A DNA stretch of 64,000 nt from Romanomermis culicivorax (taxonomy: Eukaryota; Nematoda; Enoplea; Mermithida; Mermithidae), in contig CAWUHX010000117.1 of NCBI GenBank assembly GCA_963922205.1, positions 310,001 through 374,000 on the forward strand, in the 5' to 3' direction. The translations under genes and the position numbers were made by a program. Below, one piece after another: positions 1 through 64,000 of the stretch; position 1 is the stretch's first letter; each line of letters starts with the position of its first letter. The notes beneath the pieces are model-generated. The model saw only the letters and a program-made list of their open reading frames with translations. It had not been told where the DNA came from and ran no database searches.

Positions 1-454
1 AAACTGTTTTTTATTTAATTTTGATCAAAAATACTAAATCAGTGAGGTGAAAATAGGCATCACGACAGAATTGATCTGGATCAAAAATATTGATCTGGAT
101 CGTAATAAGATTACGTGGCATTAATTTACTCATCAGGACTGAAAAATACGAAAAATTTTAATCTAGGTGAAAATTTTTCATATACGGTTATAGGTTATTG
201 TGTACGGATATGGATCTGTACACAAAATTCCAATAAAAACAATTTATGTATTCACATATAAAAACTATACACACGGATCCAGATCTGCAAAAAATTTTTC
301 ACATGCATTTATTTTCTGTCATCCCCTCGACATGATGTTTCAATGCTTTTCTCTTCGTTATGCACACCTGCAAAAGAAACTTCATTATGTAATTGAACCA
401 ACCAAATAAGAATCCCATAACTAAACAAGAAGTCAAAATCAAAGGCTTAACTAC
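1..454. repeat. AT-rich flank with GATC-rich dispersed repeat
   Basis: No gene is seen. Bases 1-180 contain the motif GATCTGGATCAAAAATATT and a following stretch that recurs, less degraded, at about 17040-17300 on the other side of element A. This suggests A sits in or next to an older tandem or dispersed repeat. Bases 451-454 (ctac) are the left target-site duplication of element A. Confidence 0.5.
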
Positions 455-1892
455 TGTCACGTGCCGCTCAATTCTCCAACGTCACGTGATTCCGATCATG
501 CCGACATTTTGATACTTTTCATGTTTCGTTTATTACTCGATCATGCTTTTGTTTATTTCATTTTTACACATGCATTTTGCGTCCGTTTTTATGTTTTTCA
601 TGCATTTCTATGTTTCGTTTTGTTGTATTTTTATTTCTTTACAAACGCGGGCTACAGTAGGCCCTTTAGCTAAAAACTTCCGCCAGTCGTGCTCCATGAG
701 CACATGGCTATTTTTGGTGCGTTCACGCACCTCTTATCATCAAAAATTAGCGTCGTTTTCTGTTACGCAAAAACGACTAGCTAAGAAGTTTTAGCTAAAG
801 ACGTTCATATGCTTAGCATAGGCACTGCAGTCGGCCTCAGTGCTAAACGCATGTGAACGAAAAAATGTCTATGTGCTCATAGGCATCTTCTGCATCGCGT
901 CTAGCTGCAGAAGTTAGCTTGAGCGCCGAGAAACTCCGCCCAAGCTGCAGCTGTAGCCAAACATGTTTCTTTAGTTTTTCGCTCATTCTTGGGTTCACCA
1001 AGCTCTCGTCCGGTTGTAACTCCGCGTCCGCCGCCTTCTCATCAAATTTGCATAATTTATTATACACCTGTGCGTCCGCCGCCTTATTACCAATAAATTT
1101 GCATAAATTTACCCTTGTTCACTGCGTCCGCCGCTTACGGCCTACAGTACCCCGCTGCCCATCAGTGCCAGGTGTCCGACCGCCCCCGGTTCGTGAAGAA
1201 AACATTGGAGTATTGCCTCCCGCTCGCCGCCGCTCGCCGCCGCTCACCGCCGCTCGCCGCTAGGACGTTTGAGGATCGCATCCCCCGCTCCCAGTGCCAG
1301 AAGACCGAAAGCATCCAGGGACTTGCCGCCCGTTGCGTCTAATCGCTTGAGAAACAGGACTAGGTGAGTCTTCTCAGGGGATTATTGTTATTTGTGGGGT
1401 ATTTGTTGGGAAATCCTTCCTGAGTCGGTTTCCCAAGGTTTCCACAGATAAGTAGGGCCTCCACCTCTCAGGTTCGGGCTAAAAAGGGGCTGTCTGGTTC
1501 ATAATCGGGTCCCACAAATTGGGTCATTTTACGGGTGACCCTGTCCCCACTCTCACTGAGTAGGACTCGGGGATTGTCGCACCTAGCCTGGCCGCGTTGT
1601 CCATTACCCTACAGCAAGACCCCAAGGACAACATAAGAGAACCAACTATAGATCTCTCTATAGCGACCATTTGCCAGGTTAGGCCCCCAACGCCATTTAG
1701 GGAAGCCTGGGGAAAATGCCAGTATCCATCAGGAGTCACAGCCTATTGCTCACTGTAATAGGATCAATCTGATATGGTTCACCATCAATGTGACGTCTAA
1801 AACACGGTATTACCTGATGAGATACCCAAACCTCCCCAGCTCTCCCAAATCCACATGTCATACACGTGACATGGATGGCGCAACATGTGACA
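455..1892 (+). repeat. 5' LTR of element A
   Basis: This 1,438-bp direct repeat matches 15212-16665. It starts TGTCACGTG and ends CATGTGACA, a short terminal inverted repeat typical of LTRs. Inside are a GCC/CTCGCCG-rich block near 1220-1262, repeated TGCGTCCGCCGC motifs near 1030-1130, and an AATAAA at about 1090 that could serve as a polyadenylation signal (inference). It lacks the 16-bp palindromic insert present in the 3' LTR. Confidence 0.93.
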
Positions 1893-1910
1893 TGGCGAGG
1901 CTGGAAAATC
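1893..1910 (+). promoter_or_regulatory. Primer-binding site of element A
   Basis: TGGCGAGGCTG begins at the base after the 5' LTR. TGG complements the CCA end of a tRNA, as expected for minus-strand priming. The same 11-base core occurs next to the 5' LTR of element B, so both elements appear to use the same tRNA. The tRNA itself was not identified. Confidence 0.75.
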
Positions 1911-4900
1911 GACCTTAAGTCTGGCGCTCGCCCTTAAGTGCAAAAACTTTACCCTTGGGTCGGAACTACCCCCAGGTCGGGTCAATTCCCATTTTAAGTC
2001 GGACAAGCCCCCTTAAAATCGGGTACTAGCCATCCAATAAGTCGGAGACCCCCCCCCCCAATTCGGGTTTACTGCCTAATCGGTCGGGAATGTCCCTTAT
2101 TTCGGATTACCGCTACTGTTGGTCGGAAACCTCCCCTCAAATCGCGTGTTATTACTGTAAGTCGGAAATTTTTCCCGTGCCACCGAGAGTTATTACTGTA
2201 GGTCGGGAATTTACCCCTTAACATCAAATTTAATTACTGTAAGACGGGATTTGCCCTTACGAGTGATCTAAATGTGATCTATCTGTGTAAATAATTATCT
2301 CATGCGTGTGTATAACCCCCTATGAGTAATAAATTCCCCCTGAGTCGAGTTATTTATCCTCAGAGTCGAGTTATTTGTCCCAGAGTTGAGCTATATATCG
2401 AGTATTCTGTATTTCTCCTCTGATTCATTCTGTACATTCTGCATACTTAAGCTGTGTTGTAAACTACCTTATCTGTTTCTTTTTCCTCATTCCCCCCTTC
2501 TCTAATCCTGGGTGGTATACTGTAGCCCTCCGGGTGGGTGCCATTACAGTACGCCTGTGCCCATTCCCGTACTGTAACTACAGTATACCCATACGCGGGT
2601 ACTGGTATCACAGCTGTAGGGGTTTACGGCCTCTCCTGACTGTTGGTGGTCCGTGACCCCATGATACCGTACACCCTCCACGTATGATTCTGGACGTCAT
2701 ACGTGGCTGTGATCTGTTAAGTGTGTACAGTATTTTTGTATGTCGGCGGAAACTGTCGGAATTGCTCACTTTTCCGGCCCCAAAAAAATTTTTTTTTACA
2801 CCTACTGTTTACACATTTAACACGCGTATGTCCAAATCTCGAATTCCCCGTCTTTGGTTATTCCTCCCCCTTTTTCTTTTCTCGGTCATCTGAGCGGTGT
2901 CAAAAAAAGAAAAAAAAAAAAAAAAAAATTCTGTTTTTCTGATGCCACCGCTACAGTATGACACCCTTACGTAAGTTTCTCTATCTTTCTCATTTCTACT
3001 TACTGTAAGGTCTGTTTCTTCTACTTTCGGGTTGTTGCATCTAGACCATAGACTTTACGGGTCATGCTCTTTGACGTCCGCAACGACAACGTTACGGGTT
3101 GTTGTTGTTGTGTGGTTCAGCCTCACGGATGCAACCACTGACGTCTGCAACAGCCGCTTCACTTGCTGTTGCTTTAAGGGGTGGGTAGCCCTCCGGGTTC
3201 TACTCCTGACGTCAGCAACCGACATTACGTGTTGTTGTTTAAGTCAACACTCCTGCAGTAATGACTTCTGAGGTCTGCAACAGCTGAAGCTAACGTTGTT
3301 GAAACAGGTTCGGCTGGTTCTCTGCACCCCATCTGTGACGTCAGCAATGGTGACGCACCGTGTCACTATTCGGAGATGTGCAGGTCTTACGAGTACCACA
3401 TCTGACGTCTGCAACAACTGCATCTCATGTCATTGACTTAAGGTATCAGACCCTCGGTTCCACCTTTTGACGTCAGCAACGGCACCATCACGTGATGCTG
3501 TATACCGATAGCTGGCTTCAGGGCCCTATTGCTGACATCAGTAATGACAATGTATCATGTTCTCGCAGCAGGAATTGAGATTACATGATCCTATTTCTGA
3601 CGTCCACAACGGTAACATTACGTGCTACTGCAGGGGTTTTGCTGGCCTTAGGCACTCACCCCTGGTGTCTGCAACTGCGACATGATACTTGAATACTCTT
3701 ATCCCAGGCACCTGCAGTCAGCACCAAGGTCATGTGTTGGTTCATACTCCTACCTTTTGAGGTCCGCACCAGGTTACTGTCGGTCCTATGAGTATTCCAC
3801 TTGAGTTGTAGGTGGTCGCTGGCGCATGGTCCTATCACCTACCTCTCTTGTCCTAGGGTTGTGTGTGTCTGGGGGCTGATGCCTGGGAAACATCAATCCA
3901 CATATATACACCACCTGAGATGCCCACTAGCCTGCGTACTGATCAGGTTGTCCGCCCGGGTAGCGGCACTGTTGATCAGCACGTGGCTGTTTTCAAGCTT
4001 TAACTGCAGGTTTGAACGAGTTACACTCGGCCTCAGCTGGGTTGGTTGTCTGACTCGTGCAGGCAGCAGGCATTTGCAGTCGGTACTGCCTGTGTCTGAC
4101 GTCTGCAAGGGTTCGGCAATCTTCTTGTAAATTTCTTATCTAAATTCACTCATTCTCTTTCATCTCATCGAGCTGTCATACATAGATCTTCTTTAGTGTC
4201 CCCGCCGTAGTGGTTCCCAAGGGACCGCGGCACGGCCTCCGGTTGGGCCTAGAGTGTATAGGACCCCCTGTCATATTTCATTCACTCGAACGCCTTCGTT
4301 AACTGGCTTAACGATGCCCGCGCTAGAGTCGCCACTGACCCAGAGTCCGCCTACGCGGTCCACCCCTGTTAGTCATGTAAAATTATAGGCACCGTTGAGT
4401 CCGCCTCAGCGAAGGTATTGAGTACGCCTCGATACATAACTGCGTCCGCCTCAGTTATTTTACACTCATATTCACCCAGGGACACCTTGTACCCGTGATC
4501 CCTTAGATGTTTTCGGGTGCACCCTCAAAACATCCAGAGTAATTCATTTTAACTGACTGAGTGTGTCAGAATAGCACCCTTGGTACCCGTGCTCCTTCTC
4601 TCTCCTACTGTGTGACCTGCGAACCTCGCTTCATCTCAGTGATCGGCAAACCCGGCCACCAGCTGTACATAATACTCCTGGAGAGTGTCCGTTCTGTTCG
4701 GAATGCGGGCTCCCGTTTCGGACACGGCTGTAAGTTACCTGCGAATGTCGTCCAACACGGAACCTCCTGTATAGTCCATCTCACTATGCAGAGATCGCAA
4801 TCGCTCCTGGCGAGTGAGGCCCGTTGCGTAACTGCGCGACCCCTTTGCGTAACTGGGTTTGTAAATTAGTTTTGACCCTATTTATTGCTCCCTCTTAAGT

Positions 4901-5566
4901 TCACCTTTAGTTGTCCCCATCCTTTTTACTTTATGCCACTTTATGCGCTACTCCTGGTGAGTAGGATCTTGCCGGCTACGAGTCGGCCTCGCCCCAAGGT
5001 TTGTAAACTAGTACAGCGGTCGAACCTCCAGGAAAAATCCCTCCTGAGCGGGTTCATCCGTCATCTTATTTCTCGGCAGGAAAACCGCCTCTTCTCTCCT
5101 TTTATATCTGATCTTCTGTCCTCTTCAGCTATTCTAATTGCCGGGTCCAGGCCCCAACTCTACATTTTTGGTCGGGATCGATTCCCCCATATCTCAGGCC
5201 ATGCCTCTGTCCATCACGGGTGACCAGATAAATTCCCTTCTGGGTCACCCTGGTGTACTCTGATCTTACATCTTATAATCCTATTCCATTCTAGCTCCCT
5301 TTTCGTGGTCGCTAGTCTTAAGCTAAATCAAGTTTACGTCACAAACACCGTCGCGCACGCGTTTTCCGAATTCACGCGCTCTTACGCCGCGAATTCAAAA
5401 GTAGTACTCACTTTCATTTTACACAATAGAGACACCCCGTCGTTCCTGTCGTCTCAGTACCCAGCCTGTACAGACCAGTGAGCCGCTCTCTATCCAATTT
5501 GACTTAATTGCTTCACGGGCAAGGACGTCTGTTCTAACCACCTTACGGGAAAACGAACCCTCCGAC
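1911..5566 (+). other. Long untranslated leader of element A
   Basis: About 3.7 kb lies between the primer-binding site and gag with no convincing ORF. Bases 1985-2270 hold an irregular array of TCGG-centred units (GTCGGAAA/GTCGGGAA spaced about 35-50 bases). Bases 3055-3720 hold a regular 66-bp array, listed separately. Poly-A and poly-T tracts lie at about 2785-2930. The remainder (4100-5500) shows no feature I can name. Such a leader could contain packaging, splicing or internal promoter signals (inference). Confidence 0.6.
3055..3720 (+). repeat. 66-bp tandem array with TGACGTC motifs in leader of A
   Basis: A TGACGTC-like heptamer followed by a GCAAC-like box recurs at 3072, 3139, 3207, 3269, 3336, 3403, 3468, 3533, 3598 and 3663, with spacings of 62-68 bases. 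Most units then carry a complementary GTTG-like box about 25 bases later, so each unit could fold into a small hairpin. Further single copies occur near 3758 and 4097. TGACGTCA is the CRE/ATF-type palindrome, present exactly at 3207, 3336 and 3468. A role as enhancer or RNA structure is inference. Confidence 0.75.
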
Positions 5567-6844
5567 ATGAAGTCGGAAGCTGATCTCCCTTCACAGATCG
5601 AGAACAAGGTCCAGGCAGCATTTGAGAATGCTCTTGGACCCCTCAACCAAAAGTTAGAGGCCATGAATGGTCGGAGGCACCCTCCCGTGTCCAGCTTTAT
5701 GGCCCCTCCCACCTTCTCCGGTGCTTTTGGTGAGTCTATCACTGATTTTATGTCGCATCTTACTCGTTTCTTTACACTCCAGGGTGTAAGCGAAACGGAT
5801 CATGCGTATAAAATCGCCTTTCTGGAGTCATGCCTCACGGGTCCTGCTCTTGCCTCCTACCGGGACTTTAGCAGCAGCACTCCCATACCTACCCGCTACG
5901 AAGAGTTTACGGCTTTTCTACGGAGAGATTTTCCGGTAGGGCGCGACTCTGATCTGCATCAGCAGCTGATCCAAGATCGACTGCAGAAGCCGACAGAGTC
6001 CGCGATAGTCTACCTTGAGCACCTCAAGAGACTATCCAGGGTAGCGTATCCAGATCTCGCGATGGATGTCCGAGATTCTATCATCAAACCTATCTTTCTG
6101 CGAGGACTGAAGCCGGTCCTCCAAGATAGTATCAAGTTTAGGGAGTTTACAACTCTTGAAGAGACACTCAAGGCAGCCTGTTAAGCAGAATCCCAAATCT
6201 TTCGGGACGAGATCCGGTACACTGCTCCATCTAACGCCGTTTTCTCTTCAGAACCTAAACACGCCGGATATAATCCCCATATGCCTAACAGAAGCGCAAA
6301 CGGTCGTCAGAGCAACGCTCCAACGTCGTCATCCTCCGCCGATGAGGTTCGCCGCTTGAAACAGGAAATGGCCAGGCTCACGGCCCACGTAGCGAAGCTC
6401 ATGGCCCAGCAACATGCACCAGCGCCAATCCAACAGACGCCGCCTCCACAGCGGTCGACACCAAATCAGTCCGCCGGGCGACGCTCGTCGGGAGCACACC
6501 TTCAAACGTGCTCCTTCCACGGACTGTGTACACATAGCGACGCCGACTGCCGGGCCCAGCGTCCCACCGGTGCCGCTCCGGGTAACAACGCCGCTAACGG
6601 TGGTCGCTGTTATTTTTGCCGTACACGTGCCCACCCCGCGGACCGATGTGATAGGCCATGCCCTCATTGTCGTCAAGTGCGAGTGCACCGATCAACTGCC
6701 TGTCCGCAGCGCAATCCACCAAACACGGGTGAGAATGACTACCAAAATACTGGTTATTCTTCCCAAAATACTGGTTATTCTTCCCATACGTCGCAACAAT
6801 GCCATTGGGGCTACCGATGGCCCTCCTCATCCAGATCCTCTTGA
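5567..6844 (+). pseudogene. gag: gag of element A (capsid plus zinc knuckles), one in-frame stop
   Basis: The structural polyprotein of a Gypsy-type element. Residues from about 45 (FMAPPTFSGAFGES) to about 205 match the retrotransposon gag capsid fold and align with the gag of element B through HQQLIQDR and IIKPIFLRGL. The frame stops at a TAA (6182-6184), but the same frame continues without shift to 6844. There it carries a CSFHGLCTHSDADC motif, a canonical CX2CX4HX4C knuckle (CYFCRTRAHPADRC) and a near-canonical CX2CX5HX4C (CPHCRQVRVHRSTAC). In B the codon aligned to the TAA encodes Tyr, so a nonsense mutation is likely, although readthrough cannot be excluded. The start is the first ATG of the open frame. 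Confidence 0.85.
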
Positions 6845-8056
6845 CCTGGATGATGAGGCACTTGCTGAACACCTGACAGATTCTTCACAACAGTGTTATC
6901 CTGTCTGCATAATCAGTATTGGATTTTCAGTGGTCCAAGCAGCCCAGGTACCCGTATCAATAAATGTATCGGACATACCGCTGCCACCACCTCCACCAAA
7001 GTATGCGATGCCAGTCACTCTGGACCCCTCGACGACACTGCAGTTTGTTGGCCACGCTAACATCCTCGCATCATATCGCATTCCTAAAATCAAGACTGCC
7101 GAGCCAGCTCCAGCCGCAAACACGACGTCTTCGGCGCCACCGGCCCCCATCGTCCCTCCAGGACCACCACCTTCGATCCCCATGGATTCGGCCACGGAAG
7201 TCCTCGACCAGGTCGAGCCCATGAATTTGTCAGGTATACTACCTTCTTCTTCAGGTGATCCTAGAGTAGGAACCAGAAATCTATCTCAGTCCACGACTCT
7301 ATCGATTTCTTGTTCACAGCGCCATCGCCTGTCCAAGACGCGATGTTGGCCATCTGGTCAGTTGACCTGGCCAAGAAATACCCGCATTTGCCGTGGACTC
7401 TGCTCAACGAGCCATCGCATGTCGAAGCGCTCACGGCCGCCGACGTGGTGCTTGCGGCACCTGTTTCAATGCGACTCTTACGACCCGACGTGGCCCGACG
7501 GGCACTCGAGTTCATTGCCAATTAGACTATCACAATCTCGCCCGTCGAGAAGTTCTTATTGGACGGGGAGCCATCCTCGCCTTCGGTCGATGCCGTCCGC
7601 CGAGCAGTCAAACAGGCCAGTCGGATCCTCCTGCCTGCTGTCGCCGCTACATCACCGACAGCAGCGCCACCTGTTGCCCCGACATCGCCAACAAAAATGG
7701 ACATTACTGCTTCCTCGCCCCCAGCCAAGGAAACCGCGAATGATCCTACACCGCCGGCAACAGCCCAAAATACATCGTCGGCAACAGCCCAAGCCAAATC
7801 GCCGGCGCCAGCCCAAGAGACATCTCCGACCGCTGCGACCGAGTAGCCCGTCGTTGAACACATGGCCGTCGACGAGACCTTACGTCCGGTTAACGAAGAT
7901 GTCAGCATCGTTGAGGAATCTCCGTTCCCAACGGCAGTCGCCCCACGGTCGCCAAAAATCGGTATCCTCCGGGAAATCCACCCGTGCGGTGGATTGGTCC
8001 TCGATTTCCCCGGCCAGGAACCAATCTCGTCCGACAGCGACGAAGAAGAAATCTGA
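6845..8056 (+). pseudogene. Pro/Ala-rich linker region between gag and env of element A
   Basis: Coding-like sequence is spread over two frames. About 6800-7260 encodes an acidic then Pro-rich segment (including PLPPPPPKY and IVPPGPPPSIP) in the env frame. About 7265-8056 encodes a segment in the gag frame containing TLLNEPSHVEALTAADVV, then an Ala/Pro/Thr-rich stretch and an acidic end (SSDSDEEEI). That second part is interrupted by TAG codons at 7523-7525 and 7844-7846. I do not recognise a domain. It probably represents the C-terminal part of Gag or the start of a Gag-Pol extension that has lost frame. Confidence 0.45.
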
Positions 8057-8084
8057 CACTGCCCCTCAGGCCAGATTTGTGAAA

Positions 8085-9734
8085 ATGAGTGAACACTTAC
8101 AAATTTTGTTTGTACAGTTGTTTTTGACAATAAAATTGACCTTGGTAGCATCACTGTTTCTAGGGCTGAGTTTGTCAGCACCGGCGGCTCAGTATCAATT
8201 TTGCGGTCTCTCAAGAAGCGGACATCCACTTGAGTTACCCCAGCGTGTAGAGTGTAAACCACCCCAATCTTCATGGAGCCCGCGGCGCATGAATGTTACG
8301 GTGTATGTCCCTAGCTCAGACCCGATTACAGCCACAGCGTGGAAATGCACATTGCCCTCCCGCAAAGTCTGCACCAACACTGGTTTCTTTGGCTCTAGGG
8401 GCATCACTGCAGATGTCATCACCACTCAGCACTTAGCGCCTGCGGCATGCACGCTAGCACATCGCACTAAGATGTTTGGTTCACAAAAACTTGTCGGCAT
8501 TCGCCCTGGCTTTTATAGCACAAACCAAACATTGGAAGTGATATACGAATGGTGCTGCAGCGACGTCTGCAAGACAGTGACTAACCTCTTCATCGAGGAG
8601 GGACAAGTCGCTTCGTGGGACGGCACTACGGCCCTAAGCACCTTAGGCGATGTAGGTGGATGCAGTCCCACTGCAGGCCAGTGCACTACTCTAGACGAGG
8701 TCATTGTCTGGCCTGCACAAAACTTCGCGGCGTGGTGTCATTATCACCCCAAGGGAAATTACACTGCGTCCATGTCAGGGAACCACGTCATCATCGATGA
8801 TCTACAGGTTGCCCTCAAGATCCCGGGAAACTCCCGCGTCTTCCAACTGTGCCCAGAACTACGTTCCACCACAGTCCGGACGGATCAGGGTCTTCTCCTT
8901 TGCATCCATGGGAGATACAATTTGACCCAAAACTTGTTCAGAATGGCAAAGGACACCCGTCCCGATCCTGTCAATGCCAAACTGAACTACCTGGCTCAGC
9001 AGATCAAGGGGTCAGAAATTAACGGTTTCCGGTTCACGTGGCTTGAGCTCTGCTCTCACGCTCAATGCTATCTTGATCTGACTTGGCAGTTGCTTCGCTT
9101 CGACCCTACCTTGGGTGCCCGGGCATTCCTCCAGAGGAATGACCTGACGGCGGAATTCACAGGCGATGCACTGACAATATGGCCGTGTCAGAAGGTCAAC
9201 GCCACCTACGTTTACCACTCGTACCGGGTGGGAAACGTTTGCTACAAGTACTTACCTGTACAGGTCGGCGGCACCATCTATTTCGCCACCCCCAGTGGTC
9301 CAGATCTCATTAAATCTAGCCCAATTGTGCGGTGTCATCACCACTTTACAGGGGTTTTCCGAAATCGCTCGGGCTGGTTTACTGAGTCTGGCGCGGTCCA
9401 TGTGAGCCACATCCCACTGGAACTCTTCTGGAAGCAGCGTTTCAACATCACTCACTTTGAGGCACCGGCGCTCTTCCATGACCAGTTGGCGATGACCCCT
9501 TCAAACTTTGCCTTCTTTAAACAGTACGTTTACAAGACTGAGCAAATTGAAGCGGTACTCAACCGGCTGGTAAACTTTACCACTGGTCTATCCCTGCAAC
9601 CAGACGCCATTTACCAGGCCTTTGCAGGGGTAGGAACCGAATCAAGGCCTCTCTGGAAGGTGTCGGTTTGGCAGCAAACCATGTTATCACGGGTCAACAA
9701 CACACCCTCGCCCAGGGCTTGCATGCTGTCCTGA
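8085..9734 (+). CDS. env: Envelope-like membrane glycoprotein of element A
   Basis: The ATG at 8085 is followed by a hydrophobic leader (about residues 7-36) and then a Cys-rich ectodomain that begins YQFCGLSRSGH. It aligns along its length with the ectodomain of element B, sharing FEWCC/YEWCC...C-KTVTNL, GQVASWDG, GGC...GQC, VIIDDLQ and ARAFLQR-D motifs, and it has several N-X-S/T glycosylation sites. In B the same protein continues into a transmembrane helix. Here the frame shifts near 9638-9641 and the helix follows in another frame from 9668. The position upstream of protease and RT is unusual, since Gypsy env genes normally lie after integrase. The fusion-protein class was not established; the CPY/GGC pattern faintly recalls class III glycoproteins, but that is only a guess. 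Confidence 0.75.
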   Translation: MSEHLQILFVQLFLTIKLTLVASLFLGLSLSAPAAQYQFCGLSRSGHPLELPQRVECKPPQSSWSPRRMNVTVYVPSSDPITATAWKCTLPSRKVCTNTGFFGSRGITADVITTQHLAPAACTLAHRTKMFGSQKLVGIRPGFYSTNQTLEVIYEWCCSDVCKTVTNLFIEEGQVASWDGTTALSTLGDVGGCSPTAGQCTTLDEVIVWPAQNFAAWCHYHPKGNYTASMSGNHVIIDDLQVALKIPGNSRVFQLCPELRSTTVRTDQGLLLCIHGRYNLTQNLFRMAKDTRPDPVNAKLNYLAQQIKGSEINGFRFTWLELCSHAQCYLDLTWQLLRFDPTLGARAFLQRNDLTAEFTGDALTIWPCQKVNATYVYHSYRVGNVCYKYLPVQVGGTIYFATPSGPDLIKSSPIVRCHHHFTGVFRNRSGWFTESGAVHVSHIPLELFWKQRFNITHFEAPALFHDQLAMTPSNFAFFKQYVYKTEQIEAVLNRLVNFTTGLSLQPDAIYQAFAGVGTESRPLWKVSVWQQTMLSRVNNTPSPRACMLS

Positions 9735-11353
9735 GCGGGCGGGTCCAGTTGATCTTTAACATCCTAGTTACCCTGACAGTGCTGATCGGTGGCGGATACC
9801 TTGCCTATCTTGGTGTATCTTATTATCTCAGCTACCGTCTGCGGAGCAAACAGGTCAGGTTTGTTAGCCGTTTCTCCCCGTTGGGTCTTTACCGCAAAGT
9901 CCAACGCTGGATCGGTTTTCACTACGTGCAAAACGATGTGCCCTCCCAGCTTGACCGAATCACACCGTGTTTCGTCGTGCTGCTGGATACCAAGGAAACT
10001 CCTGCTTTCCTTGACACGGGTTGCCCCCGCACCATCATTAGCCAACGCCTTCATAAGGCCTTGGCTAAAGAAAGTCCGAAGGCGGTCATGGCGTTCCAGC
10101 AACATCACCACTTTAACCCATTGATGAGCATCAATGGTAAAGCCGTTCATACCATCCTTTCGGGACCATATGAAATCATGTTGCCCGGAAACCGCCAGCC
10201 GAACACACGGATCGATATACATCTCCATGTGTGCAAGACTACGTCTCCCTTCTGGGCACCTGTTGACCTCATACTCGGACTGGACTTCTTAGAACAGTTC
10301 AAGAACATTATGTTTGACTACCAACGTAATGTTTGTTGGCTGGAGGCGGTAGAATTACCACTCCTGCTGACCACGCCGGAGATTGACCAGATCGACCCCT
10401 GGTGGGAGAACACCCGTGCTCTCTCACGAAACTCACACAGGTCGGGATCACGATCGCGGTCCAGGGCTTCGTCCATCTCTCGGCCACACTCACGGGCCTC
10501 CTCAGTTGCCTCATCACGTGGGTCAACCAGGGGATCCCGGGCCTCTTCTAGACGGGCAAGTCGTCATCTGTCGACCTTGCACGGGTCAGGTTGCCCTCGA
10601 CCTCCGCCTGGAAACTCTCCAGTCACGCTAGAGAAAGGCGGATACCGTGAGCCAAGTGATTCAGATGCTCCGGCATCACCCGTGCCAAATGCGCCACCGC
10701 TATCGGACACCGAGATTGAATCACTAGGAGCTACTCAGAGCCCGAAGGATCACTCAGACCACGTACTCACGGTACAGGATGAGTCCACCCTTCTAAACGA
10801 CCCCGAATCCTCTGTCGGATACGCTCTAGTAGGTCTACTACCTCGTACGGAACTGCCGATTCCAAAGGGGTCCGGTAAGATCAAACATACCAGTGGTGCC
10901 ACCACACCTGATTCCGGTCATGTGGTTTCTGCTTTTTACCCAAATGATATTCGGACACCCCATATCAAAGTTCTCCTCAACAACTGGGTAGAAGCAAAGG
11001 CACTGGTCGACACAGGAGCTGTTTTCTCACTCCTGGACCACAAGTTAGCGGCCCAGCTGCCCAACTTGTCACTTTCACCAACCAGGGCTCGTCCTATCAC
11101 AGCCAATGGGTCCCCGATCCCACTGCTAGGAGCAGCCTACATCACGGTTACAGTGGCTGATGTCTCTGAACGGATTCAGGTCCAAATACAGGAGAACTGT
11201 TCAGCTGAACTGGTTCTCGGAACAAACTTCCTTGGCCCGTTCAATTGTGTCAGCCTGAACTGGGAAAATCCTTCCTCCAGTTCAAAGAAAGTAGAATCCC
11301 CTGTGACGGTCTCATCCACAGCCCACCTTCTGCCCGCGGCGCCTTGCCCCTGA
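9668..11353 (+). CDS. pro: Env transmembrane segment fused to two retropepsin-like domains (element A)
   Basis: 561 codons. Residues about 27-55 form a hydrophobic transmembrane segment, the C-terminal anchor of the env protein whose ectodomain is encoded just upstream in another frame. A first aspartic-protease domain has FLDTG at 114-118 and the distal LILGLDF motif at 201-207. A Ser/Arg-rich linker spans about 252-300 (SRSRSRASS type). A second protease domain has LVDTG at 446-450 and LVLGTNF at 514-520. Both carry the catalytic D-T-G triad. The second domain aligns with the single protease downstream of env in element B. The frame ends because of an apparent one-base loss in the A-run at 11264-11268. 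The ATG at 9668 is probably not a true start. Confidence 0.75.
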
Positions 11354-13455
11354 AGGACTTGGTAATTCTGGAGCCTCGCTCCCTGACACGATTCACTGTA
11401 CCTGTTCCACCAATCTATACGAACGTACCTGAGGTGGCCTTCTTTCCGAAGCACCTCACCGGATCTCAAAGACACGTATATTTTGCTGGGAGCGTGAGTA
11501 GCGTGACCAACGGTCACATACCACTTCAAGTAGTTAACCCGAATACTCATTCCGTGGTTCTCTACCCGCACATGACCATCGGTCATGTGCAAATGCAAAG
11601 TGAGCCCTCACAGGGATCACCGGTCGACTCAGACACCGTCCTCGATCCTCAGTAGGTCGAGGCCAATGCTGTAATCTCACCGGATATCTCCCCTCGGGAC
11701 CGGGCAGCCTTACTCGATCTGCTGGTTGCATACACCGACCTTTATGCTCTTGATGAAAAGGACACAGGTTCCACTGATCTCATCCAGCACGAAATCAGCA
11801 TGGGCGATGCCTGCCCAGTCCGCCGTTTCCCTTACCGGTCCTCACCTAAGGAAAAGGATCTCATCATGCAGGAGGTCAAGGCGCTCCAGGAGAAAGGTAT
11901 TATTTGGCCGAGCACGTCGCCGTGGGCTACTAATACTGTCCTGGTGTGCAAGAAAAACGGTTCTCACCATATGTGTGTTGACTTTCGTGGTCTTAACGAG
12001 GTCACGAAAAAGGATGTCTACCCTCTCCTAGGGATAGATGACATTCTCGACACACTCAAGGGTATGAAGTATTTCACTACCCTTGACCAGGCTAACGCTT
12101 ATTGGTCAATCCCGATTGCCGAGGCGGATACGGAAAAGACAGCATTTAATACGCCTATTGGACTTTACGAATTCAATTATTTGCCTTTCGGTTTGTGCAA
12201 CGCGCCAGGGACATTTCAACGCCTTATGGACCTCCTCCTTACTGGAATCCAATGGCGCACGGTTCTGACATATCTCGACGACATTTTGGTGTTCGGGAAC
12301 TCTCACACCCAAATGCTTGAGCGCCTGGCAGATGTGTTCGCCGGTCTTCACGGGGGTGGAATGAAGCTCAGACTGAGCAAGTGCAAATTCTCGCACTCAG
12401 AGGTAGAGTACCTAGGCTATCGCATCTCACAGAGCGGCTTAGAACCTGACCAAGCCAAGCTGGCCGCCGTCCAAAACCTACCCATTCCACAAAACGCCAA
12501 AGACATCAAGTCCTTCCTAGGCCTCGTGTCTTATTACAGGCGTTTCATCCCTGGTTGTGCCCGGCTCAGCGAGCCACTCACCAAGCTCTTACGGAAGGAA
12601 ACTACTTTCCAGTGGTCAAAACCTCAGCAGGAGGCGTTCGATGAACTCCCCCGCCTGCTGACCAACCCTCCTATCCTGCGCCATCCGGACTTTTCGAAAT
12701 CCTTTATCCTTCAAACTGATGCAAGTATTTTGGGGATAGGAGCGGTTCTAAGCCAGTTAGACGAACTTGGATACGACCATCCTGTCGCGTACGCCAGCCG
12801 AGGGTTAACAGCGGCCGAGAAAAACTATTCCATTACAGAACTGGAAACTCTCGCTGTTGTCCATTTCGTCAAGCACTTTCGACCATACCTCTTCCAGCAC
12901 GAGGTGGTCGTTCAGACTGACCATACCGCGGTCAAAGCAGTGTTGGAGAAGCCTAACCCCTCTGCTCATATCGCCCAGTGGGGACTCGCCCTCGCCGAAT
13001 TCAAACTGACAATTCGGCCGCGAAAAGGTCAGTCTAATGGTAATGCTGATGCATTATCACGCCTGCGGGATCCTAACTCCCTCACCGGTCAGAGTATTGA
13101 TGATACTCCCCTCTACAGACCTGAGGGGCATGTTATGATGATCACCAATGGTGCGCAGCACCTGGCGAGATCAAGAACCTTGACCGATGGTGTGCAGCAC
13201 CTGGCGCGTTCAAGTAATTCAGCACTGATCACTGTTGGCGCGGAGCGCCCGGTACAATCAGAGTCCTATGCCGAGATATCGGTTGGTGCGCAGCACCCCG
13301 ACCTTTTCGCTGCTCAGCTGGAGGATCCGGACTTAGCCGACATCATTCGCTCTCTTAAGCCTCTGGGCGACCAGAATGATGTGCGCGGCTACCATCTGTT
13401 GGATAACGTTCTTCAGAAATGGACAGGCGAGTCCAATAAGATCGTCATACCCTGA
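11245..13455 (+). pseudogene. pol: Reverse transcriptase and RNase H of element A
   Basis: The frame is entered after the shift near 11265 and includes the end of the protease region. It is interrupted by TAG at 11653-11655 and then runs to TGA at 13453-13455. RT motifs include TLDQANAYW, LPFGLCNAP and the catalytic YLDD (in LTYLDDILVFG). RNase H motifs include FILQTDAS, ITELETLAVV, QTDHTAVKAVL and NADALSR. It is collinear with the pol of element B (for example KKDVYPL...IDDILDTL). A short repeated GA/VQHLARS-like stretch near residues 450-500 of the last open segment, between RNase H and integrase, has no counterpart in B. Confidence 0.9.
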
Positions 13456-13458
13456 TCC

Positions 13459-14652
13459 ATGGTTACTACCATTATCCGGGCTCATCATGATGACATCTTA
13501 GCTGGACACTTTGGTGCTAAACGTACTGCGCGGCTCATTGCTCGCAGATACCACTGGCCTTCCCTCAGTCGGGATGTCAAGTCCTTCTGTCAGCGGTGTG
13601 ATCTTTGCCAACGGAATAAGCCCGCTCGACAGAAAACCACTGCGACCCTGAAACCTATCACCATCACGGGACCGTTTCATCGGGTAGGTGTCGACTGTAT
13701 GGGACCAATGACCACTAGCGAAGCTGGCAACCGTTTCATCGTAGTCTTCATCGACTACTTTACGAAATGGGTCGAGGCTTTTGCTACTCCGGACATCACT
13801 GCGCACACCATAGCCCGGCTGTTTGTAACGCAAATTGTCTGCCGGCACGGGGCACCGCAGATTCTTCAGTCAGATCGTGGCACTGATTTCACATCAAAAC
13901 TGATGACTGAGATCACTGCGATCTGCGCAACGAAGAAAATCCACTCTACCGCCTATCATCCGATGACCAACGGGGAGGTGATAAGAGCTAATCAGACGCT
14001 AGCCACACGGCTACGTATGTATGTTCATCAAGGACATACCGATTGGGATGAACACCTACCATACGCTGTGTTTGCCGTCAATATCAGCATGAATGAGTCA
14101 ACAGGGTACTCGCCCTTTGAACTCATGTACGGTCGCACACCCATGCTCCCTGTTGATGCCGCGCTCTCATTCAACCCTCCGGCCCATATCATTAATGTTT
14201 CCTCATATGATATGGAGGTCAAACGTCATTTCACGAATGCATTAACCTTAATCTAGAGTCGGATTGAGAAAGCACAGGAGACCTACGCGCGGTCGTAGGA
14301 CCGGAAGGCACACGATGTCTCGTACAAAGTAGGGGATCAGGTGCTCAAACTGGGCACCTCCAGCAAACGTGGACTCACTCCTAAATTGCTGCCCATCTAC
14401 GATGGGCCCTACCTTGTAATAAGTGTGGCATACCCCAATGTCACACTTCGTCTCGAGATGGATCAGGAAGACACTGTACATGTCAACCAGCTTCGACTTT
14501 ACGTGTCCCCTGAACAACCGAGTGAAGCAGAGGATACACCTCCCACTTCACAGGCAACAAATTCGGCACCCTTATTGTACCCCTCAATAAGCCGGGACTT
14601 TACACCGAATCTGATTGACCCACATCTTGATGCAGAGGTCCCCGACCCTTAA
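13459..14652 (+). pseudogene. int: Integrase of element A, three stops and catalytic Glu lost
   Basis: It continues the RT frame after TGA 13453-13455, with further TAG codons at 14254-14256 and 14296-14298. The N-terminal HHCC zinc site (HFGAKRTARLIARRYHW...CQRCDLC) and the core aspartates (VDCMGP and SDRGTDF) are present. The residue 36 positions after the second Asp, which should be the catalytic Glu, is Ile (NGEVIRANQ; B has NGEVERSNQ). The C-terminal part (VGDQVLKLG...YDGPYLVISVAYPN) is the usual Gypsy integrase tail. The integrase of this copy should be inactive. Confidence 0.88.
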
Positions 14653-15211
14653 CTCAAGATGCCTTCTCTCCAATGTCCCCGCTTACGGACGAGGACGTCC
14701 TTTTTCGAAGGACCGCCGTGCCCCTCACGAAGTATCCACTCTTGTCCATGCTGGATCTTAGTGGATAGGAGAGAATGTTCAGCAACCAAAGCGTCACGCC
14801 TCAGGCGCATCCTCACGCGATAGCCTGCACTTCACTGGGTGCATCCTCTGCGATAAGCCGACAATCTGTACCTCACTGGGTGCATCCTCTGAGATAACCC
14901 GACAATCTGTACCTCACTGGGCGCATCCTCTGCGATAGCCTACATCTTGCCCTGAAAATTTTTCTTTTCTGTGTTCTAGACTGTCGCACAGGATATTCAA
15001 TGTCTGCAACTTCACGCATCAACAACCTCCGGTTACCATACCGCCGAACGAATTACGATCAAAGAAGGCTCCATCCGCCAACAACCCAATGGACCTATTC
15101 GACCACTTCCGCCGTCACACCTTGGAATGACCTACGACCACGGACACGCCGTACAAAACCTCACCACTGACCACTGCAAGGACGAGGACGCCCTTTTTCG
15201 AAGGACCGCCG
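14653..15211 (+). repeat. 3' untranslated region of A: 41-bp tandem repeats and a duplicated 33-mer
   Basis: Bases about 14807-14950 contain about 3.5 copies of a 41-bp unit (starts at 14833, 14874 and 14915) with the core CTGGGTGCATCCTCTGCGAT. A 33-bp segment beginning GACGAGGACG occurs at 14688-14720 and again at 15181-15213, the second copy abutting the 3' LTR. It contains an inverted GTCCTT/AAGGAC pair in the first copy. No clear polypurine tract precedes the 3' LTR, which is unusual. Confidence 0.75.
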
Positions 15212-16665
15212 TGTCACGTGCCGCTCACTTCTCCAACGTCACGTGATTCCGATCATGCCGACATTTTGTTACTTTTCATGTTTTGTTTATTACTCGATCA
15301 TGCTTTTGTTTATTTCATTTTTACACATGCATTTTGCGTCCATTTTTATGTTTTTCATGCATTTCTATGTTTCGTTTTGTTTTATTTTTATTTCTTTACA
15401 AACGCGGGCTACAGTAGGCCCTTTAGCTAAAAACTTCCGCCAGTCGTGCTCCACGAGCACATGGCTATTTTTGGTGCGTTCACGCACCTCTTATCATCAA
15501 AAATTAGCGTTGTTTTCTGTTACGCAAAAACGACTAGCTAAGAAGTTTTAGCTAAAGACGTTCATATGCTTAGCATAGGCACTGCAGTCGGCCTCAGTGC
15601 TAAACGCATGTGAACGAAAAAATGTCTATGTGCTCAAAGGCATCTTCTGCATCGCATCTAGCTGCAGAAGTTAGCTTGAGCGCCGAGAAACTCCGCCCAA
15701 GCTGCAGCTGTAGCCAAACATGTCCTTAAAAGGACATGTTTCTTTAGTTTTTCGCTCATTCTTGGGTTCACCAAGCTCTCGTCCGGTTGTAACTCCGCGT
15801 CCGCCGCCTTCTCGTCAAATTTGCATAATTTATTATACACCTGTGCGTCCGCCGCCTTATTACCAATAAATTTGCATAAATTTACCCTTGTTCACTGCGT
15901 CCGCCGCTTACCGCCTACAGTACCCCGCTGCCCATCAGTGCCAGGTGTCCAACCGCCCCCGGTTCGTGAAGAAAACGTTGGAGTATCGCCTCCCGCTCGC
16001 CGCCGCTCGCCGCCGCTCACCGCCGCTCGCCGCTAGGACGTTTGAGGATCGCATCCCCCGCTCCCAGTGCCAGAAGACCGAAAGCATCCAGGGACTTGCC
16101 GCCCGTTGCATCGAATCGCTTGAGAAACAGGACTAGGTGAGTCTTCTCAGGGGATTATTGTTATTTGTGGGGTATTTGTTGGGAAATCCTTCCTGAGTCG
16201 GTTTCCCAAGGTTTCCACAGATAAGTAGGGCCTCCACCTCTCAGGTTCGGGCTAAAAAGGGGCTGTCTGGTTCATAATCGGGTCCCACAAATTGGGTCAT
16301 TTTACGGGTGACCCTGTCCCCACTCTCACTGAGTAGGACACGGGGATTGTCGCACCTAGCCTGGCCGCGTTGTCCATTACCCTACAGCAAGACCCCAAGG
16401 ACAACATAAGAGAACCAACTATAGATCTCTCTATAGCCACCATTTGCCAGGTTAGGCCCCCAACGCCATTTAGGGAAGCCTGGGGAAAATGCCAGTATCC
16501 ATCAGGAGTCACAGCCTATTGCTCACTGTAATAGGATCAATCTGATATGGTTCACCATCAATGTGACGTCTAAAACATGGTATTACCTGATGAGATACCC
16601 AAACCTCCCCAGCTCTCCCAAATCCACATGTCATACACGTGACATGGATGGCGCAACATGTGACA
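15212..16665 (+). repeat. 3' LTR of element A
   Basis: This 1,454-bp copy of 455-1892 is followed by the target duplication ctac. It exceeds the 5' LTR by exactly 16 bp because of an insert near 15724 (tccttaaaaggacatg), which turns the local sequence into a 20-bp palindrome. Confidence 0.93.
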
Positions 16666-16669
16666 CTAC

Positions 16670-17423
16670 CATTCTATCAGATGTTCATTATCTTATAGAT
16701 GTTATTTGGGATGATTGAATTCACTTCACGGTTGTTGTTCAATCATTTTATAAATGTTTCTTTTTCAGAATTCTTTTACAAACTTTTACAACAGACATGC
16801 TAAATTTTTGTTCTAACCCGCAGAATTAATGTTTCAACGAATTGCAGCAGATACATACACCAAACATGAATTACATTGTCAAACAGTAGGACACTAGGTT
16901 GATTATTTTGAAGTTAAACCACACCGATATGATGAACAATCTTGGCTGGACTACTGTTTTTGATTTTTTTCTCAATGAAAGTACTAAAAATATAGAAAAA
17001 AATTAAAAATTGGAATATGTGGCATTAATTTAATTATCAGGATGGAAATACATTTGATCCTGATCAAAAAATTTGATCCGAATCAAAAATATTGATCTGG
17101 ATCAAAATCTGATTATGTGACATCAATTTACTCATCATGACGGAAAAATACAAAAAATTTTACTCTACATGGAAATTTGAAAAAAAACTTGGTCTGGATC
17201 AAAAATATTGATCTGGATCAAAATCTGATTATGTGACATCAATTTACTCATCACGAAGGAGAAATACGAAAAATTTCACTCTAGGTGGAAATTTGAAAAA
17301 AAAATTTGATTTTTCAAAATTTTCAAAAAAAAATTTTTTTCAAAATTTTCAAAAAAAAATTTTTTGCAAAAATTTCAAAAAAAAAATAAAAAAAAATAAA
17401 AAAATCTGACTATGTGACGTGCG
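16670..17423. repeat. AT-rich intergenic region with GATC-rich tandem repeat
   Basis: Bases 17025-17300 contain about two to three units of a repeat of roughly 110 bases with the core GATCTGGATCAAAA and TGACATCAATTTACTCATCA, related to bases 1-180. Bases 17290-17400 are A/T homopolymer-rich. No gene is seen. Confidence 0.55.
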
Positions 17424-17723
17424 CCAGCAGAGTTCCAGCACATGATGGAAAGAGTTTTGCATCCATATGTATGGAAGATCTGTCCAGTATATATAGATGA
17501 TATTATAGTTGATGGAGTTTCCCCAGATCCAAAAAAGGTCAAAGCTATTAAAGATTTCCCATTTACAGAGTCTAAATGAAAGTTACAGAGGTTTCTAGGA
17601 ATGCTCAAATGATGTAAAAAATTTATACCAGGGTTAGCTAAACATGCTGAACCTTTATACAAGTTAACTGGGAAGAACTCTGTTTGGGAAATTACAGAGG
17701 TTCACCATCAGGCTTTTAGGAGC
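17424..17723 (+). pseudogene. Reverse transcriptase fragment (element C-like clade)
   Basis: Translating across frames gives an RT stretch with [40 protein letters not shown] and KLTGKNSVWEI. It is closest in this window to element C ([27 protein letters not shown]). Compared with a second copy at 31077-31515 it lacks about 160 bp after the YIDD motif. It has stops and shifts and is a relic. Its last part (VHHQAFRSLM) reads directly in frame into the next ORF. Confidence 0.7.
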
Positions 17724-19208
17724 CTGATGGTGAAAAACCAATATGATTTTTCACTAAAGGCAAACCGTGATCAGTTTGCCAAGAAAGGAATTTTGCAGGA
17801 AGAGGTTAGGTATGCAGCTCTAGACGCATACTGTTCACTGTTGGTCATGTTTGTCGCTATTTATTATGGCATGGCCAATCAGCTGCTAATGCAAATGCAT
17901 GTGTTCGATCATGACAAGATGGATCCCAAACAGATCAACACTGTAGCCCTTCATTTTTACCAGCAATATTCAGTAATACCAGGGCACCTGAATTGAGAAA
18001 TGGGACTAGGTTCCCCAGTAATGGAAACTGATCAGGTACAGCCTAATATGGTCTACCATATGATGAAGTGTAAAATGTACAACCGTTGGGCAATTCAAAT
18101 GCAGGGAAATAACACCAGTTATTATATTGCACCTACGGCATGCAATCCTGTCTGTCCTCAAGGCATACAATTGCCAAGTGGTTTTTACCCACTACTCCCG
18201 AGGGATTGCAAACCACTAAAAGACCACCGGTACAGCGAAGACAGTGATTCCGACAAAATCCAGGACGTACAAATACCAGACTGGGTAAATATTAGCAAAG
18301 ATATATTGGAAAATCTCAAAACAGGTGCAATGTATTGGGATTTAGAAGGTAAGATATCTTTGACTCTTTATGAAAATGCTAAGCTATACTGGCAGCAAGC
18401 TGGGAAGCCTGATGACATTCCACAAGAAGCGTTTTCTTGTAGTAATCATTACCCAGTGGGTATAGATGGCCATAAGGAAGTCTACAAGACAAACTTTTAC
18501 ACACCAAATTCGGCCAAAATTTGGAGTATGCTAGATGAGCCAAACTTTCTGGAGTTAGAGCAGATCTGTAAATTCATGCCATTGGCCTATCATTCGGCAT
18601 GGCCTCACTCTAGAGCGGAGTGCCACTATGAAAGTAATGCGTTGCTAAATCATAATTTTCTAAATAGTTATACTAGGGAAGCCCAGGAAATGATCAAACA
18701 CATGTCCTGGAAGTCAGGCGACCGCCGGGCTTACTATTTAGAGTTAGCGGCCACATTGCCGCCGTTGGAACCGCGAAATCCAACCAAGAAAGGGGTATAT
18801 GCATGGCAAAATCAGTTCGGGTTTGTCCCGCTACGATTCAGAGAAGCCGAAGAAATTCTACAAATCTGTGACTACACATCGTTATTGAAGGATGAAGCTT
18901 ATAAGGTGAATCCTTATTATTACGTAACTTTTTACCATATAGGCTTCGAGATTTTAAGGCCGGGGCTGCGATATCCTATGACGGAAGATGCACAACCAAC
19001 CGATTATCCAATGGCTTATGCACAACAAAATCCGCTTGAACTCAGGCCAGAATTTGTCAGTAAAAGTTTCCAGGAGAGAATGCTGGCTTGGGATATGCCT
19101 GGGTATACGTTAACTTATACCCCAGCTGGTGAGTTAGTTTCAAAAGTACCGTTAAATCATCCCTCAACTTCCCAAACAGCGCAAGCTAGAGGGTTGGGGG
19201 CAGGTTAA
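17724..19208 (+). pseudogene. Unrecognised ORF with DEDD 3'-5' exonuclease motif III at its start
   Basis: One frame with a single TGA (17994-17996). The first 90 codons contain EVRYAALDAYCSLL, which fits motif III (Y-X3-D) and flanking residues of DEDDy 3'-5' exonucleases of the WRN/Mut-7 type. Motifs I and II are absent, so only the C-terminal part is present. The next 400 codons, starting at 18000, are well-behaved coding sequence with no domain I recognise. They are rich in Trp/Tyr/Pro, with an acidic patch SEDSDSDKI and a C-terminal region [10 protein letters not shown]-like. They could be a Gag-like or host-derived protein. The frame runs on from an RT fragment and ends at TAA 19206-19208. 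Confidence 0.45.
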
Positions 19209-19491
19209 AGTACAGCCGCAAGTGCCAGTGCCGGTGGTCAAAGTGAAACAACCAGCTTTGGACACCGCTGCTCCGCAAGCAGCTGCAGTAGTAGTCATGG
19301 TGCCGCTGCCAACATAACCAGCGGTGGCACAGCCAACTCCAGTAGATCAGGTACAACAACCGGCAGAGCCTGAATCACAAGTAGTCACCATAATGCACGC
19401 TGTACTTCAGGCACCAGCTGTTTTACCAGCTAAAGTAAAGCAACTGTTGCCCAAGATATGTAATTCAGACTCGGGGTCCAGTTCAGAGGAG
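19209..19491 (+). pseudogene. Pro/Val/Ala-rich coding remnant interrupted by element B
   Basis: After a frame change near 19195, codons in the third-phase frame give a Pro/Val/Gln/Ala-rich segment ([19 protein letters not shown]) with one TAA. It ends in an acidic Ser/Glu run that is cut by the LTR of element B at 19491. Coding resumes at 30536 with a matching acidic run, so B interrupted this reading frame. Confidence 0.5.
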
Positions 19492-20563
19492 TGTCAGGGT
19501 CTAACTTCTTAAAAGAAAACTAGGTAGGAGTACTGTAAGGATAACACAATTTGATATGCAGGTATTTGGCCCCTGAATACTTATGTCCTTGGGTAGTTTA
19601 ACAAGTGGATTTGTAATTTTAAGATTTATTGGAAACTTATCAAATTTAATATACACTAGTACATACTTGGAAATGAATAGGGTGTGAACCTATTCTTCGG
19701 GTACTGTTGGCAGTACATATCTATCGATATAATGATATATATATAGAAATAAGTAAACGATTCCAATAAATGAACGAAATAAAATGCAGTAATGAACTGA
19801 ACTGGACTGAAGATACTGAACTGAACGAGCTAGAATGGACTGAACTGGAATTGAACGAGCTAGAATGGACTGAACCAGAATTGAACGAGCTAGAATGGAC
19901 TGAACCAGAATTGAACGAGCTAGAATGGACTGAACCAGAATTGAACGAGCTAGAATGGACTGAACCAGAATTGAGCTGAGGATAAGAGTTACAGGCTCTT
20001 ATATACAGCTTTTCATGCTAGATTGGTTTAATTAACTTCTGCTATCTTATCTTTTGATTAATGTTTGTTTTTGTTTATTTCACACCATATGTGTGTGCTC
20101 TAGCAGGAGCAAAGGTTACTGTATTTTTATCTAAGAGGTCTAGGTGATTATTTGCCTCTTTTGACCCATCTGCTTCCATTTCTGGTAGTTCATCTTGTTT
20201 TAGGAGGCCTGTGTTTAAGATCGGCCATAACTCCCATTTATTTTATACAACATATATTTTTGAACCCTTAGAGGATTCCATATGGTCGGAACCTTTTGAT
20301 ACTTACTTTGTACAGTATTTTTATTTTCCACTGAACGGATATTTCAAGGTTCATTAGGTTTATAAGTTATCTTTAGAGAGTAGGTTTGCATGATTGATAA
20401 TATTTTCAGTTTGGTTCCATATGTGCAACATTTAAGTGAAGCGATAAAAATTAAGATAATAATAAAATAACTACAGTAGGAATTGACTTGAATCGCGAAA
20501 TTTACATGCTTTTCTCACAAACACTACTAAAATTTATGTTTGAATTTTCACTTTTGCTTGACA
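19492..20563 (-). repeat. 3' LTR of element B
   Basis: Direct repeat of 29460-30531. On the plus strand it starts TGTCAGGG and ends TTGACA. It contains five 30-bp units at 19821-19970 (core GAACGAGCTAGAATGGACTG) that stay open in one plus-strand frame as NELEWTEPEL repeats. Confidence 0.95.
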
Positions 20564-20577
20564 TTCCTCTTCTTCTA
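20564..20577 (-). promoter_or_regulatory. Polypurine tract of element B
   Basis: On the minus strand GAAGAAGAGGAAT directly precedes the 3' LTR. This is the expected primer for plus-strand synthesis. It sits just downstream of the integrase end (20683). Confidence 0.75.
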
Positions 20578-20682
20578 GAATTGAACGTCCTTGTTCATTT
20601 TGCGACTTCTCAAATTGTACTTGATTTCATGCTTCATTGTTCCATCTTTGTTGGTTTGTATTTTGCCACAATTGTTGGATGG

Positions 20683-23600
20683 TCATTCTATAATTTGGGG
20701 CGTCCGTCCATAATAAGGCTTTGTTCGGTTGACATGAATTACTTCCACTCCATTCGTTCCTGTGGGATTTTCTATCTCCAGATTTGGATAATTTATTGCC
20801 TTCACTTTATAAGGCTCTTCATAGATAGGCATTAGTTTCTTTATAAGACCTTTTTTGATGATCTCCGATTCTTTCAAGACTAGGTCGTTTACTCTATAGT
20901 CCACATTTTTTGCCTTTTTGTCATACACCTTTTTGTATGCACTTTGTGCCTTTTCTATTTGTTCCTGGACTATGTTCAAAGCCATAGTGAAGTGTTTCTT
21001 GACCTCTGCATCATAAGTAGCCAAGTCTAAGAAATAAAGAGGTTGTGTATGATTGATGACCACATCAATAGGCAATTTTGGAACTCGCCCATATATTACT
21101 TCAAAAGGTGAGAATTGTGTGGATGCGTTTGTATGTATGTTGGTGGAAAAGACTGCATAAGGCAGGTGTTCATCCCAATCAGTTTGGTTTTTGTCCACAT
21201 ACATTCTAATTCTTGTGGCAATTGTTTGATTAGATCTTTCTACTTCTCCATTAGCAATAGGATGGTAGGCAGTAGTATGTATCTTGTGCACACCCATAAG
21301 CTTTGTGATTTCTTTCATAAGGTCAGATGTAAAATCACTTGTCCTATCAGATTGTAGTATTTGTGGTGCTCCATGTCTACAAACTATTTTTGTGATGAAG
21401 ATTTTAGCAATAGTTTCTGCTGTTATATTAGATACAGCAAAGGCTTCTACATATTTTGTGAAGTGATCAATGAAGACAACTATGAATCTGTTTCCATTTT
21501 CTGTCATAGGTAGTGGTCCCATACAATCTACAGCCATTCTATCAAAAGGTCCACTTGTTAATATTGGCTTCAGATTTGCTTTAATTTTGTGTCGTACTGG
21601 TTTATTTATTTGACATTTTTTACACATTTTACAATAGAGTTGGACATCTTTGTGCAAAGTATTCCAGTGATAACGTTTTGAAATCAGTTGTATGGTTTTC
21701 TTTGCACCAAAGTGTCCAGCTAATTCATCATCATGATTAGATTCAATAATTAATTTCTTCATTGATTGCGGGATTATTATTTTTTTTATCCCATTTTTAT
21801 TAAGAAATAATATTTCATTTTCAAGACAAAAGGATTTTACATGTTCTGAAGGTAAGCAACCTTTTCTTATGTTATTTATGACCTCTTTAAGTTCAGGATC
21901 ATTTTGTTGCAAAGATTTTAGATCAATTTCCTGGTGATCAGTGTTCAGACAGACAACACTATTATCTTTTACAGAGGGTCGATAATTTTCCTCATTATCA
22001 ATATCATAAGATTGTTTAGCAATAGGATTAGGATTTCTAGAAAGTGCATCAGCATTGGCATTTTTGGACCCTTTTCTTGGTCGAATATCAAGTTTTGTGC
22101 CAGCTAAAGCATAACCCCATCTGTTTATTCGAGCAGATGCATTTTCTTTTTCTAACACTGTTTTGACTGCAGTGTGGTCTGTTTCTACTTTAACTTCTTG
22201 CTGATAGAGATAGCATCGAAAATATTTTACAAATTCGACAACAGCTAGAGTTTCTAATTCAGTTATTGGATAATTTTTCTCAGCTGGTTTAAGAGCTCGA
22301 GATGCAAAAGCAATAGGATGTTCCAGATCATCCTTCCCAATTTGACTCAATACTGCACCAATTCCTTCTTTTGATGCATCAGTTTGAAGTATAAACTGTT
22401 TTGTAAAGTCAGGATGCATAAGTATTGGTTCTTGCATCAACTTCTTCTTTAATTCTTCAAAGGCTTTATTTTCTCTTTCTTCCCATTTAAAGTCTTGTCC
22501 TTTTTTCAATAGTTTGGTCAATGGGTTTGATATTTGTGCACATTTAGGAATGAATTTTCTGTAATAGGATATGACGCCTAAGAATGATTTTACTTCTTTT
22601 ACATTTTTAGGTGGCATCATATTTTCCACTGCTTCAATCTTTTTGGTATCAGGTTTAATACCATCTTGACTTATGATATGACCAAGATACTCGACTTCTT
22701 TTTGTGAGAATTTACATTTATCTATTCTTAATTTTAAACCACCCTCATACAATCTGTCAAGGATGATCTTCAGACGATCAAGCATTTCCTTGTGATCCTT
22801 TCCAAAAACTAATATATCATCCAGGTATACCAAACAAATGTTCCATTGTAAGCCTGATAATAGTAGATCCATAAGTCTTTGGAATGTTGCAGGAGCATTG
22901 CATAGCCCAAATGGAAGATAGTTGAATTCAAAAAGACCAACAGGAGTAGTGAAAGCTGTTTTTTCTTTATCTTCAGGTGAGATTGGTATAGTCCAATAAG
23001 CATTAGCTTGATCCAAAGTGGTGAAATATTTCATATTATTTAAGGTGTCTAAGATGTCATCAATTCTTGGTAATGGGTAGACATCTTTCTTTGTTACTGA
23101 ATTGAGTTTTCGAAAATCTATACACAATCTATGGCCTCCATCTTTTTTTCGTACAAGAACAACATTTGTTGACCAAGGTGATGTACTTTTTGAGATTATT
23201 CCTTTTTCTTCCAATGCTTTAACTTCAGCCACGATTATTTCTTTCTCTTTTGGCGCAGTTCTGAATGGGTAATTTCTGATTGGTAAACTTTCACCTGTTA
23301 TAATCTTGTGGTGTACCAAGGTTGTTCTGCCAGTATCTTTTTTGTCCAGAGCATACAGATCAGGATATGCTTCCAATAAAGCAAACAGATTTTGCTTTTC
23401 TTCTTCAGGTAGGGATTGGGGTACAATCACATTTTCTCTCAACCATTGCTTTGTTACCAACCTATGTTCATGTTGGGCTTCTTGAGCTGATTTGAAGCAT
23501 TTAACATTTCCCAGTTTGGAATTCTTGTACAAAGTTAGAGGTTCATTACTGGTGTTCATTGCTTGAACTGGAATAGTTTTGTTTTCCACATTAGATACTG

Positions 23601-26600
23601 ATGATGCAAAATAAGGTTGATTTCCTTTGGAGCATAATGAAGGTTCAAATTGTACTTCAGGAATGTGTTCATACAAGGTAGAGATGCAACCTGTTAAACA
23701 AACTATGGATTGAGGTGGAATAACAACATTTTCACTCAAGTAGACTCCACCACGTAATGCTATTGGTACATGTACCATACCAATGCATGGAATTGTTTCA
23801 TTTCTGAATTTTACAAATGATTTCTCCCATGAGAGAGTAATTTGATTAAATCGGCCAAAGAAATTAGTGCCTAGTATTAGATCGGCAGTACAATTATCTT
23901 GTACATGAACCAGTATGGTTCCTTTTACATCTGCAACTTTTATTGTGATATATATAGCACCTTTGATTTGTATTTCCAATCCATTTGCTGCAATCGGCTT
24001 GGTTGCAGTTTTTATCATTGAAATGTCATCAAGTTGAGAGACAAGACTGGAGTCAATAAGAGAGTACACAGCTCCAGTATCTAAGAGAGCTAGAACTGGA
24101 ATTTTTCCATTCAACAAAACTTTCATGTAAGGAGTCCGTTTTTGACTGGTGATATAATTTATTGCAACTTGTGTTTCAATCACTTGATGAAAATCAACTT
24201 GATCTTTCTCTTTTTCATATTTTAAAAGAAATGGAATTTTTCGTTTTTTACTCCTAATGTGAGCAAGCTTGAGAAGATTTGCTCCTAGGGGTAATTCATC
24301 TGCACTTGCAGGGCTAGGTGATTTTCTAATGAGCTCAGCTTTATATCGCAGCAAGCATATGTAAGCAATATATCCAATGGCAAGAAGGATAAGACAAACA
24401 ATAAAAATATTGCAGATGAGCTGTACAGGCCCACGTAATAAGTTAGTAAAACCATCTACAAAATTTCTTTGAGAATCATAGACAACATGTTCGAAAAATT
24501 TACCAGCAGATGTTAATCCATTTTTAATATCAGGACTTGTATCAGATAGTGCCTGATACAAAGTTTGTGGATTAAGTGACATAGAAGTAGCATAAGAGAT
24601 CATCTTTTCCAGCATTTTCTCTATTTGCTGTGTCTTATATATGTACTGTTTCAAGAAGATAATTTCATTTGATGCTTTTGACAGCTTATCATGAAAAAGA
24701 GCAGGAGTGTCAAATTGATAAATATTAGTATGTCCTTTCCAATTTAATTCTATAGGGATTTCATTCACATAGGTGATACCAGATTTAGTTATCCAAGTAT
24801 TATTTTTCTTAAAAATTCCTACAGTGTGATGCTGACAATCTACTTGAGGACTATAATCAGTAAGATCATTACTTCCAGGAGAAACAAACATCAGATTTCC
24901 CATGTATCTGACGGGTACATATTTATAACAGACATTGTCTACTTTGTAGTCATAGAAAATTTCTGTGACATTAACTTTCATGCATGGCCATACTGTGAGT
25001 GCTTCTCCAGTAAATTCTGCAATAATGTCATCTCTTTGCAAGAAGGCACGGGCACCCATAGTACTATCAAAACGTAACATTTGCCAAATAAGATCAACAT
25101 ATCTTTGAACATATCGACACATCTCAAGCCAAACATGGCGAAAATTATCCATTTCATTTTTGAAGATTTTAATCTCCAAAAAATTCAATTTGGCATTAAC
25201 AGGATCAGCTGTTTGTGATCTAAAAAGAGAAATTCTTATTCTGTCTTTTGGAACCTGGTGTATTTTTAAGAGAATACCTTGTGGAGTTCGCAACACATTT
25301 TGAATGCTTGGACATCTTCTGTATGCAGAACCCAATTTGAAAGCACCTTGCAAATCTTCGATTATGACAAAAGTTGAACTGAGTATAGCAGAATAATTTC
25401 CTTTAAAAACATAAGGGCATATATCAGTTACATTCCTTTCATCCCAAATAATAGTGCCATCAGGTGTGTTGCATTGGCCTGCCATAGCTTTGCAGCCACC
25501 AGCATCACCAAGGTCAGTAAGCATATTTTCTCCATCCCAACTAGCCACTTGACCTTGTTCAATTATCAGGTTTGTTACAGTTTTGCATATGTCTTTACAG
25601 CACCATTCAAAAGAAGGTGTAAGACTGTTATTAGTTGACCAAAGTTTATTTCCTATTCTTTTCAAGGATTGATGGGAATAGGATTTACTTTCAAATACAT
25701 TTTTGCACTCAGTTGCACTAATTTGTTCACTCTTTACTGCGTCTTGAATTATGGTTTTTGATCCAAAGAATCCACTATTGGTGCATAATGTTCTTGAACA
25801 TTTTAGACATTTGTATGCTTGAGAAAGTTGAGGTTCTTGCCGAGGAATGTAAACAGATACATTCAAATGAGCTACTGATGCAAGCTTTTCAGGAGCAATG
25901 CATTTCATAGTTTTTGTAATATTAATTGCATGTCCACTTCTAGATGTTCCACAGATCTGGAACTGGGGGTGACATTTTATTGGAATGATTAAATAGTTCA
26001 GTAAGATTAAAAGAAACATTATATAAGTGAAGTATTTTACATAAATTAAGATAAACGAATCATGTGACAATGATTTTTGTGCACTTCTTTTGCTTTTCTC
26101 TGCATTTCCATTGCAAAATAAGACTGCTTTGTCATTCTGTGACTTAAATAATAACAAATTCAAAAAGATAAGAAGGAAATAAGAGAGAAAGTTTGTAGTT
26201 TTTTTACTGTTTAAAGCGTAACGCCTTTCTTCTTCAATTTGGTCGATATAACCTTGGGCTTCCTCTTGTAAACGAGCTTTTTCCGCCAAATCTTTTGTGG
26301 TCTCCAGCTGATGTTTGATCAGCCCATACATTGTAGGCAATTTGATCATAGGCCAGGTATATGGGTAATCTTCGAAGCCATCCGGAGTTTCGAACGGGTA
26401 ACTCTGATGTTCCATACTAGTTTTTGGTGTCAAGTCACCTTCCTCTGCTGGATTGCCTAAGTTTTCAAATCCACTCAGGGAGAACAATTCTAAATCATCT
26501 TTTACTTTGCAATAAAGATCTGCATTTTTCTCTTCATATCCACAAGTAACTCCATAGGTCTCGAGGACAGAAGTTTCAGCTATTTTTGCTTCAGATTCAG

Positions 26601-26625
26601 GAGAAGCATAATCAGGAATAGCTCT
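20683..26625 (-). CDS. env-pol: Env-protease-RT-RNase H-integrase polyprotein of element B
   Basis: About 1,981 stop-free codons; residue numbers below count from the Met-like codon at 26487. Hydrophobic segments lie at about 99-114 and 144-170. The second acts as a signal or anchor before a Cys-rich ectodomain (about 171-685: ICGTSRSGH, FEWCCKDICKTVTNL, GQVASWDG, CPYVFKGNYS). A transmembrane helix spans 688-713. Retropepsin follows with LLDTG at 801-805 and ILGTNF at 871-876. RT has YLDD at 1221-1224. RNase H has FILQTDAS, TDHTAVK and NADALSR. Integrase has an HHCC site (about H1592, H1607, C1619, C1622) and the catalytic triad D1654, D1714, E1750. There is no frame break between env and pol, so they would be made as one chain unless spliced. 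The frame is separated from the upstream protease only by a TAA (26626-26628). Confidence 0.92.
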   Translation of the reverse strand, partial: RAIPDYASPESEAKIAETSVLETYGVTCGYEEKNADLYCKVKDDLELFSLSGFENLGNPAEEGDLTPKTSMEHQSYPFETPDGFEDYPYTWPMIKLPTMYGLIKHQLETTKDLAEKARLQEEAQGYIDQIEEERRYALNSKKTTNFLSYFLLIFLNLLLFKSQNDKAVLFCNGNAEKSKRSAQKSLSHDSFILIYVKYFTYIMFLLILLNYLIIPIKCHPQFQICGTSRSGHAINITKTMKCIAPEKLASVAHLNVSVYIPRQEPQLSQAYKCLKCSRTLCTNSGFFGSKTIIQDAVKSEQISATECKNVFESKSYSHQSLKRIGNKLWSTNNSLTPSFEWCCKDICKTVTNLIIEQGQVASWDGENMLTDLGDAGGCKAMAGQCNTPDGTIIWDERNVTDICPYVFKGNYSAILSSTFVIIEDLQGAFKLGSAYRRCPSIQNVLRTPQGILLKIHQVPKDRIRISLFRSQTADPVNAKLNFLEIKIFKNEMDNFRHVWLEMCRYVQRYVDLIWQMLRFDSTMGARAFLQRDDIIAEFTGEALTVWPCMKVNVTEIFYDYKVDNVCYKYVPVRYMGNLMFVSPGSNDLTDYSPQVDCQHHTVGIFKKNNTWITKSGITYVNEIPIELNWKGHTNIYQFDTPALFHDKLSKASNEIIFLKQYIYKTQQIEKMLEKMISYATSMSLNPQTLYQALSDTSPDIKNGLTSAGKFFEHVVYDSQRNFVDGFTNLLRGPVQLICNIFIVCLILLAIGYIAYICLLRYKAELIRKSPSPASADELPLGANLLKLAHIRSKKRKIPFLLKYEKEKDQVDFHQVIETQVAINYITSQKRTPYMKVLLNGKIPVLALLDTGAVYSLIDSSLVSQLDDISMIKTATKPIAANGLEIQIKGAIYITIKVADVKGTILVHVQDNCTADLILGTNFFGRFNQITLSWEKSFVKFRNETIPCIGMVHVPIALRGGVYLSENVVIPPQSIVCLTGCISTLYEHIPEVQFEPSLCSKGNQPYFASSVSNVENKTIPVQAMNTSNEPLTLYKNSKLGNVKCFKSAQEAQHEHRLVTKQWLRENVIVPQSLPEEEKQNLFALLEAYPDLYALDKKDTGRTTLVHHKIITGESLPIRNYPFRTAPKEKEIIVAEVKALEEKGIISKSTSPWSTNVVLVRKKDGGHRLCIDFRKLNSVTKKDVYPLPRIDDILDTLNNMKYFTTLDQANAYWTIPISPEDKEKTAFTTPVGLFEFNYLPFGLCNAPATFQRLMDLLLSGLQWNICLVYLDDILVFGKDHKEMLDRLKIILDRLYEGGLKLRIDKCKFSQKEVEYLGHIISQDGIKPDTKKIEAVENMMPPKNVKEVKSFLGVISYYRKFIPKCAQISNPLTKLLKKGQDFKWEERENKAFEELKKKLMQEPILMHPDFTKQFILQTDASKEGIGAVLSQIGKDDLEHPIAFASRALKPAEKNYPITELETLAVVEFVKYFRCYLYQQEVKVETDHTAVKTVLEKENASARINRWGYALAGTKLDIRPRKGSKNANADALSRNPNPIAKQSYDIDNEENYRPSVKDNSVVCLNTDHQEIDLKSLQQNDPELKEVINNIRKGCLPSEHVKSFCLENEILFLNKNGIKKIIIPQSMKKLIIESNHDDELAGHFGAKKTIQLISKRYHWNTLHKDVQLYCKMCKKCQINKPVRHKIKANLKPILTSGPFDRMAVDCMGPLPMTENGNRFIVVFIDHFTKYVEAFAVSNITAETIAKIFITKIVCRHGAPQILQSDRTSDFTSDLMKEITKLMGVHKIHTTAYHPIANGEVERSNQTIATRIRMYVDKNQTDWDEHLPYAVFSTNIHTNASTQFSPFEVIYGRVPKLPIDVVINHTQPLYFLDLATYDAEVKKHFTMALNIVQEQIEKAQSAYKKVYDKKAKNVDYRVNDLVLKESEIIKKGLIKKLMPIYEEPYKVKAINYPNLEIENPTGTNGVEVIHVNRTKPYYGRTPQIIE

Positions 26626-27821
26626 TTAAGTATTTGAAGTCACAGGAGCATATAGCATGCCACTAGCTTCGACAGGAATAGATTTAAATGTGATCGTAGA
26701 GTTCAACCCATTAAATTGGACATTTTCGAAATTAGACAGGAAATTTGAACCCAGAATAATTTGAGCTAGAGCTTTCTTTTGAATATATACCAAAAGTTTT
26801 ATGTCAACATCTTCAACTTTTATGTTTATATAGGCTGACCCTATCAAATCAATCTTTCGGCCATTTGCTGCCATTAATTCAATATTAGTCCTCAGAATTT
26901 GTACTTGAGGAACTTTTTGGATGATTTCCAAATCAACTATAGATAAGACAGCTCCAGTATCAATTAAAGCATAGGCTGTGCTGTGATTATTCAAAAGAAC
27001 TCTTACGTAAGAAACTCTACTACTGAAACGATCATTGTACCATGAAATCGGGCAGATCAAAATCTTAGTTGGTTCCTTACTCTTATCTTTCGATACTTTC
27101 ATTTTCGAAATTTGTTTCTTTGTTGCCTCATCACTGAACAAATTTTCTTGAACAATCAATGGTTCCTGAACAGCATTCGATAAAACCAAATCCTGTGCGA
27201 CGACTTCAGTTGCACCAATCGGGATGTCATTGGAATGCGTCAAAACGAAGTTTTCGGCTGATGATTGTGAAACCATCTGGGGGTCCTCATCAGCATTTTC
27301 TTGCAAAGCGTGTCGTGGACAAAAACAACACGTGCAAACAGGAGCTGAATTTACAAATAAAGATTCCTCATGGTCACATGGTTCTTTGAGATTTTGGAGA
27401 TTTTCATCATCACAATCAATGTTAGGAATGTGATTTTGTTTGTTAATGCAAGTGACAATGTCACTCCTCACTGGAATTCTCTTTTGAAAAGGTTTTCTAC
27501 TTTCATTCTGTGGAAATTTTGATCCACGTCTCTCAAAATTATAAGTAGACTGTAAATTTCTTTGAGAAAAAGATTGATTCTGCCAACCATTTCTAAAACT
27601 ATGACTCTTACCATCATCTCGTTTTGGCAGCTTGCAACGCAAGTTGTTGTGGCCAGTCTTGCCACAATTGCTGCACGGAATCGGACATTCAACAGTACGA
27701 TGTCCGACATGACCACAAATTTGTCACGTTCGATTATTAGAAAAATCGACGGTCTTTTTTGTGCAGTCGAGAGACTTGTGCCTAACATCGCCGCAATAAT
27801 CGCAAGGGCGGTATTTCCCAT
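26626..27821 (-). CDS. Zinc knuckles plus first retropepsin (protease a) of element B
   Basis: In the -1 frame relative to gag. The first part encodes CDYCGDVRHKSLDC, then a knuckle whose first Cys codon is TGA (27724-27726, followed by QICGHVGHRTVEC), then CSNCGKTGHNNLRC. After a linker comes a retropepsin domain with VRVLLNNHSTAYALIDTG and IILGSNFL near the end. It is a paralogue of the protease downstream of env, so the two proteases bracket env. An isolated stop TAA at 26626-26628 lies in frame with the env-pol frame downstream. The true start is uncertain; it is probably reached by frameshifting from gag. Confidence 0.75.
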
Positions 27822-27827
27822 TTGGTT

Positions 27828-28868
27828 TCAGGGGATAGAATGTTGGCCGTGAGTATTGATGCTGCCGTTGCTGTTGGACAACAGCGCCGCAACTCCAGCA
27901 ACTAAATCTTTAAACTGAGTTGCCGTCATTTCTCGAGGGAATTGAATAGTATTTCTTTCTAAAGTATTACAGACTAAGTTGTTGGTGCTGTGTGAATTTT
28001 GTAACTCATCTCTCATTATTTGAGATTCAATATATCTAGAAGCTTTAAGAGCATCTTCCAGAGACACAAATTCACGAAACTTCACAGCCTCTCTAATATC
28101 AGGAAAGAGTCCTCTCAAAAATATAGGTTTGATGATAGTTTCTCGAGCATGTTCAGTCAAATTTGGATATGCAAGTTTGCTCAGTTTTTTCAACTGATCC
28201 AGAAATTCAATAACAGTCTCAGTACGCTTCTGTTTTCTATCAAATATGATTTGTTGGTGGACATCACTGTCTCTGTCTTCAGGAAATGCTCTCATTAATT
28301 CTGTCACAAAATCTGCATAACTTCTAGGAGGGTTCAGTCCCTTTTTGAGGCTCCTGAAAGTAGCTTGAGCAGATCCAATAAGATTAGATTCAAGAAGAGC
28401 AATTTTATAGATATCTGTTGCATTGGTCATCCCTTGCAGAGTCAAATACTGCTCAAATTTTTCAATCCAATCAGGAAAAGATTCTCCAATTGTACCAGAG
28501 AAACATGGAGGTGGTTTGAATGCAAACATGGAGTTAAAACGATATCCTGTCATTTTATTATCTTCAGCATTTTCATTAACTAAATGTCTTGTCTCATCTA
28601 ATTTTACATCAAGTCGATGCAATTGTTCAGTCAGAGGATCAGCCATGTCCTTGAATGCTCTTTTTATAGCATTATCGAGTTCAGCTTCAGTCATTTTTGT
28701 GATTGACTTGAAATTTTTACGGCCAATTTCAATAAGAGCCGATTTTTTAGCTTCAGAAATAATCCTTTCAAAGTGCTGACTTTGAGTAAGCTTAGGAGTA
28801 CTTTGTGTCGAAGATGAGTATTCAGTTTCAGAATCAGAATCCACTGTACGTTTATGTGACGTTTTCAA
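27828..28868 (-). CDS. gag: gag capsid of element B
   Basis: 346 codons from the ATG at 28866-28868. The N-terminal third is charged (many Lys/Glu, Ser/Thr-rich start). The capsid part begins about residue 115 (FKPPPCFSGTIGESFPDW) and includes YKIALLESNLIGSAQATF, DRDSDVHQQIIFDRKQ and IIKPIFLRGLFPDI, collinear with element A gag. The stop TGA falls just before the zinc-knuckle segment, which continues in the -1 frame. That is the classic geometry for programmed -1 frameshifting, although no textbook slippery heptamer is obvious at the overlap. Confidence 0.9.
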   Translation of the reverse strand: MKTSHKRTVDSDSETEYSSSTQSTPKLTQSQHFERIISEAKKSALIEIGRKNFKSITKMTEAELDNAIKRAFKDMADPLTEQLHRLDVKLDETRHLVNENAEDNKMTGYRFNSMFAFKPPPCFSGTIGESFPDWIEKFEQYLTLQGMTNATDIYKIALLESNLIGSAQATFRSLKKGLNPPRSYADFVTELMRAFPEDRDSDVHQQIIFDRKQKRTETVIEFLDQLKKLSKLAYPNLTEHARETIIKPIFLRGLFPDIREAVKFREFVSLEDALKASRYIESQIMRDELQNSHSTNNLVCNTLERNTIQFPREMTATQFKDLVAGVAALLSNSNGSINTHGQHSIP

Positions 28869-29440
28869 GAATTAGACCCAAACAACAATAAAACACACTC
28901 GATTTTTCAAGTGAATAACAATAATTACACCAGAATTGAGTGTAAAAAAAATTTATGCTCCAAAATACTCTCAGGTTTTACTGAACCTTTTCAAGGATAA
29001 CCTTGAGTAAAATTCTATGGGTTTTACTGAACCTTTTATTTTAGGATAACCCTCAATGAAAACAATGAGTTTTACTGAACCTTTATTAGGATTACTCACA
29101 AAATATTGAGTTTTACTGAACCTTTTCAAGGATTACTCACAAAATATTGAGTTTTACTGAACCTTTATAAGGATTACTCAAAAATAACTTGGAAATAGAG
29201 TGACCGGTTTCTAAATTCCAAGAACAGTTGACTAAATGAAATGTCAACTTCTAAATTCTATTCAAAATTTGAATGAAAATATCAGATCCAAAACAAGTTC
29301 TTAAGCAGACTTGTATTCTAACCAGACAATTTAACGCCTTTATCTGAAATTAGAAAATTAGGATCACAGGAGCAAAGAAAAATGAATTAACTTCAAAATA
29401 TAATCAGAAGAATGTATTCTTCTCTTTGGGGGCCTTAAAA
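28869..29440 (-). repeat. Leader of element B with short tandem repeats
   Basis: Untranslated region between the primer-binding site and gag. On the plus strand, 28970-29190 holds five copies of a roughly 45-base unit with the core GTTTTACTGAACCTTT and GGATTACTC. The remainder is AT-rich with nothing recognised. Confidence 0.7.
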
Positions 29441-29456
29441 TTTGCAGCCTCGCCAA
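29441..29456 (-). promoter_or_regulatory. Primer-binding site of element B
   Basis: On the minus strand TGGCGAGGCTGCAAA lies four bases after the end of the 5' LTR. The first 11 bases equal those of element A, implying a shared tRNA primer. Confidence 0.7.
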
Positions 29457-29459
29457 CTT

Positions 29460-30531
29460 TGTCAGGGTCTAAGTTCTTAAAAGAAAACTAGGTAGGAGTA
29501 CTGTAAGGATAACACAATTTGATATGCAGGTATTTGGCCCCTGAATACTTATGTCCTTGGGTAGTTTAACAAGTGGATTTGTAATTTTAAGATTTATTGG
29601 AAACTTATCAAATTTAATATACACTAGTACATACTTGGAAATGAATAGGGGGTGAACCTATTCTTCGGGTACTGTTGGCGGTACATATCTATCGATATAA
29701 TGATATATATATAGAAATAAGTAAACGATTCCAATAAATGAACGAAATAAAATGCAGTAATGAACTGAACTGGACTGAAGATACTGAACTGAACGAGCTA
29801 GAATGGACTGAACTGGAATTGAACGAGCTAGAATGGACTGAACCAGAATTGAACGAGCTAGAATGGACTGAACCAGAATTGAACAAGCTAGAATGGACTG
29901 AACCAGAATTGAACGAGCTAGAATGGACTGAACCAGAATTGAACTGAGGATAAGAGTTACAGGCTCTTATATACAGCTTTTCATGCTAGATTGGTTTAAT
30001 TAACTTCTGCTATCTTATCTTTTGATTAATGTTTGTTTTTGTTTATTTCACACCATATGTGTGTGCTCTAGCAGGAGCAAAGGTTACTGTATTTTTATCT
30101 AAGAGGTCTAGGCGATTATTTGCCTCTTTTGACCCATCTGCTTCCATTTCTGGTAGTTCATCTTGTTTTAGGAGGCCTGTGTTTAAGATCGGCCATAACT
30201 CCCATTTATTTTATACAACATATATTTTTGAACCCTTAGAGGATTCCATATGGTCGGAACCTTTTGATACTTACTTTGTACAGTATTTTTATTTTCCACT
30301 GAACCGATATTTCAAGGTTCATTAGGTTTATAAGTTATCTTTAGAGATTAGGTTTGCATGATTGATAATATTTTCAGTTTGGTTCCATATGTGCAAAATT
30401 TAAGTGAAGCGATAAAAATTAAGATAATAATAAAATAACTACAGTAGGAATTGACTTGAATCGCGAAATTTACATGCTTTTCTCACAAACACTACTAAAA
30501 TTTATGTTTGAATTTTCACTTTTGCTTGACA
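29460..30531 (-). repeat. 5' LTR of element B
   Basis: Same length as 19492-20563 with about nine substitutions. The five 30-bp minisatellite units are at 29789-29938. The right flank 30532-30535 (ggag) repeats the left flank 19488-19491. Confidence 0.95.
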
Positions 30532-30535
30532 GGAG

Positions 30536-31013
30536 GATGAAGAAGAAGAAGGTGAAATTCTGGACTCTGAGAGCCAGACAGTGGAGGAAAAAGACTCAGA
30601 CTCAGCAGCGAGAAATTGAGGAGGAGAAAATCCAGACTCAAATAGATGAAGCTGCAACAAAAATGTCCGGAATTGATGTCAGACTGGATAGGATGCAAGA
30701 AGCACTCCAGGAGATACCTGTCGAAGCTAAGGATGCTAAAGATCATGATGAGCAAGCAAAGCAGGAGGCCCTTCAGGCCAAAATACAAGAGCAGAGAAGG
30801 CTGACACAGCAGGAATTCCTGCGTCAGAGGGCACTTCAAAAGAAGTTGAAGGAGCAGGCTTTGGCCGACAATAGCTCAGATTCAGCCATAGCAGCAACAG
30901 AGCTGAAGAAACGGGGAAAGATCACTCAGGAAGGAATCCCTGGAGTGTATTGGCCCGAAAAAGTTCAGCAGATGTTGGATAAGGAATGTCGGAAAAATTT
31001 ATCCAACACTTAG
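30536..31013 (+). pseudogene. Acidic and coiled-coil coding remnant (right part of the locus split by B)
   Basis: The sequence first encodes a short Asp/Glu-rich stretch in the frame that continues the acidic run ending at 19491. It then shifts to a frame running to TAA 31011-31013, which encodes a long Gln/Glu/Lys/Ala-rich segment (for example EALQAKIQEQRRLTQQEFLRQ) predicted to be coiled coil. Bases before 30532 in that open frame belong to the LTR of B and are not part of the gene. The function is unknown. Confidence 0.5.
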
Positions 31014-31076
31014 GCTGAGAAAAGGTAAGACGTAGGCAAAGGCTAAGTAAGGCCAGAGCACATAGACTTGCAGCAC

Positions 31077-31515
31077 GCCAGCAGAGTTTCAGCACATGAT
31101 GGAAAGAGTTTTGCATCCATATGTATGGAAGATCTGTCTAGTATATATAGATGATATTATAGTTTTTTCAAATACATTTGAGGAACATTTGGTTAATTTA
31201 GAGCTAGTCCTATAAGCTCTAAGAAAGGCTCATTTGACCTTGAAACCGGAGAAGTGTGAATTTCTCACAGAGAGAGTCCATTTTTTAGGACATATCTTAA
31301 ATTTGGATGGAGCTTCCCCAGATCCAAAAAAGGTCGAAGCTATTAATGATTTCCCATTCACAGAGTCTAAATGAAAGTTATAGAGGTTTCTAGGAATGCT
31401 CCAATGGTGTAAAAAATTTATACCAGGGTTAGCTAAACATGCTGAACCTTTATACAAGTTAACTGGGAAGAACTCTGTTTAGGAAATTACAGAGGTTCAC
31501 CATCAGGCTTTAAAC
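31077..31515 (+). pseudogene. Reverse transcriptase fragment, second copy
   Basis: Nearly identical in DNA to 17424-17723 but retains about 160 bp missing there. Conceptual translation shows [43 protein letters not shown] and FLGMLQWCKKFIPG-like motifs with stops. It bounds the decayed locus on its right as 17424-17723 does on its left. Confidence 0.75.
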
Positions 31516-32217
31516 ATGCTGAACCTCCTTAAGCCAGTTTTCCATTGAGAGTACCCTCAGTTAGAAAAGCCCTTGAACCCTTAAGGTCAGGGCCAATTAG
31601 GGGATTTAGGTTGACAATTGGGTCCCCTACAGTAAGCCATTCCACGAGTGGCACAGTCCCTCATTCTCAGTGAATGAGGATGCTCGAAAATCAATTTTCC
31701 GAACATTTATTTCTAGAATTAGATTCCAATTTTGTGTTCAAGAGTCGTATTTTCTAGAATTTCACTTGAAAAATTCTAAAATCTGTAATTTATTTGTAAA
31801 CTCTCATTAACTTGATCGAAAATATATGAGTAAGAAGAGTATAAATTTCGGAAAGATATTTCCATGAAGCTTTTGAATTGATTTTACGTTAGCAAAGGAA
31901 TAATCGCATCATAAAGCATAGAGACTTGACGTATTGATCTTTCTCAAAAGGAAAAAATGTGAATCTTCATAAAATATTATAATAAAATGTTGAAGATTAC
32001 CAATTAAAACATGAGATACTACGTTTAAGATGATGAAAACTATTATGGATTAAGTGATAAATGAAGGTAGATATGATAAAAGCCGCGCCTGAGCTACTTA
32101 ATGAATGATGATGATTATTAAAGGAAAATTTTGAGATTTGGACATCCTAAAATGCATCAAAATGGATCTTTTTAATATGAAAACCCCAAATTTTTCTTCC
32201 ACATTTGTGGAAAGACC
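31516..32217. other. Intergenic, dispersed repeat only
   Basis: No gene is seen. Bases 32025-32217 match, in inverted orientation, about 51089-51315 (shared AGCTACTTAATG/CGCCTGAGC and ATGATGAAAACTATT features), so this is part of a dispersed repeat. Confidence 0.5.
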
Positions 32218-32335
32218 TCAAAAATTTTTTCTACATTCCAGATTTTTTTTCCACATTATAGTGCAAATGTGGAAAAAAACAGTGCTAAGCGCATTTTCGA
32301 TGACAGATCTGGCACTGTTCGGAATGATCTGGCAT

Positions 32336-35300
32336 CAGTGTTTTTTTTTTGCCGTTGGCAAATGAAAATTTCTAGCAGCAAATGAACTTTGAGTCGTCAT
32401 TTGTACATGTACAAACGAGAAGAATCCAAAATTCTGCCGAAATTTGTAACAAAAATTGTGATTTCCGCTTGTCTCAGCGGAACTGTGCTGCATGTTGTGA
32501 ACCGCGCGTTATTACTGTGGTATAAATTTTATGATTTTCCAAATATTGAAAATTTTGGAATTTTTTGGATGGAAATAATAAATTGAGTCTTAATTGAATT
32601 GAAGTACTTAGATAAATCAGTAGGTTTAACTTTGTTGTCGTTGTCAATTTTTATTAGTTTTTACCTCACCCGCAATTCTTCAGATATCCAGTGGGGAAAA
32701 TTTTTTTTTTAATTTTTCCCACCAAGCAATGTTGCTCACTTTTTCAGGTGCTAAATATGACTTACTCATGCACTCCTTTTTATAGAAATCTGTTATTTTA
32801 CTTTGAACTGACCTGATAATAATATGGCTACTCGTTGTTACAAATTCAACCCGATGTGGCTAAAAATATTTACTTGGCTTCGTGTAATCGACATCGAAAG
32901 CCGAAAGGCTTATTGTCAGGTGTGTAAAGATGAAAAAGCTAATAGTACGTGGGCGTCCGAAAAAATTTTGCCTACCTGGCGTATTGATGGTCTCAAGCAC
33001 CATGACGAACATGACAAGGCGCATTTAAAAGCCGTGGAGTGCCAAAAACTACGCCCACAAAACCAAATTCGAAAATGTACCCAAAAAGCTTTAGAAAAGT
33101 GCAATAGCGACGTGATCAATGTAATGCGAAAAGTTTTGTTCGTTGTCCAAAATAATTTACCTATTTCGAAATCGAGCGATATTCATGATATGCTAGAATT
33201 TTTTGGCGATATCAGTGAGTGTCGTGTCATTCAACATGCTCATCACTCAGCATTTTCGACATATGCTTTCATCGATTCAATGAACGAGGCCTTTTTCGAA
33301 CAACATATAGCTTTGTTGCGTCATCGAAAATTTTTGACTCTGCACATCGACGAGTCAACTGACATCACGGAACAAAAACACTTGATAATGTATACAACGT
33401 CGTTTAATGATAAAACGTTTATGGCCGAATCTCATTTCTTAGTGTTAGTGAAAGTTAAAAAATGTGACGCTGAATCTCTTACAAACATAATTGTTTATTT
33501 TTTTGAAAAAAATCGTATTGATCTATCAAGTATTGTGTCTTTCACTAGCGATGGTGCCTCTGTGATGCTCGGACGCAAAAGCGGCGTCGCACAGCGTCTA
33601 AAAATCGATCACGGACTTGTCAACCTTATCGAAAATCACTGTATTGCGCACGGAGAAGCTTTGGCGGTGAAAGATGTGTTGAGCGTAAGTTGAACTGAGA
33701 GCTTTGATGTCTAAACTACTATATAAGTTTCAACTTTCAAAATGTCAGTAGAAATAGAAAACAATATTAAAGTTAGATTTAGATTTTACAACTTACATAA
33801 AAGTGACATTGTTCATGCAGGAAAAGAATAGTCCATTTTTTAGTCGCATCGAACAAACGACAAAAGAGCTTATTGCGTTTATTTCTACTCAAACTAGTCG
33901 AAATGAAATTGAGCAATTGTGCCTTGTTTTCGAGAAAGTTTACATGGCGCCAAAGCGCATATGATATAAGGTATAATAACTACTTACGCGTTTTTTCAAA
34001 ACGCCTTTATTATAATCATGTTTAAACCAGGTGGCTATCAAGATACAATGTGATGTCCTCACTAGTCAAAATGCTCGAACCGGTTTTGATCTATTTACAC
34101 GGCAAAGACCAAACGCAAATAAAACAAATTAAGGTAATGACTAATGAGTCTATTTTAGGCTTAATTCTGTTTCTTAGTGCCAAGTTTTTACATTATGAAT
34201 AACATTTTCACTGAAATTATTTATAGGGCCTAAAGAAACGCGTGACAGATTTCAAATACGTGCTTGGTCTGTATCACTTGTGTGACATTTTGGAACTGCT
34301 CAATCGATTGAACAAACGCTTTCAAGAAGAAATGGTGCATCCTTATCATATACCAGTGAGTTGAAATTATTATTATGAAAAAATTGACATTGAAAAAAAA
34401 TTAATGTGTTTGTTAACAAATAAGTCATAGAATAGAATGAGTGACAATCAAACATTTTTCTAGGATGTGGTCGAGTCAACACTGTCAATCTTAGAAGATA
34501 AATATTTGTCCGATACGTTCACATCTGGACCCACAGCAAGTTCTTTGATGAACTCGTCGATTATCGTTGACGAATTGGTGCGACCATCAACAGTAACAGA
34601 GGGAACTGTGAAATTGGTCGAAAAAGAAGTTTCAAGTACCTATCTACTATATTTTTCTCTCTTTCAGTTTTTACCTACAAAATAATGAAAAGTAAGAACT
34701 TATAAATCTACACAGCATTTGTCCGTAAAGTGGTGGGCCGAATTCGCCATCGTCTTCTCGTTTCAAATGATCGCCTACAAGATTTTTCCATTTTTTGCCC
34801 GTCTGCTGCCATGAACTTGTTCAAGCAGGAAGAGAGACTATTGTTCGGAACAACCGAAATTCAAAAAATTGTTGGCGACTACAGCGAATTGGATTTGAAC
34901 GAAGCAGAGTCGTTGAAAGAATGGAAAATTGTGACAGTGAGTTGTTCTTTACAGCAAACAAAAAATCTATTCTCCACGCGGTTAGGTATTGCTTTTACTA
35001 GTACACCATTATAGAAATTAGTAGGTAGGTACCTAACCTACCTTCTAAATCAAAATATCATTGAGTGACAGACAGTATGAAATTTTAAGCGCGATTACGT
35101 ATATCCATCGGCCTAAAAACCCAATTGTGGAGATTTGTGGACGGACGTTTGTGTTAGCCTGATATCAAGATCAATGGCATTCCCTAACTTGTCGAAAATT
35201 TGCAGAATTTTAATGATTTTGAACGTGCAAAATGCCATAGTAGAAAGAGGATTTAGGTAATTTATTTTTATGGTGGTACAATGTACAGTTATTATGTAGA

Positions 35301-35898
35301 AGTAGATATCTTTTCAATACTAATGAGAGATATTTATTTTTCAGTTTGGTGCACTCGATAAAAAATAAAACTTGTTCACGGCTTCACGTTCGAACAATTG
35401 ATGCCTTGGTCAGGTTGAAGCTTATCACTACATGTTACAAAATTGTCGACTTGACGTCGTCATATTCAAAATGGGCCACTTCGACCGAACGAGGCCGATA
35501 CAATACTGGCCAAATCTGCGAACCGCAGGCCAAAAAGAAGTGTCCGGCAGTGGCCGAAGTATTGGAAATTGAGGCGGTGGCAGAAACTGCTGAAAGTGAT
35601 GAAGAAGAAGATGCAATAAAATTGTTTGAGAAAGATCTTCCTCTACTTGAATGATTTTTCGATGTGCGGCCCTGCCCGGTGTTGAATAAATTTTGTTGTT
35701 GTTGAGTATTTTTTTGATTTTATTTATAGCGGTCTCACTTCTAAAATCATAATATATTTGATTCGATATCTGTACCAATAAGTACCCAAACAAAATCGCT
35801 TAAAAAACTAATATTTTCATTGTACAAATATGTACAAATGAAAATTGCCTACTCGTTTGTACATGTGCAAATGGGTCATGTACAAAAAAAAAACACTG
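32336..35898 (+). mobile_element. hAT-superfamily DNA transposon, 3.56 kb
   Basis: The left end is CAGTG, ten T and G; the right end is its exact complement (C, ten A, CACTG), giving a perfect 16-bp TIR. It is flanked by the 8-bp duplication tctggcat (32328-32335 and 35899-35906), diagnostic for hAT. Subterminal TTTGTACATGTACAAA-type palindromes occur near both ends. It contains one transposase gene. Confidence 0.95.
32824..35654 (+). pseudogene. hAT transposase gene, eight exons, one frame lesion
   Basis: Exons inferred from homology and GT-AG sites: 32824-33684, 33821-33969, 34031-34133, 34227-34355, 34464-34635, about 34716-34936, 35207-35256 and 35345-35654. Exon 1 has an N-terminal zinc-finger-like CQVCK...H...H region (BED/TTF-like), then HIDESTDITEQKHLIMY and FTSDGASVMLGRKSGVAQ with HCIAH, typical of the hAT/ZNF862-like catalytic core. 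Exon 3 has RWLSRYNVMSSL. Exons 7-8 rebuild the ERGFS dimerisation motif across a phase-2 intron, followed by HSIKNKTCSRLHVRTIDAL. Exon 2 meets a TGA at 33962-33964 and is out of phase with exon 3, so this copy is probably a pseudogene. The C-terminal tail is acidic. Confidence 0.85.
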
Positions 35899-36660
35899 TC
35901 TGGCATCAATCTGGCATTATTCAAATCTGGCACTAATTCTGGCATAATGCCCTGATTTTCGGCATAATTCTGGCACAATGTTCTGATTTTTAGCGTAGTT
36001 CTGGCATTATTTGAAAATCAAGTTTTTACCGGTTTTGCATTTTAGTTTCCAGCTGAAGTTTACTCTAGAATTGAAGTAAAGTGATTTGTTTTTAGAATTG
36101 CAGTGTGCCAATGAGCACAAGCTTTTTGACTAGTCAAAATCTAAATTTCCTGGATTTTTAGGCATTTTGGGGGTTGAAAACGTGAAATTTTCTTACTAAT
36201 TTTATTTGGCTCGATCGCTGGCGAATTCTTTCCAAAAAGTATATTTGCATCGTCACAGCAAATTTATATTTTGTCAAAAACTGATAAATCAGTAGAAAAT
36301 CTGAACTTCCTCTGTTCATTCAGTGGGATTCGTATGGAAAAATCCTAATTTTTGGTGTTTGGTTCAAATAGAAAAATTGATACTGTTGACAAAATGTTTC
36401 GACCAAAAATTTGCCTAACTTTCGACTTAGTTTTTGTAGACATTTTGTGGACATTCAAGCATTTAGAGCTTCTGGTATGTGCACATTATTGAAAAAAGTT
36501 TCTATTGTGGTATCAATTTGGTGATTTTTATGTTTAAAAAGTGCTTTTGTCTCGTCATTTTTAGCATTGGAAATCTGGCACTATTCTGGCATTATTTCAT
36601 TCGATCTGGCATTTTTCTGGCACTATTCTCTAAAAAATCTGGCAACACTGGTGCGATGCA
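35899..36660. repeat. Degenerate TCTGGCA(T/C) array
   Basis: Right part of the outer TIR element. The heptamer TCTGGCA recurs about a dozen times at 35899-36010 and 36570-36650 in units such as ATTCTGGCATAAT. The same heptamer formed the hAT target site. There is no gene. Confidence 0.6.
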
Positions 36661-36726
36661 CTATTTTTTTCCCATATTTGTACTATAATGTGGAAAAAGA
36701 TCTGGAATGTGGAAAAAATTTTGAGT

Positions 36727-37283
36727 AATATTCACCATACATAGTTATTTTTTAATTATTACAAGTAAAATGGAAGCGCGGAAAGAAAAAATAACGAAAT
36801 TTCAATGATCGGTTCAAATTCTGCAGAGTATTTTGCCATAAGATTCATTTTATAACTATTTTTCATACCTGTACTTGGGGGGACCCCCCCCCCCAACTTG
36901 GCCAACCCTGTACCCAAAATCATTTACCCCCCCAACCTCCCCCCCCCGAGTTTGGAAAAAATTAAAAAAATTTTCAAAAAAGTGTATGTTTTTCTGCTTT
37001 TTTTGGGAAAAATTGTGACTTTTTTCTACCCCCCCCCCCCAAAATTTCGGATTTACTCCCCCCCCCCCCAACTGGTCGGAGGTCTTACAGGTATGCTATT
37101 TTTAAGCTTATATATATATATATATATATATGCAAAATTTCAGACCATGTTGGAAATGTAACCCTTTATTGTCTAAAGTCAACGAATTTGGAAATCTAAT
37201 TTGAGTTTAGTATTTTAATTTCGATTTTCATCGATTTCTGTGATTAGTGAGTAGACATTTATTTTTCCTTTAAAATTTTCCTT
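36727..37283. repeat. Dispersed repeat, inverted copy at 51913-52230
   Basis: Matches the complement of 51913-52230 over its length (shared AAATGGAAGCGCGGAAAGAA, CTTTATTGTC and GTGAGTAGACATTTATTTTT). This copy carries an extra MITE (36864-37095) absent from the other. A (TA)n microsatellite is at 37111-37131. Confidence 0.75.
36864..37095. mobile_element. Poly-C MITE copy 1
   Basis: 232 bp from CATACCTGTA to TACAGGTATG, flanked by the 8-bp duplication ctattttt (36856-36863 and 37096-37103). Contains long C runs, a central A/T-rich block with TTTTTGGGAAAAAT, and the conserved AACTGGTCGGAGGTCTTACA right end. No ORF. The 8-bp duplication suggests mobilisation by a hAT-type transposase. Confidence 0.9.
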
Positions 37284-37893
37284 AGGCTTAGGCTCAGGGT
37301 ACAGCAGCTGCGCCTGAAGGGTGCAGCGCTGTTGAGGCTCTTCCAAATGAAGTTGTTGGTTTAAATAGTATCAAGCAGAGGTCCCCAAGGTCGAAAATTT
37401 AGGTAGGGGTAAAATCGTAAATTTTAAGGGTAGTACTTGAAATATGCCCTGACGTTTTTTCTCCGCTCCTAACTTTTTGAGAAGGAGGGGGGAGGGAATT
37501 TTTTTACAAGTCGGTTCTCTACCCAAATGTGGTTCAAACTAGCATTTTCGGACTCCTCATGATGCCAGCTATCCAGATCAGGTGGAAAATCCAGCCGCTC
37601 GTGGCATCTAGGAACTCATTTGCATTAAATCTGCAAACATGTCACATTCTCCTCCAGATTACAGAAAAATCCTACCTACTCCAAGAATCGAACCTGGTCC
37701 ACCAGCCTTTCGACTTAATGCACTTACCACTACACAATTTCACCACAAAGTATCAACACTACATTCCTTTAGACATTTGATACTATATTAATGAACAACC
37801 TCATTTGGAAGAGCCACTACAGCGCTGCGACCTTCGGGCGCACCTGCTGTACCCTAAGCCTAAGCTTGAGCAAAATATTAAAGACAGTCTACT
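37284..37893. repeat. Foldback element with about 90-bp inverted arms
   Basis: The left arm (37284-37375, CTTAGGCTTAGGCTCAGGGT...) is the complement of the right arm (about 37777-37865) at roughly 85 % identity by eye. Weaker pairing extends outward (GTGAGTAGAC). The interior includes a tRNA-like segment on the minus strand. No ORF of note. Confidence 0.65.
37668..37740 (-). repeat. tRNA-derived SINE-like segment
   Basis: On the minus strand there is an A-box-like TGTGTAGTGGTAAGTG and, about 35 bases on, a B-box GGTTCGATTC preceded by GGTGGACCA. A related segment is at 50892-50953 (plus). It is not a functional tRNA, because no cloverleaf acceptor pairing was found. Confidence 0.55.
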
Positions 37894-38462
37894 CACTAAT
37901 CCAATTTTCCCGCCATTCTTTGAGGAACTTCCATCGTTTAAACCGTTGTCCAAACAAATGAATAATGGCGTCGACAATAATATCGTTTATTACCAGTTGA
38001 CCACAATTGACAGCTGGTCATCAATCAATCAACAGTATACATGTCATTTAAATACTGCTCCCTCCAACTGCATCATATAAATATGCTCTCCAATGTCACA
38101 CTTCATCACACGATTCTCTTACTCTCAATTTACACTCCTACAAATCCAGATTGTTCGCATCATTGTTTTTTATTTTCTGCCCGCATGTTTACACTGAATT
38201 ACTATTTATAATAAAATGAATATGATTACTGTATCTTATCATAACGGCACATTTTCTATCGATTTTTCACGCAAAATGCCCACCCGAATCGCATCGATTT
38301 CTGCCCACCCAAGCTACCAGCATCCATGGCAGGACCTAAAAAATATTCAAGCATCATTTTGAAACTTTTGGGGCTAAATAAGTGGGTTCCCGGCCGAAGG
38401 CCGGGAACCCACTTGTAAAATTTAGCCGGGGGAGTTATAGTACTCTAATTACATAGAATAAT
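37894..38462. other. Intergenic with a strong hairpin
   Basis: No gene. Bases 38380-38395 and 38399-38414 form a perfect 16-bp stem (AAGTGGGTTCCCGGCC) with a GAA loop. Outer GGCTAAA/TTTAGCC (38370-38427) can extend it. Confidence 0.7.
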
Positions 38463-38476
38463 GCCCCTACCATACC

Positions 38477-38685
38477 CATACCTGTACTTGGGGGGGACCC
38501 CCCCCCAACTTGGCCAACCCAGTACCCAAAATCAATTACCCCCCCCCCCCCCCGACACCCCCCAGTTGGGAAAAAATAAAAAAAATTTGCCAAAAAGTGT
38601 ATGTTTTTTGGCCTTTTTTGGGAAAAATTTCGACTTTTTCCTACCGCCCCCCCCCCCCCAACTGGTCGGAGGTCTTACAGGTATG
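38477..38685. mobile_element. Poly-C MITE copy 2 (MITE-b)
   Basis: 209 bp, ends CATACCTGTA/TACAGGTATG, flanked by the duplication accatacc (38469-38476 and 38686-38693). The duplicated target itself contains the first six bases of another member (MITE-a), so MITE-b inserted into the end of MITE-a. Confidence 0.9.
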
Positions 38686-38699
38686 ACCATACCTGTACT

Positions 38700-39275
38700 T
38701 GTTGTGGAGCCATTTGACCTATTTGTACAGTTCGTGTTGTTTTCCAAAAAAGATCGGCAAGTTCGACGAAGAAAGATCATGACAAGACCCGCGGAGAGGC
38801 GTGGCTACGACATGAAGATATTATGAAAATGTTTTTCATTAGATTTTGTTTGTACTGTAGCCAGACGGTTGTGTTCTCCTGTTTGTCTGGAAAGTGTGAG
38901 GCGGCGATTTGTACATTAGTAAATTGTGTGGAGAAAGTGTGTTCTAAGTTGAGTCAAACTATTTGGAAAATAGTTTGAGTATTCAAGTGAAACTCCTAAG
39001 CGGTTAGGATAGCAGGGCCTGAGTTTCAGCATCCGAAAATCTTTGACGACCTGAGCGAAGATCCCTGGATAAATTGACACAGTGCTCTCTAGGAGCCCGT
39101 CAATCTCCTGCGTACGATTATCGTTGCGTTAATTTCGTCAAACACTCCGAGTGTTCCGTTTCTAGCGTTCCGCACGCTCTTCTACGTTCTGTACGTCTCT
39201 TCTAAAACCCACCATAAATCGTCAAGCTACACAGCTTAACTCCCATCGTCTAATCTCATTTTCTCATGCACGACA
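38700..39275 (+). repeat. 5' LTR of element C
   Basis: 576 bp, TGTTGTGG...ACGACA. The part from about 38945 matches the 3' LTR; the first about 240 bp do not, but instead match the 5' LTR of element D. A conserved 10-bp inverted repeat CAAACTATTT-GGA-AAATAGTTTG lies at about 38957-38979. Confidence 0.85.
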
Positions 39276-39280
39276 TATTT

Positions 39281-39298
39281 TGGTGACCGTACCAGCTC
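39281..39298 (+). promoter_or_regulatory. Primer-binding site of element C
   Basis: TGGTGACCGTACC begins five bases after the LTR end. Element D has the same sequence at 59953 with the same spacing. It differs from the site of A and B, so another tRNA is used. Confidence 0.7.
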
Positions 39299-39350
39299 CT
39301 CTAAAGGTTGATGAAACACTGAAATTTGCGAAAAATTGGAAATCCGAAAA

Positions 39351-41597
39351 ATGGAGGAAAACTGCACGTGTCGCTCTACTGCGCTAGGTTACGAAAAAGG
39401 TTTCTACAAGAAACTAGCAAATCCCGATGATCGAGAAATCGAAAATTTCGACTGCGAAAACGCAAACCTACCGCTTCTCTACGAAGCAGATAAGCGTAAT
39501 TTCGATCTACCGGAAACTTCCGCTCCGCTAAAAATGTGAAAAACTTCACGATCTCTATCTCCGAAAATCGTTGAAAATCGAAAATTCAACTTTCTAAAAC
39601 CGAAACCGAAAGAGACCGATACTCGAAAAATCTTCGATAATGACCCCTATATCGACGTAATTCAAAAGTGTGATGCCAAAATGATAAGTTTTGGTGGGGA
39701 CGCTACCAATGCGTTAAGCGAAATTGTGACGATAGCGACTCAACAACGAAAACTTCTTGATGAGTTTAAAGCCGAAATTGAAGTGATGAGAGCTCAGAAA
39801 GAAGAGCTATCGAAACCAAACATTCCCAAAATTGAAAATATCGCGAGACCTACGAGCTCTTACGCTCAGTCTCAGAAATCGAATAAACCGAAAAACGCTA
39901 TCAGCCATCGAAAAAGTCAACTTAGTTTTCGTGGTATAATCGACGATGATGATGATCTGATCATCCCGACACAAACCTTTGACCGCTCTAACGCGCTAAA
40001 CGCGCTAAACTCTCAAATAAATTTTCCGTCTATCCCACCTTCTCAGGTGCATAGATCTTTCGCTGATGACGAAACGAGAATTAAGACTATCTGTAAAAAG
40101 ATAGTGCCGCAAAAATTAGATAATTCGACCCGAAATTACAAAGTTTTGAAATTCTTCATCGCGCTTGAAAACGAGTTTGGCCTCCATGCCTCTGAATATG
40201 TGAAACTTCACACATTGCGTTGCATGACTTGCGATGGTGCTCTGAACACCATACCAGATGTCCGATCCTACGATGAAGCAAAACAGATTCTAATGTGTAT
40301 GAATGCACCAAATTGCGACCAAGATACGCTCCAATGCGAGCTCCAGTCTATCGCTCCATTTGAAACTGAAGATCCGTCAGCTTTCTTAAATCGAATCAGT
40401 ACCTACGTACATCTACTGTACTATGACAGAAGCACTCAGTATCACCATAGAAAAGTTATCACAACTTTTCTTTGGAAAATGCGGGAAATTTACAGAGTCT
40501 CGATTGACGCGAGTACTCTAGAAACGATCACTGACTTAGCTATAGCCGTCTCGAAAGTTCAGAAAATTCAGCGAGCGAATAAACAGTCAACTGTGAGAGT
40601 AGAACAACCTATACTGGTTAACAAACTCGAAAATCCGTCGGAAGAGCAACCAGCTCAATCGCATTTCAGAGATGATTCGAAACCTCGTTTCAGAGATAAC
40701 TCTCAATCCCAAATTAAAGACGACTCTAGACAGCGAAATAGCGGGAGGTTTCAAGAAAATTCGACTCTAATGAAGACTAAAGAGTTTGAGGAAAGTGTGA
40801 AAAGAGTCCTAGAAAAGTTCCGAATCCGAGAAAATTGGCAAAATGCTAATAATTTCGAAAATCGAAGATCACGATTCGATCGCGGGACGAGTCCGAATTT
40901 CCGGAATAGAGAAAACATTCCTATACGGGATTTCTCTCAGAATCGAAACTTCCAACGAAATCAGTCACGTGAACGACCTGTGAAATATTGCACCTATCAT
41001 GGTCAGTGTAAACACGACAGCTCTGAGTGCTATCAATTGAAACCACAGGCTTCACAGCCTCGGCAACAGCTACCGAATCATTAATGGCAAAATAACCATA
41101 ATTGGCGTCCTTGTTTTCAACAAAATATGCGTAACTACACGCTCAATCAGAATCAAAATTTTGACCGAAATAACCAATTTTTCAATCGCGATAACCGAAA
41201 CTATCAGAGAGATGTGGCGAACATTTCTCTCTGTGATTCCGAATCCCGACGAGAAAAGATAATCGAAAAGCATTATTACTATCCGATGAACAGCTCACAG
41301 TCTGTACAGACTCAGCTAACTTCTCCGAAATCTTCGCAACAAGTTTTGCCATCAGAAACCAAAACGGTGTTTAACTCACCTAAACCTTTTGTTCCGATGA
41401 AGCCGACGACTAGTGCAGCTAACATGCTTGAACCAACAGAAACTTCCAAAGCTACAAATTTTTTCATTGCTCCCGGAATCACAGATTTCACAATTGAAAA
41501 ACCTACTGAACCATGGATCGCTAGATCTAGCGTGTGTCGAATCGAAGAATGTTCGCAAAAAGACATCAAACTTCTGAGCTTATACGCTCCTACTCGT
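39351..41597 (+). pseudogene. gag: gag of element C, two nonsense codons
   Basis: The ATG at 39351 aligns with the D gag start. A unique N-terminus (ALGYEKGFYKKLANP) is followed by a predicted helical region, a capsid-like region (about 40110-40560: VLKFFIALENEFGL, FLNRISTYVHLLYYDRS), an Arg/Asn/Gln-rich basic region and a CTYHGQCKHDSSEC zinc-binding motif like that of element A gag. In-frame TGA (39537-39539; CGA in D) and TAA (41082-41084; CAA in D) interrupt it. Otherwise the frame is continuous into protease. Confidence 0.85.
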
Positions 41598-41963
41598 GCT
41601 TTTCATATCCATGCCAAAATCGGAAAAACCAAAACGAAAGCTTTAATAGATACTGGTGCTCAATGTTCAGTCATTTCCTAATGTCTAGCTCAACGCTCTT
41701 TGGGGATTGACTATGATACGTTAGAAACATCCGCTCAGATAAAAGTAGCCGATGGTGCTATCATCGATGCCTGAGGTCCGATAATCTTCAAAATCAATTC
41801 ATCTTTCCGAACGCATCTAGTATAATGCTGGATTCTACCTACCCTAGGAGAGCAATGCCTCCTTGGAACTGATTTCCTAGTACATCCGAGCGTTAGAGCC
41901 GTAATAAACTTTTGCGAAAATTTCATCAGAATTGGAGATGTTCAGCAAGAACTAAATCTAGTT
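41598..41963 (+). pseudogene. Retropepsin domain of element C with three stops
   Basis: Contains ALIDTGAQCSVIS (intact DTG) and, distally, CLLGTDFLV. TAA at 41679-41681 (TCA in D), TGA at 41772-41774 (AGA in D) and TAA at 41823-41825. At the last position element D also has a stop, but TGA, so the stop is shared by descent although the codon differs. Confidence 0.8.
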
Positions 41964-44900
41964 TTGAAACTGATTGAAAAAGCGCCCTACGATGAAGTAT
42001 TTTCAAGTACTTTTACGGGACAAAATCAAACACAAATCCTAAAAATCGACAGATCGCTACTGATTTTGAATATCTCGTCATGCTACATAGAACCAAATTG
42101 TCAAACCAGGGTTAACGGGAAAATCTTCCCTTTCACAAACGAAAGCTTCAAAAGCATTATAGTTCAGCCCATGAACTTCGGAAAAGAAAACTGTGAATAT
42201 CCGATCCAACTGGCGGTAATCAACATAACGGAAGGCAAATGTCCACTATTATTCGTCAATAATAGTGCGAACGGTATTCATCGGCAACCTAACCAGCTCA
42301 TCGCTGAGGTTAAATTCAAACTCGAAGAATCGAAAATGACCGTCGCGTCGCGAAGCGATCATGAAGAAGATTATGAACCAGCCATGTTGGTTAAAGATCA
42401 GTCAACCATGCTGGAAGAAGAAAAACTTCAACTCGCTCTCGAAAAAATGATCGAAAAGTCGAATATCGATGACGAAGATAGAAAAATTGCTATCCAAGTC
42501 TTCAAGCAATATCGGGATGTTTTCAGTCTCTCTGGAGATCAACCTACTCTCACTCATGAGTTAACGGTCTCTATAGACACTGGTGATGCAAAACCAGTCA
42601 CGAAACACTACTATCATGCACCGATTGAACAAAGACCAATGGTTCGTCAGAAAATTCAAGAAATGCTAGAAAAAGGCCTCATCGAATCTTCGCGATCACT
42701 GTGGGCTGCGCCTATGTTCCTGGTAACCAAAAAAGATGGAAGTTGGCGACCCATAGTCGATTATAGAGGTATAAATGAAGTTACTCCTAGCGATAAGTTT
42801 CCAATTCCACGAATCGATGACTATCTAGATGCTTTAGGCAATGCATGATTTTTCTCAACTCTAGATTCGAAAGCAGGGTACTGGCAAATCCCTTTAGACA
42901 TTGCTTCATGCCATAAAACTACTTTCGTTAGTCAAGAAGGTTTATTTCGATTCAAAGTTCTACCTTTTGGTTTGAAAAATGCTCCCGCTGAATTTCAAAG
43001 ACTTATGGAACGGATCCTGCATCCATATATCTGGAAAATATGTTTGGTCTATATCGACGATATCATAGTTTTTTCGCAAACGTATAATGATCATCTCACA
43101 CATATCCAACTGATCTTTGAGGCTCTCCGAGACGCGAATCTAACATTAAGACCTGATAAATGCGATTTCGTACCAAAACAAGTAAAATTTCTTGGTCACT
43201 TGCTAAGCGAAAATGGAATCTCGCCCAATCCCGAAAAGGTCTCCGCGATCGTAAACTATGAAATGCCAAAAACGGTCAAAGATCTCCAAAGTTTTTTGGG
43301 CCTAGTCCAATGGTGTAGACGATTCATACCAAATCTTGTCACTCTTTCGCGACCGCTCTATCAACTATTACGAAAAAATGTGAAATATGAAATAAGCGAA
43401 GAACATCGTACAGCTTTTAACGAGATTAAAACATCTCTAACGTCCACTCCTTTTTTGCGATATCCTGTCTATAATGACGAAAAATCGAAATTCATCATTC
43501 AAACTGATGCTAGTACAACTGCTATCGGCGCAATTTTGTATCAAGAAAACGAAAATGATCAATGGGTCATTGCCTACAACAGTAGAGTTCTTTCTGACGT
43601 AGAAACCCGCTACAGTACGACTGAGCGCGAATGTCTTGCAATAGTACAAGCTTTCCGATGGTACAGACACTATGTCTATGATCAAAAAGTAACGGTCAGA
43701 ACTGATCACAAACCTTTACAATGGATCAAAGAAGAAAAACATCGAAATTGGCGACTTCAAAACTTCGCAATAAAGCTTCAAGACTATGACTATCGCGTTG
43801 AATATGTGAAAGGCAAAGAAAACGCTTGCGCTGATTTTCTATCACGAAATGAGCCTCGCGCTAAAGTGAAATCAAAAACTAGCGAAGAAGTAACGAGTGA
43901 AATATTCAGACCGACAATTCGGGAACAGAAAAAGACTGTCGCAGCAGCCATAACAAGGTCAATGAGGCAAAAAGAAGAAAGAGATAAAGAGCCGAGATTC
44001 CAAGAAGACTTCCAACAGCCTGAGAAACGGCTAGTAACTATAGAATCACCCGAAGAAATCAAAGAAGCTCAAAGAAAAGATCCGTACATCGCGAAGTTGG
44101 TAAAAGTCCTCGAACAAAAGCAAATCAGTACGATTTCATCTGCTTTTCATACCGAAAACAATATAGTATACCGAACGTCAAAACAAGCTAATACAGCTTC
44201 CGCGATAGTAGTTCCCACTACTTTAATAGAAAGCGTTTTGTATCAATTCCATGGCGCAAAGATTTTAAGCCATCAAGGTCATAGACGCACTACAGCGATG
44301 ATACGTCAGCATTTCTGGTGGCCAAAAATGGAAGAATCGATAATAAAGTGGATCAAAACGTGCAAAACATGTCAACAAACAACTTCACAGTTGCTGAAAC
44401 CTCCTCAATTGATGCCGATTCAATTAAAATATCTATTTGAAATCGTTGCGACCAACATAGTAAACATTTTCCCTCTGGGTGAGAGAAGATCATATGTCAT
44501 CGTATTTCAGGACTACTTCACTAAATGGGTAAGTGCTCATTTGATTCCGGATCAAACAGCAGCCACTATTGTCGAAAGTTTCGTAAACAACGTAGTTTTG
44601 GTTCATGGAAGCCTGAAACATCTACTATCAGATCAGGGTTCAGGATTCACTTCAAACTTTATGAAAGACATCGCGAAACTACTAAAAGTTCAGAAAATCA
44701 ACACCACCGCGTATCACCCGCAATGTAACGGAATGGTAGAAACATTCAATCAAACGTTGATTTCGCAACTCAAAAAATTCACGGCTGAAGATCCCGACCA
44801 TTGGGAACGATATCTACCTTTCCCGACATTCGCCTATAACGCTGTTCCTCACACAGCTACTCACTTTTCTCGGTTTCGACTTTTGCGAGCATATGAACCC

Positions 44901-45341
44901 AGAATTGCTATAGATTTTGATTGCGCTAAAAGTCTAATGTTACTGCTAAACTATGACGCGTATCAGTATATCTTCACGCAAGCGCAACTAACGTTATATA
45001 ACGAAGTTTCGGAAAACTTGAAAAACGCGTCGGAATCGCATAAACGATATTTCGATAAAAAAGCGAAAGAGCAGAAATACGATCTAAATGATCTCATACT
45101 GTTGATTAACAACAAAAAAGCGACTAAAGTGGACAAAGACTATATCGGACCCTTCGTAGTGGTCGAAAATTCCAAAACTTCCAAAAAGGTCATAACGATC
45201 GATAGTTTAGATTGTCCCGGACAATCTCAGAAAGTCTCACTTTCTCGCATAAAGCTGTATTTGCCTCGAATGGCATTCAAAATTTTTAACGCGCAAGTCA
45301 GTGGTCCTCCACAACTGACTAGTCATGTGCTACTGCATTGA
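41964..45341 (+). pseudogene. pol: RT, RNase H and integrase of element C
   Basis: In the same frame as gag. One TGA (42846-42848, CGA in D) falls just before [15 protein letters not shown] catalytic motif YIDD is intact, as are RNase H motifs [28 protein letters not shown] and NACADFLSR. Integrase has an HHCC region ([17 protein letters not shown]...CKTCQQ), SDQGSGF and the correctly spaced Glu (NGMVETFNQ). The first core Asp position reads Asn ([10 protein letters not shown] where VxxDIVGPFP is expected). The C-terminus [10 protein letters not shown]...YIGPFVVVE is the usual tail. The copy is probably inactive. Confidence 0.88.
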
Positions 45342-46083
45342 GAGCAAATTTTGTATCATTCGTAAAATATTTATTTTCTACTTTGAAATCGATTCGTTTT
45401 TTATATATTCCGTTTTCCGTTTCGTCTTCACCATTTTGATCATTTTGAACTAACCTATAACAGTCTTTCACAGACTAAAGCTAGCGTATGGCCGATTTGC
45501 GAGCTGCGATAAAAACTCCGTTTTGAAACATGCTTTCGCATAATCTACTGGGTGGCAAAGAAACCACGACATCGTAAACCTTTCAAATTTTTCTATGTCT
45601 CATCCGTATCGCCGAGATTTCTTCTACAGTTCGGTATTGATCCGCTCAATACTTTCGAATTTCGAGTTTCAAAGACTTTGCCAGAAGCTTTATATACATT
45701 TCTCAATGAAACTTAAAGCTTGCATCCACTGCAAACTTTCCGATCTGACGCCTCCGTGGCTAAAGATTCCGTTCTAAAACACTGACGCCTCCGCGCCTAA
45801 AGACTCCGGTCATCAAAATAGAGACTCGGGTCATCAAAATAAAGACTCTGGTCTTTCCCCTCGAAATCCAGCCTTGGCGATACGTTCCGTAGAAAAAAAT
45901 TTTTTTTTTGTTCCATATAGGAAAAAATGCCGCCGTTGTTTCAAAGTATCTGATCGCTGCCAAAGTTGAATGAAAAGGTCCACCAAAGAAAGAAAAATCC
46001 TCTGCATCTAAAGAAAAAAACGCTCCTTCCCGAAGAGAGAAAATTAGAATCGCTTGAGGCGATTTGCGTCAAAGGGGGAGGAG
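45342..46083 (+). other. 3' untranslated region and polypurine tract of element C
   Basis: About 740 bases without coding. The tract AAAGGGGGAGGAG at 46071-46083 lies directly before the 3' LTR and is the polypurine tract. A short direct repeat of GACGCCTCCG occurs near 45749 and 45783. Confidence 0.8.
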
Positions 46084-46637
46084 TGTTGTGGTGCGCCGAT
46101 CGACTACAGTAAGCTCATCTGCTTTTCAAAGTGATTCGCAAGAATGCATCATTTCAGAGCTCAAAGTTGTCCGAAGGTACAACATCAAAGATTACACTCA
46201 CAGCAAGTTTGTGATAAAGTCAGTTGTTGTTTTGTTTGTTTTAGTGAGCAGTCAGTTTTGTGAGAGGCTCTGAGCATCGCTAGTAAATCGAAAACCGAGC
46301 GTGTGTTCTAGGTCGAGTCAAACTATTTGGAAAATAGTTTGAGTATTCAGGTGAAACTCCTAGCGGTTAAGACAGCACGGCTCGAGTTTCGGCATCCGAA
46401 AACCTTCGAGGACCTGAGTGAAGATCCCTGGATAAATTGACACAGCGCTCTCTACTAGCCCATCAATCTCCTGTGTACGATTATCGTTGCGTAAATTCAT
46501 CAAACACCCCGAGTGTTCCGTTTCTAGCGTTCCGCACGCTCTTCTACTTTCCATACGTCTCTTCTAAAACGCGCGATAAATCGTCAAGCTACACAGCTTA
46601 ACTCCCGTCGTCTAATCTCATTTTCTCACGCACGATA
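46084..46637 (+). repeat. 3' LTR of element C with divergent U3
   Basis: TGTTGTGG start directly after the polypurine tract. From about 46305 onward it matches the 5' LTR, including the CAAACTATTT hairpin. The first about 220 bases are unrelated to the 5' LTR of C. It ends ACGATA next to the target duplication. Confidence 0.8.
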
Positions 46638-46980
46638 TACTTGGGGGGTTGGGGGGGACCCCCCCCCAACTTGGCCAACCCTGTACCCAAAATCATTTCC
46701 CCCCCAACCCCCGCCCCCCAGTTTGGAAAAAATTAAAAAAATTTTCAAAAAAGTGTATGTTTTTTGGCCTTTTTTGGGAAAAATTTCGACTTTTTCCTAC
46801 CCCCCCCCCAAATATTCGGATTTACCCCCCCCCCCAACTGGTCGGAGGTCTTACTGGTATGGCCCCTCCTACTTTATGGTTTTTACAGGCAAAAAACATT
46901 TACTATTTCAACTCCATTTTCCAGCTCCCAATCATGCAACTTTAATGCACTAATTATACGTACAGAATAGTCACACTGTT

Positions 46981-47172
46981 GTGCCAACTGATTCCTGCAC
47001 ATTTCAAGAATTGGGCACAACATACGTTTGGAAACATTGTTTCAACCAGCATCTTCAGCAGTATGGGCTCATCCCATCACTAAGGCTTGGAACAGTGCTT
47101 CCAATTGAAAGTCCTGATGCTGAATGTGGCTTTAGTATTATTAATCCCATTGACTATGAACTACGAGTTTGA
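46981..47172 (+). pseudogene. Possible hAT-type dimerisation-domain remnant
   Basis: A 63-codon frame whose second half (IPSLRLGTVLPIESPDAECG followed by FSIINPIDYELR) resembles the C-terminal dimerisation region of hAT or KIAA1586-like transposases (P-L-x-K-L...VLP...ERGFS-x-M-N-x-I-K). Cys replaces the Arg. Upstream coding is absent, so at most a last-exon relic. Confidence 0.4.
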
Positions 47173-47412
47173 AACCAAGTACCACTCCTGATCCACGTCA
47201 ACAGACCTCACATGTCTCAACTCATAGCAGGAAAGTATGCCACAGCTTGGATAACCATATGCGCACAGAAGACCCAACGCAGAAGCGGGGAAAAGGAAAG
47301 GAGAGCATGAAGAGGCAGAATTTTAAGAACATAATGTTTCTCTTCCCAAGGGGCGATTTTTTTATTAATCACATATACATAAGTCATTATTCCATCTCCC
47401 AATTATATTTAT

Positions 47413-48505
47413 AACTAGTTTATTAGAAAACGCCCCGATGGGGCAGAAAAAAGAAGAATATACTTGCTTCCATAGTTGCCATGGTAGAAAAAGAAGTGGA
47501 CTAGATTTTTGAGAACTTGGGTCAGACTAGAGTTGGAAAAAATTCACTTTCTCTATATTGGATTTTCATTCTTTCTCAAAAAAATTGTCTATGTCTGTGA
47601 AAAAGTATATTCTGCAGCTGAGTGCATCAACACACTTTCCAACCAAGCATGTGCATCTCTGAAATTTTTAGGAGAGTACAGGCGTGGACCTTGGTGTTTT
47701 AGCATTTTGTGAGACAAAAAATTCAAAAAAAGTTGACCAAAAAATTTTTTGCGCAACAAATTTTCCAGTTTCAAAACCCTTGTAGAAATTTATACCCCCG
47801 TGTCTCCTCTCACACATGTCTGCTTTGCTTCCAATGGTGTTAAACATTTCACTGAATTTGGTGTCAACAAAAGGAATCAAGTTTTTCGCATAATTTTCTT
47901 GTCTCTAAAGCAAATAAATATGAAAATTTCTGTGATTCCCAAACTCGAACTTAAACCTCAGTTTTAGTTAATCCTGAAGTGAGTATGATTTGTGCATTGG
48001 AAGAAAATAATTTGGACATTGTGAATAGCTTAAACTCAGGATCATCAATTTAATCCCGATGTTGAGATTATCCACATGTTGGGTTAGTGCAATGAACCTC
48101 AGGTTCCTTTATCGTTCTGAAAATGACTATAATATGCCTCCCTCATTATTTTTCAGCTAGTGTGAAAGGCAGGAGTTTTGAATTGGTCGGAAGTTAGAAT
48201 GCTATCGGTTTACCATTTCTTTACACTTGAAGTCAGGTGCATATAATTTTCATATAGAAAAATTTTACTGTAGTTGATGCCAGTTGAAGGAAAAAATGCA
48301 CGATGCTGCAGAAAATACTTTTTCACAGACATAGAAAATTTTTTTGAGATAGAATAAAAATCCAATATAAAGAAAGTGAATTTTTTCTAACTTTGACCCA
48401 AGTTCTCAAAATTCTAGTCCACTTCTTTTTCTACCATGGCAACTATGGAAGCAAGTATATTCTCCTTTTTTCTGCCCCATCAGGGCATTTTCTAATAAAC
48501 TAGTT
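47413..48505. mobile_element. Foldback element with about 205-bp inverted repeats
   Basis: The left arm 47413-47621 (AACTAGTTTATTAGAAAA...) is the complement of the right arm 48297-48505, at high identity by eye, including CATGGCAACTATGG and TTTTTCACAGACATAG. The interior of about 675 bases has no ORF I trust. No clear target duplication was found. Confidence 0.85.
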
Positions 48506-48644
48506 CATTTCTTTTTAGTGGGCCTCAACCATGCACAAGAACTTTCATAGAAGCACATTGAAGTTTTAAATTCGGTCATCGGCACTTAAAAAAAAAACAA
48601 TAAAAAAAACTTCAACCAACGAATTCTCACCTCCAGCAAAAGTA

Positions 48645-49440
48645 AAGCATGTGTAAACTGCATAGTACTTAAAAAACGTTGTAAAGATACTGAAAGGTAA
48701 CCATATCTATTGAATTCCTCATGGTTCAGAATACTTCAACCCAAAAAATTGCAGAAATACCTTTGTTTACACAAATGACTTTTCTCGTGTAAACTGACTC
48801 GGTAGTGATCACTTTCATTAAATTCCCAGTGGTCGAAACAAAAAGCTCACGAAAACAGGCTTGGTTAAATCCGGAATAATTTTTCTGTGTAAAGTTACAC
48901 ATGCATTGAATTCCCTGCAGTCAAAAGCCCTTCCATAAAAAATCACGAAAATACGCTTGTTTACACCCGCGATAGTTTTTTTTTGTAAGATGATCGCGTT
49001 TATCAAATTCTCCGTGATCGAAAACCCCTTTCACCGTAAAATCACGAAAGTACGTTTGTTTACAACTGGGATAAGTTTTTGTGTAAAGTGATCACATTCA
49101 TCAAATTCCCCGTGGTTGGAAACCTCTTCCAGCAAAAAATCACGAAAATACGTCTGTTTACACATGAGATAATTTTTGGTGTAAAGTGATCACATTCATT
49201 GAATTCCTCATGGTCGAAAATTCCCTCCTCAAGAAAATTACGGCAGTACGCTTGTTTACACCGTGGATAATTTTTTTGTGTAAAGTGAGGATGTCTATTG
49301 AATTCCCCGCGGTCGAAAACTCCCTCCACTGAAAAATCACAGAAATACGCTTGTTTACACCCGGGATAATTTTCCGTGTAAAGTGACTTTGTCCATCAAA
49401 TTCCCAATGGTTGATAACCCTTGCAGTCCTAAAATCGCAA
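48645..49440. repeat. 98-bp tandem repeat, about eight units
   Basis: The unit runs from ATCACGAAAATACGCTTGTT through TTTTGTGTAAAGTGATCAC to CCCCGTGGTCGAAAACC. Seven good units start about every 98 bases from 48745, with a degraded unit before. The unit length is not a multiple of three, so the minus-strand open frames over it are not a repeat protein. Confidence 0.85.
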
Positions 49441-50860
49441 TAAGGCTACAGGTTTATTTGGAACTGCAAAAAAATTAGTAGTGCATTATGCTGCAAAAAA
49501 TTATTTTCTTGAACCCATAAGTATTATATAACAAAATTGGGGAATTTGGCGTTTTCCGGGACTTTGGACAACCATATAATTGAATTGAAACCATATTTCA
49601 AAAACAGAAAAATTCGCATTTGAGATTACACCCCCAAGATTCTTTGGCCAAAGTATGGAGGTTGGATATGGCACTCCAATTGCTGGGCATGGTGGAACTG
49701 GGGGGCCTTGAAAAGTGCGTTTTTTTGCGTGTTTTTGGGGCCCCACCGAGCACCACTTGCAGATAGAGGCGAAATGACAAAAGGCACCCCATAGTTTGCC
49801 CATATGCCCGATATTATGCAAAAAACCCAAACCCGAAGGTTCTAGCTCTTACTGTTTTGGCTCTAGGGGGGGGGACATGAAATTTGGGGGTCAAGTATAT
49901 TATAGGTTGACGCTGTCGCGCCACCTATGATGATTTCCTACAAGTAGTATATATTAATGTGCTGATATCCTTTCCTAAAAATCGCTATATGGCACAGAAG
50001 TTGCATACTTTCCCATTATCATTTGCTCAGTAAATGTGTCAAAAAGAGCAGTGAGTAATTCCTCAGAATCACACATTCTGCCATTTTTCTCGAATTAGTA
50101 TAACCTACTGGGGAGAGGATGAAGTCTACCAAATTTTTTTGCTACAGTGAGCTGTTTTTATGGGGGTAGTAAATGAATTTCCAAATCTAAGACGGGGATA
50201 TTACCCCCCATAGGGTGTTGTGCAGGTCTTTTCTTGGGAGGTTTAAGAAAAGATGGAGGCTTTGGGTCTGATCTGACCTGTTAGAACTACTCCCTTGGCT
50301 AAACCTCGGTGATAGTGCAACAGTCCGATTATCCCCGACCTACAACAACAAAGATAAACTTAACCTCAAATGTGGGGCCTCACCAAAGAGCTCCGCAGTC
50401 TCCTAGCTGAGACAAAGAATCCCCTCAGGGATAAACTTACTTGAGTATAACCCTTAAAGGGTTTCCCAAAGCTTGCTGGGTGCAAGCTGGCGCCTGGGCC
50501 TCTGGCCCTCCGCCTTCGTCGATTGGAATTATCTAAATAAATAAACAAATAGATTAAGCAATAAATCCGACGAAATATGTAAAAAGAATGTGGATAAACC
50601 ACAGTGAATATTATGCAAAAACAAGACTGAATGCTGGGAAATATATTTATGGACGCCAGCAATAACAAGAATAATATAAAAACAACGATATAGTGAACAA
50701 TCATTTCACCATATCTTTTTGGTCTTTCTTTGGCGCTCCACTTCTATGCAAATGTCTGCGCCGCTGGTCGTCCATTTCTTCGATTTGCATGGCGATTTCC
50801 CCACGCGATTTGACATCAACAGGGTGCCCAACAGGGGTGCTCTAGTATCAAGGGTCTTAA
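49441..50860. other. Intergenic, nothing recognised
   Basis: No gene, RNA or transposon end that I can support. Two moderately GC-rich patches (49620-49870 and 50360-50520) have no recognisable product. Minus-strand frames at 49501-49830 and 50366-50704 lack any domain and start within low-complexity sequence. Confidence 0.4.
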
Positions 50861-50891
50861 AGGAATATGGTGTTGATACTTTCTGGGGAAA

Positions 50892-50953
50892 TTGTGTAGT
50901 TAAGTCTATAGCGTTAAGTCCATAGGCTGGTGGACCAGGTTCAATTCTTGATG
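50892..50953 (+). repeat. tRNA-derived SINE-like segment
   Basis: A-box-like TGTGTAGTTAAGTCTATAG and B-box-like GGTTCAATTC preceded by GGTGGACCA, the same family as 37668-37740. A third partial copy on the minus strand is at about 51885-51920 (complement GGTTCGATTT). Confidence 0.55.
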
Positions 50954-51917
50954 TAAGTAGGATTTTTCTGTAGGGGCCATTCCGTGCTCTGAAAATGTGC
51001 TGGTTGGCTTTCTCAGATGTCAGACTACTTGAAAAAGCCGAATTTGAGCAAATTTGAAAGTTTCAGTTAAAATATACTCGTTCCAAAATTTTTGAGGTCT
51101 TTGAACAAATGTGGAAGAAAAATTTTGGGTTTTCATATTGAAAAGATGCATTTTGGTGCAATATAAGAGGTCCAAATCTCGAAATTTTTCGGCGCTTTGC
51201 GCCGGTAATAACCTTTACAACCATTACTTACTATTTATTACTAAGCTCAGGCGTGGCTTTTAGCATGTCTACCTTCACTTACCATTTAATCTTGAATAGT
51301 TTTCATCATCTTGAAGGTATTATTTAATGTTTAATGGGCAATCTTGCATATTATATCCATACCTGTATTTCGGGGGGTTGGGGGGGGGCCCCCAATTCGG
51401 TCAACCATATACCCGACCCACCCCCAGTTTGGAAAAAATTGAAAAAATTAGCAGAAAAGTGTATTTTTTTGGCCTTTTTTGGGAAAAATTTCGACTTTTT
51501 TCGACTCCTCCCCCCAAATTTCGGATTTACGCTTCCCCCCCTCCCAACTGGTCGGACCTCTTACAGGTATGATTATATCTCTATCTCTAATGAAGATCTG
51601 CTTTTTTTCCTTCATACATTTTTTGAGAAAGATCAACGTGTCAACTTTCTCAACTTGTTCAAGCGTTTGTTCTTTTCTTAACGTAAATTCAATTCAAAAG
51701 CTTCATGGAAGAATTTTTGGAGAATTTCTACACTTCTGACTCATTGCTTTTCGGCTAAATAGAACGAGTCGAGTATATTTTAGCTGAATCTCTCAAATTG
51801 GGCTTTTTCAAGTAGTTTGACGCTTGAGAAAGCCAACCAGCATATTTTCAAAGCGCGGAATGGCCCCTACAGATAAATCCTACCTACATCAAAAATCGAA
51901 CCTGGTCCACCAGCCTG
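50927..51917. mobile_element. Foldback element with about 150-bp arms, containing a MITE
   Basis: Arms 50927-51079 and 51770-51917 are inverted copies (shared GGCTGGTGGACCAGGTTC, GGGGCCATTCCG and GTTGGCTTTCTC features). The interior includes the inverted match to 32025-32217 and MITE copy 4. No gene. Confidence 0.7.
51358..51571. mobile_element. Poly-C MITE copy 4
   Basis: 214 bp with CATACCTGTA/TACAGGTATG ends and the perfect 8-bp duplication attatatc (51350-51357 and 51572-51579). Confidence 0.92.
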
Positions 51918-52230
51918 TAGCCTAAGCCTAAGTAACATTTAAAGGAAAAATAAATGTCTACTCACTAATCACAAAAATGGATGAAAATCGAAACTATTAA
52001 AATACTAAACTCAAATTAGATTTCCTAATTCGTTGACTTTCGACAATAAAGGGTAACATTTCCAACGTGGTCTGAAAATTTGCATAATATATATAAAATT
52101 CTGAAAATATGTGAATCTTATGGCCAAATACCCTGCAGAATTTGAACCGGTGTTCAAATTTCGTCATTTTTTCTTTCCGCGCTTCCATTTTACCAGTAAT
52201 AATTAAAAAATAACTATTTATGGTATTGGT
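51913..52230. repeat. Inverted copy of repeat 36727-37283, MITE-free
   Basis: Complementary to 36727-37283 but continuous where that copy holds a MITE, so it approximates an empty site. Confidence 0.7.
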
Positions 52231-52589
52231 ATAAACGGTAGATAAATTCATTTCGGGCGCTTGGCGGCTGAAATGAATTTTACCCGGCTAAGTTTATGAA
52301 AGATACGAACGAATTAATAGTTTTTAAAATTTTTCGAATGATAAATTTCTAGAAATTACGATCTATGAACACAAAATTCAAATCTAATTTTTGAGATATA
52401 TGATCAGAATGATTATCAGAATGCTTTAAAAAGCTCAAAAACACTTAAATAAAGCATTTATGAGCATTTTCAAGCGAAAAACAAGGATTTTAAGACCAAA
52501 AAATTTTTTTCACATGTGGAAAAAAATTTGACCCCTTTCCACATTTGTGGAAAGAAGTTTGTGGAGAAAAAACATTGGTGCGATGATGG
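52231..52589. other. AT-rich intergenic with TIR-element debris
   Basis: Contains CCACATTTGTGGAAAGA-type palindromes like the ends of the element at 32218-36724 and ATTGGTGCGATG matching 36650, so probably a decayed relative. A hairpin TTCATTTC/GAAATGAA around GGGCGCTTGGCGGCT is at about 52245-52276. No gene. Confidence 0.4.
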
Positions 52590-53873
52590 CAAGTTTGGCA
52601 AGCTTTGGTTTTTTGGTTTTTTAGAAAAACCAAAAAATTGGAAAATCTCTGGTTTTTTGGTTTTTTTCCAAAATCACTGAAAAACTGCTTTTTCACAATA
52701 GTCGATCTTCTAGACATGTATTGATGTCTATGTAAATCAACAAAACAATTAATTTAGTTGAACTGATTTCAATGAAAAGTAGAAAAAAGTCGTGTTTTTA
52801 TGATATATTTTGTACACGAAAGATGTATATAAATCAGTCGATACTTTATGTATCCATCATGCAAGCGCACATTTAGTACATGAGTCTAGTTTGCTATTAT
52901 TCATACCATATGGGATGACATCCATTGATCCATATCATCATCAAAATTTTATAAAGTATGATTGAGTTTAATATTCCGAATTTATTGTTACAGTAAGATT
53001 TTCAATTTTATTAGCTCGAAATTTTAAAATATAAAGGAGATAACAATAGTAAAATTTTATTGGTTAGGCTTGATTGAACCCCATATGTTCAATATTTTCA
53101 ATTCAATGACTGCATACTTTAGGTTAACAAAAGGTCGCTACTAGGTAGAAAAAAATCGTTCAATCAATCGATAGGCTACGTATCCATTGTGCAAGCGAGA
53201 CTAGTATATACAATAAGAGCCAGTTGCCGTAGTTATAGCTCGCAGACACGTTTGAAAAGCAATAATTTGGAAACATCTGAAATGTCTATGTGTGACTTTC
53301 AAGTGCAGTTTGTGTGTAATAATCTATCAATTTGAAACCCTCTTATCAAAAATGGTATGCTTAAAAGTTGTGTCATTTCAGCTTTCCTATGCATACTTAT
53401 ATATGTGATGCATGGATACAATTTTTTGGTTGATTTCTTATGAGTTTTGATTACGTTATGTACATGACGTTATTGTATATTTCTCTTCATTTGTCTTTTT
53501 TCATCTTTTTTCTTGAATTTCCCCTTTACATATTGCATGATCTGCTCAATTTTTAATTCTCTTATGTTCTCCACTCATTGTTTCTTTCTTGTGTGCCCGA
53601 TATTACTGTATTTTTATTGCTATAATAGCCATTTCCTATAGCATAAAGTAATGACACTTATGATAAGATTAATACTTCTAGCTGCCAGTTTAAGGCTCCC
53701 TAACTAGTCGATGATAGGGGGAGCTTCCAGCATTTTTTTACATAGTCATTTTGGTGTACCAAACATTCTAAAAAATTGAACCAGAAAAAACCACTAAAAA
53801 ATCATAGAAAAACCTTTAAAAACCAAAAAATTAAAAACTCGAAATTTCAAGAGTTTGGTTTCTGCCAACCCTG
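52590..53873. mobile_element. Candidate non-autonomous hAT-like element
   Basis: The right end reads, on the complement, CAGGGTTGGCAGAAACC; the left end is CAAGTTTGGCAAGCTTTGG. Adjacent inward sequence is rich in GGTTTTTTGG (left) and its complement (right). Size 1.28 kb, no ORF. The flanks share only GATGG, so the 8-bp duplication is not clean. It sits in a sequence related to 36645-36670. Confidence 0.45.
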
Positions 53874-54913
53874 GATGGCGAGCACTGTTTTATTTCCCCT
53901 GCCGGACGCCGTTTTTTTCCTCAAATGAGGTCTTCTGAGGAAAAAAGTTCGAAATGAGGAAAAAAAATTTGGTGTGATTCTCGTACCAAAAAAAATCTTG
54001 GGGAATTCAAAACCGAAAAGATGCGTTTTAGCGGACTAAGGCATACCTGTAAGGATGATGGTTTTTTTGTACACAGCAACCAAATTTTGGGCTGTGCAAC
54101 AGCAACCAAATTTTTCCGTCGAGTTGCACAGTGCAACTTGAAGCCTGACTGCCCTTATGATTAGGTTATAGGGTTTCCTGTCCGGAGATGCGTTTTTATG
54201 CGTTAAAAAATGGAAATTTGTGAAAATTTTCTGGCGCTTGGCGCCGGCTTTTAATTATTTAATAACTTTTCTATATTATTCCAGTGCGCGGTTCGAAAAT
54301 GTCATTCTAGCTAATGCTTATAGCTTTTAATTATCAACATATTGTGGATAAATGTTTGATCCTGTGTTGTATCATGGCGAATTTCATGAAAAGCAAGATT
54401 TTTCTCCATTATTTTCCCAAAATTTTTTTGCGATCTTTAAAAACTTTTTGACATTTGTGTGATTAGAACATTTTGAATCCAAGTGGAAATTCTTGCTGGT
54501 TGAAGAATCAAAGTTCTTGTTTGCTTTCCTCTAGTTTTTGAATTGTAGTCTCCCCGACTGAAAACTCATTGTATTCCCTGGAAAATTAAACCTTCTGCCT
54601 TAGAAATAAAAGTTGACAAGATTCACTTTCCAGCAATCTAGGATATCAAAATCCCCAAAAAAATTTCGGCGTTGTGCGCGGAACAAGTTACTCATACCAA
54701 CATTTTCATTTTCTCTTCAAAAGTCAGAAAATTGGGTTCTGAAAGCCTGAAGTCGACGCGATTCGAATGAAATACATGGAAAATAGCTTTTAATGGTTTT
54801 TTTGATTAATTTAAGCTAATTTATTGATTTTAAAGTGAGCAACCAAAAATCTATCTGTACAACCAAAATTTTTCCCCAAGTTGCACATTGCAACCTGGCC
54901 TGTGCAAAAAAAC
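53874..54913. other. Intergenic with short dispersed repeats
   Basis: GCAACCAAATTTT/GTGCAACTTG motifs at 54076-54150 recur at 54838-54910. GGCGCTTGGCGCC-like palindromes occur at 54231 and 54664 (also 51188). No gene. Confidence 0.4.
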
Positions 54914-55121
54914 CCTGCCTGTAAGAGGTCCGACCAGTTGAGGGGGGGTCGGAAAAAAGTTGAAATTGTGCTCCAAAAAGGCACTTTTTTGCCAATTTTT
55001 TCAAGTCTGGGGGGTTGGGTACATGGTTGGTCAAGTTGGGAGTGGGGGTCCCAACATTTAGGTATATGGTTCAAGCAAGTTGGGGGGTCCCCCAACCTCC
55101 CCCCCCCCAATTACAGGTATG
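54914..55121. mobile_element. Poly-C MITE copy 5, reverse orientation
   Basis: About 208 bp, with left end TGCCTGTAAGAGGTCCGACC (the complement of the family right end) and right end TACAGGTATG. Target duplication not preserved. Confidence 0.75.
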
Positions 55122-55580
55122 ATTTAAGGGTCATAATCTCAAAAATTTATTTTTTCAGTGGTATAATAATCGCTATTTTCTATCAGATGCGGCTGATATC
55201 CACTTACACTTATTAATTAATTCTCAACAGATTCTATCCAACAAGTTAGCTCATCTCATTTTCTAATCATTAACAGTCAGTATTTCACAAAAAAACAATT
55301 TTTCATCAATTCTTCAACTTTTTCTCTGGATGCTTGGAATTTTTCAAACATTTTTAAACTTGAACTTTTAAGTTTATTGAAAATGAAAATTGAAGACATC
55401 ATTCTAGACTGTGATTTTAGAACATCTATTAACAAATATCCATGTAAGAGATTCATTTTCCAAATTTCCAAAATAAACTACTTGTGAGGTGGTGGGGTTA
55501 TCCTGAAAAATTCAACAGCTGGATTTTATAAAAGGAAATACAGAACAACAATTACGATGAACAACTTTTAATTGACATAG

Positions 55581-55943
55581 TATGTTCAACAAGATAAAAT
55601 TTTATCAAGAATTTTTCTTGGAGTTTTTGCTTGGGGTACATTACCAAAGATAGTTGAAAGACCTGCCGCTCTAATTGCAAACATAGATTCATCTTTTCAA
55701 AAAGGAAGTCATTGGATCACTATGTATTTTGATAATGACAACTCTGTATATTGTTTTGATTCATATGGTTTACCACCAGTTATTCCTGCTTTTATAAACT
55801 ATATTAACAAGAATGCTACAGTAAGACACGTAAATGTGAAACACCTACAAAATTTTTATAGCAGAGTTTGTGGTATTGGTATATATACTTTGTATTTTTT
55901 GTATTATAAAGGGCGATGTGTTCCTATGTATATAATGTTTTAA
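55581..55943 (+). pseudogene. Polinton/adintovirus-type cysteine protease (adenain-like), 5' truncated
   Basis: A frame open from the TAG at 55578 to TAA 55941-55943. It shows FLGVFAWGTLP, PAALIANIDSS, then GSHWITMYFD with the catalytic His, CFDSYGLPP with the acidic residue, and LQNFYSRVCGIGIYTLYFL with the catalytic Cys. This order and spacing match the C5 (adenain) cysteine protease of Maverick/Polinton elements, which processes capsid proteins. No in-frame ATG precedes the conserved part, so the start is lost or moved by a frameshift (an ATG with five codons lies at 55558 in another frame). Confidence 0.8.
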
Positions 55944-56168
55944 GTTCTAGTAATACAAATTTTGCTTATAATGATAAGTTAGTTTGTAAGTTCTTTCATT
56001 GTAAGTTTTCTGCAAAAGGTCGATTGCGAAATAAATTATGTACACATTTGTAAAAGTTAACTCCGCCTTCTTTACCTATTTTTGTATAATTTTATTACTT
56101 TACTAGCTCCGCCTTTTTATAAATTTATGATTGACTAGTTAATTGTTAAATTAATTTTTTATTTTAAA

Positions 56169-56474
56169 ATGGACAGTGATAATAGTATGCATTCAGAAAT
56201 ATGTTGCATCAGTGTTTGGGAGTTTTTTGGAAAACGTCTACCTCGAAACAAAGTGGTGTTCTTCAGTCAGGTCATACTAATATACATTCTAGTCATTACA
56301 GCTATAATAAATTTATCTCTCTACAATAATAATACACAATTGTGGGTTGGCTTATTGTGCGCTTGTATAGGATATTTATTACCTAGTCCTGTACCAACAC
56401 TGTTACCTTCTCCAAATTCATTAAAGACAATAGCCACAACAGCTAACACTATAAATAATAATGACAACCTTTGA
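56169..56474 (+). CDS. Small membrane protein of Polinton/adintovirus type
   Basis: 101 codons. A central hydrophobic span (VVFFSQVILIYILVITAIIN) and a second (LWVGLLCACIGYLLPSP) flank a short loop. From memory of the family, a short protein with KVVFFxQVxxIYIVVxT and LWxxLLSSxIGYLLPxP accompanies the protease and capsid genes in animal Polintons; its role is not known to me. It follows the protease by 225 bases and overlaps the next ORF by 14 bases, a compact virus-like arrangement. The frame is intact. Confidence 0.7.
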   Translation: MDSDNSMHSEICCISVWEFFGKRLPRNKVVFFSQVILIYILVITAIINLSLYNNNTQLWVGLLCACIGYLLPSPVPTLLPSPNSLKTIATTANTINNNDNL

Positions 56475-56628
56475 GGATCAATTTTATATTACTCTACCTG
56501 GTAATAGCGAATATGGGAACACACCCTCCCATTTTTCAGCTCATTTATCCTACCCACGGCGTTTTCATTGGAGCCATTTGGGCTTGACAACACTGCCTGT
56601 GGGAAAATCGATAAATTTCCACCATTAA
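56461..56628 (+). pseudogene. N-terminal fragment of a Polinton penton-type minor capsid protein
   Basis: The ATG at 56461 opens MTTFEDQFYITLPGNSEYG and NTPSHFSAHLSYP, resembling the N-terminus of Polinton minor capsid (penton) proteins (FYVTLPSNSS...NTxxHFxxxL). Similarity ends at about 56563, and the remaining codons to TAA 56626-56628 look like unrelated flank. The gene is truncated by deletion or by an inserted repeat. Confidence 0.6.
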
Positions 56629-57049
56629 TAATTCCTTCGGATCATTTCTAGAATATACTGTAGCAAAAAATTGTTTAAGAATCTGAGCACTGGCCGCCCT
56701 TTTCGACCTCATTTCACTAACTAACTTATTCAGAATTTTCAAACAAAGAGTTGTGTTTCAAAGATTGTTGATATTGTTCTTATCCTCTATTTGTTTCTCG
56801 TTCCGTCAAAAATAGCCTCGTGAAAAAAATTTTGGGCTGTTCTGAAGTTTATTTGGTTTAAAATTCGCTGTGATAACGATGACAGTGGTTTTTGTGCCAA
56901 AACATAATTTTTTGCACACAAAAAATTTGGAATGGCACATTAAATTTTGACTTTTTGTGCCAATTGGCATAAAAATTTTGACTGATAAGGCTAATTTCCT
57001 TGACTTTGTGTCATTTAAGGGCTGAAAAAGCAATGTTGTGTTAGGGCCC
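56629..57049. other. Intergenic, nothing recognised
   Basis: AT-rich sequence with no supported gene or transposon end. The minus-strand frames here have no domain. Confidence 0.35.
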
Positions 57050-57452
57050 AGTACCTGTCCGACCAGTTGGGGGAAGGTGAAGGGTAAATCCAAAATTCTG
57101 GCGTGTAGGTCCTAACATTTCCAAATTTCTTTTTTAGGGTGGGATTTGAAAAATCTCAAAAGAGTCGAAAAAATTTCGAAAATTTTTTCAAAAAGGCCAA
57201 ATTTGCCACTTTTGCCCTAATTTTTTCCACATTTTTCGAGTTTTGGGGGGTTACATACCTGTAAATGTGCGAGGGTTGGAGGGACCTTCCCCCGCTTGGG
57301 CAACCCTATACTTGACCCCACAAACTTGGAAAAACTGGGAAAAAAGTGCCTTTCCTTGGCCTTTATTGGGAAAATTTTCGACTTTTTTCGACCCACGCCC
57401 CCAGAGTTTTGGGTTCACCCCACCCCAACTGGTCGGACCTCTCACAGGTATG
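57050..57452. mobile_element. Poly-C MITE family: degraded reverse copy plus copy 6
   Basis: 57050-57248 starts with a reverse-type end (ACCTGTCCGACCAGTTGGGG) and is truncated. 57254-57452 is a complete member with CATACCTGTA and ACAGGTATG ends. Flanks of the latter, gggggtta and cggggttt, only partly match as target duplication. Confidence 0.75.
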
Positions 57453-57938
57453 CGGGGTTTGGTATAGGATGGATTAAGTTAAGTGTGGGCGTGAGGGTCC
57501 CCCAACTTTTCTCCCTATTCAGGTTTGGCTCGAATGCCAGAACATTTTTGTCAAATAGTACGTTTGTATTACTGCCGCAATATTATAAGTTGACAATAAT
57601 GAATAATAAACAAATATAAATTTTAAACATTCTCTGTTTATTGAGTGAGATTTGCAATTGGAGAAAGAAATTTTGATGTTTCAAAAAGAAAAATTGACGT
57701 TCTTGGTACAGTTTGCCGATCCAAAATTTATGCAATCTTTGACTTCATATTCTTCTGATTTCCAAAGCACGTTTTTTTCCACCTATTCCCTTCCCCAACA
57801 AGTATGTTCTTCCTAAATTTCCTCCAGTCGTTTTTCTGTCTGTAAAAATGCTCAAAGACGTCTTATTCAGCCGTTTTAAACCTTATTCTTACATTCTTGA
57901 ATCCTTAGAGTTCTTCATTCGTAAAAAATGAAATAACA

Positions 57939-58400
57939 ATGAAAATTTTCGTTTTTAATGTAATTGAAATAATTTTACAAATGATGCGAAAGCACACAAT
58001 GTCTTTCAATTACATGAGAAATGAGCAATTAAAGTCGGCACTGACTAGAAGATACTTTTTTGAATCATTAACTGTTGTCTCGTACCATTCTTCTTACATT
58101 TGGGTCTTACATGAGATTGTTGAATTTTTAGCAAAAAATTTTTCTGCAATTTTCAGTAATATTTTTAAACAGAGATTTTTAAAACCATTGGTGTTTATTT
58201 TCTGCTCCATATCGGCGTTTTTTGTCCACAGACAAAAATTTAGTAATTTATGTTATAGAAAAGCCACAATAATCACACTGAATAGAGGTAATTATCGCAC
58301 TCACATTTTTCATCTATTCACAAAGAGTAGGACAAGAAAAACTGTCCGAGCAACGCTTTGGGATTCGAAAAAAACTCTAGTCATCTTGAAAATACTTTAA
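57939..58400 (+). CDS. Unrecognised 153-codon ORF
   Basis: An open frame from the ATG at 57939 in AT-rich sequence. Phe/Ile/Tyr-rich with a hydrophobic stretch (FLKPLVFIFCSISAFFVH) and a basic C-terminus. No domain is recognised, and it lies between decayed transposons. It could be chance or a relic. Confidence 0.2.
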   Translation: MKIFVFNVIEIILQMMRKHTMSFNYMRNEQLKSALTRRYFFESLTVVSYHSSYIWVLHEIVEFLAKNFSAIFSNIFKQRFLKPLVFIFCSISAFFVHRQKFSNLCYRKATIITLNRGNYRTHIFHLFTKSRTRKTVRATLWDSKKTLVILKIL

Positions 58401-58514
58401 GTGTTATGTTATTTTGGTGGAAAAAAGCACTGCTCATCACTACTGCCAAATGATCTTTATAATTTTGATCATCTAAAACGTATTATTATTCCATGTTCTG
58501 ATTGTTGATATCTT

Positions 58515-58692
58515 CATACCTGTAAGTCAGGGAACCCCCCCCCAACTTCATCGAATTGGGTAAAAATAGCTTCTTTGGTATTTTGGGAAAATATTTTCGA
58601 TTTTTTACTTTTTCGGGAAATTGGTACCCCCACCCACCCCCACAAACTTGGGGTTTACCCTCCCCCAAACTGGTCGGACCTCTTACAGGTAT
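58515..58692. mobile_element. Poly-C MITE copy 7
   Basis: 178 bp, CATACCTGTA at the left, TACAGGTAT at the right (last G missing), with the family AACTGGTCGGACCTCTTACA right end. Shorter C runs. Target duplication unclear. Confidence 0.75.
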
Positions 58693-59375
58693 TTTTATCT
58701 GCTATACTTTGTTTTGATATTAAATGGGGGTTCATATTTCCCCCTTAACAGATTATTTGAGAAAAATGTTTTCGAACATCTTCAGATGATTAGTTCTTTT
58801 TTTGACATGATATGAATTCAGAAACCTCATTAAGTAATCTTTAGAAATTTTTATTCTTCCCGACTCATACGTTTTTCAATCAAACTCATGAGAATATGTG
58901 AACGCCACGTTTAAAATTTTTAATATAATAGATGCACAATTTATCGCTATTCCTCAGTTGTTATTCTGTATCTCGAGAGAATGTTTTTCATCAGTAATTT
59001 GATTATTTGTATCGTGTTATTAATCCGTGTTAATGTTTATAGTATTCGATTTTACTTTCTCATGGGCCTTTTCATAGTCTTTCACACATCAAAACGCTGT
59101 TCTGTTCATGATGATAATCAGCGATAGATGTGTTCTTGATTATAGAGATTGGACCAAAAATTCATTTATCAATTCATTGTTATAGATTTGTTTCTAACTT
59201 GTTCATTTACGCATCTTTAACCATCCAAAGCAGAAAATGGATTGGCTGAAGCCAAAAAAACTGCCGTTAGATTTAGGGGGCATTGCGAAAATTTTGTGTA
59301 TATTTAAGTAGACTCACGGAGAAAATGTGCACTATTTTCGCCTCAATGAACTTTTATTGTCCCAGTGAAGTTTCT
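58693..59375. other. Intergenic, nothing recognised
   Basis: AT-rich, no supported gene or repeat boundary. Ends at the 5' LTR of element D. Confidence 0.4.
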
Positions 59376-59947
59376 TGTGGAGTGATTTGGCGTTTTTGTA
59401 AAGTTCGTGTTGTTTTCGAAAAAAGATCAGCAAGTTCGAAGGAGAAAGATCGTGACAAGACCCACGGAGAGGCGTGGCTACGACGTGAAGAAATTATAAA
59501 AATGTTTTTCATTAGAGTTGTGTTGTACTGTAGCCAGATGGTTGTGTTTTCTTGTTTGTCTGGAAAGTGTGAGGCGGCGATTTGTATATTAGTAAATTGT
59601 GTGGAGAAAGTGCGTTCTAGGTTAAGTCAAACTATTTGGAAAATAGTTTGAGTATTCAAGTGAAACTCCTAAGCGGTTAGGATAGCACGGCCTGAGTTTC
59701 AGCATCAGAAAACCTTTGGCCACCTGAGCGAAGATCCCTGGATAATTGACACAGCGCTCTCTACGAGCCCATCAATCTCCTGCGTACGATTATCGTTGCG
59801 TTGATTTCGTCAAACACTCCGAGTGTTCCCTTTCTAGCGTTCCGCACGCTCTTCTACGTTCCGTACGTCTTTTCTAAAACACGCGATAAATCATCAAGCT
59901 ACACAGCTTTGCGTTCCGTCGTCTATTTGTATTTTTCACGCACGACA
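59376..59947 (+). repeat. 5' LTR of element D
   Basis: About 572 bp, collinear with the 5' LTR of C along its whole length including U3 (shared GAGGCGTGGCTACGAC and GTGAGGCGGCGATTTGTA). It includes the CAAACTATTT hairpin and ends ACGACA. The first two or three bases are degraded relative to C. Confidence 0.85.
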
Positions 59948-59952
59948 TAATT

Positions 59953-59970
59953 TGGTGACCGTACCAGCTC
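59953..59970 (+). promoter_or_regulatory. Primer-binding site of element D
   Basis: TGGTGACCGTACC five bases after the LTR, identical to element C. Confidence 0.7.
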
Positions 59971-60022
59971 GTTCATAGGTTGAGGAAACGCTGAAATTTG
60001 TGAAAAATCGAAAATTTGAAAA

Positions 60023-62223
60023 ATGGAGCAAAACCGCACACGTTGCTCTACTGCGCTCGGTTACGAAAAAGGTTTCTACAAGAAACTAGCGAATCCTGCT
60101 AATCTAGAAATCAAAAATTTCGACTGCGAAAAGGCGAAACTACCGCTTCTCTACGAAGCAGATAAGCCTAATTTCCATCTACCAGAAACGTCCGCTCCAC
60201 TAAAAACGCGAAAAACTTCACAATCTCTATCTCCGAAAATCGTTGAAACTCGAAAATTCAACTTTCTAAAACCGAAACCGAAGGAGACCAATCCTCGAAA
60301 AATCTTCGATAATGACGCGTATATCGACGTAATGCAAAAATGTGATGCCGAAATGATAAATTTTTGTGGCGATGCTACTAATGCATTGAGCGAAATGGTT
60401 ACGATAGCGACTCAGCATCGAAAAATTCTCAAAGACTACAAAGCCGAAATCAAAGCGATGAGAGCTCAGAAAGAAGAGCTATCGAAACCGAATGTTCCCG
60501 AAATCGAAAATATCGCGAGACCACGAGCTCTTACGCTCAGTCTCTGAAATCGCATAAACCGAAAAACGTCACTAGCGATCAAAAAAGTCAACTTAGTTTT
60601 TGTGGTATAATCGATGATAATGATGATCTAATCATCCCGACACAAATGTTTGACCGCTCTAACAGGCTAAACGTGCTAAACTCTCAGATAAATTTTCCGT
60701 CTATCCCACCTTCTCAGGTGCATAGATCTTTCGCCGATGACGAAACGAGAATTAAGACTATCTGTAAAAAGATAGCGCCGCAAAAATTAGATAATTCGAC
60801 CCGAAATCAACAAGTTTTGAAATTCTTCATTGCGCTCGGAAACCAGTTCGGCCTTGATGCGTCTGAGTATGTGAAACTTCACACATTGCGTCGCTTGACT
60901 TGCGATGGTGCCCTGAACACCATAGGAGATGTCCGATCCTACGATGAAGCGAAAAAGATTTTGATGTGTATGAATGCATTGAATTGCGACCAAGATACGC
61001 TCCAATGCGAGCTCCAGTCTATCGCTCCATTTGAAACCAAAGATCCGTCAGCTTTCTTAAATCGAATCAGTACCTACGTACATCTACTGTACTATGACAG
61101 AAGCGCTCAGTATCGCCATAGAAAAGTTATCATAACTTTTCTTTGGAAAATGCGGGAAATTTACAGAGTCTCGATTGACACGAGTACTCTAGAAACAATC
61201 ACTGACTTAGCTATAGTCGTCGCGAAAGTTCAGAAAATCCAGCGAGCGAATAAACAGTCAACTATAAGAGTAGAACAACCTATACTGGTTAATAAACTCG
61301 AAAATCCATCGGAAGAACAACCATCACAATCGCGTTTCAGAGATAATTCAAAACCTCGTTTCAGAGATAGCTCTCAATCTCGAAATAGAGATGACTCTAG
61401 ACAGCAAAATAGCGTGAGGTTTCAAGAAAATTTGACTCTAATGAAGACTAAAGAGTTCGAGGAAAGTGTGAAACGAGTCCTAGAAAAGTTAGGAATCCGA
61501 GAAAATACGCAAAATGCTAATAATTTCGAAAATCGAAGATCACGATTTGATGGAGGGACAAGTCCGAATTTCCGGAATAGAGAAAACATTCCTATACAAG
61601 ATTTCTCTCAAAATCGAAATTTCCAACGAAATCAGTCACGTGAACGACCCGTGAAATATTGCACCTATCATGGTCAGTGTAAACAGGACAGCTCCGAATG
61701 CTATCAGTTGAAACCACAGGCTTCTCAGCCTCGGCAACAGCAACCGAATCATCAAAGGCAAAATAATCATAATTCGCGTCCTCGTTTTCAACAAAATACA
61801 CATAACTACACACTCAATCAGAATCAAAATTTTGACGGAAATAATCGATTTTTCAATCCCGATAACCGAAACTATCAGAGAGATGTGGCAAACATTTCTC
61901 CCTGCAATTCCGAATCCCGACAAGAAAAGACAATGGAAAAGCATTACTACTATCCGATGAATAACTCACAGTCTGTACAGACTCAGCCAACTTCTCTGAA
62001 ATCTTTGCAACAAGTTTTGCCATCAGAAACCAAAACAGTGTTTAACTGGCCTAAACCTTTTGTTCCGATGAAACCGACGACTAGTACAGCTAACATGCTT
62101 GAACCGACAGAAGCGTCTAAAGCTACAAACTTCTTTGTCGCTCCCGGAATGACAGATTTCACAATCGAAAAACCTACTGAACCGTGGATCGCGAGATCTA
62201 GCGTGTGTCGAATCGAAGAATAA
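60023..62223 (+). pseudogene. gag: gag of element D, one frameshift
   Basis: The ATG at 60023 opens a frame that loses one base near 60521 (C has CCT where D has CC) and continues in the next frame to TAA 62221-62223 (TGT in C). The capsid region (VLKFFIALGNQFGL, FLNRISTYVHLLYYDRS) and the CTYHGQCKQDSSEC motif are present, but the motif has Gln where C has the second His. Confidence 0.85.
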
Positions 62224-62633
62224 ACGCAAAAAAACATCCAACTTCTGAGCTTATACGCTCCTACACAAGCTTTTCATATCGATGCCGAAATCGGAAAAAC
62301 CAAATGAAAGCGTTGATTGATACCAGTGCTCAATGTTCAGTCATTTCCTCATGTCTAGCTCAACACTCTTTGGGGATTGACTATGATATGTTAGAAACAT
62401 CCGCGCAGATAAAAGTAGCCGATGGTGCTATCGTCGATGCCAGAGGTCCGATAATCTTCAAAATCAGTTCATCTTCTGGAACCCATCTAGTATGATGCTG
62501 GATTCTACTTACAGCAGGAGAGCAATGCCTCCTAGGAACCCATTTCCTAGTACATCCGAGCATTCGAGCCGTAATAAACTTTCGCGAAAATTTCATCAGA
62601 ATCAGAGACGTTCAACAAGAACTAAACCTAGTT
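62224..62633 (+). pseudogene. Retropepsin of element D with DTS instead of DTG
   Basis: A two-base loss near 62304 shifts the frame. The active site reads ALIDTSAQCSVIS, so Gly of DTG is Ser. TGA at 62493-62495 occupies the same codon as TAA 41823-41825 in C. The distal motif LLGTHFLV is altered as well. Confidence 0.8.
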
Positions 62634-64000
62634 TTGAAACTGATCGAAAAAGCACCCTACGATCAAGTATTTTCAAATACTTCTATGGGACAAAGCCAAA
62701 CCCAAATCGTTAAAATTGACAGATCACTACTGATTTTGAATATCTCGTCATGCTACGTAGAACCGAATTGTCAAACCTGGGTTAACGGGAAAATCATCCC
62801 TTTCACAAACGAAAGCTTCAAAAGCTTTATAGTTCAACCAGTGAACTTCGGAAAAGAAAACTGCGAATATCCGATCAAACTAGCGATAATCAACATAACT
62901 GAAGGCAAATGTCCACTATTATTCGTCAATAATAGTGCGAACAGTATCCATCTGCAACCTCACCAGCTCATCGCTGAGGTTAAATTCAGACTCGAAGAAT
63001 CGAAAATGACTGTGGCGTCGCTAAGCGATCATGAAGAAGATTAAGGTCTCATCGAACCTTCGCGATCACCATGGGCTGCGCCTATGTTTCTGGTAACCAA
63101 AAAAGATGGAAGTTGGCGACCCATAGTCGATTATAGAGGTATAAATGAAGTAACTCCTAGTGATAAATTTCCGATTCCGCGAATCGATGACTATCTAGAT
63201 GCTTTTTTCAATGCACGATTTTTCTCAACTCTAGACTTAAAAGCAGGGTACTGGCAGATCCCTTTAGACATCCCTTCACGCGATAAAACTACTTTCGTTA
63301 GTCAAGAAGGCTTGTTTCATTTCAAAGTTTTACTGTTTGGTTTGAAAAATGCTCCCGCAGAATTTCAAAGACTAATGGAACAGATCCTGCATCCATATAT
63401 CTGGAAAATATGTTTGGTCTATATCGAGGATATCATAGTTTTTTCGCAAACGTATAATGATCATCTAGCACATATCCAACTGATCTTTGATGCTCTTTGT
63501 GACGCGAATCTAACCCTAAGACCTGATAAATGCGATTTCATACCCAAACAAGTAAAATTTCTTGGTCATTTGCTAAGCGAAAATGGAATCTCGCCCGATC
63601 CGGAAAAGGTCTCTGCGATCGTAAACTATGAAATGCCAATAACGGTCAAAGATCTTCAAAGTTTTTTGGGCCTAGTCCAATGGTGTAGACAATTCATACC
63701 GAATCTTGCCACTCTTTCCCGACGGCTCTATCAACTACTAGGAAAAAATGTGAAATATGAAATGAGCGAAGAACATCGTACAGCTTTTAACGAGATTAAA
63801 ACATCTCTAACGTTGACTCCTTTTTTGCGATATCCTGTCTATAATGACGAAAAATCGAAATTCATCATACAAACTGATGCTAGCACAACTGCTATCGGTG
63901 CGATTTTGTATCAAGAAAACGAAAATGATAAATGGGTCATCGCTTACAACAGTAGAGTTCTTTCTGACATAGAAACCCGCTACAGTATGACTGAGCGTGA
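62634..64000 (+). pseudogene. pol: RT and start of RNase H of element D, catalytic Asp changed
   Basis: The frame runs from 62634 to a TAA at 63042-63044 that lies at the junction of a deletion removing the equivalent of about 42372-42675 in C. It then stays open to the window end. RT has [13 protein letters not shown], but the catalytic box reads YIED (codon GAG where C has GAC), predicted to abolish polymerase activity. RNase H starts at IIQTDAS. Confidence 0.85.

What the first reader, a model, noticed from the sequence alone, without database searches (positions are those of the whole stretch)
8085..26625. Envelope-like gene lies between gag and protease/RT in two Gypsy-type elements
In A (8085-9734) and B (within 20683-26625) a homologous Cys-rich, signal- and anchor-bearing glycoprotein precedes protease, RT and integrase. 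Ty3/Gypsy env genes (for example errantiviruses) and retroviral env genes normally follow integrase. Two elements with clearly different GC content and LTRs share the order, so it is not a one-off rearrangement. I know of no described family with this order, but cannot search.
Basis: partly seen in the sequence, partly recalled or inferred. Interest (0 to 1): 0.88.

Follow-up and report, generated by a model that had tools for sequence, protein, structure and literature searches.

The report
Retroelements with envelope fused to polymerase
Two jumping elements carry an envelope gene, of the kind that negative-strand RNA viruses use to enter cells, between their shell gene and their copying enzymes instead of at the end; in one of them envelope and enzymes form a single reading frame, and unnamed relatives in public data show the same layout.

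Summary
Elements A (+, 455-16665) and B (-, 30531-19492) are LTR elements of Ty3/Gypsy type, each with a 4-bp target duplication. In both, an Env-like glycoprotein lies between gag and protease-RT-RNaseH-integrase. In B, Env, its membrane anchor and all of pol form one open frame of 1,980 codons (20683-26625). The ectodomain is viral: Pfam Monjiviricetes_fusion matches above cut-off in A and B, and a moderate-confidence model matches class III fusogens (herpes gB E 1.1e-15; a nyamivirid glycoprotein 1.9e-20). An unnamed metagenomic protein, P0003, has Env-anchor-protease-RT-RNaseH in one frame; another, P0016, has an N-terminally cut Env, anchor, protease, RT, RNaseH and integrase. A, B, P0003, P0016 and four more proteins form one RT-RNaseH clade (100/99). 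A clade member with an intact Gag-Pol frame, P0014, lacks the ectodomain, so Env is not universal. Likely mechanism (inferred): a polyprotein that spans the membrane, with Env in the ER lumen and Pol in the cytosol, cut by the element's protease. I found no description of this order in the open papers searched. New variant of a known kind (envelope capture), with an unusual architecture.

The parts
455..1892 (+). Element A 5' LTR (TGTCA...TGACA); TSD CTAC just outside
1893..1903 (+). Element A primer-binding-like site TGGCGAGGCTG (shared with B)
   Evidence: tRNA not identified
5405..6184 (+). Element A gag capsid part (Ty3_capsid), ends at an in-frame stop
   Evidence: Pfam 3.3e-07; ORF
6185..6844 (+). 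Element A gag C-terminal / Cys-His-rich part, same frame as capsid part
   Evidence: read by eye
8085..9734 (+). Element A Env: signal-like segment and class III type ectodomain; frame ends before the anchor
   Evidence: PF24664 1.8e-12
9749..9805 (+). Element A Env membrane anchor, in the frame of the following protease ORF
   Evidence: hydropathy; motif
9947..10330 (+). Element A extra retropepsin-like domain (DTG ... ILG), weak
   Evidence: best Pfam E 0.1, below cut-off
10970..11236 (+). Element A protease (PF13975)
   Evidence: 6.7e-12
11656..13455 (+). Element A RT and RNase H
   Evidence: ORF
13456..14256 (+). Element A integrase (zinc-binding and core)
   Evidence: C-terminal part in ORF 14299-14652
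15212..16665 (+). Element A 3' LTR
29460..30531 (-). Element B 5' LTR; TSD CTCC just outside
29445..29455 (-). Element B primer-binding-like site TGGCGAGGCTG, 4 nt inside the LTR end
27828..28871 (-). Element B gag capsid part (Ty3_capsid); a stop and a frame change follow
   Evidence: 2.9e-07
26626..27723 (-). Element B nucleocapsid zinc knuckle(s) and first protease domain PR1 (about 27012-26728), ending at TAA
20683..26625 (-). Element B Env-Pol single frame, 1,980 codons
24352..26070 (-). Element B Env: signal-like segment (26055-25999), ectodomain, membrane anchor (24408-24352)
   Evidence: PF24664 8.3e-17
23851..24123 (-). Element B protease PR2
   Evidence: PF13650 6.1e-06 above cut-off, PF13975 3.2e-06 just below
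22105..23154 (-). Element B RT and RNase H
21259..21774 (-). Element B integrase zinc-binding and core
19492..20563 (-). Element B 3' LTR, purine-rich tract directly before it

Best explanation
A and B belong to one lineage of Ty3/Gypsy (Metaviridae-type) elements. An ancestor took up a class III fusion glycoprotein related to those of Monjiviricetes (the class of Mononegavirales and Jingchuvirales) and placed it between gag and protease, in frame with pol. Shown: the order, the single frame in B, P0003 and P0016, the viral nature of Env, the single RT clade. Inferred: translation gives a membrane-spanning Env-Pol (perhaps Gag-Env-Pol) chain; the signal segment sends the ectodomain into the ER lumen, the anchor stops transfer, and protease-RT-RNaseH-integrase stay in the cytosol, where the element's own protease cuts them free. 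Env would then be carried on budding particles and serve entry or cell-to-cell spread, while Pol reaches the assembly membrane attached to Env.
Against: P0014, inside the clade, has a 1,903-aa Gag-protease-RT-RH-IN frame without the ectodomain, so Env is dispensable for, or lost from, some members. P0018 starts just before the anchor and P0019 and P0020 do not reach the protease, so only 4 of 8 clade members show Env sequence. At a laxer hydropathy threshold (1.7) one protein outside the clade, P0088, also counts, and P0014 comes in at 1.6; 20 of the 63 have under 100 residues before protease, so they test little. In B the charge is the same before and after the anchor (+1, +1). A's Env frame and pol are interrupted; B's gag is interrupted and a TAA lies before the Env-Pol frame. 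No RNA, protein or particle data; host unknown; one copy each of A and B. The model is of moderate confidence and the TM-scores listed are low (0.14-0.44). The Env tree (6 rows) has no starred branch, so one capture versus several is not resolved from Env.
Confidence: 0.62

Rival explanations
1. The order is real, but Env is expressed apart from Gag, from a spliced or internally started RNA that covers env-pol, or by reading through a stop; the shared frame with pol is used only sometimes.
For: In B a TAA separates NC-PR1 from Env-Pol, and the next 70 codons of the frame hold no Met (read by eye); retroviral Env is normally made from a spliced RNA (general knowledge; also stated in PMC10309623, passage).
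Against: P0014 shows that a clade member keeps Gag and Pol in one frame without a stop. No RNA data either way.
Confidence: 0.3
2. The membrane part mainly anchors Pol to membranes; the ectodomain is a passenger and the element is not infectious.
For: P0014 has no ectodomain but two weaker hydrophobic stretches before protease (19-residue hydropathy 1.63 and 1.61).
Against: 13 cysteines invariant in 5 sequences that are pairwise only 29-46% identical, 4-8 sequons in each of the six Env rows, and a recognisable class III fold point to selection on the ectodomain itself.
Confidence: 0.12
3. A fossil accident: env (from a virus or another element) inserted by chance into dead Gypsy copies, or an assembly or metagenome chimera.
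For: A and B both have broken frames in gag or elsewhere.
Against: Env-anchor-protease order in A, B, P0003 and P0016, from the window and two different metagenomic contigs, within one RT clade; B's Env-Pol frame is open over 1,980 codons at about 35% GC.
Confidence: 0.04
4. The Cys-rich segment is a cellular membrane protein, not a viral glycoprotein.
For: None found.
Against: Pfam matches above cut-off and the fold matches listed are to viral fusion proteins.
Confidence: 0.02

Closest known systems
Errantivirus-type Ty3/Gypsy elements (gypsy and kin)
   Same: Ty3/Gypsy pol with an envelope acquired from another virus
   Different: Env described as likely of baculovirus origin (PMC12440569, passages seen) and, as recalled, a separate ORF after integrase; here a class III type Env precedes protease, in frame with pol in B
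Anakin, BEL/Pao elements with a chuvirus glycoprotein (PMC7642597, abstract and passages seen)
   Same: glycoprotein related to those of Jingchuvirales/Mononegavirales captured by an LTR element
   Different: BEL/Pao, not Gypsy. The 2023 follow-up found Gypsy fragments beside such glycoproteins but no clear evidence of capture by Gypsy (PMC10084718, passages seen)
Bdelloid TelKA LTR elements (PMC5408684, passages seen)
   Same: LTR element with a negative-strand virus fusion protein
   Different: class I, paramyxovirus F-like protein in ORF3
Cer7 (BEL) with a herpesvirus-derived Env, as listed in PMC7642597
   Same: herpesvirus-related, hence perhaps class III, Env
   Different: BEL/Pao; Env downstream of the polyprotein
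Lokiretroviruses (as told in PMC9040795, passages seen)
   Same: Env similar to Mononegavirales fusion glycoproteins
   Different: retroviral lineage with dual RNase H; gene order not checked
MDG1-group elements with sORF2 (PMC11952523, passages seen)
   Same: fusogen-like protein encoded upstream of pol in Drosophila LTR elements
   Different: short FAST-like protein before gag, no glycoprotein, not fused to pol
Alphavirus structural polyprotein (recalled)
   Same: cytosolic capsid, then signal, glycoprotein and anchor in one chain
   Different: no polymerase behind the glycoprotein; analogy of topology only

Membership tests
Ty3/Gypsy (Metaviridae) | pol order protease-RT-RNaseH-integrase | tested here: met
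   both elements
Ty3/Gypsy (Metaviridae) | Ty3-type capsid | tested here: met
   PF19259 30.4 bits (A) and 30.6 (B), just above the cut-off 29.1
Ty3/Gypsy (Metaviridae) | LTRs with TG...CA ends, short TSD, primer-binding site | tested here: met
   the priming tRNA was not identified
Ty3/Gypsy (Metaviridae) | GPY/F module at the integrase C-terminus | tested here: inconclusive
   GPY in A (ORF 14299-14652), EPY at that place in B; read by eye
Ty3/Gypsy (Metaviridae) | place in a named clade (Mag, Mdg1, Errantivirus and others) | not tested
   no named reference set at hand; the nearest rows are unnamed
Errantivirus | env downstream of integrase | tested here: not met
   about 120 nt between IN stop and 3' LTR in B; Env lies before protease in both
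Errantivirus | baculovirus F-like (class I) Env | tested here: not met
   Env matches PF24664, BDV_G and gB, class III types, and no F family was listed
Anakin (BEL/Pao) | BEL/Pao gag and pol | tested here: not met
   gag matches Ty3_capsid; RT neighbours include one named 'Gypsy' (P0015); no BEL/Pao reference row was in the trees
Class III fusogens / Monjiviricetes glycoproteins | sequence profile above curated cut-off | tested here: met
   A 46.5, B 60.8 bits against 27; P0016 60.2
Class III fusogens / Monjiviricetes glycoproteins | class III fold | tested here: met
   moderate-confidence model, so fold class only
Class III fusogens / Monjiviricetes glycoproteins | membrane fusion activity | not testable with these tools
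   needs the bench
Lokiretrovirus | dual RNase H with tether | tested here: inconclusive
   RNase H matches cover one stretch between RT and IN; no dedicated test

The most novel reading that the evidence does not exclude
A lineage of retroelements that makes one Gag-Env-Pol chain threaded through the ER membrane, with a class III envelope as a lumenal domain inside the polyprotein and, in B, protease copies on both sides of it: an envelope that is part of pol, not a separate gene, and that can be lost again by recombination between the two protease copies (P0014's protease groups with B's upstream protease PR1, 89/90, a short-domain tree below the starred level).
Probability: 0.33. Interest if true: 0.87.

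Novelty: new variant of a known kind. Interest (0 to 1): 0.72.

Why it matters
Envelope capture is held to be the step from retrotransposon to retrovirus, and in the cases that I know env is a separate gene after pol, usually made from its own spliced RNA. An envelope placed before protease and in one frame with pol would show another route: Env and Pol in equal amounts, Pol tethered to the assembly membrane, no need for splicing. It also adds a Ty3/Gypsy capture of a class III glycoprotein of negative-strand RNA virus type, for which the 2023 survey (PMC10084718, passages) reported no clear evidence in Gypsy. The clade gives a natural set (with and without ectodomain) to test this.

Tried and rejected
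Rejected: canonical 3' env (no room in B); non-viral domain; chance insertion (same order in four elements of one clade). Led nowhere: Env in viral contigs and genome contigs and RT in viral contigs: pattern matches, none confirmed as a relative; Env by single sequence in PDB (none; by profile weak, best E 0.017); first Env model poor (pLDDT 44); Rfam and tRNA scans of the window empty, so host and primer tRNA are not identified; Env tree unresolved. The genome search was busy, so the window's own genome was never searched. Rhabdovirus G and gp64 crystal structures are not among the 50 rows shown; that is no evidence against them. Rows dropped: of the 120 proteins listed (of 7,199 hits), 13 with short RT matches were left out of the trees; the 56-row tree used 8 clade rows, 14 chosen rows and a random 34 of the rest, the 110-row tree all kept rows. 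The membrane-segment count covers the 63 proteins whose protease my pattern found. Env profile search: 4 of 122 proteins hit, but 3 of these (P0001-P0003) had helped to build the profile; only P0016 is independent.

Full report
What is in the window. Element A lies on the + strand between LTRs 455-1892 and 15212-16665 (1419 of 1454 aligned columns identical), flanked by the 4-bp duplication CTAC. Element B lies on the - strand between LTRs 30531-29460 and 20563-19492 (1072 nt each, 9 mismatches), flanked by CTCC. Both LTR pairs start TGTCA and end TGACA, and both elements have TGGCGAGGCTG at (A) or 4 nt after (B) the end of the 5' LTR; the tRNA is not identified. blastn between A and B (E<=1e-3) gave six short matches, none in the LTRs.

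Gene order. Pfam places a Ty3-type capsid, an Env with PF24664 (Monjiviricetes_fusion, E 1.8e-12 in A, 8.3e-17 in B), an aspartic protease, RT, RNase H and integrase in this order in both. In B, Env, protease, RT, RNase H and integrase share one frame from 26625 to 20683. About 120 nt follow the integrase stop before the 3' LTR. In A the ectodomain frame ends at 9734 and the anchor lies in the frame of the protease ORF (9551-11353); further stops and frame changes lie in gag and pol. B has a stop and a frame change in gag and a TAA before the Env-Pol frame.

Relatives. A search with the Env piece gave two proteins (P0001, P0002); a search with an Env-protease-RT piece scored on Env gave P0003, 1,424 aa, Env-protease-RT-RNaseH in one frame. 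A pol search gave 7,199 hits among 7,973 scored candidates, 120 listed. Six of these have 63-70% identity to B's RT-RNaseH; the rest listed have at most 58%, and at most 57% (P0048) where 90% or more of the query is covered. Of the six, P0016 has Env (cut at its start), anchor, protease, RT, RNaseH and integrase in one frame; P0018 begins just before the anchor; P0019 and P0020 begin after the protease; P0014 has a 1,903-aa Gag-protease-RT-RNaseH-integrase frame without the ectodomain.

Phylogeny. In a tree of 56 RT-RNaseH rows A, B and the six form one clade, 100/99, with P0048 as sister, 100/99; in a quick tree of 110 rows the clade has SH-aLRT 99. P0048 starts within RT, so its upstream part is unknown. 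A membrane segment within 700 residues before protease (hydropathy >=1.9) was found in 3 of 63 proteins with an identifiable protease, all in the clade; at 1.7 P0088 outside the clade joins, at 1.6 P0014; 20 of the 63 have under 100 residues before the protease. P0014 groups with P0019 (97/90) and, less surely, B (83/77), which suggests loss of the ectodomain rather than a primitive state. B's upstream protease PR1 is 35% identical to PR2 and groups with P0014's protease (89/90, not starred): loss of Env by recombination between two protease copies is a possibility, not shown. A has a weak extra retropepsin-like domain after the anchor (Pfam 0.1).

Mechanism. The 20 residues after the anchor carry net positive charge in 5 of 5, though in B no more than before it. 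The protease DTG/DSG follows the anchor after about 60-100 residues in B, P0003, P0016 and P0018; in A the extra domain lies between (about 400 residues) (positions). This fits: signal segment, lumenal ectodomain, anchor, cytosolic protease-RT-RNaseH-integrase. Whether Gag is part of the same chain is open: P0014 shows a Gag-Pol frame without stop; B has a TAA. Cleavage by the element's protease, particle display and entry are inferred.

Literature. Ten paper searches were answered (open-licence PMC papers only). 'gag-env-pol' with 'retrotransposon' and 'env-pol' with 'LTR retrotransposon' and 'polyprotein' gave no paper. Seen as passages: PMC7642597 (Anakin), PMC10084718, PMC5408684 (TelKA), PMC12440569 (Troyka; abstract and passages), PMC9040795, PMC11952523, PMC10309623, PMC8672886. 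None of these passages describes env before protease. All other papers were seen as listings only. Subscription papers, most preprints and Repbase were not searched; I recall work on env-bearing Ty3/Gypsy elements across animals with gB-like Env, which I could not find here, so prior notice of this order is possible.

Limits. 

Noticed in passing
window 27012-26728 (-) and 24123-23851 (-): B has two retropepsin domains, one before and one after Env, 35% identical; the upstream one groups with P0014's protease.
   Followed up: partly
window 9947-10330 (+): A has an extra, weak retropepsin-like domain (DTG ... ILG) between the Env anchor and the true protease, followed by an Arg/Ser-rich linker.
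   Followed up: partly
window 1893-5404 (+): A has about 3.5 kb between its 5' LTR and gag; the stop-to-stop ORFs of 90 aa or more listed wholly inside it are at most 115 aa.
   Followed up: no
window 19758-20036 and 29726-30004: The LTRs of B hold an array of 15/30-bp tandem repeats.
   Followed up: no
window 17421-17837, 31069-31521, 42573-43844, 62994-63995: Fragments of other Gypsy-type RTs on both sides of B and further right; the one at 42573 lies outside the A/B clade.
   Followed up: partly
P0002, MAG of a Gammaproteobacterium: An Env fragment of this kind is filed under a bacterial metagenome bin, perhaps eukaryotic or viral contamination of the bin.
   Followed up: no
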